Below, piece by piece: positions 1 through 64,000 of a DNA stretch of 64,000 bases. The notes beneath the pieces are model-generated. The model searched no databases, was not told the origin of the DNA, and saw nothing but the letters and a program-made list of their open reading frames with translations. Every line of letters starts with the position of its first letter. The stretch's first letter is position 1. The stretch lies in assembly GCA_964019135.1 (NCBI GenBank), contig OZ025264.1:6031935-6095934 (forward strand), given 5' to 3'. The DNA comes from Arenicola marina. Taxonomy: Eukaryota > Annelida > Polychaeta > Arenicolidae. Both the position numbers and the translations under genes were made by a program.

Positions 1-138
1 CAACTAACGATGAGACGTTAGATAAAGTTCAGATTTCATATTACAATACCATTGCTATCTAAGTATAAGAGGTTGTTTTATGGCGCAATGTGTAACAAGG
101 TAAAACCAAGAAGTGGTATGATACGACACAGGTCTTAC

Positions 139-3100
139 CTCCAATGTTGTGCGTCTCGGTCGGTTAACATAGCCGAACAATTCCTCCTGCAAATCACACG
201 AACGCATACACGTCAATACACACAATAACACTGCAATCGAATAATCATAAAAATAAATAGTTATTTTAAATTTGAACATGAAAATCTATAGCAGCTACAT
301 CCGGGAGAAACATTTCTGTATGAGTAAATATTCTGCAGTACGTTCCGCCTTTCGATACACGTACCTGACCCTCAGCTGTACAGAATTCTCGCAATTTCTC
401 AACCTCAATTTCGCTCTTTGAGAAAAACGCGAGCATCTCGAAGAAATATCTTCGTGGGATGCGATTGATGTCCAGGTATTTAGTGATGAGATGCCGTATT
501 GAGCAAGGCCTGGGCAGAGTAGCAGGAAGAGCAATATCTGAAGTCAGAAGAGCAGAAATCCTGAGAGAGCCTCTCATAGTAAAGTGGTAACAGGCCGCCA
601 CTGTATCTAGTATTAGGAGTTTATCACTCCACTAAGAACCGGATTGGCAAGTGTCGTACACAGAAAAAATGGAATGGAAATTACTCTCTGCATGGTTCGA
701 AGGAATCAAATCACGCGGTTATCTCCATTCACATACAAACTGATGGCGTAACATTGATTTATATAATATTACTTCCACTGTTCTGCAATGCTATGCTTTT
801 AAATGCTATGGTTATTTCACCTTTTACATGGCAGCCATAAAGCATGAAATCCTGTACATACAATTATGTTCACCACACAAATCTGGAAAAAAGGATACCA
901 CACTTGGCAAACAAGGCCAAGAATGTTCGTTTTAGATTGATGGCTTCTGGTAATGTTACACAACAATTAAAAAATGGAGCCTCAACTAGGGACGACATAC
1001 CAGGATCAGATTGTTCCAGAAGGAATTCCCGGTCAGGGTTAAGTCTTAGCAGACTGCAGAATTCCAGAACGGTGTCCTCCATATTTTCAGGTTGAACCAT
1101 GACAACGTCACCCGCATCGTAACTGGAAACAGATGATAATAGGGTTAGTTTAATGACTAAGTCTCAGAATGGGAGGTTCAAGGACTAAACGCCAGTATGT
1201 CAATTGGACGACTGGCCAGCTCTGCCGTTCTCAAATATGGTTGTTCAGCCATATCGCAAAAAAAAGTAACAATATTAAACTGAACTACGAGGACAGGACA
1301 GATGACAATATTGGAAAAAAGAGTAACCACACCAATAAATAACCGAAATGGTAAAACATCCGTTATCGGCATTGAGCATGCATCGTGTCGGTACCGGTGA
1401 CATCAGTATGACATAGGCCGTTGGAGTAGAAACACACACAAACAACAGGCTATCGTTATTCAATATATGTAAAATCATGTGACGTGAAGTCGAACGCGGC
1501 TAAAGCTAAAGCTTATATATATATATATAAAGAAACACGTAAACCATGCCCTTGATATTAAGTAAATACAAAAATATGGTGGTGTCTCAGGCCACTTCTT
1601 TTTGTATAAACTTATTTAACGAGGTTACGATAACGAATACAAGTATAAACGGCCACCTCGAGGCCAATAGACCGACCCAGGCTCCGACACTAAGCCCCGC
1701 CCACGCTTGAGTATTTTTGCCTTACTCGTGAGTATGAAATTGACCATCATAGCTGATGGTAGATAACGTGAGAAGTACTCATCTCTGAAAAAGACAAAAA
1801 AGTAACACGCTGCTTTGATTGTCCGACTTGTTTGTCAGACATAACTCATGTGAAAGACCTTTTTTCACCACATGATTGGATAAAAGCAACAGTGACCTCA
1901 GTGAATGACAGCCTGGATCGGTCTATTGCGTACACAAGGAAGGCTAAATTGGAGTACGGATAATAAGGTAATGTTATCGGTATTTAGTAGGGTGTTTACC
2001 TCATCTCGGCGCCGGTGACGTCGAGTTTCACGTGGCGCACGTCCTGCCAGTGGTCCGGGGCGGTCACGCGTTCATTGGACAGGAGTCTGGCTCGATACGG
2101 ACACTGCTCGCTGGGAGGGAAAAAGCTCGCTCGCTCGCCGTTTGCCTGAGTCTCACAAACACCGTTCTCACCCCGGACGTCGACTTCGTCAATGAAAGTC
2201 ACGTTGTATTTGGGTGGCGGTCTGGAAGTCAGAAAATAGTTATCTCACACTGTGTTAAAGGCAGCATTCTATATAGGATTGTTATTATAAGGTTTATCTT
2301 ACACTGTGTTAATGCCAGCATGATGTATATGACTGTTATTATAAGGTTTATCTCACACTGTGTTAATGCCAGCATTCTATATATGATTGTTATTATAAGG
2401 TTTATCTCACACTGTGTTAAAGTCAGCAGTCAATATATGATTGTTATATATATATATGATTGATATATATATGATTGTTATTATAAGGAATAAGTAAGGC
2501 AAGTTCGGAGTAACATAAAACAATGCGCTATCATAGATAAGGATTATAGTGGATAAAGGATATATGTATTAGGGCTACACAGTCAAATTTTTGCGCCCTA
2601 AAATTAATACACAGAGTAAAGAATACACAAAGGTTACGGGTTAGAGGATACGATATGGTACACCACATATGGTGGGACATATACACACAATATATAGTCA
2701 CTGATTATGTCCACTCCGGGTGGCAGGGGCATCTCCTCAGCGATCCGCGACCACAATGACTTCATCCATGGTTCCATCACAGCGTCGGCTCTGAAAGGAA
2801 ACAAATAAGCCATAAAATAGCATTAAATAGGCCGTTCGACCGAGACAATATATCAATGATTATTTTTTTGGAATTCTGATCAAATAAAATGTAAATATCC
2901 GACAAATTAAACCTTTGGGAAGACCAACCGGTAACTTCAATACAAATTCTATTTATGGGAGGCATGTAGGTATAAACAAAGATTAGTTGCTTAGATAACG
3001 GGATAAAGAGTTTATGGCGCTACCATACCCCAAGTCATGCTGATCATCTGCTAGCCCAACAGGAAGCAGTGCTCTCCCGCCAAGTTGCAGCAGTCTCTTA

Positions 3101-4548
3101 TGCAACTTCTTTCCGATAAAATTAAACCTGAAAAATGTGGTATAAAGCGTCACGAAATGTGATATTGGTACCGGTAGTTAAAGTAACCTATATTAAATTT
3201 AAACTCCCTTTTTCAACATCAAATTGTGTGTTAACGGCTTGCCATTCCGTTACCTATCAAACAATAGTAATCTTATGGCAGCTTTATGTAACATATATTA
3301 TTTAATCAATTGAGTAAAACAGCTACCGGTAATAACTTACTTCTGATATGAGGAATCTCCCAGGGCTAAAGTCGCAAAGGTCACAGCTGCCAATGAAGTC
3401 GCTGGGAGATTTCTTCTGAGTATAAACTTCCAGAATGACTGAAACGAATGTTTGTGAAAATTTCAGTCAGCTACATACATAACTATTCCTTTTGGCAATT
3501 AAATTACATAACTATTTCCGTAAGTCAAGTCAAGTTTATTTAATCAAGTGAATACCTAAGAGATAACACAATTAAGTGTCATAACGAAGACAAGAAACAA
3601 CAGATTCATTCACATGGTCGAGAGACTCCAGTGAAAACCTGTTGGCCGCTGGCACTAGATCACCCTTACAATATGCATATTTAATGAGGGCAGCTAGGTT
3701 ATTCAATTGGTTGATTTAAAAGAGGTACATTTCAAGTGAATACAAATAAGATCATAAGATCATATTTTAAAACAGACATAAAATGTCGGACCATGAAAAA
3801 TATTTTTACCTGCATATTGTCTGGAGCATCTCCTTGTCCTGTTGTGGCTACAACAAATATAACCAGTTGTTCCTCAATCAAGTTGCCCTGAAATAGTATT
3901 CATCAGTATGACACTGTTCTAATTAAAATTGGTGATTAAAAGGTAGACATGTGCAGTCACCCAGAATAATAAATAGCTCAGAGTGAAACGCCAAAATTAT
4001 ATAGTTTAGCTTGAGCCAAAAGTTATGCCCCCAACATTAATTATCTGTGGCAAACTTTTAGTTCATTTTCATGAGCAAAAACATGAGGAACAAGATAGTA
4101 TTAACAGTTGCATAGACTATGGTAAGGTTTAGCTATAGAAGAAGAAAGCAGCCAAAAAAAACACACAAATATATCTGCTATGTGATCAGTAGCCAGGAAC
4201 CCAGCATTGGTAAAAACAGCATAATTCACTGATATATCATTAATGTACTAATACTTAGTGCTAGTTTTTATATTTTTCCCAATGTGAGCATAACTTTTAT
4301 CTAAGTTTTGTTATCCTAAAAACGTTTTTTAAATTGTTTCCTTGAATATTAGTGTCAACATATAATAATATTATGCATCTTTAATACAAGAAACTTAATT
4401 TTACCACAGGGTAATCATCCAAGGCTTGTATGCATGTCTTGAAATGTCGTCTCTTGGCATCACGACCAATTCTTTCTGCAGCTTCTTGTGCAGTACCAGT
4501 TTGACTTCCAAAGAGAATTGCTATCTTTCTCCCTCCCAAGGCATCCAT
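139..4548 (-). CDS. NDOR1: NADPH-dependent diflavin oxidoreductase 1 (Tah18 family), N-terminal 362 codons, partial
   Basis: Nine exons on the minus strand, in coding order: 4405-4548, 3810-3887, 3341-3438, 3029-3127, 2689-2790, 2000-2221, 1001-1122, 365-537 and 139-186. All junctions are GT/AG and phases match, giving 1,086 nt. The start is MDALGGRKIAILFGSQTGTA, with the FMN phosphate-loop signature GSQTGTA. The flavodoxin domain follows (VVATTGQGDAPDNM, LALGDSSY, LADDQHDLG, about residues 1-150). Next come a linker and the start of the FAD-binding/connecting region (SNERVTAPDHWQDV, GDVVMVQPEN, CSIRHLITKYLDI, GYVNRPRRTTLE). This order and wording match human NDOR1 as I recall it. The family passes electrons from NADPH through FAD and FMN to CIAPIN1/Dre2 in cytosolic Fe-S protein assembly. 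The FAD-binding core and NADPH domain must lie left of base 1. The donor of exon 2689-2790 (TT before GTGTGT) was chosen because it alone keeps phase and is the least certain junction. Confidence 0.93.
2235..2480. repeat. 54-bp minisatellite, about 4 copies, NDOR1 intron
   Basis: The phrase CACTGTGTTA recurs every 54 bases (near 2248, 2302, 2356, 2410), with shared TGTTATTATAAGG between. The array begins about 15 bases upstream (in gene sense) of the acceptor of NDOR1 exon 2000-2221 and ends in an AT-rich stretch. The plus-strand reading frame is open only because 54 is a multiple of three. Confidence 0.85.
3525..3720 (-). repeat. Dispersed repeat, possible LINE 3' tail (copy 1)
   Basis: Shares ATCAAGTGA, GACAAGAAACAACAGAT, CGCATGG/CACATGG and CTGT(T/C)GGCCG in the same order with 20203-20345. 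On the minus strand it ends TTGATTAAATAAACTTGACT, which looks like the 3' end of a CR1/L2-type non-LTR element. It lies in an NDOR1 intron. The family assignment is inference. Confidence 0.5.
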
Positions 4549-5190
4549 AATGAAATTCTATCAGATAAAATAAAAATGATTTCCTAATTCACATTTACAT
4601 ATAATTCCTCAATATCTGCCAGCAACAATAAATTAATGGTATACATAATAAATAATATTTTTATATTTGGCCAACCCTGATTTCAAATTTCTCTCACTGA
4701 TCATTAAAGTTGCATGTCGAGTTCTTTCCCGCCAAAACTAAGCCCAGGCGAAATTTATTTGCAGAAAACTTGATTGTTCCATTCCATAAATTCAGAAACC
4801 TGATAAACCTCGTCGTTTCGGCTGTGGTGTGGCAAACGTGTCCATCCCACGACTTCACCATAGCACTCTGTCGCGGCACTGCTACTTATAACAAAGCATC
4901 GCGAAGCACACAAACTGATGATGTTTACCACTGAAATGAAAATTTGTGGTAAATTGATACCACGGGCAAGGCTAAGAGACACTATTTGGCAGTCTGGCAT
5001 GGGTGGAGTACACACAAAACCAATCTTGAATGAGTCAAGGACTGATTCTTATTTATATTTTGACCTCTTTAGTTTTGGCGAGAAAGAGTTCAACATGCAA
5101 CTTTAACATAAATATTTGTAAATGCCTCTTGATACTCACTTGTTTTCAATCACTTCATACTTCTTGAGATATATACTGATTGTATATGAT
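4549..5190. other. NDOR1 upstream region, no further gene seen
   Basis: Immediately 5' of the NDOR1 start. I see no TATA box, no convincing 5' UTR exon and no conserved coding phrase on either strand. Short open frames here (such as 4710-4934 plus) carry no family signature. Confidence 0.5.
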
Positions 5191-5313
5191 CACAGGCACA
5201 ATAAATCGATTAACACAGAGAGGGGAGGGGGGTCAGCACTGCCTACTAATAAACAGTTTATTAGTAAGCTGTGCAGACCCCCTCTCTGTGTCAGTCAATT
5301 TACTGTGCCTGTG
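5191..5313. mobile_element. Palindromic MITE-like element with 6-bp target duplication
   Basis: The left arm starts CACAGGCACAATAAATCGAT and the right arm ends, read inverted, CACAGGCACAGTAAATTGAC. The arms stay complementary for nearly 60 bases each, around a centre of AATAAACAGTTTATT. The hexamer TATGAT flanks both sides (5185-5190 and 5314-5319), as expected of a target-site duplication. It has no coding capacity. Related half-copies lie at 5604-5655 and about 19209-19235, so it is a family. Confidence 0.75.
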
Positions 5314-5603
5314 TATGATATACATTCACATTATGGAACAAGTCAAGACTCCTTTCACCAAACATCAGTTTTACTTTGACAATTGTCAATTTGAATACCA
5401 GGGTGGGTGGGTGAGGAGGGTGGAGGGGATGCTGAAGGGACTCTCCCGGTGAACTATATCTGTGAACATTTCAATTGACATTAGGTACAGGCCTACCGGC
5501 AAGTCGGAAAACGTTCAGTAATCCCTGGCGCCAATGATATATGGCATAATCAATATGCGCCCACTTGCTTGCCACTGACTGGACAGACTGGCACTGGCTT
5601 GTC

Positions 5604-5655
5604 CACAGGCATAGTAAATCGACTGACACAGGAAGGGGGCTCGGGGGGTCCTACT
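5604..5655. mobile_element. Half copy of the 5191-5313 palindromic element
   Basis: CACAGGCATAGTAAATCGAC, then GACACAGGAAGGGGG and CTACTAATAAAC match the left arm of the full element, and no right arm follows. It is degenerate or truncated. Confidence 0.6.
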
Positions 5656-6140
5656 AATAAACTTGTGGAACTTGGTCATTAGTTGGCCCAAAGAAATAAA
5701 TTTGTTTATTAGGCCCTAATACTAAGCGCTAAGTAATAGGCCGGGGTACGGCCGTGCGGGTGGGCGATATTAGACGTAAATTACAGAAAAGGTGTGTTAC
5801 GAATAACTGATGCAAGGATACATACTTACATCGGCTAAACAAAGTGACGACAAATATATTGCTAAAGCCAAAAATACCACACCGATCGAATTGCTTAATT
5901 AGGTAGGCCTATGACATGAATTTCCACCTTTAAATCTACAAAATAACCCGACTGTCTCGCTCAGCTGACCGCTACGGAATCGTGCAGTTTCGATTTGAAA
6001 GAACAGTAAAACACCGAAATGCGCTAAAACCAAGGCCGAGTTGTTCGAGAGAGCAAAAAATATATATAATCGGTTGATTTCACCCGGGGATTTCACTTAA
6101 TGTTCCGGAATCGGATCGAAATGAAGCACAAGGGGAGGTC

Positions 6141-6233
6141 TATCCTGAATGTTCAGACGTTACAGTTTGACAGTCTGATGGTTACAGTCACAAGAACAAG
6201 TGTCAAGACTGTACCGTCTGAACATTCAGGCTA
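6141..6233. mobile_element. TA-flanked MITE, family A (copy 1)
   Basis: The terminal inverted repeats read CCTGAATGTTCAGACG at the left and the same, inverted, at the right, with TA on each flank. The interior CAAGAACAAGTGTCAAGACTG and the ends are shared with 14953-15056. TA flanks suggest a Tc1/mariner-type non-autonomous element. It encodes no protein. Confidence 0.8.
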
Positions 6234-6536
6234 GGGAAGGTCGTGCTCCCAGATCACGAAGGATCCATTGCTTTATTCCCAGGTCACGATGAATTAAAAA
6301 GGATAACTCCCAGTATACATAGGAAGTGCGGATACATGATATAAATTAGCGATTTCTCGCCGAAGTTCACGGTTATTTAAGATTAAAATTCCCAGTTTAC
6401 GGTTAAGGAAAATTGATCACGACGCTCGGCTAATACCCCATTCCCAGTTCACGAAGAATTATTTGCCTCATTCCCAGTTCACGGTGAAGTGAAATACCCA
6501 TTCCCGAGGAACGGAAATACCCCTTACCCAAATGGT

Positions 6537-7672
6537 TTTGACTATTCACACCCCGGGTGGTGTTGACTATTCACACCCCGGATGGTGTTGACTATTCACA
6601 CCCCGGATGGTGTTGACTATTCACACCCTGGGTGGTGAACGTTGAGTATTCACACCCCGAGTGGTGTTGACTATTCACACCCCGGATGGTGTTGACTATT
6701 CACACACCGGGTTGTGTTGACTATTCACACCCCGGGTGATGTTTAGTATTTACACCCCGGATGGTGTTGACTATCCACACCCCGGATGGTGTTGAGTATT
6801 CACACCCCGGATGGTGTTGAACTGGTATCCACACGCCGGGTGGTGTTTACTATTCACACCCAGGATGGTGTTTAGTATTCACACCCAGGATGGTGTTGAG
6901 CATTCACACCCCTGCATGGTGGTGTTGACTATTCACACCCCGGATGGTGTTGAGTATTCACACCCCGGATGGTGTTGAGCATTCACACCCTGGGTGGTGT
7001 TGACTATTCACACCCCCGGTGGTGTTGACTATTCACACCCCCGGTGGTGTTAAGTATTAACAACCCTGGTGGTGTTAAGTATTCACACCCCGGATGGTGT
7101 TGAGCATTCACACCCCGGGTGGTGTTGACTATTCACACCCCGGATGGTGTTGAGTATCCACACGCCGGGTGGTGTTTACTATTCACACCCCGGGTGGTGT
7201 TGAGTATTCACACCCCTGCATGGTGGTGTTGACTATTCACACCCCGGATGGTGTTGAGTATTCACACCCCGGATGGTGTTGAGCATTCACACCCTGGGTG
7301 GTGTTGACTATTCACACCCCCGGTGGTGTTGACTATTCACACCCCCGGTGGTGTTAAGTATTAACAACCCTGGTGGTGCTAAGTATTCACACCCCGGATG
7401 GTGTTGAGTATTCACACACCGGGCGGTGTTCACTATTCACAGCCCGGGTGGTGTTGAACATTCACACCCCGGGTGGTGTTGAGTATTCACACCAAGGGTG
7501 GTGTTGACTATTCGCACCCCGGATGGTGTTGAGTATTCACACCAAGGGTGGTGTTGAGTATTCACACCAAGGGTGGTGTTGAGTATTCACACCCCAGATG
7601 GTGTTGAATATTCACACCCCGGGTGGTGTTTACTATTCACACCCCGGATGGTACGTGTTGAGTATTCACGAC
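6537..7672. repeat. About 25-bp minisatellite, roughly 44 copies
   Basis: The unit carries GGTGTTGACTATTCACACCC and a short CCGGATG or CCGGGTG link. Most units are 25 bp, with some of 24-31 bp. CACC...GGTG makes part of each unit self-complementary. A block beginning CCTGCATGGTGG at 6911 recurs at 7215 for about 165 bases, so there is a higher-order repeat 304 bases apart. It lies between the 3' side of LSM2 and the 5' side of NDOR1. More degenerate CCCAGTTCACG phrases lead into it from about 6250. Confidence 0.95.
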
Positions 7673-9312
7673 TTTTAGGCTTCCGCGGAAAAGCCATCCC
7701 CCTCTCACTCAACGTTTTTTCATCTAACAGCTCCGCTCTAAAGGGGTATATTATTGTCATTGACTATAAAGGTAGCAGTTCCACGCATGTCCACTTAATT
7801 GCTTACATTTTTTCCCCGACACCCCCGCGATACCGACGTGCTCATCTTTTCTTTCTTTTTTATTATAAAATGTTACTCTCTTAGGCATTACGGGCACCCT
7901 GGCCGCCGATCAATGTGACCGCGGCGGGGGGGGGGGGGGGGGGGGGTCGGGGATGGGTTTGGCGGGGGCGGAGGGTGCAGAGGCTTGCTTTGTCAGTTGG
8001 TTGTGGGGTAGGGTGGCAAATTAAACTTGAAAGGAATTTGTTGAAACTGGCGCCTCCCCACACCCGCACCAGAGTTGATGTTATAGGACTATAATAGTGT
8101 TATAATAGGATTATAACTGTCGAACGCGTACGTAGGGCTATCGTCATCGGATCCCACCAAAATATTCGACCCCACGGGCAGATTAAGGAGAAACACGCAC
8201 ACATATTCTAGGCTAGCCCCAACATAGAATGCCTCGCAGAATACCCTATCTTAGAAATCTCGCCCTTGGCTGGTTCCGATTTTTGCTCTATTTTGTGCCA
8301 TTATAATAATCTACCCGGTATAGTGTTTCACGTCGTTGACAATCCCGAAGGGCAAGATTACCTGGCTGTCTGGGAGTGAACTGGGAGCCAAGAGTTATCG
8401 AACATTCCAGTACGGGATGTTTTTATTTTGGTCCTGCAGAACTTTCTTTGCATAATAGGTAATTACTGGTTCGAATATCACCGCACTGTTGTGTATTGTA
8501 TCGGACGTTACAAGCGAAGTGAACATAGAACCCATCCAACTCCAAGATTACAGACCAATGTGTTTTTATGGTTTTATTACAAAAAGAAGGCAAAGACGTA
8601 TAAAGATCTATGACAAACTGTGACACTCCCCAAGGAGTAACCATAACCGGTCCGACTTCGTATCGGAATCCACTAGGAAGTCCGGATGACAGTGTAGACC
8701 AACAAGAGACCACATAATGAGAAAACCCTCAGAATGCCTTAGCGTACAACTCGCACACAGACATGATGTGACGGTGATACCATTGCAAGACGTCAGCCAC
8801 AGTAAGACGCAATGTTATGGCAACAGAGACGCGCCACGGAGATGCAGACCAAGTGCTGTTCCTACCCCTGTTTAAACGGATTGGAGCCCAGTCTCATCAG
8901 TATTTCCATCATTTCGAACAAGCACCCATTTTGAAAACATGAACAAGTTTGAAGACATGAACCAGTTTGGAGACATGAGCAATTTTGCAGACCTAAATAA
9001 TTTTTTCATTTATCATCAGCATCATTTCACATTTGGGTTTACAAGACACATCACACAGTCCGCCGCTCTCCTCGTCTGATCACTGATCAAACCCAGGCAT
9101 TAGGTCAGCACCACAGTTAAACGGTGGGTTATATCTGCCGCTATCCCGCGAAACTGCGGTCTGAACCTGCTGAATGGTTAAGCTGTCCATCACCGCTGAA
9201 CAACATTCCTTGATGCATTGACCATGACGTCTGGCACAAAGAGGCTCCTGATGACCGAGTCGGTGACGTGCATGAAGTAATAGTTCATAGACCGATGGAT
9301 ATATGAGAGGCA
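7673..9312. other. Intergenic stretch between the 25-bp array and LSM2
   Basis: It holds a run of about 21 G at 7925-7946 and otherwise unique-looking sequence. Open frames here (for example 8423-8713 minus) show no family signature. TTTATT at 8573-8578 could serve as a minus-strand AATAAA for LSM2, but it is 735 bases past the stop. Confidence 0.5.
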
Positions 9313-10784
9313 CTATCGTTGTTTACTCTGCGCAGCCTCCTTCCTTGCGGCATCCTGCAGCAGCTGAGTATCGCACTCATCGGCTGGTAGCTGCACATAC
9401 CGCACCACCGACCCTCGGATGAAACAGTTCTTCACTGAAAGCTGAAATTGATATTGGGTGTTTTAGACCACTATTTTACACACAAAAAATAATTGGAGCA
9501 TGAAACTGGGCCTGATGCTATGTTCACCGAATTCTGAATACAACACCATTCTGCATACATGTCTGACCCTCATTGCAGGAAACGAATGTTACTTGAGAAA
9601 CAATGATGTAAAAGCAATTGACTTTTTCAGAATATTGGTCAAGGTTGGGAAGCAATCAAGAGCAGAGCAATTATCCAATACTTGAACATGCAGCAAAAAT
9701 AATAGTTAGTCATTCCATTAAATAAATCTTGATGTCCAACATTTATTAAACTACTGATAGTTATATTTTATAGCTTACTGGCTTTTCAAAAAAAAATTTA
9801 ACAAACATTTTTCAGAAATATCACTCTTAATGCACTTGTCATTCACATTCAGATTTTTAGGGTTCAGTATTCGCATTTTGAGCTTGCAGTTTGCAGGTGG
9901 GCAGGGATCTGGCTAATACTCTGTTAAGCAGAAAAATGTTTTGTAAGTTACTTACCATGTGAGGATATTTATCTGGATCTGTCACACTTATATCAGTCAG
10001 CTTTATGTTGAGAAACTGGTCAACTGAATGTAAGGTTCCATGGATACTGTAAAAAATATAAGTTGGTTGGTTGTATATGCAGGATGCTTTAACCACTTCT
10101 GGTCAGATGGCGAGCACTCTAACCCACCAAGCTACTGGGCTGGCCATAGTCAAGATGGGAAATAAGTTTCTAAAACTGCTACCAAGTGTGATAAGTTCAG
10201 ACGTTACTTGTCCTCTCATTGCCAACTGTCTTACGAAAGTAACATCTTGTTTTCAGGCTATTTAACTGAATGTAAGTTTACAGTACATGACTTTTTAATA
10301 TATATAACAATAGACCCAGTAACTTTACAATCTACCACTATTGGCACTAAGAATATACCAAATAACCAATTTAACATTGTATGAGTAAAAGTTACAACCA
10401 TCAACCAGAAATCATTGTTTGTGTATATGTCCATGAAGACCTATCACTAACTTATCACTGATCAGCTGATAGTGATAGGTCTTTATGAGTTGAGCGGCCC
10501 GATCTGATATCACTGGATATTGGGTACATTTCTTTGGTAACCCTGGTGTATCCCTATGGTGGACCGAAATTTCATTGGAATAGGCATATCCCTATCGACA
10601 CACTCGGAAGTTCCCTGTCACGTGTTGCGGATACCGAACCTGGCCCAAAGAAAAGCCCGAAAAGTTCAACGCACCGGTTACGGCAAATTGGTAGTAAATA
10701 CTGTATTATCGCCCACCTTAGGTCGTTCTTCAACTCCACCACCACGTCTTTCCCCACTAGGGATTTGAAGAAGGAATAAAATAG
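9313..10784 (-). CDS. LSM2: U6 snRNA-associated Sm-like protein LSm2
   Basis: Three coding exons on the minus strand: 10717-10784, 9956-10046 and 9313-9441 (TAG stop). All have GT/AG borders and matching phases. With an initiating Met they make a 96-residue protein; human LSm2 has 95. Visible parts are LFYSFFKSLVGKDVVVELKN, the Sm1 motif (IHGTLHSVDQFLNIKLTD), SVTDPDKYPHM, and the Sm2 motif (NCFIRGSVVRYVQLPADE), ending AARKEAAQSKQR. LSm2 joins the LSm1-7 ring in cytoplasmic mRNA decay and the LSm2-8 ring on U6 snRNA. The first exon begins with CTA right after a good acceptor (TTCTTTACAG), so the ATG must come from an upstream exon. The best candidate is ATG at 10885-10887 followed by a weak GTTCGT donor. 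An in-frame ATG at 10805 would instead add six residues by reading through the acceptor. A Cys to His change in the ICGTL phrase is the main difference from human. Confidence 0.93.
10065..10150 (-). mobile_element. tRNA-derived SINE remnant
   Basis: On the minus strand AGCTTGGTGGGTTAGAGTG resembles a tRNA D-arm/box A, followed at tRNA spacing by GTGGTTAAAGC in the place of box B. It sits in an LSM2 intron, just upstream of exon 9956-10046. It does not fold into an intact tRNA, so it is read as an old SINE head. Confidence 0.45.
10437..10483. repeat. Perfect-arm hairpin in an LSM2 intron
   Basis: AAGACCTATCACT and AGTGATAGGTCTT are exact inverse complements, separated by about 21 bases that include the palindrome CTGATCAG. 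It is probably the collapsed remains of a small inverted-repeat element. Confidence 0.6.
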
Positions 10785-12215
10785 CTGTAAAGAACAAAAG
10801 AGCATGGATGAAATACAACATAGTTGGCAATGACATAATTGTAATTAGAATAACCAAAATACCGCAGTGCCATAAACTAACGAACCATCTTAATTTTTCC
10901 TCAAAAATTATCAATTTACCGAAAGAAGTCGGTATAAAGAGAAATGTTTGATTTTCGCTTGAGCGTCTCGCGAGACATTTCCTTTCGTGCTAGTTAAAGC
11001 TGCTTATACAGCAATTTTTTACAAACATTATGGCCTTCAAAATCTGTTGGAGAAACGTCCTGAACAACTTGTATGAATGTGTGAATGATCACGTTATATG
11101 AAATAGATCTGTTTGATGTCAAAAGCCAATTCAGAAAGGCATAAGTTAACACTGCATGCAGCGAGAGCTGAATTTTGATAACGTTGTTCACAAGTATCTA
11201 CATCTTCCCACCCGTTGCTGTATGAGTAACTTCAAGATATGTTGGCGCATATGCTGTGAACCAGAAACATTATTGGCATGGATTGGTTCTTGCTGACAAA
11301 TAATTAACGCATCCTTATCAGTTTATATGTCTTATGTTTAGTCGCGCGCCAGTACGTAATAGTCATATCTACTTTGGCTATGTGCGTATTATGTTAAAGC
11401 TGCTAATACAGCAATTACCACATGTAAAACATGTTATCGGAAATAACATAACCCCTTAAGAAATGTATGTTTTATCAAATCTAGCTATTTCTATGTTAAA
11501 TGTGAAGCAAACAAAAATGCATGTGTTATTCATTCGATTCATGTAACCATGCACAATATAATTGATTCATTCGAATGCATTGAATTGATTGAATTTAGTA
11601 TATTACAGCTATAATCGAATTTGTATGCAGTACTTATTTGTGTGTGAGCCCTGTTTAAAACTTGTGGTATGACCATTTTCCCAAGCTCCCCGCACGGTGG
11701 CGCTACGCAAGCCAGATTTTACCGCTGCTATCGGCCGGGGGCAAATTTTAAGATTGTTGAAAAATTGTCAAATCAGCTGTAATTTCTTGCAACATTATAG
11801 TTTTCCAAAATAAAAAATCACGAGCTTTGTCTGTTTAATACAGCAAAAAAAAATTGGACCCTCTCGAAAAAAAATATAACTGTGACAGAACTCTTTCTTT
11901 TCATCACCTGATTTCATGTGTTATTAGGCTTAGGCTGGGTTGGGACGCATTTTCCCTTTAAGTTTGAGCAGCGCCACACTGGCGAGCGAGTATGAAAATG
12001 CATTGAGGACGTAGCATGCTAGGCGGCCAATCTCCGTACACAGTAGCTTGTTGGACTTATCTCGCCCTCGCGCAAGGAACTCTGGGATCGAGATTATCCA
12101 GCCACAATAATTGCTATTTTCGGTATTTAGATGAATATGTATTTCCGGTGAGACTGCAAAAGCAAAGCAAAAGCGTTGAAAGTACACCGGCAGAAAAGAT
12201 AAAAACCGCTGTACA
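10785..12215. promoter_or_regulatory. Head-to-head interval between LSM2 and PSMB1, likely shared promoter region
   Basis: LSM2 reads left and PSMB1 reads right from this interval, so both promoters should lie within it. No TATA box stands out. The stretch 11672-11790 contains a dispersed repeat also seen at 54520-54580. Bidirectional promoters are common for housekeeping pairs, but the function here is inferred from layout only. Confidence 0.4.
11672..11790. repeat. Dispersed repeat B (copy 1)
   Basis: CAAGCTCCCCGCACGGTGG, CGCTACGCAAGC and TTTTACCGC occur in the same order at 54520-54580. No terminal repeats or coding capacity could be defined, so the class is unknown. Confidence 0.5.
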
Positions 12216-15200
12216 ATGTCGGTTCTGATTGACCAAGGCAGAAATTACGTGGACGAATATCATGTTGGAGGTCCTAAGCAGGCGTACTTCAGCCCATATT
12301 CGTTTAATGGAGGGTGGGTATTTACCGTTGTCGCCAATAAATTATGATTAGGCATTGCCTAAGTTGCGAGCTCACCCAAATGAAAAAATAATAAAGGCCT
12401 AGCTCTTAAAGCTGCTGTATCAACTGCAGCAGCCAGCTGTCCTCTTTCTAGACAACTAGACCCAAACCAACACGGGTATAGTGGGTTTGAGGTTGAGTTA
12501 CCTTGGGGTCGAGTTGCCTTGGGGTTGAGTAGGTGATGGGTCGTCGGGCATGTCGTGGGTCGAGTTGACTAGATGCTGTCTTATATCTGCTGTATTAGCT
12601 GAAGTAGTTTATATTCTTGAAGCTGCCTGTACTGAAGTATCTTATTTAAGTTATAGAAATGATGTTTTTATCTATTTCTTTTAATTAAAAATAAGATGGA
12701 TGGCTTAGTTGTTTAACGGTAATATTTGGGCTTAAAGTCATATATGCAGAGAAATACAAAAATAAGTAGTTGCTTGAGTCTATAATTAATCATATTAGAT
12801 CTATATTTTATGATAATTAATATCTTTTTCATTTGTAATTTTCTGACCTATCCATGAGAACAGATACTGAACAATTGCTAAATGCACCATGAGTAAACTT
12901 CTTGAACACTCACACCATGTCCGCAGTATGTTTTATCATCATCCTTCTTCTTCTACCATTCCAGCAATCTATAACATGTTTTATAGCATGCTTTATGCGG
13001 TTGTGACCTGTCCATGAACATATACTGAACCATTGCTAAATACACTAGGAGTAAGTTACTTGAACACTCACCACATGTCAGAAGTACAATGTATGTTTTA
13101 TCATCATCCGTCTTCTTCTATCATCCTAGATCTATACAATTTGCTACCAATGTAATACTGGTACCTCTCACAAAAAATGTTTTTAGAAAGTAAGGATAAA
13201 AAAAGATAAGTAAACTGGGCATATATGTTACCAAATTTCCAGTGTATAAGTCACACCCACCGATTTTGAGAAATTATTAGACTTGAGCCATAGGTAAGTC
13301 GCACCAGTGTATAAGTAAAATGAAGTAAACTGACCATATGTTAGTTGCCTATTTACTGGTAGAAACTTTAACATGCTAAACCATGTTTATTATGTATACT
13401 TGGTATCTCTATTCGAAAGTAATACTGCTTGAGTAGGAGTAGTCCAGACAGTTTTCTAATCCTCAAAATGGTACACATTTGTGTTGCTTATCAATATGAG
13501 CTACTAAAACCGTTGTTTCAGTAATTGTTGCCTTTTTTATTAAACTTTTAATTCAATAATTGTTGCTTTTTTCTATTAAACTTTAAATCCAATAATTGTT
13601 GCCTTTTTTATTAAACTTTTTATTGAATAATTGTTGCCTTTTTTTATTAATATTTTAATTATTTGTCAGCAAGGGGATGTTGACAATACAAAGTACAAAC
13701 ATTTTTGTGTGAATATACTCAAAGGTTGACATTTTAAGAGGGGCTGTTTAGTTTCGGGAAAAGGGATTTCATTCAGTATTTGTTAAACTGTTGATATCCT
13801 AGCTATTTTTGTCATAAAATAGCCAGTGATATTTACTTTTCATGCCCAAATAGACTGGATATGAAAATATTTGTATGTCCTATATTGTTTTGTGATGGTA
13901 ATCTAGATCTATATTTTTCTGGCAGGGAAACCAGTTTTTGACATTTGACATTGAAAGTTATTGTATTGAGACAATTTTAAACTTAAAATGTTGCTTTAAG
14001 AGGAATAAAATATATACATTCTGCATTTGATTAAAAATCGTAATAATGGCATTAATTTAAATAAGTTATATAGATTAAAATCATTTGAAAATTAACAAAA
14101 ATAGCACTGAAAAACAGCTAGTTTTTCAAATCATAGATGAGTGATATGGTTGTGAATAAATCTAAATTATCCTGGTGTGTCAAAAGTAGGCAAAATGAGT
14201 CAAAAATAGGAAATAGTAAGTCATGTGAACAATATATAATAAAATATTCTTAAAATATTTACAGTTTTGGTTTAAACTCCTGTTTAATTTTTCTCAATTA
14301 AACTCTTCAAATTATATATTTCAGGGGTGGAGGCATTTGAAAGATAGGTTTGGAGTCTAGAAATCAGAATTAAATTGTTATATTTAAAAAGGCAAAACCT
14401 GCAGCTGAAATTTTGATGTCCTAGATATATGTGTCAGAATTAGGAAAAAGGTGTCAAATGTTAGGAAATAGTATAGATCTATGAACAATATATACCGGTA
14501 ATAAAATATTTACAGTCTTTGTTTAAAATCCTATTTAATTTGTCTCAAATAAACTCTTCAAATTAGAGCTATATATATGTCATGGGTGGAGGCATCTAAA
14601 ATATAGGTTTGGAATCATAATAGAGACCAGAATTAAATTGTTATATTTAAAAAGGCAAAAACTGCAGCTGAAATTTGATGTCATATGGAAAATTTAGTGG
14701 TTACCCTACCTACTTTTTAGTTTTACAGTGACAGACAGTGGTTTAAAGCCAAAGGCCCCAATTGGCCCAAAATAACTCTGTCTAAACATGATTCCAACTC
14801 ATCAAAGTAAAACCTGCATTCCAAATAGCAATAGGCCTACTTCTGTCAGGGTCACTAACACTGGTGTTGACCACAGCTATGCTTGTTCTTTCAACCAGTC
14901 CAGATTGATTTCATTCCTGTCTCTCTGACCATATCCATATGATATCTATGGCTAGCCTGAATGTTCAGACGTTACAGTTTGACAGTCTGATGCTTACTGT
15001 TACACTTACAGTCACAAGAACAAGTGTCAAGACTGTACCGTCTGAACATTCAGGCTAATCTATGCACTAAAGTCAAAGTCATAAATGCTGTAGACACACG
15101 TTTCGGCCCATGGAGAAATATTGTTTGTGTCTTAAAAAAAGATAACATCGCAGTACAAACGTAAGTTTAGTATCATTAAAATGGTCTAGTGTTGCTTTCT

Positions 15201-18200
15201 CACGTCAGGGATTTTGAGAGTGATCGAGGTAAATTCGCGGAAAATATGGGCCGAAACGTGTGTCTACGGCATTTATGACTGACTTTATGCCTAAAACAGG
15301 CTGACAGGTAAACATGCAGACTTTATCTGACTTGTTTTAGCTTGGACTAAAACTTTAGTTCAAGATCAAAATTAGCCAGAGCTGTCAAGTTAGATGGTTT
15401 TATATCAAAATACCAACCTTCAATCTCAACAAAACGTACTGACAAGTAGACGTCAACAAATCAACGACTAAGTCAGTTACTTGTCTAATTTGACCAGGGT
15501 TGACAGTGACACGACAGTTTGACAGACCGACGCGAAGACGACACTCGACTTGGTCACTTGTCTGACTTAAAAAATTGACAACCAGGGGCTGAAATATTCA
15601 TGAAAACTGTCATAGCAATCAGTTGAAATAAACAGATGACTTTCAAAAATAATACACACCTTGTCTAAATTTCTTATCGCTTAGATCTATGCCAAACAGC
15701 AAAAACAAACAAAAGTTTGAGTCGAGTTTCGAACGCGTTCGCCAGGGTTCGCATTTTCCGGATGTTAGCATCAATGTCCCAACAGAGGGCGTTCCGCTAG
15801 TAGCCGGGAGAAATGGTGAATAAAAATGTAATCAATGTTTTTTAGTTTTCATAATCATAATCCTTCATTATTCAGACAAATAAAGCAATAAAATAATAAT
15901 TTTAGGCGTATATTCTGTTATATAGTCTGGAACTTTCTGAAATGGCTCCTATTATCGCCTTCATTCTCGGCCATGACGCGCGGCCGACGTTTTTTGAATC
16001 GTATAGTATGGCAATGTATGGCAAGCCAATTTTTTATTTTTTTTTTGTTTTTTTAATTAATTAATTAATTAATTAATTAATTTATTTTTTTATTTATTTT
16101 TTCCCTTCGTATACGTTACCATAATAGCTCGCTAGAGCTCGCTAATATTGGGCTGCTTATCACGCCGTACCCAGCGACAGCCCACACTGACCACTGTTCA
16201 TAGTGCAACAAATATGTCGCTATATATGTCGCGCACCTACGTTCAATATCCTGACTCTTTATTTAAGCCTCCAAATGAATGCATTAAATATATATTTTGG
16301 TAGAATGGTATCTTAGTTTTCATTTCAGCGTCAATTAAATGCGAAATTTGACATCCGTAATGTTCTGTGATCATTTTATCATGCAGCCCCATCAAATTTG
16401 CGCAGCCGTAGCCTGCTCGGTCATTACAATGGCGCTATATCAATGTCAAGGCCACGTCGGCCAATTTCTAAAATACAGATAGGTAAGTATACCGTCTGAC
16501 ACTCTGACTTCTTATTGTCTATGCCCTAAAGTAAATTACATTTATTTAGTAGGATATAAGGCAGTAAATACCCTCATGCAAGCTATGACATTATGATTCA
16601 GACATGTTGCTCGCGATTCTTTCTGATATGAAAATTTATATATGTTACGTCATACTTCTTGTCATACTTCTCGCATCAGCTAACATATAGTGAACGTGTT
16701 TGCAGGGGGAGATACAGCATAAAAATAAGTAGCGCTCATACAGCTGTGGTCGCATTCGTTCAGGTTGGGGTATCAACACTGGTCAAATATCAAATCATTT
16801 TATGGCAGCATCAGTGGGTTGGAAGATATGGGCCAGACTGACTGATCAATGACAAATTCCTACGCTGCCCCTAAACTGTCTTGATCTGTGAGGCAACCAT
16901 CTAAAATCCTACTGTCTGCACTTCTAATATATCTAGTATATATCATCTGCACACAGAGGGATTCCACAGCTACTCCAGGGGTGGGGAGGGTATTATTATA
17001 CAAATCTGGTTGGAAAGGGGGGTGGTCTGTAGGTGCCTTGATGCCTGAGAGAGCGCGCATTTATGATGAGAAAGATACCCCTATAGAGCGGATATTTTAA
17101 TACTTGTGACCAGGGGGGGGGTCTGGAAATATTCGTTTGTAGAGCAGATTGCCGTGAGAAAATACCCCTTCCGAGCAGATTTTGGCGGTAAAACACCCAG
17201 ACCAAACAGATGGTTCATATTTTAGTATGCATCACAATGGCGCATGTTTCACCCATTGCCACACCGCAGCAGATATCTCAAAATTATATGAAAGCAAAAG
17301 TTTTTAGAACTAAATCGTGTTGGGATAACCTTCTTCAATCATAGTCTCACAGTGGCATTATTCAATGCATAATTAATCTTCTAGAACCCAGTGAAGCCAG
17401 CGGGGGTTTTTTTACTTTTTTTTCAGGAAAATTTTATTTCTGAAGGTGTATTTGATGAAAAATATCTGCTCTATAGCTCCCCCACTCCACTCCCCCCTCC
17501 CATGGAAATAAAGGTAGTGGATTCGCTGCATTCAATTGTGAAATTGAACTTGACCTTCCAGGACAACATTTAAATCATGCCTATATGAATGTATCTCTTC
17601 AATCCCAGCCATCACCTTCCCTGCCTATCCCTAATGCAAACCACCGCCACACCCTGGGGGGGAGGGGGAGTACTTAATACATTGCTAGGTTTGGGGGGGT
17701 TCCACGGTAAGTGGGGAGGCAAGCCTGAAAAGACTGACAAGCATAACTTCGGAGGAAGCTGAAAATACTCCTTGCATTGAACCAAGAATTGTGCTAAAAA
17801 TTTGCCAGATAACGATCTGTAATAATAGTCGACAGAATTTCCAGCATGATAATCGCTGAAATTAAAAATTCCTCTTCCTCCCCTACACTACTGCTGGCCC
17901 TGCACGCTCCACTGTCACTGGGACAGGGCCGGGGACAGCCATCTGGGCCCTAGGGGGAGTGGTGGGGGGTACTTAATACATTGCTGGGTTTGAGGGTGTT
18001 ATGCAGTAAAGCCCCACCCCCCTTTCCCCTCTGATTTCATCACAAGTATCTACTCTCTCAGGCACTCCATGGAATCCTGCTCTAGCTTCATTGCTAAATA
18101 CTGATACGAAAAGGTAGTTTTATTACTGTGTAAAGGCCTTGAAACAGAAACAGCCTGATTCTAAGCTTACATGTATGTAGCCCCATATGACATCGTTGGT

Positions 18201-21200
18201 TTTATGCAACAATTCATGCTAGTGGACTGCACCCGACCTGAGTAAAAGTAATGTGTGGAGGTATACTGATGTATAATGTGCTTATTTAGGTTACCTCATG
18301 GATATACCCAGGCTACTGAAGAAATGCAGCCACTGCCTGAAGATAAGATGTTACTGTTATATAACATTTGAGAAAGGGACAATAGTGATGGCTTATTTTC
18401 AGGCTCTCTCTCTCTGTGGAAAGCCCATGTTGCATTTGGTAATAGATGCTGCATATTTGGATGTATTTGGATGTCCACTAAATAAGCAATTTGCTCCCCT
18501 TCTTTTCAAGAAAGATATCACTGGCTCTGTATAAAAGGCTTAGAAAACGCTTTTCCTGTGCAGATCTTTAGACTTTTCCTGCAATGTCTTTCATCTTTGC
18601 TTCAGGTTGATTAGGCTTAAATATGAAATACTTCATTGTCAAGCCTAAATTAAGTTTACATTTAAATGCTTGAACGATTTTGTTAAATATTTAAGACTTG
18701 AGTCGGATATCAGTCACACCTTCAGTGTGAAATTTGTTGCGGCAGGCATCAGTATACATGTACTTCCGAAGTTCTGCCTTGGAGATTCAAGATTCAATAT
18801 CATTTATTCAGTCAAAGCAAACTGGTACATAGATAGGATACGATAGCAATATGGGAAGAAAGTACTGCTTTGACGCTGTTAAGGAAAGAGAACCGCTTGC
18901 GTCAGAGCCACATATATCCGGAGAAGCCAGACTTGATGGTGTAACTTGATTCAGCTATTGTCTTATAATGTGGGCCATAAAGAAAATTGATACCGGGTCA
19001 GGTCGTCGAGTTTGTTAAGAGCGGTGGGGGGGACTCTAGAGAAAAGCTTAGACTTGGGTCCCTCAGACGCGACAATAAAAAGGTGACTTATGCACCAAAA
19101 ATTACAGTACGTTCAAGTTAAATGATGTAGACTTATTTCGCTATGGCAGCGTCTATGTTTCCCCTGTCACATAGTAACTGTGCATACCATGGTGAGTGCT
19201 AGCACCATCGGTACAATAAATCGATTGACACAGAATAAATAATAGTAATGCTTAGTGTATCTAGCTCACCCTGCTCTGTACCTGCCAACCCTTTTGGAAG
19301 CCCCCAAATCCCCCTCTTACTCTTATTTACCTCCTCTAATTAATGCATTCCTCTTGTTCAAGAGTTCTTTAACTTTAACAAATATTTATTATGTTTCTTG
19401 GATATACAATAACAAATTATGATCATAAAGTTTTCAAATATTACAAAAGTACGGTAACTTCTGATTCAGTTTCTGCTGCCCTGCTGTTAGAGAGGCCACT
19501 TCAAACTTGTTACATAAATTATATGAACCTTAATTTAATGCCATGGTGCATGAAAATGGAACATGGGAGTGTAAGTGCCTTGGGATTTGTGGCAGTAAAT
19601 TTAGTGTGAATATTAAGTTTTTTTCTTTTTTTAGGACCATACTGGCCATCGCTGGAGAGGACTTTGCTGTAGTAGCTTCTGATACAAGATTAAGCGAAGG
19701 ATTCTCAATTCATTCCAGAGATTGTCCAAAAGGTCGAGAGCTGTAAGTTGTTGCATTGTCCATGTATCTGTGACAGAAAACTATAATTGTCCCGGTGTCT
19801 GCTTTTAACACAGATACAGATGTACCGGTAGTTTGGGGGAGAGGGAATTTTATTTAAGTAATGTAATATCTATGTTGAATAAGAAAGTATGAAATCTTGG
19901 AACACAAGCACTTCTAGTATACAGTTTAAGACCACACCAGCCAGTACATAATTTACTCATTAGTCAATGTATGGTTATTGTTACTGCAGAACTGACAAAA
20001 CCGTCTTGGCATGCGCTGGTTTCCATGGCGATGTCCTCACACTCACAAAAGTTGTAGAAGCCAGATTGAAGGTTTGTATAATGCTCTATAAATGTATTTG
20101 GATACTTGTCTTATGCATGCAACTGCTTGCTAAAGACTTGTCTAAATGCTAAATACTGCCAGGGTAATTAATACACAACTAAACAAATATCTCACTGCAG
20201 CAATAATTTTTTTAATCAAGTGAGAACATAAATAAATGACATGTTGTGAAGAGACAAGAAACAACAGATGGATTCGCATGGGAAACTTAAGACCTGTCGG
20301 CCGTTGACCTGAGAGTCGCTGTAGTTGTTGCAAATTTCTTTAAACTAAGGATAATCTTGTGGAGACAACGTAACATATGCTCATATAACGTGATAGCTAT
20401 AAGCATTTACAGTGATAAATGTTAAAAGGGTTTACTGCTGGTCTCCTAACAGATGTACGAGCATGAACACCACAAGAAGATGAGTTCTGGGGCGATAGCC
20501 GCCATGATGTCCACCATGTTGTACTACAGAAGATTCTTTCCCTACTATGTGTACAACATCATTGGAGGTCTGGACGAAGAAGGTATGCAATCCGCAAGAA
20601 ATATGGCATATTTGTCATACATTATTAATTGCATTTATGTGTACATTTCGTTCGTTGTGCAATAGACGATTTTTAAACGAAGCGTCTACTTATTATTTCC
20701 ACTGACGTTATTACCTCACAGATTATAAAATGGCCCAGTGATCTATACCATGATATTGTTTAGCAATGGTGCCGTGTTTTACCTGTTTCAGGCAAAGGCT
20801 GTGTGTACAGTTTCGACCCCGTGGGTTCCTATGAGCGGGAGACTTACCGAGCCGCCGGGTCCGCCGGAGCCATCCTCCAGCCACTCCTTGACAACCAGGT
20901 GGGTGGTCACCCCAGTGGACTGGGCGTCTGAACTGTGAATGCTGGTCTCGCTCACTATATCCGTACCTTAACGTCTTGAATGTAGGTTTAACCGGTATGT
21001 TTTACCGATTTACGTTAATGAAAAATCTCGTAAATTACACCTTTCCGTCATAGCTTTTTTAGCCCTTATCAGTGTTCTCAATAATCTCGAGATGATATTG
21101 AATACAATTTAATGCAGAAAACCCACCTTCTGGGGCTTAACAAAAATTCGAAATTCTTAGCACCGCTATTACCGCACCTTGCATTTAAAAAAAAAAAAAA

Positions 21201-21591
21201 TCCGATATGCGAGGCTCCTTGATGTACACGCACTACACAGAAGCTCAATAGGTCTTGGGTTGGAATCTAATCTGGGGCATGTTTTATCGATTCATCCTTC
21301 ATCTTTCCGGGAGGTTCCTTGGCCCAGTTTAGCCGTTGTGTGACCAAAAGCAGCCTAAAAAACAATTCATTTCATTTCATTTTTTCTCCTTTTCTTCTGT
21401 TCCAGATCGGGTTCAAGAACATGGAGGGTGTCAAGAAGGTGCCGCTGAGCAAGGAAAAGGCCGTGAACCTGGTCAAGGACGTGTTCATCTCGGCCGCCGA
21501 GCGCGACATCCACACCGGAGACGGACTTCAGATCCAGATCATCACCAAGGATGGCGTCCAACTGGAAAGCTTCCCTCTCAGACGGGATTGA
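12216..21591 (+). CDS. PSMB1: Proteasome 20S core subunit beta type-1 (beta6)
   Basis: Six coding exons: 12216-12313, 19635-19742, 19990-20071, 20453-20582, 20792-20898 and 21406-21591. All are GT/AG, phases match, and the total is 711 nt or 236 residues plus stop; human PSMB1 has 241. It starts [17 protein letters not shown]. Conserved phrases follow in order: [100 protein letters not shown], and [20 protein letters not shown]. The subunit is a structural, catalytically inactive member of the beta rings. The N-terminal 25 residues are poorly conserved, as in other animals. Intron 1 is 7.3 kb, far longer than the other four (247 to 507 bases), and is packed with small repeats. Confidence 0.97.
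12843..13140. repeat. Diverged tandem duplication (about 160 bp, two copies), PSMB1 intron 1
   Basis: The series CTGACCTATCCATGA, ATACTGAAC, ATTGCTAAAT, GAGTAA, CTTGAACACTCAC and TTTTATCATCATCC recurs about 160 bases later with scattered differences. Confidence 0.75.
13500..13665. repeat. About 40-bp AT-rich tandem repeat, 4 copies, PSMB1 intron 1
   Basis: AATAATTGTTGCCTTTTTT followed by ATTAAACTTTT recurs four times with small differences in the T run. Confidence 0.8.
14165..14690. repeat. About 265-bp tandem duplication, PSMB1 intron 1
   Basis: Matching landmarks in both halves are GAACAATATATA, TTTAATTTTTCTCAA / TTTAATTTGTCTCAA, AAACTCTTCAAATTA, GGGTGGAGGCAT, AAATTGTTATATTTAAAAAG and CTGCAGCTGAAATTT. 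The copies differ at scattered sites and short insertions. Confidence 0.8.
14953..15056. mobile_element. TA-flanked MITE, family A (copy 2)
   Basis: The same ends as 6141-6233 (GCCTGAATGTTCAGACG, inverted at the right), with TA on both flanks, and 11 bases longer inside. Two copies 8.8 kb apart confirm a mobile family rather than a chance hairpin. Confidence 0.85.
15071..15286. mobile_element. Foldback element, 216 bp with about 40-bp inverted ends
   Basis: The left arm contains CATAAATGCTGTAGACACAC and GTTTCGGCCCAT. The right arm, inverted, gives CATAAATGCCGTAGACACAC and GTTTCGGCCCAT, differing at about two sites. About 130 bases of unrelated sequence lie between. No coding capacity was seen. 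It starts 14 bases after the family A MITE at 14953-15056, so two elements sit side by side in PSMB1 intron 1. Confidence 0.75.
16045..16100. repeat. (TTAA)n and T-rich low-complexity tract
   Basis: About eight TTAA units embedded in T/A-only sequence within PSMB1 intron 1. Confidence 0.8.
16960..18015. repeat. G-rich dispersed repeat fragments, PSMB1 intron 1
   Basis: GGGG(A)GTACTTAATACATTGCT followed by GGTTTG occurs twice (about 17661 and 17970) in a G-rich setting. A separate stretch at 16960-17200 repeats AGAGCGGAT / AGAGCAGAT phrases. No element boundaries could be set. Confidence 0.4.
18782..18860 (-). repeat. Possible LINE 3' tail fragment
   Basis: On the minus strand the sequence ends TGACTGAATAAATGATATTG followed by AATCTTGAATCTC, a short tandem tail typical of non-LTR element 3' ends. 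It is too short to name a family. Confidence 0.35.
20203..20345 (-). repeat. Dispersed repeat, possible LINE 3' tail (copy 2)
   Basis: Second copy of the repeat at 3525-3720, sharing GACAAGAAACAACAGAT, CGCATGG and GACCTGTCGGCCG. It lies in PSMB1 intron 3, on the opposite strand to the gene. Confidence 0.5.
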
Positions 21592-22004
21592 GGCATCGGG
21601 GACTGGTCTTTTGTCTTTGTAATCCGGGGTTATTCCCAGATCTTTGTCAAACGCCGCCCGTGTTGATTTATATAACATGTGCCGATGTCCATGTTGTAGA
21701 GTTGTCGCGGTGGAAGCCGTTTGTATGGTAATACCGGAAATGGATTTGTGGTGTTTTCAGGGACGCCGTTGCCAGGCAACCGAATTCACGTGGGAGTAAC
21801 TCGATTGCGGCATCACACTCATATCCTTACATCTGTGTTTGTAGATGTCGGTATCCGTGAGGCCTGGCGATCGCATGCTTAAGTAAATTCAAATGTTCCA
21901 ATTCCCAGCCATGCGCGGCTTGGGCGTTAGGCACTACATGTAACAACACGGCATGGTGTGTGTCACATTTCCTCTCCAGTTCATAATGATTTGTAAAAGA
22001 AAAT

Positions 22005-22010
22005 AATAAA
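22005..22010 (+). terminator. PSMB1 polyadenylation signal
   Basis: AATAAA 414 bases after the PSMB1 stop, the first clear signal on this strand. Use of this site is inferred. Confidence 0.55.
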
Positions 22011-22554
22011 ACAGATTTCTTTCGCATTTGATACTGGTTTGTCATTATGTGTTATGAAAAATAATACACGGATATTGTCCCAATAACCATACGATCCTGC
22101 GATTAAGTGCTTACGAATAGCTTCTTGTTGGTGCAATTATGGCATTGTATCTGCATGACGTAACAAAACTGCTAAGCCAATTTATCGGTGTAAGTGGATA
22201 CACAGGATGAAGAACGCGAAATAATAATAGGGTTTACAACAACCAAAACCGATATAGGATATTTCGTCTTTGGAATCCAGGCAGGAGAGCCGCGAAATTA
22301 ATCTGCAAACACGGAGATTTAATACGGTAGAACGCGTATAATATATATTTGCTTTCACGCGCCAACTTCACTGACGATGGATTAATGTGTGAACTAGATG
22401 GGCTGACTCCCGCTGGGGTCTTGCAAAATGGACCACAATAACACTTAGGAAATCTCGACAGCAAACTATTTATTAAACAAGGCCAAAGAATTCCTACAGG
22501 AGGCTAGCTGTGGTCCGAATAGGTCGAATGATTGTTCTGTTGACAGACACTTGA

Positions 22555-22790
22555 AGACAACTACGCGAGAAACTATAATACATACAATTTTTATACATAT
22601 TGTTTGGCCACTGAAAAAATTCAGGAACATTTAATAAAACAACTACGCACGAAACTATGTCGCATAATTTTATACACATTTTTTATCCACTTTAACGAAT
22701 TCAGAAATCTTCGATAAAACAACTACGCGAGGACGTATTATGTTACATTTAATTTCATACATATTTTTTTCCATTAAAAAACTAATTCAT
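22555..22790. repeat. About 84-bp tandem repeat, 3 copies
   Basis: AACAACTACGCGAG or AACAACTACGCACG, followed by TTTTATACATAT-like sequence and CCACT...TTCAG(A/G)AA, recurs at about 22556, 22641 and 22725. It lies between the convergent 3' ends of PSMB1 and the collagen. Confidence 0.7.
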
Positions 22791-23377
22791 TTTGACATTA
22801 ATGCAACACTGTTTTTAGCTTCCGGTTGCAAGTTACGCACGAGGATCCACTATCACGGGTTAAACAACACCACGTGACACAACGTTGTTACATGCAGGTT
22901 AATGTTAAACTTGCATCTTAACTTGCAAGTTTAAATTACTTGCAAGTAACCGCGTAATCCTCTTTCTGTATGTCGCAAGCAATCTCATTTACTTCTTTCC
23001 ATAGTCTTGTTTATATTTCGCACATTTAAATCTACAACTTTTAGCCTGTACGAATCTGAGAAAGCCTTAGAAATATATTCTTCATGCCTTATGTATGAAG
23101 AACAGACACTGTCTTTGTACACATAAAGCCTACATATGGATTAATCCTGTCGGATAAGACTTATTTCTACCAGTTTTACTAAACCACCTACAGCTAATAT
23201 ATGACGCAAAAATACAAGAATACGTATTTATCCGATTAAAATGTTTGATAAAACATCACAGTTTGAGATTTAAATAGCACCATTTGAAATCTCCAAGAGG
23301 AAAAGTAATCCGGGTCATCTCACCAGCAGCCTAAGTTGTATTCCTCCGCGAACGTCACTATTTACTGTTATAATTGG

Positions 23378-23383
23378 TTTATT
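23378..23383 (-). terminator. Candidate collagen polyadenylation signal
   Basis: Minus-strand AATAAA 531 bases past the collagen stop. Another AATAAA lies at 22469-22474, so which is used cannot be told from the sequence. Confidence 0.35.
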
Positions 23384-23913
23384 GCACGTTGATGTGTAAA
23401 CGTGACTCGCACCTATGTCGCTTGATTTTATGTACATTTATAAAAACATGAGCAATGAATGACCTATATACCCTTATTTCTTTTGGACAAGCCTCTTATG
23501 GAAATTTGTGCAGCTTCGGAATTATATTCAGCGCTAAGAACCTTAATCGTATTCGTTTTAGATTTAAGAAATTGCTCCTCGCGAGAATGCATACATATAC
23601 TGCAGTCCATGGCATTTATATAATGGAGGTCCTGGTGAAACCTAGCCGTTCTAACTAATAATATTGCCACAAATGTCAAAAATCATTTGTCTGCAAGCGC
23701 TGACACAGTCTAGAATCCATTGTCCTTTCCCAGTTTCCTTCTACATATACCAATAACAGGACTGCAATATATCGTCAATCTCGAGGAGGCATTTCACATA
23801 GCTTATAGCCAGTGCATATCACTACGCGACGTCTGAGAATCGTTCGCTCCTCGCTCTGGTGAGTTCGTTCCGATACTATCCAATACAGTGGTTGTGAGGC
23901 TGAGTGGAATCCC

Positions 23914-26900
23914 TCATCTGAAGCAGATGGGGCCGACCTCGAAGCCAAACGCCTGGTTGTCTTCCCCGTAGTCACTGGGTCTAAAGTCAGTGATAGGGAA
24001 GCGGTTGAGTCGGTCGGAGGTCACAAAGAAGTCGGTGCGATCAGTTACCACTCCGCTCTGAAAGCATGAATAAACGTATCGCAAGGTTAATACATGATAG
24101 ACCGATCTCGGCTGTCAATCATTCATTCACGTCACTGTTGCTTTATCTAACCACGTGGCGAAAAAAGATCTTCCACGTGCGTTACGTCCGACAAACAAGT
24201 CGGACAAAGAAAGCAGCACGTCACTTTCTTGTCAGTTTCAGACGTGACTACTCTCCACTTGTACATTCCATCAGCTATGATTGTCAATTTCATACCCATG
24301 ATTAACAAAAAAAGACTCAAGCGTGGGCGGGGCGTAGCTCGGAGTGTGGAACGGTGTGAAACAATCGATCCCTTAATTTTGAGGTGTATATGGGACGATA
24401 TTTGTCGCTACTGCAGTTAATGCTAAATTTGATTAGCGACCAGTTATTCGTTTGTTTGGCAAGACTTCATTCATACTGAATGACAAGGACTGGCATCCTT
24501 TAACATGTCAGGAACATTAAATAGCTTATACAAATTGGTAAACTTGAACCCGAGCAAAGAAGAAAATGGAAAGCTCTATCGACAATGAAGTCATCCACAA
24601 TTGAGATGCATGACAAATGATGCAACGACAAAAAGGTATATTTTGTGACATTTACAAACGTTAATATCGATAGGCAATTAACGCATGCATAGCAGTATAC
24701 TTGCTCACCTTGCACCCATCCACAACATTCTTTTCTTTAAACGTTTTCGTCCTGAACTCGTGATCATTATCGCCCATTATCCAGATGGCGTGCCGCATGG
24801 CTTTGTCAGTGCGCGCATCCTCCCAAGCGACGGAGTTCTGGCAGAAGTAGGTCAGTCGCTGGCGTCCCTTCGAGTGGAGCAAGCGTAAGAACGCCATCTG
24901 CACTGGGTCGACGTAATTGATCTAAAAACGAAAACAGATAATGTATATATATAAATCAATGACAGCCCGTAGTTTCAAGCAGCAGTATTATATTCTGCCA
25001 TTTTATCCTTATTTTCCACGAGGACGATATTTGTCACTGTTGATCATAACATCTGAAAATGCAGCACTAACCTTGAATCCGCCGGCAAGTTCACTGAACC
25101 ATTTATCTTTTTTGGTATTCTTGGGGTAGTACTGCGGGATGGCCTGTAACAATGCAATTACACGTGTTAGATTGCGAGTTAACAAGCACTGACTTTATTC
25201 CTCAATATAAAGTATTTAAGGTGGTTATTATATGGCTAAGCCGACGACAGATTACTTTTTTTTCATTTTTGTTCTTACATTTTACCAAAGATCAAAACGT
25301 AATTGTGAACCCATTGAAGGGAACGAAACGCCTGGACGTTATTCTCATTTTACAGAAATCAAATTTAAAAGGCGGCAAATCTGTCGTGTTGGTCCGGGGG
25401 GAATTGCCGCCTGGAAAGGACCCCCTCAGCGCCCTATTTCTGAATGGCGTTGGTCAAATGGGGAGTCGACCTGCTAAGTTGGCAAGTACAGGTCGTAACA
25501 TTTTGGCTGTCGCATGATCCAGACAAGTGCACCGAGTGGCATGCAATCGCGTACGAAAAAGAGAGACGAATTTCAACTGTATAACTGGAATTAGTTTTCA
25601 GTTGACAGCTAGTTAAAATTCAGTTGTTCCTCAGCTAAAGAATTTATCATGCAAAATAGTTACATTTCAACTGCCCAAATTTCAATGTTGAAAACTGTTC
25701 ATTTTCGTAAGAGATACAGTCGTCGTGGCGCCGTTTCTGTGATTTCGTCCCCAAAACGACAAAACAATATGACGATGAAATAGCCATATGCGTCTTAAGA
25801 CTCCACGCTAAAATGTAACGTGTGTACACTGTACTCACCATTATGGAATGTGACTGAGCGTACACTGTACTCACTATTATGAACTGTGATTCGGCGCACA
25901 CTGTACTCACCATTTCGGACTGTGACTCGGCGTACACTGTACTCACCATTATGGACTGTGATTCGGCGTACACTGTACTCACCATTATGGACTGTGACTC
26001 GGCGTACACTGTACTTACCATCATGGACTGTGATTCGGCGCACACTGTACTCACCATTATGGAATGTGACTCGGCGTACACTGTACTCACTATTATGGAA
26101 TGTGACTGAGCGTACACTGTACTCACTATTATGAACTGTGATTCGGCGTACACTGTACTCACCATTTCGGACTGTGACTCGGCGTACACTATACTCAGCA
26201 TTATAGACTGTGACTCGGCGTACACTGTATTCACCATTATGGACTGTGACTCGTAGTACACTGTACTCACCATTATAGACTGTGACTCGGCGTACACTGT
26301 ACTCACCATTATGGACTGTGACTCGGCGCACACTGTACTCACCATTATGGACTGTGATTCGGCGTACACTGTACTCACCATTATGGACTGTGACTCGGCG
26401 TACACTGTACTCACCATTATGGACTGTGATTCGGCGTACACACAGGTCTCGCCACCGGACGACATGTTGCAGTAGACGTGGATGGCGTCTTGCGGAACAC
26501 CGATGTTTGGATCCACCCAGAACCAACCTGGTAATATCAAATAAATGAAAGTCATGGATCTATCGTACTTTTATTATAAGTAGTGAACCCCCCTGGATCT
26601 ATTTTTAAGCAGGTTGGACCGAAGAGCAACAGGTCATGGATTCAACGATTCTTACACTGTCAACCTATTACACTATTCAGTGGCGGACCTAGGGAGTAGG
26701 GGGTTTGCCCCCTCCCCCATGCGAACTTCACCATACTCTGTAAAAGTCGGGTTCTCCGAGCAACCCGGTCGCAAGTTTCAGAGAGCCACCCCCCCCCCCC
26801 CACCCCCTCCCTCATTGCAAATTCCTAGATCCGCCCCTGCTATACAAACAATAAGTCATTATGTGACTTAAAGTGAATGGTTTGCGCCAGTGGCGCTTAG

Positions 26901-27453
26901 CGAACGCAGATATATATAAATCGAAGTGATATGATGTTAGATGAAACTCGCCCAGGTTCCAGGATACTGGGCTTGGGTGGCTAAACTCAACTTCGGTCAA
27001 TCAAGCGGGACTAGGCAATAATACAGTTACCTGTATATGCATAGGTTATGTGTACCCTGGCCCCGCAGTGATGACGCACTCACCGTCTTCAGCTTTGGGT
27101 TGTGTGAGGTGGATGTCCCGACAAGTCCTGGCCGGGTTCTCCTTGGTTCCCTGCGGCGCCAGGATCCCTTTAACATCCTGCCTCAGCTCATCGATCTCCC
27201 CAAAGATCTGGCTCACCACCTTGTTGAGCTCAGGACTCATCGGCGGCAGGCTGTCCTCCTCCTTCTCCTTTTCCTCGTCGATGTCCCCGAGGTCTCCCCT
27301 CTGTTTGACGCTCTTTCGCCGGCCCTGCAGGCCGCCTTCGCCCGCCGGCTCCTCGCCCACCGACCGTCGCCGCCGATGCCGGGCGCCGTTCATGAACTCT
27401 GGCGGCATGGAGAACGGGTTCCCTTGCATTGACCCGGCCTCGCCCGGGGGACC
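23914..27453 (-). CDS. Collagen C-telopeptide, cleavage site and COLFI propeptide exons
   Basis: Exons 27084-27453, 26415-26527, 25072-25143, 24709-24921 and 23914-24057 (TGA). The first ends the helix (GPPGEAGSM). It carries a basic [11 protein letters not shown] site suited to furin-like cleavage, an acidic linker and a coiled-coil-like stretch ([20 protein letters not shown]), then [23 protein letters not shown] continues with [69 protein letters not shown] and [16 protein letters not shown] propeptides select and trimerise chains in the ER. The calcium-loop acids (D and N of DPN, D of QDAI) remain. Cysteines 1, 4, 5, 6, 7 and 8 remain; 2 (Thr) and 3 (Val) do not. Confidence 0.95.
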
Positions 27454-30400
27454 CTGCCACCATAAACGACGTTAGAAAACATGTGATGGTATATCTCTCC
27501 AACACCCACATAATCATGTATAATATTCTTACTGGATTTTGTGGAAACATTGTGAATACAAACTGTTGTATAACAATATTATATTAATATGTTAAATATT
27601 AATATATAAAATATGTTATTAAAATATGTTAAGTTAATAACGATAATAACAGATTTCTGCAGGAGTATGCCGTATATTTCCAACCTCACGACTTCGTAGC
27701 ACATCTACAGATCCATCTCGACTGGAGTCTTGAGACCGTGATACAGATCAGCAAGGCCATTTTATAATCTTCACAAACAGTCTGTATAATGTGATGACTT
27801 ATACTCACTGGGGGACCGGAGGGTCCTGGTGGTCCGTCCCGTCCCTATGAGGCAGGCAATATAAAGTACATGATTGGATGGTCAGGTCACGAGCATGTTT
27901 ACGGTTTGCGTTGACAAAGAACATTTACTTGACTTCTTTTAACTTTGATACATCTTGTATAATAACTACTGTTTTCAACTGTTGGAAAAAAACCAAATAA
28001 CTATTCGTAATGCCATGTGCTATCGGTGTAATTTATGGTTGCCAAAGTAAGTTGGATATGAAACTATTTATTTCAAAGGCTGAAAACAAAAATTTATATG
28101 GGCATTTGAGCAGAACCATTGTCGATAGTAGAGTAACTTACGGGCTCTCCCTTGAAGCCACCTGGGCCGTCCGTACCCTGAAATAAATAACGCACACGGA
28201 ATTATTTCAAAATACCTAATTGGTATTTCAACCATAGATATTACCCTTGAAACACTGAATCCGGGACTTAAATACTTTACACTGTGCCAGAAGTAACATG
28301 GAATGTTGGCTTACCGGAAGTCCAATGATTCCCTCAGGACCTAAAGGTCCTCTCGGACCGGGGGGACCCTGCAGAAGCGGCATAAAAGAAACCCTTAATA
28401 AGTATAGCACATACGGAAAGAACGATAGATACTGTGCATAGAGCGGTTTCATACTTGCATGGTACCTACTTTAAACCAGGTGGTACTTCTTTAACATTGA
28501 TTGAGTGTCATGACAATCCAATGTCACTCGCTTATTGTTGGTGAGAGAAAAAAACCTGGTCGAGGTCGATTATGACAATGTAAATAATATATGATAAGAT
28601 ATATATAATCATATAATGCTGATTAGACGATAATATGTTCGTCATTCCATGACAAGGTACTGATGGCGGCGACGTCACCCAGACTTACCGTCTCTCCCTT
28701 CAAGCCTCGTTCTCCCCTCGAACCGCGCTTCCCGCGAGAGCCTTTCTCTCCCACCTCTCCGCTTAACCCAAGCAGACCCACGTCTCCTAGGTGACCCTGT
28801 GAAACAAGTTATCGGCGTCATGTTGTTAGCGTCGCAGGTTGATGATCAGCTCAGATTTTAAACAACGTTTTAGTTTCAAACAACGGAGTTTGACAGGGCG
28901 GTACATCTGTCAAATTATAATGCAGAAGTCCTAAGTTTTGTTGTATATTTAGGACATATATCGCGTCAACGAGAGACGGAGGAGAAGAGCAGAGCCATGT
29001 CTGCGGGGTAAACCCCTGCTCTTTGCGAAGAAGGGCATGGGATCCTTATTCTGCGACCACACAGACATGACCACAGCGTGGCTCGAACCCCCTATCCACG
29101 TGCCGTTAGGTTCTCAGGTGGCCGAGTTCCAAGCATGGGAGCAGAATGGAATATTATTACATTGGAATTGCAAACGCCTACAGCGTTTATGCTTAAGAAA
29201 CCAGAAAGAATATTGCATGCAATGGCGCCTCATAGTAAAAAAATCTTAACGATATGCGGTCTCGTCCATTTAAAGTTTTATGAACATAGCAAACTATCAA
29301 CCGACGGTATAACGTATAGAACGTGTAGGAACGTACCTTTGGACCTTTAGGACCACTGTCTCCTTTTGCTCCAGGAATACCAGGCGGTCCCTATAAAATC
29401 CGCAGATATAATAATGTATGTGGGTCAGTTAGATATCTATCGGGAAAGGTTGCATACATGGACAAAATAGACACAAAAGGAACAAAAATACAAATGGTAC
29501 GCTTTATATATGAAGCAAATTATAGTATATCATGTGTATATACCCGGCAATCACATAAAACATCAATAATAATAAAAATAAATCAACAGTAAAATTGAAT
29601 TTATTTGGTCCTAGTTTCCTGCAGTCTGTCCGTATATTTCGGAGCTCTCGCTGAAATTTTAATATTAGCCAAAAAAAATGTAAACGGCAATTGTGAATTT
29701 GATAGTCTACGAGGTATCTAATTATGGCGTGCGCCTTCCTACCGATAGTCCCTCTGTGCCTGGTTCTCCTGGTGGTCCAGGGGCACCAGCCTCTCCCTGT
29801 TGACGAAATCATAATCGAAGCAGAATATCAGCATTGGGAGATGGAATATCTTAAGTTATAAGGCATCATAACAAGTCAAATCTATGGTGCGCCGATATCA
29901 TCATACATGTATTAACTGGAATGTAAGATGCGCCGATATAATCATAACATAAATCTATGGCGCGCCGATATTATCATAATAACCTAAATCTATGGCGCGC
30001 CGATATCATCATACATGTATTAACTGAAATTTATGGTGCGCCGATATAATCATAACATAAATCTACGGCGCGCCAATATCATCATAATAACTTAAGTCTA
30101 TGGAGCGCCGATATCACCATAATAACCTACATTCATATAATTTGTACATATCGCATTTTGACATTTAATTAATAATTTAAATGCAGATGTAGAGGCAGTC
30201 GGAACTAGTTATGCTTGCCTAATCTCAATCTGCTTCCATTTCGCACTAATGGTTGAGGTAAAATGCTGGATTACTCACCACGGGTCCGGGAAGACCCCTT
30301 GGTCCCCTGGGCCCGGCCGGGCCAGGAGGTCCCTAGGGGAAAGAAGCCTATGCCATCACTACTATTGGTCGGCTTGCTTGAATGGTAAGCTTTGCCATAC

Positions 30401-33400
30401 GTAGATCATATCGCGATAATTAAGGAGCAAGGTAGAATGAAGCCAAGTCTCAGGGAATAACCCCTTACTCTTTACGAAGAGAGAGATATGAGATGCCATA
30501 CAATTGCCATGAAGTTGTGTTGATTCAACCGTTATTCTTTATTGCGTTGTATATTACATAATACGTTGCCTGGATAGGATAAGGATAAGAAATATTCAGA
30601 CCCTTTTTGCAACGTTAAATATAATGCATATTAAGCCGTGTAGAAATACTGTCATTCGAGTCTTGCATTCAGGGGGTGGGGGGGGGGCATACCAAGGAAA
30701 AGATCGAATGCTTTATGAATAATGTGACTCAAATGTGCATGCATTTAAACCTATTTGAATTTTTTTTTTCGAATAAGCAATGTGGATGTATTATTTACAA
30801 ATGTAATTGCAGTTCTCGCTTGATGTGCAGCTTAACAAACATGTGTATACGTGTGTACATCGTCAAACGTATCACCAGCATATCATAATGCCGTTATCAG
30901 TCAGTCAGGTTTTGTGGTAGTATTTATTATTGATATCTAATTCCGACGTTAAATACAGCCTTATTTTATCTCATCTCATCTCATTTTGTCAACAATTGAT
31001 ATGCACACAGAGATACATATTAGGTATCATGCAGCTGGCCAATTGACTGCCTCACCGATGGACCGATGGATCCTCGCTGTCCCTGAGGACCTGGTAACCC
31101 TGCGCTACCCTTGTCCCCTATCGCTCCGGCGTCTCCCTCAGGTCCCCGCGCTCCAGGGGGGCCCTGCAGCGAGAAAAGTCAAAATACGCCGTATGCATCG
31201 GTCAAAAGCACGCTCTTCGGATCTACACGGAAATTTATCACAAAACACTTAGTGGCAGCAAATATACATTGACCTGCTATTAACAAATCACAGTTATGTT
31301 CACAGAACACTAATCGCATACATCGTCGCTTATTTATAAACCAAAACGCCACAGTTGGCAGATCTATCACATGCTTGCAACATGTATCTGCTGGAGGAGT
31401 GAGTACTCACCGGCTTTCCCTGTGTGCCCGGGGCGCCGGTATCTCCAGGCATGCCCTCCGGACCCAATAGACCGGGTTCGCCTCGCTTCCCTGGTCTACC
31501 GGTACCGCCAGGGTCACCCTGTGGCAAAACATGATTAAGCCATGATCGAGTGACCACATCGGAATAGATGGTTACTTTATACATCGAATGGTCCACATTT
31601 GAGTATTACTTGCGTTTATGTTAGTGAACTGAACCATACGTGATATTATACATCTGTAACAACGTTAAGAAATATAAATATAAAGCTTGTAATATTGTAA
31701 AATAACAGTGTGGGGTGTTTTACCATACCGTAAAACAACCGTACAACAGACAGTTAATTATAATAAATAAAAATGTTAACCCAAAATTTGCTTAACAAAT
31801 ATCTCCGAGCCAAATTGTATCTGTGCAACGGCTGCTTTCTAATGCCATGTTATGCTCGCGACCTCCTCGATAGAGCTATCCCCTGTCTAGAGCACGCTGA
31901 CCCATCTTAAATAGGTTCTTCTGTGTACATATAGCTTACCATTTATCTATATATGAATGGAGGTAGGTCAAGACAGTGTAGCTGAACTTGATAATCCAAT
32001 GATAATATTAGCGCTCGTTGGGCGATTTTTTCCCAATAATGAAGTATTTGCATGTGAATTGCAAGGGGTGCCGTTACCTTCTGTCCGGGGGTTCCGGGCA
32101 GGCCAGGCTCTCCAGGGAATCCTATTTGACCCTAGATCACGGTGGAGTACATTATCTTAAATTATGTTTATGCCATGGTTTGGCGACGCATATGACACAT
32201 ATGATGCATAGGTAAGGTAGATTGTATATACCATAAATGGTACGGAAGAATGACGCCATTATATAATACAGACATAGATATGCACAATAAATTTACGCAG
32301 TTGAAGTTTGATGCGAAATGTGTTTTATTTTTCATTTATCGTTTCTGATATTGATACTTTAATATGAGGGAACATTCCAGCCCTGGCCCGAACGCCAAGG
32401 AGTATCGTTAAACTTTTTCACTGTGCGGCGTTTGCAGTGGTAAATTCGTGCGTCCATACGTACCCTGTGACCTTTGCTTCCCTCTCCACCCCTCTCGCCC
32501 GGCGGGCCTGGTGGACCTTGGTATCCTGGTCGACCAACTTCTCCCTTGAGACCCTCAAAGCCTCGCGGACCCTGCGAAATTGTATTTGTTTAGGAGTCTG
32601 TTTAGGAATTCTTCACAATACTGTTTGAAAACTTTGCAGAATATGGTTTTTCAAAATTGTAACAATTGTTTGTTTCAAAATGGTTAGAATTTTTGTTTCA
32701 ATATCGTTAGAATTTTTTTTCAAAATGGTTAGAATTTTTTGTTAAAAATGGTTAGAATGTTTTTCAACATTGTTAGAAAACTGTTTTTCAAAATTGTTAG
32801 AAAACGGTATTTCGGAATTGTTAGAAAACGGTTTTCCCAATTGCTAGAAAACTATTTTCCCAATTATTAGAACGTTGTTTTACAAATTATCCACATATAG
32901 TTTTTAAAATATTAAAAAATGGTTTTCAAAATTATTATAAAATCGGGTTTCAAAACTATCTATCTCACTATCTATCAAAACTATCTCACCACACGTAAAA
33001 TTACGCCCTGTTGTATAACTAGACACCCGGTATTAACAGCGAAGTTGGTAATATGCATCCAATTACATTGAACGTGGGTAATTTCTAAACGACTACCGGT
33101 TGACCACTCCCTGTATTACCGGTGTTCCGTCCTTGCCGGGGGTGCCTGGCAGGCCCTCCCCGCCCTGCTCCCCCTTCAGCCCGAGGGGTCCCTCCGGACC
33201 GGGGGGACCGATGTCACCAATTTCCCCAGACGGTCCACGGCGCCCCCTCGCGCCTCTCTTACCGGGTAGACCGACGGGACCCTGTGCCATGAAACAGAAT
33301 CAATGATAGACTTGCCGCGTGTTCATTATATATATACTAATTAATACTAATATGAATAACTGTGTTGTAAATTATATATATATTATGCAGGAATGCCTTT

Positions 33401-35960
33401 TTAGGTCACTTTTGATCATACATGGGCTCAAACTGAGCCAACACAATGAGATTCTTTTATAAAATGCATCAGACGGTTGATATTTAAAAAAGTATTTTAT
33501 ATTTAATAAATGGTATTTGTGAATCTCGGTGTGTTGTCAACTGAGTTACGGGTGAGTTCCCAACTAATTAAGTGCTAAATGGAACTTTTCTGGTAGGATA
33601 CGAAATTACATATTATTATAGTACACGACCAAGCATTTAACGGTTTGACTTTCATAGTCCGATCAGACTTCTGTATGAATTGCCAAGCGTCGGTCGCACT
33701 GAAGATATCTCCAAGGGGGAAAGAACCACTTCTTAAAGACTATTTATGATGTCACACTGACGCTACAAAATGGTATTCAAGAAAGATAACAAAATGACTA
33801 TGAGTGTGTGACAAAATCCAAATTTTCCTTCTATATATCCTCCTCGGATCGTTTAGAAATGGTCATTTTCTGCCATGTATATAGCAGTCGAATGACACGA
33901 TCATATAGATATATACATATAACAGTACACAAACTATGTGTTTCTTCTTGTCTATTGTCATATTGCGATTCTTACATAGCGTGAAATGTAATTCAATTTT
34001 GGAAAGAAGACTTTATATCAGTTTTGTAGGCTCAAACCCAAATGGTCCAAGAACAGTTCAGCCAAAATATTACACAAATTTATGAGATAATAGTATTACA
34101 CACATTAACTGTCATAATTATCATGTAAGCCACACATTTGAAGGCTAAACATACAGCTGAGAGAAAGTTGTTTTTTCGCAACACAGTGGATGTAAGATAG
34201 ATGAATTCCGCTAGTCGCTTTACTCTTCGTTTAAGTTACATTCAAGTCATTTTGGTAGGGATTTACTTTTGGCCAAAGACGCATACATTTTAATAGCGGG
34301 CATATCAATAAGTAGTGGATATCTAAGACACCAAGAATCAGTTAATTGTCTGACCTTGTGACCCGGATCGCCGAGCTCCCCCTTGGGCCCGGGAGTTCCC
34401 GGTGTGCCTTGCTGTCCGGAAAGACCTGGTGCCCCTGTCGAGCCCCTAGGTCCAGTGGCGCCCTACGGTGGCGGAAAATAATATGCATAGAAATAATATA
34501 AATTGTGTTTCAGAGACATGAACCAGAAACTATACTTCAAATGGTAATGGTATAAGTTACAAAGAACGACACTGAAACATATATAAATATACATCGATAT
34601 AAATATCGGGGTCCGAAATATATCTTTACGCACTGGCCATTGCAGACATTTACTATTGCTTCCCGTATTTAGAGATCAAAATTTAACGCAGGTTTTTAAT
34701 TGCGCAAACCGTTCGGTACTTCAAGATAACGACAGATCGAAACCCTGTCGTGTTTAATGGTAGATACACAGTAGGCTGGTATCACAGCCTCTCTCCCCCC
34801 GGCTCACCTTCATGCCGGGCACGCCCTGCAGACCATGTTGACCTATCTCACCTGACGGACCCTGCAACAAGAACCAAAACCAGATGTGACGTCATCAGGT
34901 CGTTTCACATTGCAAAAATAAGCAATGACGTAAATTCCCACATGAAATAAACATTTCCTGATTAATCTTTAAAGGCAATTGGAGGAACAATCTAAGAAAA
35001 ACTACGTGTGACTTCTTCAGGTTAACATCAACTGGTGAAGATTAATTAAGGTCGCTGTTCAAGTAATCAGCGTCGGATTAGAAACATTTCGCTCAGGTTC
35101 AGACAGGGGTATCTCCCATCCATTGGCACGTCTTCTTACCGGGGGTCCCGGCAGACCCTGGTGTCCGACCAGACCGGCCGGTCCGGGGGGTCCCTGGTCA
35201 CCCGCTTCGCCCTTAGAACCCTTGTCTCCAGATAAACCTTGGTCACCCTACAAAAAAATGAATATACTTTTACACTCTATGTACATTTATGTTACACCAT
35301 TGAAGATTATTATTAATTTGCGCATATTTGTAAAATATGAGGGAAAATGTCGCTTATATATAACGTGCCATAGATAAAGATGAAGTAAGAATGCCGACAT
35401 TATAACTATTTGTTTTTTTCTTTTTTTGCTCGAAATTGTCCCTTGATTTGCTAGCCTATACGACGTTGGAAGGCGTTTTGCTCTCATGCATAGTTCCTCC
35501 ACAACATGTATGCATGCAATGGTAGGATCGAACAACCTTAATAATTATGCATTAGAGACTTTTACATCGTACATTACACCAAGGAAATGAAGTCAATTTG
35601 AATCCATCATGCACGCCACGCACTCCCAGCCTCCATCAAGTATTCCTTAGGCCCGCTGATGAAATTATCACTGACCTAAAATAGTTCAATGCGGCATACT
35701 GTGTGGGCATTGCACAAATTTCCTACGCCTCGTCCCCCACTCCATGCTTAGTAACGTAGAATCGATATCGATTAATATTATTTTTGTTTGGTACTTGGGT
35801 CGGTTACCTTCTCCCCGTCGTCTCCTGGGGGTCCTAGAGGTCCCTGGGGGCCGGCGTCACCCTGCAAGAGGCACATCACATGTCATCATATTGTCATCAA
35901 ATGAAACTGATAATGAACACTTGAAACACACGTCTCATGTTGAATTATTATTATTATTAC

Positions 35961-36017
<57 letters not shown>

Positions 36018-39000
36018 CAGCCTTTTTGTTGTGTCCAAATTATGGCCGAAATAATTATCCGTACCTGCACTTCGTATGCTCTATGCCATATGGGTAATAT
36101 ATATATGGTATTATTATATGATGGTGGAAGATTGATTCCGTATTGTAGTGAGATCAGGACTCACCGCGGGTCCCCTGCTGCCAGGAGCACCAATCAATCC
36201 ATGTTTTCCTATATCACCCTGAAATTCCCCGGCAAAAATGTTAATATTTCATTATCGTTTCATGGGATATATTAATTGTGGAATTAATGGAATTGGAATT
36301 GGAATTAATGGAATTGTTCGCCAGTTATCGGTATCAGATACTAATATCACATCTCTTATAATAACATTATTATCGCAAAAGCCAATATATATCCACCACA
36401 AAAATTGATGATAATAGTCATAACAGGTCAAAGCCAAACACGCCAGGATTTGTACCTGATCTCCCTTTTCTCCTCGTGGTCCCAAATTTCCTGGAGGACC
36501 CGGTCGCCCCTGAAAGGATTATTGCATATTTCATAGTACGCTTTACATATGTTTGAGTCTTACTTTTCGATGGATTCCTTTTGACATTCATGATTCATGC
36601 ATCTGTCATGGAATTTGTAAATCATATTCTTTCTTTTTTGACAACAGAAGCCACATTCTACACTTTCTTTGAATGGAAAATATGAATTATACATAGACAA
36701 ATATACTTTCAGTCAAATTTGGATACCAATTAAAATTGGAATATTATTTATTTTTGGCATCTTATTGGCACAATACATCTTTGAAGTTTACACATTTCAA
36801 AGCTATAAATTGGATGTACATTTTGACAATATGTAATCATTCCAATACTGGGTACTTTGGTAAATTGGTTTGGTGATTGGTTTGTGTGTACATATATGAT
36901 GACCTCCACATCTGACATGACAAGAGGGGCAGTAGGATCTTGTGTGTTCCCTAGCTTCATACTCGGCTATTACGTGTAACCACACATTTAGATACCTGAT
37001 ATCGGACATGTTTCGAGACGCGTTTGGCCGACACGCCGTTGAATTGTTTTTTAGACTTTTCCAAAGTTGGTCACGTGGCCTGGAAACATTCCATCACATG
37101 AAAGGGAGGTGTGTGTGTGGGGTGGGTGGTGGGGGGGGGGGGGGTAGTCTGTGAGGCACAGCCACACGCAGGCCAGTCGTTATGTATAGACGGCTGGGGA
37201 AGAGACTAAGGGGAAGTGGGGGGGGGCAGCTACTATTAGATCATGTACCACAATAGGAGTGATTACAGTATATCGCGGTAACTCACCAGGGGGCCCGGGG
37301 GTCCTGGTGGTCCCTGCTCTCCCCATTGTCCTTTGTCGCCCTGGAAACGGAAAAAACAAATGCAAACATAACAACCACGAAAAGCAATTTGGGACAAGTA
37401 TATATACATGTTAAAAATGGCGGCGTCTTACAATAAGCAGGTAGACATATCACATCAATGGTATATGATGACGTTTAAGATATTAACAACACAGTTACGT
37501 GAATCATTGTTTTAATTGATAATCATTACAATCCGCCGGAGGGCAGCACCTACCGTGCGTCCTCGTGGCCCGGCAGGTCCGTGGTCTCCCTTGTTTCCTT
37601 CAGGACCCTGCATCGCGAAGAAAAACATCGATGTTTGTGGAATATGTCGAGTATCACAATATGCTATTTTGACGAAGAAAGATCCCAAATTGTCACGGGA
37701 TATCAGAATTTTTTTAGGTATTTGATACAAGGAAAGAACACATAAAATATGACTCAGGTTCAGGTTTAAATTTAGGTCGTACTAACGGCGAGAATATTTC
37801 CTCAGTGTGTCTATGTCATACATTGCATAGTTTTATATCGATATATTTATATATATATATGTATGATTGCGACAATTACAATGGACAATAATTGTAAAAA
37901 AAATAATATTACATTTAATGATTATGAACTGCCCCTATTCGTATAGTTATTGATCCGATTTAGACTTACCGTGGGACCTGGGAGCCCGCGGTCTCCTTGG
38001 AAACCCTGTTTCCCTGGGGGACCAGGTGGCCCCGCGGCTCCAGCCTGTCCTGCTGGACCCTACAAGAGGAAAATGAATCTAGCGCGTTATTAAATATCAT
38101 TTTACATGTCTTCACGATGGAACGATGGAACAATTAATGTAATTCGCCCTGGCGAATACTAACATAATAATAAAATAGTGAATAATAAATAAATAACTTG
38201 TAACAAATCAAATAGAGAACAATAATGGAAACAAATATTTCCAATACGCTACATGTTTTCATGTTATGTCATAAGATGGTAAATACGAATAAAAACTTGA
38301 AGTAACATGACGCGTAATGTAAGGAGTTGTCTCATGCGGCATTTCGTACCGCGGGTCCAGCTGGGCCGAGATCTCCTGTTGGGCCGACATCTCCAGTTGG
38401 ACCCTGTAGTAAAACACATGACATACACGTTACCATACACATTACCATATCAAGTTGATACCCCCACCCACCCTGATGTCTGTGGAGGGAGCTGTTGACA
38501 GGTATTTGGGCGAATATATTGGAAGTCTTGAAAATTGGTTTCAAGCCATCTAAAGCGAAGCGGTCCAATTTAATCGTTTCTCTCGAAGAGATTTTTCACA
38601 TAAATATATGAACCTTCTTCGCTCTCAAGGGGAAGTAAAATTCAAACTATATGCCTAATGCATATAGTTCTAATATCAACAAATGAGAAAATAGGTTTCT
38701 CACATAACTCACCTAAAGTGGGATATTCTACATGCCACGAATATATAATATACAAAATATATTATAATATATATTATCCCAAAGAAAATGTGCATCCCGC
38801 TAAGCCTTTTGATAAAAAGTTAAATAAAAGTAATGGCAACGGTTAAGACAGAAAAGGGTGAGACGCCAGTACGATCAGGAGTTTGTTGTGGAGTGATAGG
38901 GTACTCACCGGCAAGCCGGGTGCTCCTCTCTCCCCGTTGGGTCCGGCTTCTCCTTGAGGTCCCTGACAACATACAACAGATTAATATCACGTTAATACGC

Positions 39001-42000
39001 ATTACCCAAAACGTGTTCTCATATATTACACATGGTAACCCAGCTCCAGCTCCAAGTAAGCTGTATCGTTCTTTCTATTCTGCATTCCAACAATGAAGGT
39101 AAGCAAGCGAGGTGCATCTTAACGTCGCAATACGTGATTTTTTAAGCTGCACGAATATGAATTTAAAATGATATCGCATAAACATATCCCTTTTTAATTG
39201 ATATATAGATATGTATATACATATACACATATTTAAATGTGTGTCCCTATAAATCATGCAACTGATACTTATTAGTTTCTTGGTGTGTTTATTGGTGTTT
39301 GTAAGGGATTGAGGCCCGTGAGGTGATAGAGACAACTGACATCGTGTCTCGATGCCCATGATAGTACTGCACGCAGACACACTCACTGGCGGCCCCTCGG
39401 GTCCAAGAGGTCCGGGCCCACCAGTCAAGCCGGGAAATCCCATCTCTCCTCGCTCTCCCACAAATCCAGGAGGCCCATCTTTGCCTGGAAGTCCCTAAAA
39501 GCATCGAAACACAAGTCATATCCTCTGGCGTAAAATATGTAATTGTAATAATCTTCCCAGTTAAAAGTACAAACAGGTCATTCTTAAGTATGAAACCCTT
39601 GTCATTTGAACCATTTTAGATACTAGTTGGGACACTACTTTGGCATCCAGTTTGAACGCCACTTAGGGAGCCATTTTGAGACGCCAATGTGGATGCCATT
39701 TTGACAGCCAGTTTGAACGCTAATGTGGACGCCATTTTTGACGCCGTCAATGGTGTAATTCTGAACAAGATCGTCATTAAATAGCTGCCTGATCTACGTA
39801 AGTCTAGAATATCGACCATATTGTGTTATTCACTAATCCACGTTGGCCTACCGGTGTTCCGGGCGGGCCAGTGAATCCAGGTGGTCCTTGAGTTCCCTGA
39901 TTTCCCTGGTCGCCAGGGGGACCTAGAGGGCCCGGCTGGCCTCGGCCACCTTTCATGCCTCTCGGGCCACGAGGTCCCGATGTTCCCCTCAAACCTCGTG
40001 TACCCTACAAATATAGAAATATATATATATTACGTATGAAGATCTGTGACACCTATGGGTGTTAACAGTTAAAACAAGAAAATCAAATGCACCGAACCAC
40101 GTCTTATTCAACCGCATTTACTATGAGGCATATTGTATAATCCTGTGGCATTTTCAACAATTCATAATGTTTTGAGTAACCACACATGTCCATAGACGGC
40201 ATAGTATATACAAAATTACATTTCAATACTATATATATAACAAAAAAAATTCAATAGTATATATATAACAAATAGGGAATTATGTGCCATAATTTCATTT
40301 GTTGAGTAGCGGCGGCGCTGACTGGCGATGACCAGGGTGAACATGCACGGGGTCGCTATGACGGCTGAGTCCGAGCGCACCCGGACCCTGGCATCGTTCA
40401 CGTGGCCCACGCGCGCCATACATTTCGAAAGTATATGTAACAAATACATTTCAATAGCATGTAAAAGATATGTTTCAATAGCATATAAAAGATGTTTCAA
40501 TAGCATATAAAAGAGATATTGCAATAGCATAAAAAAAAAGATATGTTTCAATAACGATTTAAAAAAAAAACTTTTTACCCTGGGTCCCGGAGGTCCACGG
40601 TCACCCGGCACACCGGTTTCACCCTAAAGGGAAGACGAAGTTACACATGAGTGGAATCCTAACCAGCTACCAACCCAACTACATCAAAAAAGTCAAACGG
40701 CTCATAGTATGAGACAATTTAAGTTTATAGTAATAGGCTTATACGACAATGTGATACAAAATCCTTTATGTGTATTTATATATATATATATAAAGGGGTC
40801 GCCATATACACTATGTAACTATACAACTAACAACTAACCACCATCTAGGCACAGCAATTGTGGCTTTTTAGTCGTTATATTAAATAGAGATTTCAAATAT
40901 CACGCACGTCAATATAATGTCTCACCTGACCTCCCTTGACACCGTCCTTGCCCCGCTTTCCAATGGGTCCTGGACCTCCCTGCAAACCCGGAAGACATGT
41001 GTCAAATGTGTTAAATACGTATGTGTTCAGAACTCTCCTGATAATTAAAGCACATCATATATACAATACAAATACAATAAATAAATAAGAAAAAACAACG
41101 TATGACCTATGAATTAAATAATCGGAAACATTATTATTATTAACACTCTAGCTCCAACATAGACCATAATGTATCTTATTAGCACGTTTGTTGTAACATG
41201 GGCTGTACTGTCTCTTATTAGCTCCCTTGCTCCAACATTTACGTACATTTACTTAATTATGTCATTCTCATACATATATCTCTTCCAGGCGTGTATAGAT
41301 TGGATGAGATATTCGTGAATGGCACTAAATTGCAATTAGTATAGCCCACCATCACATAGATTGCGGTCTGGAAGGGGTAAATGGCAACACATGACACTGT
41401 CTTTTTCCAAGAATGAACACCCGACCATGGCATTATGACAAAAATCGACACAGGCACAGTTGTAGAGCCGTTTCTAGAAAATCCATTATTACCAAAATCG
41501 ACAGTATACAATGATTTTCTTGGTTGAAACATGGATATCGACAATTGCTATGCCCCAATTAATGTACTTACCTTTTCACCCGGCGACCCGGGATAGCCAG
41601 GGAAACCATTGAGTCCCATGCGGCCCTGGAAAATAGACAGACAATAGGGGAACATCATCTCGATTATGATATACATGTACCACTAATTATGTCCTGTACA
41701 TTAAACCAATATATATATCCATCCACATTCTCTATATTAAATCAATATAAAACTAAACACATTATATTGTTCAACCAATAGCCAACTAACCACATTATAT
41801 ATGACCAATAGCCGACTAACCACATTATATATGACCAATAGCCAACTAACCACGTTATATATGTTCAACCAATAGCCCACTAACCACGTTATATATGTTC
41901 AACCAATAGCCAACTAACCACGTTATATATGTTCAACCAATAGCCAACTAACCACATTATATATGTTCAACCAATAGCCAACTAAGAACGTTTTCAACCA

Positions 42001-45000
42001 CTATACAACAAATTGTGCATTTTATATTCAACCAATACACAACCAATCATAATATATACATTAAACCAACATACAAGTAATCAAATGTCCTACTACTTAT
42101 ACATTTAATGTACGGAAAACGGGGCACCAACATTGCAATAGCATTGCCAATTGACTGAAGCAATTAATATTATCCTCGTAACAGTATATCATTATTTATG
42201 TAATAAAAGCACCATGGTTTAATTGGATAAAATCGGTTGCGGAAGTGTCTAAATATTTTGCAATAGCTATAAATGAGTTGCATTAGTTGGATAAGCCCAA
42301 ATAAAAGTACATAACCATTAAAGTGTATAGTCTAACCCTGAGTATATATAGGATTATAATGTTAAAAAAAGTTAGTATAGGGATACCACAGAACGACATG
42401 ACCAGAAGTTCTAAATGGTGGATTCGTTACCTTTTCACCCCTCATGCCGAGAGGTCCGGGTGCACCACGTGGTCCTCCCTCACCCTGGGGAAAGTAGGCA
42501 AAACAATATACACAATAGGTCCTCTCAAAGTGCGTTGAAACTCTTACAAATTGAGTTTGAACACTCATTATAGATCTTAAATTGTATAGTTAACTTGGTT
42601 CAACGGTACATATACAAACATCTCCGCGGAAGTTCATCGTGACGGTTTCATTTAATTAGCAGTAGTTGAGTTAGGTAACAGTATACATAATAAGCGAGAT
42701 ATTTCACAAAATGCATTCACGATATACGTCGAAAATAAGACAATATATTGTATAAAATGAGGTAACGGCTTTTTAAAACCACGGTTTGTTATGCCAGAAG
42801 TGAAACACATTTACCTTGGGTCCTGTAGGTCCCTCGACTCCCCGCAGGCCTCTCTCGCCCTTGCCACCCTTTTCTCCCCTCTCCCCCTCGTCACCCTTCA
42901 GCCCGTCCTGGCCCGGGTATCCCTGCAAAATACGTCTTCGGGTAAAGTCTACGCGATCGAAACTACATGGCACTATTGATGACCCCAATTAATGCATGTG
43001 TTTCAAAAAGGATACGTCGCAGCTATATATGGGCCTGTCTACGGCCTAATATTTCAACCCTGAGATCATGTGAACCCCGGGTAAAGCCTTCACATTCGTA
43101 ACATTCATTCCTATAAACCCGTACAATAGCCGTGACAACACACTAATCGATAACGTAGACAAGGACAATGTCTGAAATCGACTGGAAACATCCGTGTAAG
43201 TAATTTAAAAAAAAGATGGGCTGAGCAAGGGCGCACACCACTCACTATGTCGCCTCTCTCTCCTATTGGTCCCAATGGCCCGTCCGGGCCCTGAAACAAA
43301 TCAAACCATTGATATAAAACATGTCAAGACGCCAATGAACCGTGACGTTACAGACTATCATGACTATAGATGTCAGCGACTTTATCGGCGTTTAAGCCCA
43401 TGACATTTCTCACTTGCACGAGGAACGAGTTGATGCAATTTAAGACATATTTCCACACGGTACCTATCTTTAAAGCTGGATCATGTACATCTTCGACGGA
43501 AAAATTCACAAACCTTCTCTCCCTTTGGTCCCGGAAAGCCCACCGTACCGGGAGAACCGTGCAGACCCTGCAACACAAACAACACATATGTAGGCTGTAT
43601 ACCTCACTTCACTTTTTTACGCAAGACGTAAATATGAAACAATATTTAACTATGTCACAGTATGTCCTGTGATGAAATATGAAACATTTCTTATTTTTTT
43701 ATTAAATGACAAAAAAAAAGACTTAATTATTATATGTCGAGTTCAGTTTCTATACATATAACCCTCGAGTGTCCCAGGTATGTATCTGTTGCCATGGCAA
43801 GTGAGATATCAGCTCCTCGGGCTTGGAAGTGAACAAAGCTGGTATTTCGTAGCGACACTCACCCTGTCTCCCTTGTCCCCCTGCTCGCCCTGCAACCCGG
43901 GCTGGCCCTGCACAAAATACATCAACGCTATTTACGGCCGGTCTCCAAGAATAAAATGTAATTTGTATAATATCATACGAAGAATAGTATTAAGTAATGC
44001 ACCAGTCTAAAGAGACCACACTGGACATTCTCTTGTGTCCGCGACATAGAAATAATAATTAGACCCAGTAGCCTTCTTATCTGGGTGTTTTTGATGCAAG
44101 TCTCAAGTATACTTTGTCTTTTTATCCACTATAATTTCCTATCATACATTGCGGATAAGGATCAGCGTATCATTTATTTTCATTTTAATGCACGCCTCCA
44201 ATGTTCCAGAGACATTATTGCCTGTAGAGATAAAGTTCCAAGGGTTGGAGTCTCACCGGTGAACCGTCAGGGCCAGATAAGCCCGGTAGACCTGATTTAC
44301 CCGGGGGCCCGTGCATTCCCGGGGGTCCGTTAGGCCCGGCAGGGCCTGGGGGTCCCTGCAAAAACACAACAGAATCATACAGATTCATTATAATACATAG
44401 TAATAGATTAAAGCAACGAATGGTATGCACTCTCAAATATGTAACCTTAAATGGCAGACCTGCCTAACGCGGTCAGATAGAGCCCTTCCACATCGTTACG
44501 ATTCGAGTTTTTTTTTTTATATATTCTATTTATATGTGGTAGTTTAACAGGGGCGGATTCAGCAAACAATCATGTAGGGGGTCACAGGCTGGTGGGGATC
44601 CAGGAATTTGAGAATTTGAGAGGGGGACCCACTTTGGGTTTGAAATTCTTACGACCGTTGGGAGGGGGGTAGACCACAATGGGGGGTCCACAACATAATA
44701 TGGGGTTCAGTACAGAAATGCGGGTGTGGCGTCCACATCTTAGTAGGCGGGAGGCAACATAAAGAACCAGCGACCCCCAACTATCTACCAAGGGGGGGTC
44801 ACAGAACCCCTGTGACCCCCCCCCCCTAGATCCGCTCCTGAGTTCGTTAGACGACTAACCGGCTGTCCGCGACTGCCAGCGGGTCCTGGTCTGCCCATCT
44901 GACCCACTGGACCCTAAAACCATGACGTAAAACATATCAGGCACGACACATATCGATCAACATTCAGTATTCAAAGTTTTAGCCTGCTACTAGTAGTTCC

Positions 45001-48000
45001 AGTTCGATGGAAAAAGTTTCTGTTAACTGTCAATGATTACAAATAATCGTGTCCTGTTAATTAATGAATTAGCCAAACTTCATCATTAAAAGAGGACCAC
45101 TATTTTAGAAATCTTATAATGAATTAGTCAAACTTAATTATTAAAAGAGGAACACTATTTTAGACATCTTAAAGCGATTAAAACAAGATACGAAATACCG
45201 TAATTTAAACTCAGATACACATTTTTTTCGGTCATTAGATTTCACAATATATGGAAATTCGTGGACGATATTTATCCATTTACTTACAATGTTTCCCTTC
45301 TGACCAGATTGACCTTCCGCTCCAGGCATTCCCTGCAAACAGAAACTAGTGTTTTACCGCAAACTTGTATTATATGTGAGGTGAGAGGCAGGCGAAACGC
45401 ACCCCGAGTAAATCATAATCATGCCAAATCGGACATGTCCTCATGCAGTTTCCGTACTAGATCTATGGCTAATTTTGATGGCCATTTAGGGTCAAAGCGC
45501 GACTGATCTCGACCTTCCTCTTCTATCTTGGCTTTTGACAAGGATGACGATATATTTTGGTTATTCATAAAATCTTAACTTTATGTAGGGCAATTTCCAA
45601 TGTCCTACCTTGATAACCTTCTGTATACCGAATAAATCGTGTGCCACATAGGCCTACATTAGTTTAATACAAATTCTACTGCATATATATATCTTTTACT
45701 AACTTTGAAAAATGGACCGATGTAATTTATTCAACATTGGCAATATGACGGTAAATGTGTATTATTCAAAGGGGCAGCAGTTTACTGGTAACCAAATAAT
45801 CCGCCCCAGAGAGCATCACATAATCCACCGGCTCTGTCATGGTTCTTATTATGCATGTACTGCTGTCAAGATTTCCTGTCTGAAGTACCGGTCTATGGCT
45901 TCATACATAATTAATAAGATATATTTCATGCGACCCTGGCGGTGGCCTTGACGACCTACTGGGGGTCCTGTGGGTCCCTGTTGTCCTCGAGGCCCGATAG
46001 GTCCTGGCAGACCCTGGAGAGAAAAACTAACATTATAAGATGCAAAATTAAAGGGACGGACTTTTGCGTCAAACAAAGTAGTCAACATTTAGCGCCTTAA
46101 TGTACCACCATTCAAATCATCGTTTTAAATAAATTTACAGCCCTTATGTGCATATATTACCTACAAAAGACACAATTTGGTTCACATGCATGCAGTTCAA
46201 TGCAATTTCCGCAACATAGAGTGGTGGTCATATCTTTATGCAACGTACGTATGACTATTTTGTATGTATAGAAATAGATACGCATTTTAATGCGATATAC
46301 TTCACTAACATTAATGCCAAACAACAGTGGTGGCCCGTATAATCTATTTGCAGTTTACACATGATGTGTATTATATATGTACAGTTTCTGCAGTACTAAA
46401 GGACATCCAGGTCCTTACCATCTCTCCCTGGGGTCCAAGGGGGCCCGACGGTCCGGCATCACCCTGTATCGCATGACCAATTGATAGCATTAATATATAT
46501 ATATATATATTGTTACATTATTCAAGTAACAACTTAACGTGTGTACAAGTCTACTTGTGCTTATTTTACTGCAAACATAATATTTAAACGCTATAACTAT
46601 GGAATACGCACAATTGTTGTTGCATGCTTAGATATACTATATGTGAGCCTGTTATATATGAATCTAGTCCCACATCAATTACTCTTAAGGCTGGACACCA
46701 AAAGCCACAAATATCACCGGCGATAGCGATTATCGCTCCAAGAGGCGGTTCCCTTGGTAACCGAGCAATAAGCTACGGGATTGATACACCCGGAGCTACG
46801 TCACAATATGGCCGACCTAGTTGCGGATTTTACCGCTGCGGGTAGAGAAAGGTGCCAAGACTTGCAAGACTATAATTAATTCCGCAAAAAGAATTTAATG
46901 TTTGCATATTTGTATTTCTCCCGTAAACTGACAAAAAACTACCCCGCACTCTGTCTGTATATATAGTAATAATAAATACATGCATGGACGTTTCTCTCAG
47001 CATACCTACCGGTAACCCATCATTGCCTGGCAAGCCTCTCATTCCCGCCTCACCACCTAATCCCTATGGAAGGTATGACAGAAGCGAAGGTTTCAGCCTC
47101 TATTGACACAGATCTAGATCGATGTATCTCATATATATTTAGAGTTTAATTTAGATACGGAATTTGCCTAGCTGTATTTTTAATGTAAAAGTGCGAAGGG
47201 TCTTGCTAATCGTTAAGGAATAAGGGGGTCTGTTACTGAAAATATAAAATGTGCTTAAAACAAAATATACGCTAAGATACTTCCATACTGAATGCACCAG
47301 TGACTTGCCAGAAGCAACTACACCTTACCCTGTCTCCTTTAACTCCCGGCATGCCCATCATTCCCGGGTATCCTTGTTCTCCCTGGAAACAACAACATTA
47401 AACAGGAATGGGCATAAAACATATCATCTGGTGATCATCTTGTTACACTTCTCAATATGATTATCTATTTTTAATGTAGAACTGAGGGCATTGATGTTAT
47501 ATTTTGAATGTAAAATTTAGGTCTTTGATAGTATATTTGTACTGTAGAACTAATGCAATTAGAAGTCCATTTTAAGATAAAATGATGTAATTAAACGTCT
47601 ATTTGATTGTAGAACTGATCTAGTGCAATGTCTACTTTAATGTTGAACTTGGGTTATCAATCGTCCGGTATAATGTGGAACGCTAGGTCATGTGAGTACT
47701 GACCTTGACGCCTGGCAAACCGGAAGATCCTCGCTCGCCATCAGCACCGGGGCGACCCTGGAGGGAGGAACCGGAAGTGGGCATGGAACAACTTATTTAT
47801 AACTTTATTTCCTCCCAAACAATGTAAGCATCGATACAAATCGGAAATTGTGAAATGTATATTCACGCAATAGTGGCAAAAGATAATTACATATGACAAA
47901 TGTGTGTCAACTGTATTAACTATGTATCATAGTGCTAAACTTTTATTTCTATAATGATGATTAAAGACTTATCCCCCCTCCCCCTTCCCCCACCAAAAGT

Positions 48001-51000
48001 AATCATCTGGTCAATATAAGCTTTCTACAGCAAGTTTTCCTTGGTTCCTTTCCCTCTCTGGGTTAGGGGTACCCATTGTACTTACAGAAGAACCTCTCCT
48101 TCCGAACGGTCCGGGGGGTCCCCGTGGCCCCATTGCACCCTGCAATGAACAGGACGCGTGTAATGCAATAAGGCGTATTAATAAAAGAGACATATTTTCA
48201 GTCTGTTATTTAAATTTTTTTTTTGTTAATCGAGAGAAAACATTTTAACACTTATAGTTGCGGCCGCGCGCGGTTATCAGACTTTATATATATATTTGAA
48301 CAGTAGCAATGTCAGATCATATGAAATATGTTTGACAGGTGCAAAACAATGTACTTACAAATGTTGACTTAAATGCTGATACACCTCCAAGCTATAAATT
48401 TTGCCACGAATCGGGCATCCATTGTTATAACACATGCCTCGTTCAATGTGTTACTACTAACGAACGGCTTGCAACCGCGAGATTTGTAGTAATTACTAAA
48501 CTGGGGTCAGCGTTGTATTATCAGTTAACGATATATTGTTACGTTTATTAGTACATTAATACGTTTGTACTTACCATTTCCCCATAGTCACCCTGTTCTC
48601 CTTTGGGACCGTCAATTCCGATCAAACCCTACAAATCCGAGGAGACGAATAATCATCACATGTAAATGAACCGCAAAATCCTAAGCGCCGAAGCTATTAA
48701 CCCTATTACATCTATAATATAGAGGATGCCTGGACGCGTACACGCATATTTATTCATATCAAATTTCATTGGGACAATAGTGCGAACGAAGATAGAACCG
48801 CTCTTTTGCACGGACATGAACTTCGCATTGGCATATATAGCGAAAATAGCGAAATCCCAAAATATAAGATCAACATTTCCATGCAATGTCAATAATGCTG
48901 ACACATAGACATATTGACTTGCAACAGTGTTCGCAGGGGTGTTCCCAGCGGCCGGGGGGGGGGGGGATATATGTGGGATCCATGGCGCTAAAGCGGGACT
49001 CTGACTCGCCCGCTGGGTACCGTCTGAAAGTGCATGTTTGAGGGCTGGGGCGGGGGAAGGCGGGGTGGGGGGAAGGTGAGGTGGGGGGTTGGGATGGAGA
49101 GGGGGGGGGGGAGGTTGGGGGATTCGCATCCCCAAATCACGAAAATAATACATATCGTTATCGGTTTACGAAGATAATTAAACCGTTCTGCCGAAAAACG
49201 AATATTACTGCTTATAACTACGTAGTTAGTCTACAAATATCTTAAACAGGCGCAGCTTCAGCTCGATCAGTGATCAGATTATTTTCGATCACGAGAGTCG
49301 GCGCCTTCCCTATCCACGTACTATCCACTTACTGCGATATTCCCAGAATTATTACATCTGTCAATCATAAGAGTAATAATTAATGCTGATTCCCGAACCA
49401 CGAAGAAATCTTCCACTGATCCCAAATAACGTAAAATGAAAAACGACCTAACACGAGTAACGTGAGTACCCCTTGTGCCCGCCCCCACCCCTCTTCCCCA
49501 CTGTTGTGGGTGGGACCGACTCACCTGCTGCCCTGCGAGGCCAGTCATACCCTGAGGGCCGGTGGGACCACGCATAGCCAACTGCAATGCAAAAAATAGA
49601 ACACAATTTGCAACTGGATACATTGAGTTATTGTTAACCTCTCATAATTATTATAGTGACAGTCCGATCATAAATATTATAGCGAAAGTCTGATCATAAT
49701 TATTATAGTGACAGTCCGATCATAATTATTATAGTGACGGTCCGATCATAACTATTATTTACTGTCCGATTATGGTCCGATTATTATTTAATATATTTTA
49801 TGTAATATACTGGTCTTTAAGGCGGACGAGACATAAACAGGATCCGGCCAGGCGCTAAATGATGCACCGATAGTGTGTGTTATAGTGTGCACCTATTGTG
49901 ACACGATTCATATACTGTCAGGTATTCGTAGAATGGTAGATCGCACGAAACCTTTTGCCAATATACATTCTTCGTATGCACTTAAAACATATCATTGTGA
50001 TAGACAGTTCTAATTACATGAACTATCCGCCGAGTTAATGTAGCGATAAATCATCTACTTATGCGATATTTGAACACCGAGTTTTTCAAATAATGCTAGT
50101 AATAGGATACCCAGACTGAGTATAACCTTCCACATATATGTCAATATTACAAGTGTTTCAAAACCTAATAAATATATGGCGATGGAACATATCTACATAT
50201 ATCAAATGCTAGAGGCGTTGCAAACGGAAACGATACCATGTGTTGCGAGAGCATCGATCTCATGGCTTCACCCTGTCCCGTGGGCCCCTTCGAACCATCT
50301 CCGAGATTGAGCTGCAATAGGGAGAGAGGTCTGGTCTTATTGAAACAGAAATGTTTCACATTGGTCATACCATCGTTCGCAAAGCCGCGTGGTGGTGGTT
50401 GTCCTATGTACATACGGCAATTAATCATTTATGTTTAATATAAAGTGTAAGCCTACAAAGTACAATATAAATTATAATCGCAAAGTAGATGATGAATAAA
50501 CATCTCCACATCGATCGCGGTAGTACAAGAAACGTTTTATAATAATATCAGTGGTGATATTAACGACATTATGTATAGCTAGCAGTGTTATCGCGGATCA
50601 GCCTTGTGGTTTCGTACGCACGGGGATCACAAACACGTGGCCAGGGGGTCCGGGCAGTCCATTGGATCCCGGCAAGCCGTCGCGACCAGGGTAACCCTGA
50701 AAAATTCAGTTCATTCGTGATTTCAAGCATTGTTTGGTGTATAACATGAAGCAAAAATAAAAGAAACAAAAAACTTTTTTGTATGTGTTATATGTAATTA
50801 AGGCTACAGTCACGCAACTATTTAAGCATTGTTATCCCAAGATGTATTCATACTTCTGTTACTTAGCTTTACGAATTTCACAAACTGAATTGAAGTAAAT
50901 CACGTTCGAGATTAAAACATATGTTTTGTCATAAACGAATATGGTGACCTTGGCTAGCCACAATGTTACGGGTGACCCGAGTAGGAAGCATGTTCGGCCA

Positions 51001-53990
51001 TTGCCGAGTGTGCTCTACTAACTAGGCCAGCCCAAGCGGCCAATGTGTGGTTGTCTGGGTCCGTACTGGATGCAGATCCCATGTCTTCATTCCTAAAGAG
51101 TATGACGGTTACTCCAGGAGATATGGTCCCTTAATACCTTGACCCGTCCTAATGTCGTGATATCACGTATCGAGGTTGATACGCCAAACTTAAACCAAGC
51201 AACCCTCACCAGCCCCCCCCCCCCCCGCCCCCGCCAGATGGGGGGGGGGGGGTGTCGCAATCAGGACTTACCTGATCACCCTTGGGTCCATGCGGCCCCG
51301 GGGGTCCACGGACACCGGGCGGACCTTGCTGGGCCTGAAAAAAAAAATCATGATGTAATAATTTTCTACGAAATATTTCTTAATCATATCTAAACCAAAG
51401 GCTAAATTTGGTAAATCTCTCTGGTTCAATTATTCAACTGAATCTTAAACAATTTTGAATCGTTTGAGTTATAAGTGTTTTAGTAATATTATCTAATTCA
51501 TTACAATGAAATAATGCAATTGTTACTATATGTATTACTACATTATTACTATATGTATTACCACATTATTTCTAGTATGTAGTAATTGGTCAAGGCAGAT
51601 ATTTGCGTACTTACCCAGGTAGGATATTCCGCATTTCCACCATATCCGATTTCCCACTCAGATCCGTCTCTTGCGCCCTAGGACCAAGAATGACACCATC
51701 AAGTGGATTAGTTTCTATAAAGATTGGAAATCACTTATCGAACCGCTGTTCAAGTCACTCACCCAACCGCCATTCTAGTCACTTACCAAACTGCCGCTCA
51801 AGTCACTCACCGAGCTTCACTCATCGAGCTGCCGTTAAAGTCACTCATCTAGCTACCGTTCAAGTCACTCACCGAGCTTCACTCACCGAGCTGCAGTTCA
51901 AGTCACTCACCGAGCTGCCGGGGAGACCACCGCTCCAGCTGCCGTTGACGAAGTAGCTGGTGTTTCCCCTGGCGAAGGGGACGCTGCACTCCGGAGTGTA
52001 GTACTCGCAGACCTCGTAGGCGGCGTCCGGATCTGGCACCACCAGGAGCTCCTGCACGTCGCCCTGGATACCGGAACAGCAACAACAACAACAACAATGA
52101 GGGAACGTGTGCGACCGAAATCGACAGAGCCCGTCATTGCTCCTTTAGTAGACTTCTGCCGATGGGAAGACATCGCCAAGACGTTAAATAACATGTGACG
52201 ATCCCTTATTTGTTTAACGTAATAGGTAATATAACAGGCAATACGTTGGTTGGTGAGATGGTTCAGGGACATACGGCACCAATGCACGCGTGGGTATGGT
52301 TGCACCCAGTTAATTGGGTCAAAATACCAATATGGCATAAAACACGCTTTAAAGTAAAACACGGGGTTCGAACTACGTCATTTTTGGCTATGGGCTCACC
52401 TCGAATATGTCTTCATTCAGGAGTTGCCGCGCAAGGAAGATGATGCCATCTGTGTTGAGCTTGGCCCCCGGCACCGTCCGGTTGAGTGCCACGGTATCGG
52501 TGATGGAACAGTCGTAAAAGAGCGTCACGCTGTCCCCCTTCACGCTGAGACCTACACGATGCCAGCTGCGAACGCAAGGTCAAGGTCAGGATCGTTGTTA
52601 CAAAGGTTCAACCAACGGAGTGGCTATCCTAATGTTGTCCTAAAATGATCGCGATCGACTGCAACCTTTGTAACGCGTGTGCATGGGTCGACGATGCGAC
52701 TACCTTTGGACTGTTTGCAATCTTTGTAACGCGTGTGCATGGGTCGACGATGCGACTACCTTTGGACTGTTTGCAATCTTTGTAACGCGTGTGCATGGGT
52801 CGACGATGCGACTACCTTTGGACTGTTTGCAATCTTTGTAACGCGTGTGCATGGGTCGACGATGCGACTACCTTTGGACTGTTTGCAATCTTTGTAACGC
52901 GTGTGCATGGGTCGACGATGCGACTACCTTTGGACTGTTTGCAATCTTTGTAACGCGTGTGCATGGGTCGACGATGCGACTACCTTTGGACTGTTTGCAA
53001 TCTTTGTAACGCGTGTGCATGGGTCGACGATGCGACTACCTTTGGACTGTTTGCAATCTTTGTAACGCGTGTGCATGGGTCGACGATGCGACTACCTTTG
53101 GACTGTTTGCAATCTTTGTAACGCGTGTGCATGGGTCGACGATGCGACTACCTTTGGACTGTTTGCAATCTTTGTAACGCGTGTGCATGGGTCGACGATG
53201 CGACTACCTTTGGACTGTTTTTTCGCTCTAATGCTTTGAATTAAGTTCAATGATAGCGACGCGTTCAAAAAGAGAATGAACAAGTTGCCACGTACGCATG
53301 CTGCTTCAATATTCCGTACTTACTGAACATGTTTTGTTCAGAACTCTTTCACAGAGCATGAACCATGCATTACTGGCTACATATGTCCCCTTAAGACTCC
53401 GTATCAATAGGAAATAAAACACGCGTCACTATGTACGCATGTTCCCTCAGGACTCCGTACTTACTACCCATGGAGAATAAATCCCGAGTTACTATATACT
53501 CTTTTTCCCTTAGGACTCCGTACTTACTACCCATGGAAAATAAATCCCGCATTACTATATACTGATGTCCCTTTAGGACTCCGTACTTACTACCAATGGA
53601 GAATAAACCACGCGTTACTAGGTACGCATGTCCCCTCAGGACTCCGTACTTACTACCCATGGAGAATAAATCCCGCGTTACTATATACTGATGTCCCCTT
53701 TGGACTCCGTACTTACTACCAATAGAGAATGAACCACGAGTGACTAGGTACGCATGTCCCCTCAGGCCTCCGTACTTACACTCCGTCCGCCATGTCGACG
53801 CTGAACCTGGGTGACAGCCCCATGCCCGGCAGACCCATGTGGTCAGTGTAGTACAGTCGGGGCTCCGCCGAGATCTCCAGTCCCAGGATCTCGCGAGAGG
53901 TGAGCCCGCTGTACATCATGAACAAAGTCCCCCGCGTATCCTTCTTGGCCTTAAACGTCGTAATGATGGAGAAATCCTCCGGAAATTCAT
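23914..53990 (-). CDS. Clade-B fibrillar collagen (type V/XI alpha-like), 5' exons missing
   Basis: Fifty-six minus-strand exons were assembled, running from a TSPN exon ending at 53990 down to a TGA stop at 23914. All have AG/GT-type borders and matching phases. Order: TSPN domain, short variable region, minor helix, hinge, major Gly-X-Y helix, furin-type site, COLFI propeptide. Sections are listed separately with exon coordinates. The nearest relatives I recall are vertebrate alpha1(V) and alpha1(XI). Compare [16 protein letters not shown] with their [30 protein letters not shown] with LALRGPAGPMGLTGR, and [11 protein letters not shown] with NPARTCKDLQL. Such chains are secreted and nucleate thin collagen fibrils. 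The signal peptide and the first part of TSPN are not seen between 53991 and 57494, so they lie in or beyond the large array upstream, or outside the window. I give no symbol because the paralogue cannot be decided. Confidence 0.95.
25822..26441. repeat. 36-bp minisatellite made of a collagen exon end plus its splice donor, 17 copies
   Basis: Each unit, minus strand, holds the exon end GCCGAATCACAGTCCATAAT, then G, then the donor GTGAGTACA. The first copy is the real end of COLFI exon 26415-26527. Candidate exon ends recur every 36 bases from 26415 down to 25839. The minus frame is open through the whole array (repeating [12 protein letters not shown]). One copy, after 26199, has CT in place of the donor GT. 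A block of the array recurs at an offset of 252 bases (7 units; compare 25851 and 26103). Confidence 0.95.
26678..26839. mobile_element. hAT-like MITE with CAG(T/G)GGCGGA ends (copy 1)
   Basis: The left end is CAGTGGCGGACCTAGG and the right end inverted is CAGGGGCGGATCTAGG. The interior is C/G-rich with no open frame. Similar ends bound 44548-44840. CAGGGGCGG-type ends are common in hAT-derived non-autonomous elements. No clear 8-bp target duplication was found, so the superfamily is inference. Confidence 0.6.
27809..49581 (-). CDS. Collagen major triple-helix exons (44 exons)
   Basis: Exons, N to C: 49525-49581, 48575-48628, 48086-48139, 47704-47757, 47329-47382, 47010-47063, 46419-46463, 45960-46013, 45288-45332, 44860-44913, 44257-44355, 43863-43907, 43514-43567, 43246-43290, 42815-42922, 42431-42484, 41572-41625, 40926-40979, 40579-40623, 39852-40004, 39387-39494, 38909-38962, 38350-38403, 37970-38059, 37554-37607, 37287-37340, 36456-36509, 36165-36218, 35808-35861, 35140-35247, 34808-34861, 34355-34462, 33120-33281, 32464-32571, 32078-32131, 31411-31518, 31056-31163, 30279-30332, 29743-29796, 29337-29390, 28689-28796, 28315-28368, 28142-28177, 27809-27844. 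All but the first begin with a Gly codon and are multiples of 9 nt (36, 45, 54, 90, 99, 108, 153, 162). With the first triplets of exon 27084-27453 the helix is 1,008 to 1,011 residues, close to the 1,014 of vertebrate fibrillar chains, with no interruption. That near-match argues that no helix exon was missed. Confidence 0.95.
29880..30130. repeat. Irregular minisatellite, about 6 to 7 copies, collagen intron
   Basis: TCTATGGCGCGCCGATAT followed by (T/C)ATCATA recurs with spacers of about 35 to 50 bases. It contains repeated GGCGCGCC sites. Confidence 0.8.
32640..32960. repeat. About 27-bp AT-rich minisatellite, about 11 copies, collagen intron
   Basis: TTGTTAGAAAACGGTTTTC and its variants (ATGGTTAGAATTTTTT) recur about every 27 to 29 bases with steady drift along the array. 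Confidence 0.75.
35944..36018. repeat. (ATT)n microsatellite, about 24 units
   Basis: A trinucleotide run with one ACC interruption near its left end, in a collagen intron. Confidence 0.95.
39610..39745. repeat. Degenerate tandem repeat, collagen intron
   Basis: GACGCCATTTT / GACGCCAATGTGGA / CCAGTTTGAACGC phrases alternate at 18 to 36 base spacing over about 130 bases. Confidence 0.6.
41765..41998. repeat. About 34-bp minisatellite, 7 copies, collagen intron
   Basis: CAACCAATAGCCAACTAACC followed by ACGTTATATATGTT recurs about seven times, the first copies lacking part of the unit. Each unit has a CCAAT word. Confidence 0.8.
44548..44840. mobile_element. hAT-like MITE (copy 2)
   Basis: The left end is CAGGGGCGGATTCAG and the right end inverted is CAGGAGCGGATCTAG. 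AGTT follows the element and a partial match (AGTTTAA) precedes it, so a target duplication is possible but imperfect. It lies in a collagen intron and is non-coding. Confidence 0.65.
49645..49790. repeat. About 26-bp minisatellite, 5 copies, collagen intron
   Basis: ATTATAGTGACAGTCCGATC with a short CATAATT link recurs five times; the last copies are shortened. Confidence 0.8.
50237..51677 (-). CDS. Collagen variable region, minor helix and hinge exons
   Basis: Exons 51615-51677, 51272-51334, 50622-50696 and 50237-50311. The first encodes [20 protein letters not shown] and one Trp. With the last 20-odd residues of the preceding exon, this is all that stands in place of the long acidic, Tyr-rich variable region of vertebrate type V/XI chains. 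The next two exons make a minor helix of about 13 Gly-X-Y triplets ([37 protein letters not shown]) ending HVFVIP. The fourth is non-helical, [20 protein letters not shown], and aligns with the alpha1(V) FRFGGGGDAGSKGP hinge. Confidence 0.88.
50945..51040 (-). mobile_element. tRNA-derived SINE fragment
   Basis: On the minus strand TGGCCTAGTTAGTAGAGCAC is a good box A/D-arm. TCGGC...GCCGA forms an anticodon-like stem and CGGGTCACCCG a T-arm-like stem. Box B is degenerate, so a decayed SINE head is more likely than a working tRNA gene. Confidence 0.45.
51729..51915. repeat. 24-bp array of exon end plus donor at a TSPN exon, about 9 copies
   Basis: On the minus strand GCAGCTCG followed by GTGAGTGACTTGAAC is the real border of exon 51911-52063. 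It is repeated downstream with drift, two units being shortened to about 14 to 15 bases. The array fills almost the whole 233-base intron to exon 51615-51677. Confidence 0.88.
51911..53990 (-). CDS. Collagen TSPN (laminin G-like) domain exons
   Basis: Exons 53780-53990, 52400-52565 and 51911-52063. Visible phrases are [86 protein letters not shown] and [20 protein letters not shown]. The order and the two C-terminal Cys (EVCEYY, PECS) match the TSPN domain of alpha1(V)/alpha1(XI). The first residues of the domain are missing, since exon 53780-53990 enters in phase 1. In the family this domain is a globular N-terminal module that limits fibril width and is often retained on the fibril surface. 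The donor after GGAGT at 53780 is fixed by phase with the WHR exon. Each outer exon border is next to a tandem array (see findings). Confidence 0.93.
52657..53220. repeat. 56-bp minisatellite, 10 nearly identical copies
   Basis: GGTCGACGATGCGACTACC recurs exactly every 56 bases from 52686 to 53190. Apart from the first copy (GCAACCTTT for GCAATCTTT) the copies look identical. Each unit contains ACGCGT, GTCGAC and several CpGs. It lies between TSPN exons, about 90 bases upstream of the acceptor at 52565. Confidence 0.97.
53310..53780. repeat. 63-bp minisatellite carrying donor-like sequence, 7 to 8 copies
   Basis: On the minus strand each unit has GTAGTAAGTACGGAGTCC. The real donor of exon 53780-53990 reads GTGTAAGTACGGAGG, in register with it. 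Intact copies are spaced 63 bases apart (CTCCG at 53453, 53516, 53579, 53642, 53705, 53768); the copies below 53450 are degenerate. Confidence 0.9.
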
Positions 53991-54002
53991 CTGGAAGAAC
54001 GA

Positions 54003-54310
54003 ATGGTAACCAAGGGAAGCATGTCAAAGGAACAAAAAAGGGGTCACCAATGAAAGCCTGTCGAAGGAACAAAAAGTGGTAACCAATGAAAGCCTGTCGA
54101 AGGAACAAAAAGTGGTAACCAATGAAAGCCTGTCGAAGGAACAAAAAGTGGTAACCAATGAAAGCATGTCGAAGGAACAAAAAGTGGTAACCAACAAAAA
54201 CATGTCAAAGGAACAAACAGTGGTAACCAATGAAAACATGTCGAAGCAACAAAAAGTGTTAACTAATGAGCACGTCAAAGGAACAAAAAGTGATAACCAA
54301 TGAAAGCCAG
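54003..54310. repeat. 36-bp minisatellite carrying acceptor-like sequence, about 8 copies
   Basis: On the minus strand each unit reads GGTTACCAC, then TTTTTGTTCCTTCGACAG, like a pyrimidine tract plus CAG. The real acceptor of exon 53780-53990 is GGTTACCATTCGTTCTTCCAG shortened, aligning with the unit. Spacing is 36 bases (54050, 54086, 54122). Confidence 0.88.
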
Positions 54311-57300
54311 TCGAAGAAGATGATAGCGATAACGCGTTGAGGTCGCATATGACGCCCCTCCCTCAACCGCCCCCCCCCCTCTCCAGCGGTTCACGCTTTG
54401 TTAGGGTACTACATGGTAACCTGACATAAACCAGGACGCTGCTCAGTGAATATAGGATCCATTGTGCTTTTCTCATGTTGGACGCGATTCAAGATTTCAA
54501 GGATATTGCCCCCATTATTCAAGCTCCCCGTGCGGTGGCCCTACGCAAGCTAGCTTTTACCGCGCTATAATGGAGCCCTAGCCGTGTGAGTTGAAGGCAG
54601 ACAGTGCCCATTATTGTGCAGCAGCGGTGTGCGCGGAAGGCGCCACCTAGCGAATGAACGAGCTTGACATGATGCCACAATGACGGATGCGTCCGCGCGC
54701 ACAATCGCCGTTCCATTGAGCTGCACAGTTCTTCTGTTTCCGGTGTAGTTTCATGCTTTGGGGACCAACAACAAAACACGTGCTTTGATAAAGAGTGCGA
54801 ATCACGTTAGTGCCTTGTTACAGCTGCGTGACGCGCACTCATTGTAGTCAACGTTCGGGTGTGGGTGTAGAAATATTTTGTGTTTGCTTTTGTCCAGCTG
54901 CAAAAGCTGCACGACTTTGTCAAAATCTACTGTGACGAATATGCTTAGATTTGCATACTTTATATACAAGCAAGTGGCTTGGCGCTTGTATCCTTTGATC
55001 ATTCGTGAGTTAACCAACAAATTGCTTTATTTATTATTCAGGAAAACAGCAAATCGGCCAGCTAGAAAATGAACAGGACCCATTATCCTACAACCTGCCC
55101 CCCATTAGTAGTCCCATGTGACGTTTTCTATGGAAAACAACCCTATTCTTTGCACACTTTAGGAGCCATTGGCGTACCAAAATGCACGAAAAAAGGTCCT
55201 TTCCAGCGGCACGTCCCTAATAGTCAATTGCTTTGAGACCCCCCCCCCCCGACCCCCCACCATCCGGGTATAAATAACGACTTTAATCTCTCCATAATAC
55301 ATTTGGTTTCCTAACGTGTTTTTTCACTGTTGCCACAGTCCCAGTCACTCACCAAACAGCTGGTTTTAGTTCTCATATAGGCATTAAATTCATTGCTTCG
55401 TTTTGTATCTAGGGATAGCCTATTGACAGTTTTTTCCCGAAGCGAACGAAATCGAATAACCACCGGGCAGTAGCATCGACGTGCAGCATAAGTGTTCTTG
55501 TCGCGTGGGGTCTCCACCAGATCCCGTACGCAGTGACTGATGCGCTATTGACGCGTTGTGGCTGCACCTAGCGAAGAGGCCGGAGCTCGGACACGTTGGT
55601 GACGGAGACAAGGGAACTTGAACTGGCGAGAAAACTCTCCGCACTTTCCCGTGCACTTGGAAAATGAAAACTAGGAGTGCATAACCTCCCTTGGAAGCTG
55701 TAATTTAAATTAAGCACATCCATTACATAGTAAAATCCCCGACTAGTCCTGTTTCTTACTGAGTATCCGTGCCCGACGGTAGGTTCAACGCCAGCCATGA
55801 TGGGGAAAGATATAGGCCTATGACGGGTACAAAATGCACAACATGGACATGTACTTAGTTCATACGGCGATCTCCTTGAGAGAGAGACCAGACACGTTTG
55901 ATAACATCGACGTATGGTAGTCATTGGCTTGTACATACTGTTATCCATTACTGCAGTACGTTCCCTGTTAACTTTAGTAAAGATATACCGTAGTATAAAA
56001 CATTAGATGTGACGTGTCCACCCCATGAAAGCAAGAGATGTTCCGTTTGCGTTTCAAGTGGTGTTTTTATATCCCTGCCCCCCTTCTCTGGCTGTAGGCT
56101 AAGGCGGGCAAAATGGGACATGGCAAACCCTCAAGCCCTATCTGAGCTCTTTTCTACAGCAATGGAACTTGGGCCACCCAACACTTACCCGAGGACCCAG
56201 GGGTGCGTGTGGGGAGGCTGCCGATGGGTCCGCGACCCTTCTTTTGTGGAGCCCCGAACCCCGCATTTCGTAAAAGCCCAGTCGCGGAGCGATTGTCCCC
56301 CAACCGTCGCTCGATTGTCGAACCTCCACTAATTCGGTCGTAAGTTTTTCGAACCTATCCCCCTTTGCATCCGTGGATCCACCCACGTCCCCCCCCCGCG
56401 CCCCTACTGCTGTTAAATTTACCCCCCCCCTCTAATTTTTTCATAAAAACCAAAATTTGATTATGACGTTAAATCAATTAAATCTAACCCACAGCGGTAT
56501 TTTCCCATGTCTGACCCGCAGCTCCCTGGAGCATTCCCCCGGCTGACCTAGTGAGGATACAAACAAACGGCGAGACACACTTGCAATCGCTATATGCCTT
56601 CCGGGCCACTTCACGGCCCAAGGACACAAGCCGTAAACAGCTGGGTCGAGACAGGATGGACTTCTTCTCCCCGTCTGTATTAACTGTGAAACGGAATGCC
56701 TGGCGGTCTCGTGCATTTCGGAGCAAACAGAGTCGATATATGGGACATTTGATTATGTGGGCGATATTTGAATTAAAAAATTCGTTTTTTGCCGGTTTTC
56801 TAACTAATTTTGGCTAACTACTAGGGAAGGTGTTTTGTTATTTACTTTCAAACTACTCGACCAGGAGATAATTCTGAAGATGTTTTTGAGTGACCAAATG
56901 CCATAAAATTTAGTCTGGTACTCCTAACACTTTTGAAACCCTTTAGTTTCCACACCACAACGAACGCCTTCTCTCATTAACCAAACTGGGCTGAGTGGAG
57001 CACTCGTATGTCACACACTAAGGACGCCTCCCATAAGGAATCGTCTGTAGATTATAGGAGACGTCCGTCACAGAAGGACGATCCAGGAATGATATTTGTG
57101 TGCCACCTGCAGGGTGTCATTTCACCAAGATCTCGTAACTTTTGCTCGTAAAGGTAAAACATTGCATTGCCGGCCAGAAGAGGAATGGCAATATTTGAAT
57201 TTATCATAAATATCAGGCACACATGTTTTTAAATGATGCAAACATGTTTTTGAATAATATTGGTGAAAAATAAATGGCACGAAGATGACTGCACCCCGAG

Positions 57301-57494
57301 AATTCCAGTACAACGCTCATTTCCGTTACTCGTAAAATAACGTTCTGTCGTAAAAATAGCATGTGAAAGATACGGTTACGGGCTCGTACAACTCTTAGTG
57401 GAAGTATCCCCAGCTGTGTGGCACAAGTTTTTTGCATCAAATATTTCCATTATGCACCTGTTCGTTTTCTGTTTTTAAAGATTTCAAACATTTC
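54311..57494. other. Collagen upstream region, no exon recognised
   Basis: Searched on the minus strand for the start of TSPN and a signal peptide; none could be supported. It holds dispersed repeat B (54520-54580, matching 11672-11790) and C-rich runs at 55240-55258 and 56385-56440. Open frames such as 55568-55948 and 56138-56386 (minus) have no recognisable family features. Confidence 0.5.
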
Positions 57495-60400
57495 AAAGAC
57501 AGCCTGTGAGGCTGCAGAGAGAGACTGATTGGTCACACATTCCTCCCTGTGAGGCTGCAGAGAGAGACTGATTGGTCACACATACCACCCTGTGAGGCTG
57601 CAGAGAGAGAGACTGATTGGTCACACATACCTCCCTGTGAGGCTGCAGAGAGGGATTGATTGGTCACACATACCACCCTGTGAGGCTGCAGAGAGAGACT
57701 GATTGGTCACACATACCTCCCTGTGAGGCTGCAGAGAGAGACTGATTGGTCACACATACCTCCCTGTGACGCTGCAGAGAGAGACTGATTGGTCACACAT
57801 ACCTCCCTGTGACGCTGCAGAGAGAGACTGATTGGTCACACATACCTCCCTGTGAGGCTGCAGAGAGAGACTGATTGGTCACACATACCTCCCTGTGAGG
57901 CTGCAGAGAGAGACTGATTGGTCACACATTCCTCCCTGTGAGGCTGCTGAGAGGGATTGATTGGTCACACATACCTCCCTGTGAGGCTGCTGAGAGGGAT
58001 TGATTGGTCACACATACCACCCTGTGAGGCTGCAGATAGAGACTGATTGGTCACACATACCACCATGTGAGGCTGCAGAGAGAGACTGATTGGTCACACA
58101 TACCACCCTGTGAGGCTGCAGAGAGAGACTGATTGGTCACACATACCTCCCTGTGAGGCTGCAGAGAGAGACTGATTGGTCACACATACCACCCTGTGAG
58201 GCTGCAGAGAGAGACTGATTGGTCACACATTCCTCCCTGTGAGGCTGCTGAGAGGGATTGATTGGTCACACATACCTCCCTGTGAGGCTGCTGAGAGGGA
58301 TTGATTGGTCACACATACCACCCTGTGAGGCTGCAGATAGAGACTGATTGGTCACACATACCACCATGTGAGGCTGCAGAGAGAGACTGATTGGTCACAC
58401 ATACCACCCTGTGAGGCTGCAGAGAGAGACTGATTGGTCACACATACCACCCTGTGAGGCTGTAGAGAGAGACTGGTTGGTCACACATACCACCATGTGA
58501 GGCTGCATAGAGAGACTGACTGGTCACACATACCACCCTGTAAGGCTGCAGAGAGAGACTGATTGGTCACACATACCTCCCTGTGAGGCTGCTGAGAGGG
58601 ATTGATTGGTCACAAATGCCACCCTGTGAGGCTGCTGATAGAGACTGATTGGTCACACATACCACCCTGTGAGGCTGCAGATAGAGACTGACTGGTCACA
58701 CATACCACCATGTGAGGCTGCAGAGAGAGACTGATTGGTCACACATACTTCCCTGTGAGGCTGTAGAGAGAGAGACTGATTAGTCACAAATGCCACCCTG
58801 TGAGGCTGCTGAGAGAGACTGATTGGTCACACATTCCTCCCTGTGAGGCTGCAGAGAGAGACACTGATTGGTCACACATTCCTCCCTGTGAGGCTGTGGA
58901 GAGAGTGACTGATTGGTCACACATACCTCCCTGTAAAGCTGCTGAGAGGGATTGATTGGTCACACACGCCACCATGTGAGGCTGCAGAGAGAGACTGATT
59001 GATCACACATACCACCCTGTGCGGCTGTAGAGAGAGACTGATTGGTCACACATGCCATCCTGTGAGGCTGCTGAGAGAGACTGATTGGTCAAACATATTT
59101 CCCTGTGAGGCTGCTGAGAGGGATTGATTGGTCACACATACCACCCTGTGAGTCTGCAGAGAGAGACTGATTGGTCACAGATACCACCTTGTGAGGCTGC
59201 AGAGAGAGGCTGATTGGTCACACATACCACCCTGTGAGGCAGCTGAGAGAGACTGGTTAGTCACACATACCACCCTGTGAGACTGCAGAGAGAGACTGAT
59301 TGGTCACACATACCACCATGTGAGGCTGCAGAGAGAGACTGATTGGTCACACATACCACCCTGTGAGACTGCAGAGAGAGACTGATTGGTCACACATTTC
59401 ACCCTGTGAGGCTGCAGAGAGAGACTGATTGGTCACACATACCACCCTGTGAGGCTGCAAAGAGGCTCATTGGTCACACATTCCACCCTGTGAGACTGCC
59501 GAGAGAGACTGATTGGTCACACATACCACCCTGTGAGGCTGCGGAGAGAAACTGGTTGGTCACACATACCACTTTGTGAGGCTGCAGACAGAGACTGATT
59601 GGTCACACATACCACCCTGTGAGACTGCAGAGAGAGACTGATTGGTCACATATACCACCCTGTGAGGCTGTAGAGAGAGACTGATTGGTCACACATTCCA
59701 CCCTGTGAGGCTGCAGAGAGAGACTGATTAGTCACACATACCACCCTGTGAGGCTGCTGAGAGAGACTGATTGGTCACAAATACCACCCTGTGAGGCTGC
59801 AAAGAGGCTCATTGGTCACACATACCACCCTGTGAGGCTGCAGAGAGAGACTGATTGGTCACACATACCACCCTGTGAGGCTGCAGAGAGAGACTGATTG
59901 GTCACAAATACCACCCTGTGAGGCTGCAGAGAGAGACTGATTGGTCACACATACCACCCTGTGAGGCTGCAGAGAGAGACTGATTGGTCACACATACCAC
60001 CCTGTGAGGCTGCAGAGAGAGACTGATTGGTCACCCATACCACCCTGTGAGGCTGTAGAGAGAGAACCTGATTGGTCACACATACCTTCCTGTGAGGCTG
60101 TAGAGACAGAGACTGATTGGTCACCCATACCACCCTGTGAGGCTGCGGAGAGAGACTGATTGGTCACACATACCACCCTGTGAGGCTGCAGAGAGAGACT
60201 GATTGGTCACACATACCACCCTGTGAGACTGCAGAGAGAGACTGATTGGTCACACATTCCTCCCTGTGAGGCTGCAGAGAGAGACTGATTGGTCACACAT
60301 ACCACCCTGTGAGACTGCAGAGAGAGACTGATTGGTCACACATTTCACCCTGTGAGGCTGCAGAGAGAGACTGATTGGTCACACATACCACCCTGTGAGG

Positions 60401-62640
60401 CTGCAAAGAGGCTCATTGGTCACACATTCCACCCTGTGAGACTGCCGAGAGAGACTGATTGGTCACACATACCACCCTGTGAGACTGCAGAGAGAGACTG
60501 ATTGGTCACATATACCACCCTGTGAGACTGCAGAGAGAGACTGATTGGTCACATATACCACCCTGTGAGACTGCAGAGAGAGACTGATTGGTCACACATT
60601 CCTCCCTGTGAGGCTGCAGAGAGAGACTGATTGGTCACACATACCACCCTGTGAGACTGCAGAGAGAGACTGATTGGTCACACATTTCACCCTGTGAGGC
60701 TGCAGAGAGAGACTGATTGGTCACACATACCACCCTGTGAGACTGCAGAGAGAGACTGATTGGTCACACATTCCTCCCTGTGAGGCTGCAGAGAGAGACT
60801 GATTGGTCACACATACCACCCTGTGAGACTGCAGAGAGAGACTGATTGGTCACACATTTCACCCTGTGAGGCTGCAGAGAGAGACTGATTGGTCACACAT
60901 ACCACCCTGTGAGGCTGCAAAGAGGCTCATTGGTCACACATTCCACCCTGTGAGACTGCCGAGAGAGACTGATTGGTCACACATACCACCCTGTGAGACT
61001 GCAGAGAGAGACTGATTGGTCACATATACCACCCTGTGAGACTGCAGAGAGAGACTGATTGGTCACATATACCACCCTGTGAGACTGCAGAGAGAGACTG
61101 ATTGGTCACACATTCCTCCCTGTGAGGCTGCAGAGAGAGACTGATTGGTCACACATACCACCCTGTGAGACTGCAGAGAGAGACTGATTGGTCACACATT
61201 TCACCCTGTGAGGCTGCAGAGAGAGACTGATTGGTCACACATACCACCCTGTGAGACTGCAGAGAGAGACTGATTGGTCACACATTTCACCCTGTGAGGC
61301 TGCAGAGAGAGACTGATTGGTCACACATACCACCCTGTGAGACTGCAGAGAGAGACTGATTGGTCACACATTCCTCCCTGTGAGGCTGCAGAGAGAGACT
61401 GATTGGTCACATATACCACCCTGTGAGGCTGTAGAGAGAGACTGATTGGTCACACATTCCACCCTGTGAGGCTGCAGAGAGAGACGGATTAGTCACACAT
61501 ACCACCCTGTGAGGCTGCTGAGAGAGACTGATTGGTCACCCATACCACCCTGTGAGGCTGTAGAGAGAGAACCTGATTGGTCACACATACCTCCCTGTGA
61601 GGCTGTAGAGACAGAGACTGATTGGTCACACATACCACCCTGTGAGGCTGCGGAGAGAGACTGATTGGTCACACATACCACCCTGTGAGGCTGCAGAGAG
61701 AGACTGATTGGTCACACATACCACCCTGTGAGACTGCAGAGAGAGACTGATTGGTCACACATTCCACCCTGTGAGGCTGCAGAAAGAGACTGATTGGTCA
61801 CACATACCACCCTGTGAGGCGGCAAAGAGGCTCATTGGTCACACATACCACCCTGTGAGACTGCAGAGAGAGACTGATTGGTCACACATTCCACCCTGTG
61901 AGGCTGCAGAAAGAGACTGATTGGTCACACATACCACCCTGTGAGGCGGCAAAGAGGCTCATTGGTCACACATACCACCCTGTGAGGCGGCAAAGAGGCT
62001 CATTGGTCACACATTCCACCCTGTGAGGCTGCGGAGAGAGACTGATTGGTCACACATGCCACCCTGTGAGGCTGCGGAGAGAGACTGGTTGTTCACACAT
62101 ACCACTTTGTGAGGCTGCAGACAGAGACTGATTGGTCACACATACCACCCTGTGAGACTGCAGAGAGAGACTGATTGGTCACACATACCACCCTGTGAGG
62201 CTGTAGATAGAGACTGATTGGTCACACATACCACCCTGTGAGGCAGCTGAGAGAGACTGGTTAGTCACACATACCACCCTGTGAGACTGCAGAGAGAGAC
62301 TGATTGGTCACACATACCACCCTGTGAGGCTGCAGAGAGAGACTGAGTAGTCACACATACCACCCTGTGAGGCAGCTGAGAGAGACTGGTTAGTCACACA
62401 TACCACCCTGTGAGGCTGCAGAGAGACTGATTGGTCACACATACCTCCCTGTGAGGCTGTAGAGAGACACTCATTGGTCACACACACCTCCCTGTGAGGC
62501 TGCAGAGAGACTGATTGGTCACACATACCTCCCTGTGAGGCTGCAGGGAGACTGATTGGTCATACATACCTCCCTGTGAGGCTGCAGAGAGACTGATTGG
62601 TCCAACATACCTCCATGTGAGGCTGTAGAGAGACTGAAAC
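57495..62640. repeat. About 43-bp satellite-like array, roughly 119 copies
   Basis: The unit contains CCCTGTGAGGCTGCAGAGAG, then AGACTGATTGGTCACACAT, then ACCA or TCCT. Variants (GAGACTGC, GCTGCTGAGAGGGATTG, GCAAAGAGGCTCATTGG, TTTCACC) are not random: runs of them recur as blocks, for example about 301 bases apart near 57931/58232 and about 514 bases apart near 60403/60917. Because 43 is not a multiple of three the frame cycles and it is not coding. It lies upstream of the visible collagen exons. Confidence 0.97.
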
Positions 62641-64000
62641 AGAGGCCGACTGGACGTTGGCCTCCGAAATGGAACACAAGGCTCCACTTATACCCGTGCA
62701 ATAAACATTTATTGAAAGTATTTCAAACATTTAAGCGGTTATCATCGATAACAATCTACAAAGCATCCAGATATACAAAACCTTAGGTGTGAAGCAACAT
62801 GTGGGTCACCAGTATAAAAATGATATACCCTATACTTTGTCCACATATGTGATGAATCACTTGGCAACAAATCTCGGAAGGAAAACACTTAAATTTGAAA
62901 AACCTTCATCCATCACCTTATCGCTCTGAAGATGAGGCCGGGTTTAGGTTAGCCCTGTTCATGGCTGTTAATGCGGGAAAATCTGACAGGCCGCCTCCTG
63001 CCCGCCTCCTTGCGAGCGGACAAGCCTGGAGGCCATAAACAGGGCTAGGTTTAGGTGGACGCGAGGCCAGTAGATATCCGTACGCAAAAAGCCTGTCAAC
63101 TTCTATAATGAAATGTCATCCCCGTAGGTGAATTAACGGCGAAGCTGGTGTATAGACGCGCACAAATTCCCCAAAGAACTGCACAGTACTAATGCACTGA
63201 CGGGCAGAATGTTTTTGTCATCATTTCGGCTACGACCTAGCTCCTGGGCAATAGAATAAGCTTTTTACAGTTGTCAGTTAAAAAGGATACGTTACAAGCT
63301 TTTGCAATTTAAATCTGAGCAGGGTCTTTATTCACAATTTTAGTTTTATATAGCCTATCTTTCTTCCGTTTTAAGTTGACTTAGTGACAGTCTCTGAAGC
63401 CCCATTACCTGGTCATGCTGAGATAAGATAAGCCGCCCCAGAGCATAAATACATCACAGCTTGCCAATAACAGCAGGTGCGAGACATTACAGCGTGCAGG
63501 GTAGTGTTCTTATTATGACCGCTTTGTAACCAGACATTATATAGGGTATTCCTATCGGTAGAATTTTCGTAAGATAAATTATTTTAAAGATGGCCCATAG
63601 ATGAAAGGCCTCGCGTTAATAATCACACAGCACACAACATGAAGATATAAACAGGATGATGTCCTTATAGAAGCTGTTCGTTTTGGAACCAGACACATTA
63701 TAGGCGGTTCCTAGCATGGATTTTAAGGTTATGCAATAAAGAAAAAATGGATCCTTTCGCTACAAATAAATGAAAGAATTACAGATGGTAAACGATTGAC
63801 TCTCAGGGGTTAGACATTTAGACGTTAGACATTTTCACAACTGTCTCTTGCCCGGTGTTTTTCCATCTTACCACGAACCATACTTTCAATATCGCCTACA
63901 TTACAAACTGCCAGCATTTATTGGGAGGTTGACCTTTAAAATCGATCGGCGGAATGGAGTTTAAATGAAACATTCAGAGGTCGTTACATCATCAGGTACG
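62641..64000. other. Right flank, no gene seen
   Basis: Apart from the small element at 62950-63047, I see only two loosely similar stretches (about 63505-63580 and 63655-63740, sharing AACCAGACA and ATTATA..GG.(T/A)TTCCTA). No coding exon could be supported on either strand. Confidence 0.5.
62950..63047. mobile_element. 98-bp MITE with 9-bp target duplication
   Basis: The left end is TAGCCCTGTTCATGGC and the right end inverted is TAGCCCTGTTTATGGC. GGTTTAGGT flanks it exactly on both sides (62941-62949 and 63048-63056). The interior is GC-rich with no open frame. The near-identical ends suggest a fairly recent insertion. A 9-bp duplication is typical of Mutator-like elements, but the family is not proven. 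Confidence 0.8.

Follow-up and report, generated by a model that had tools for sequence, protein, structure and literature searches.

The polychaete Arenicola marina has a fibrillar collagen gene in which the end of an exon is repeated in tandem together with its 5′ splice site. This arrangement raises the question whether the additional donors are selected during splicing, thereby varying the length of the encoded C-propeptide, or whether they are carried along passively. The locus was analyzed within a window of 64,000 nucleotides (assembly GCA_964019135.1, contig OZ025264.1, positions 6,031,935 to 6,095,934), to which all positions refer. Central features are:

23914-53990, minus strand: fibrillar collagen gene, 5′-partial, 55 modelled exons with AG/GT borders, 1553 codons, the sole stop being terminal
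26415-26527, minus strand: modelled exon 52 with 113 nt, within the COLFI domain; the 36-bp unit takes its exonic share from the last 27 bases of this exon
25072-25143, minus strand: modelled exon 53 in phase 0, carrying the likely acceptor for all array donors
25824-26441, minus strand: 36-bp array detected by TRF, 17 units plus 6 bp, each unit consisting of 27 exon bases and GTGAGTACA; 17 donor-like sites, 16 of them with GT

Exons were accepted based on AG/GT borders and one open frame once joined, yielding the 55 exons from 53990 to 23914; exons farther 5′ lie outside the collagen model. The encoded Gly-X-Y helix is long and distributed over small exons (36 to 162 nt). Introns of 556 and 1,271 nt flank exon 52. 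Within the intron preceding it, imperfect inverted ends (CAGGGGCGGATCTAGG ... CCTAGGTCCGCCACTG) were recognized by eye at about 26839-26678 (minus strand), and this element looks like a short DNA transposon. Outside the collagen gene, a domain search with four pieces of neighbouring genes, one of which obtained no match, identified proteasome subunit pieces (PF00227) at about 19534-21591 (plus strand), which we take to be PSMB1-like, and a flavodoxin domain piece (PF00258) at 4381-4557 (minus strand), presumably NDOR1-like.

The C-terminal part of the deduced protein matched COLFI (PF01410; 1.6e-59, 201.5 bits compared to a cut-off of 26.2) and also the C-propeptides of COL1A1 and COL3A1, for which structures have been solved; two of the five PDB rows represented fusion constructs with COL1A1 and were left out of the structure comparison. 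Likeness of the N-terminal part to LamG/TSPN was weak (Laminin_G_2, E 0.00025, 21.9 bits, cut-off 22.9), the start of this domain being located outside the model. The chain (27084-26415, minus strand) is devoid of counterparts to the second and third COLFI cysteines of COL1A1. According to the cysteine code described for human collagens, chains unable to homotrimerise are without one of these two cysteines (PMC6181919); one is missing there, whereas both are missing here.

TRF described the array with a period of 36, 17.2 copies, 89% matches and 0% indels. Its length corresponds to 17 x 36 + 6, with GTGTAC at each end, and the repeated unit is composed of the exonic bases 26441-26415 followed by GTGAGTACA. 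Donor-like sites recur in steps of 36 bp from 26415 to 25839, the sole site lacking GT being the CTGAGT after 26199. Exon 52 ends in phase 0 and exon 53 (25143-25072) continues in frame. Use of an inner donor would insert residues directly after the cysteine aligning with the fifth of COL1A1 (C1-C8 numbering of this analysis). Much of this had been foreseen in the original prediction, namely the 36-bp repetition of the last 27 bases of exon 26415-26527 plus its donor, the spacing of the possible exon ends, the single loss of GT, the phase-0 exon 25072-25143 and the insertion behind COLFI cysteine 5; TRF, the comparison of units and the joined model with its single terminal stop agree, the calculation of n x 12 additional residues up to 192 is correct, and the cysteine assignment holds for a chain that lacks the second and third. 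Moreover, the 30-nt word spanning the boundary occurs at 16 further places within 1.2 kb with at least 75% match, and none of the control flanks equalled its best match. Its recurrence around the end of exon 52 is non-chance.

Repeats of this kind are known from amphioxus, where exon-intron boundaries of Adh3, troponin C, globin and PGBD5 genes are tandemly duplicated in so-called 'mirage' minisatellites (PMC3087553, PMC3902484); PGBD5 was added, and troponin C cited, by the second report. The collagen array resembles the amphioxus examples (Adh3, troponin C, the globins BflGb6 and BflGb9, PGBD5) in that the boundary itself is duplicated and splice signals lie within the units, as represented here by 27 exon plus 9 intron bases per unit, GT in 16 of 17 sites and full donor strength in 12. 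Furthermore, 36 bp falls within the 10-72 bp range given for Adh3 units, and signs of block copying exist in both cases (PMC3087553, PMC3902484). Units seven apart have eight derived states in common in ten comparisons, compared to 0-4 at every other lag between 1 and 12. Blocks of units were therefore probably copied, which, for this one sequence, suggests turnover of the array. Unlike the amphioxus mirages, the collagen array comprises 17 units, is in frame and open, resides in a C-propeptide exon and belongs to a gene with three donor arrays.

Human boundary minisatellites in segmental duplications provide a second comparison (PMC2812944). They share the exon-intron location, a unit of about 30 bp and the capability of changing splicing, and differ in that the human set was chosen as variable between recent paralogues, is backed by transcripts and contains four repeats on average. 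Among the matches listed for open-licence literature on boundary minisatellites and amphioxus or fibrillar collagen, titles and the beginnings of abstracts named no collagen array of this kind.

We assign a probability of roughly three in four to the interpretation that the array is a passive mirage minisatellite spanning the boundary, with splicing mainly from its outermost donor and perhaps some in-frame leakage. This is close to one of two options raised in the original prediction, a harmless buffer of redundant donors. In the proposed course of events, a 36-bp stretch consisting of the last 27 exon and first 9 intron bases and lying between GTGTAC direct repeats would have been tandemly duplicated. 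Duplication between the exonic and the intronic GTGTAC word may represent the origin, and a decayed last unit could look identical. As deduced from the unit table, growth to 17 units would have proceeded partly via copying of seven-unit blocks. The spliceosome would take the outermost donor at 26415, which lies closest across the exon to the acceptor upstream, in most transcripts, and the remaining units would be removed with the intron. Each unit included through leaky use of inner donors would add 12 residues to the C-propeptide. The array may be tolerated thanks to a unit length and phase that keep the frame, since leakage would lengthen rather than truncate the C-propeptide.

Donor strength was evaluated using a matrix trained on the gene's own donors minus those of the three donor arrays, and percentiles were calculated among 54 donors of the gene. 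Twelve of the 17 array donors scored at the 69th-78th percentile, three (gtgagt preceded by ATA) at the 22nd and a gtgaat site at the 15th; the CT site scored below all 54. Twelve of the 17 donors equal or exceed the first one in strength, which counts against a passive role. In regard to acceptors, the exon 53 site scored 10.6 (38th percentile of 55 gene acceptors), and no AG inside the array reached the weakest of these 55; outside the array, AG sites at 25470 and 25410 in intron 52 exceed that minimum. Given the ordinary exon 53 acceptor and the lack of an acceptor of gene strength within the array, array donors would most likely join exon 53 and add 12 residues per unit. A mechanism as described for human UBC, where splicing proceeds stochastically through repeated AGGT sites serving as donor and acceptor (PMC10809524), was ruled out, since AGGT does not occur within 26441-25824. 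The two systems have the in-frame array and one splice signal per unit in common; dual-specific sites are confined to UBC, and the collagen array contains no acceptor of normal strength.

For exons flanked by long introns, a preference for the upstream one among near-equal donors and for shorter exons has been reported, exons of more than 250 nt being less favoured, although the upstream preference amounts to only 60% overall (PMC9225289). Exon 52 passes 250 nt beyond three extra units. Applied to this exon, which presumes that its flanking introns count as long, these rules argue for 26415, which should be the main donor of exon 52; given the figure of 60%, some leakage to inner donors is likely and weighs against strict passivity. 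A stronger version, in which inner donors serve an appreciable minority of transcripts and the resulting longer propeptides would be neutral as the C-propeptide is cleaved before fibrils form, is considered unlikely, albeit the best of the alternatives. The near-equal donors, the modest upstream preference and the human boundary repeats, where two thirds of the intron modifications also show a repeat-retaining transcript (PMC2812944), are in line with it and speak against the passive interpretation. However, amphioxus mirages reportedly leave regular splicing undisturbed (PMC3087553, PMC3902484) and yield no aberrant mRNAs (PMC3902484), and the lower preference for exons beyond 250 nt also counts against such leakage. 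The amphioxus reports and the bias towards upstream donors and shorter exons likewise argue for the passive minisatellite.

Further evidence for the passive minisatellite originates from other arrays at splice borders of the same gene:

51741-51920, minus strand: second donor-duplicating array, containing the end of exon 3 (GGCAGCTCG) plus gtgagtgac; six GT[AG]AGT sites
53405-53779, minus strand: third donor-duplicating array, 63-bp units from the first base of the intron that follows exon 1; six gtaagt at 63-nt steps
54004-54316, minus strand: array of 36-bp units just preceding exon 1; three CAG sites in it (54129, 54093, 54057) resemble acceptors

At exon 3, the sites correspond to extensions of 0, 24, 38, 100, 124 and 148 nt. 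Read-through encounters a stop after 13 codons, only the +24 site keeps the frame before this stop, and three of the five extra donors score equal to the first. Read-through after exon 1 yields V followed by TAA, so that every extra donor there would be truncating; these donors are also weaker than the first (4.9 vs 6.2). Across both sister arrays, all extra donors except one would thus lead to a stop or frameshift. A functional gene requires that the outer donor prevails after exon 1, and either the first or the second donor after exon 3. Together with the boundary-spanning structure, these mostly unusable extra donors support the passive reading of the exon 52 array.

The 54316-54004 array stops 14 nt short of the modelled exon 1 acceptor. 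Its acceptor-like sites score 8.7 compared to 3.7 for the modelled acceptor at 53990, based on a matrix whose training exons mostly start with GG, and the collagen frame is open 5′ of 53990 up to 54204. The 5′ border of exon 1 is therefore uncertain. Two additional arrays were observed on this side of the window. In the intron before exon 2 (52660-53220), a 56-bp unit is present ten times with an identity of 99%, which suggests a very recent expansion. At 57503-62633 (minus strand), a 43-bp array of about 119 copies contains pyrimidine-CAG separated from GTATG by exactly 12 bases at 66 places, an arrangement resembling a mini-exon of 12 nt flanked by an acceptor and a donor of its own.

The possibility that arrays are aimed at splice borders was analyzed for 29 arrays, obtained by manual merging of 55 TRF rows; 20 of them lie within 23914-54400. 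Three of these 20 touch a donor, compared to 6.4 expected under free placement. In a restricted test with 19 arrays, from which the wholly exonic array at 38356-38400 was dropped, the three donor contacts compare to 1.7 expected (P = 0.25) for placements with up to 30 exonic nt and to 5.5 for up to 60 exonic nt, and acceptor contacts numbered zero (1.7 and 5.5 expected, respectively). Contacts with donors or acceptors are no commoner than under random placement; no sign of targeting to splice borders was obtained, and the idea was rejected. A scan of boundary words over 109 boundaries returned control fractions below 0.01 in 11 cases. Nine of these 11 are among the 18 rows listed: three represent the donor arrays, five have their match at another splice border of the gene and one (32078) has its match inside exon 42.

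An array that is open throughout had been taken as a hint that any copy could be used. The statement itself holds, as the collagen frame is free of stops throughout the array, but it carries little weight, since a second forward frame contains no stop either and the absence of stops is expected by chance. With transitions weighted 2:1, the probability of a stop per substitution is 0.049, and that of no stop after 17 independent substitutions is 0.43. Moreover, the first nine intron nucleotides read open in 53 of the 54 introns of the gene, and a unit length that is a multiple of three has a chance of one in three. An open frame as proof of use was ruled out on the grounds of the second open frame and of openness by chance. 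Among the 17 distinct variants between units, 13 are nonsynonymous, four synonymous and none a stop. This mix is near the unconstrained expectation (fractions 0.715, 0.236 and 0.049) and provides no sign of coding constraint. Donor-side bases are slightly less variable than exon-like ones (4/153 vs 30/459 cells, p = 0.07), which counts to some extent against a passive array. Known C-propeptides are fitted best with no inserted unit: the COLFI score decreased from 201.5 bits to 195.6 with one unit and 196.1 with four, and one unit cost the COL1A1 match 10.5 bits and the COL3A1 match 8.2 bits. Since profile scores penalise any insertion, these values reveal the ancestral length and say nothing of splice choice. 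The missing constraint and the fit without a unit are further reasons for regarding the array as passive.

These results bear directly on the functional option of the original prediction, a splice-choice cassette of variable length within a chain-selection domain, in which inner donors would often be used to include 0-16 copies of the 12-residue insert, with effects on chain assembly. The in-frame, open array, the GT in 16 of 17 sites (12 of them strong) and the UBC precedent of stochastic splicing across repeated sites (PMC10809524) would fit such a cassette. Openness, however, is expected by chance, the sister arrays are unusable in that way, a tyrosine is changed to cysteine in three units, the variants split 13 to 4, the COLFI fit is highest without a unit, and, as has been argued, the chain recognition sequence arose in gnathostomes only (PMC6181919). 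The cassette is thus unsupported and considered improbable. Its extended form, a population-variable ladder of up to 16 stochastically chosen donors placing 0-16 12-residue modules after the fifth conserved C-propeptide cysteine, so that chain assembly would be tied to the array length of the individual, is even less probable. Least probable of all is an assembly artefact in the array or its copy number, for which lancelet PGBD5 boundary repeats with copy numbers differing between two assemblies provide a precedent (PMC3902484), since the units are mutually different (34 of 612 cells, 17 variable positions) and two further donor-spanning arrays exist in the same gene.

The three donor arrays of this collagen gene represent a natural experiment on the choice of the spliceosome among near-identical 5′ splice sites, one array being permissive in frame and two being truncating or frame-shifting at all extra sites except one. 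Inner-donor products of the in-frame array should escape nonsense-mediated decay, so that donor choice would be readable in RNA in steps of 36 nt. Moreover, boundary repeats have been proposed as raw material for new introns (PMC3087553), and the collagen gene of A. marina adds one more case to this proposal.
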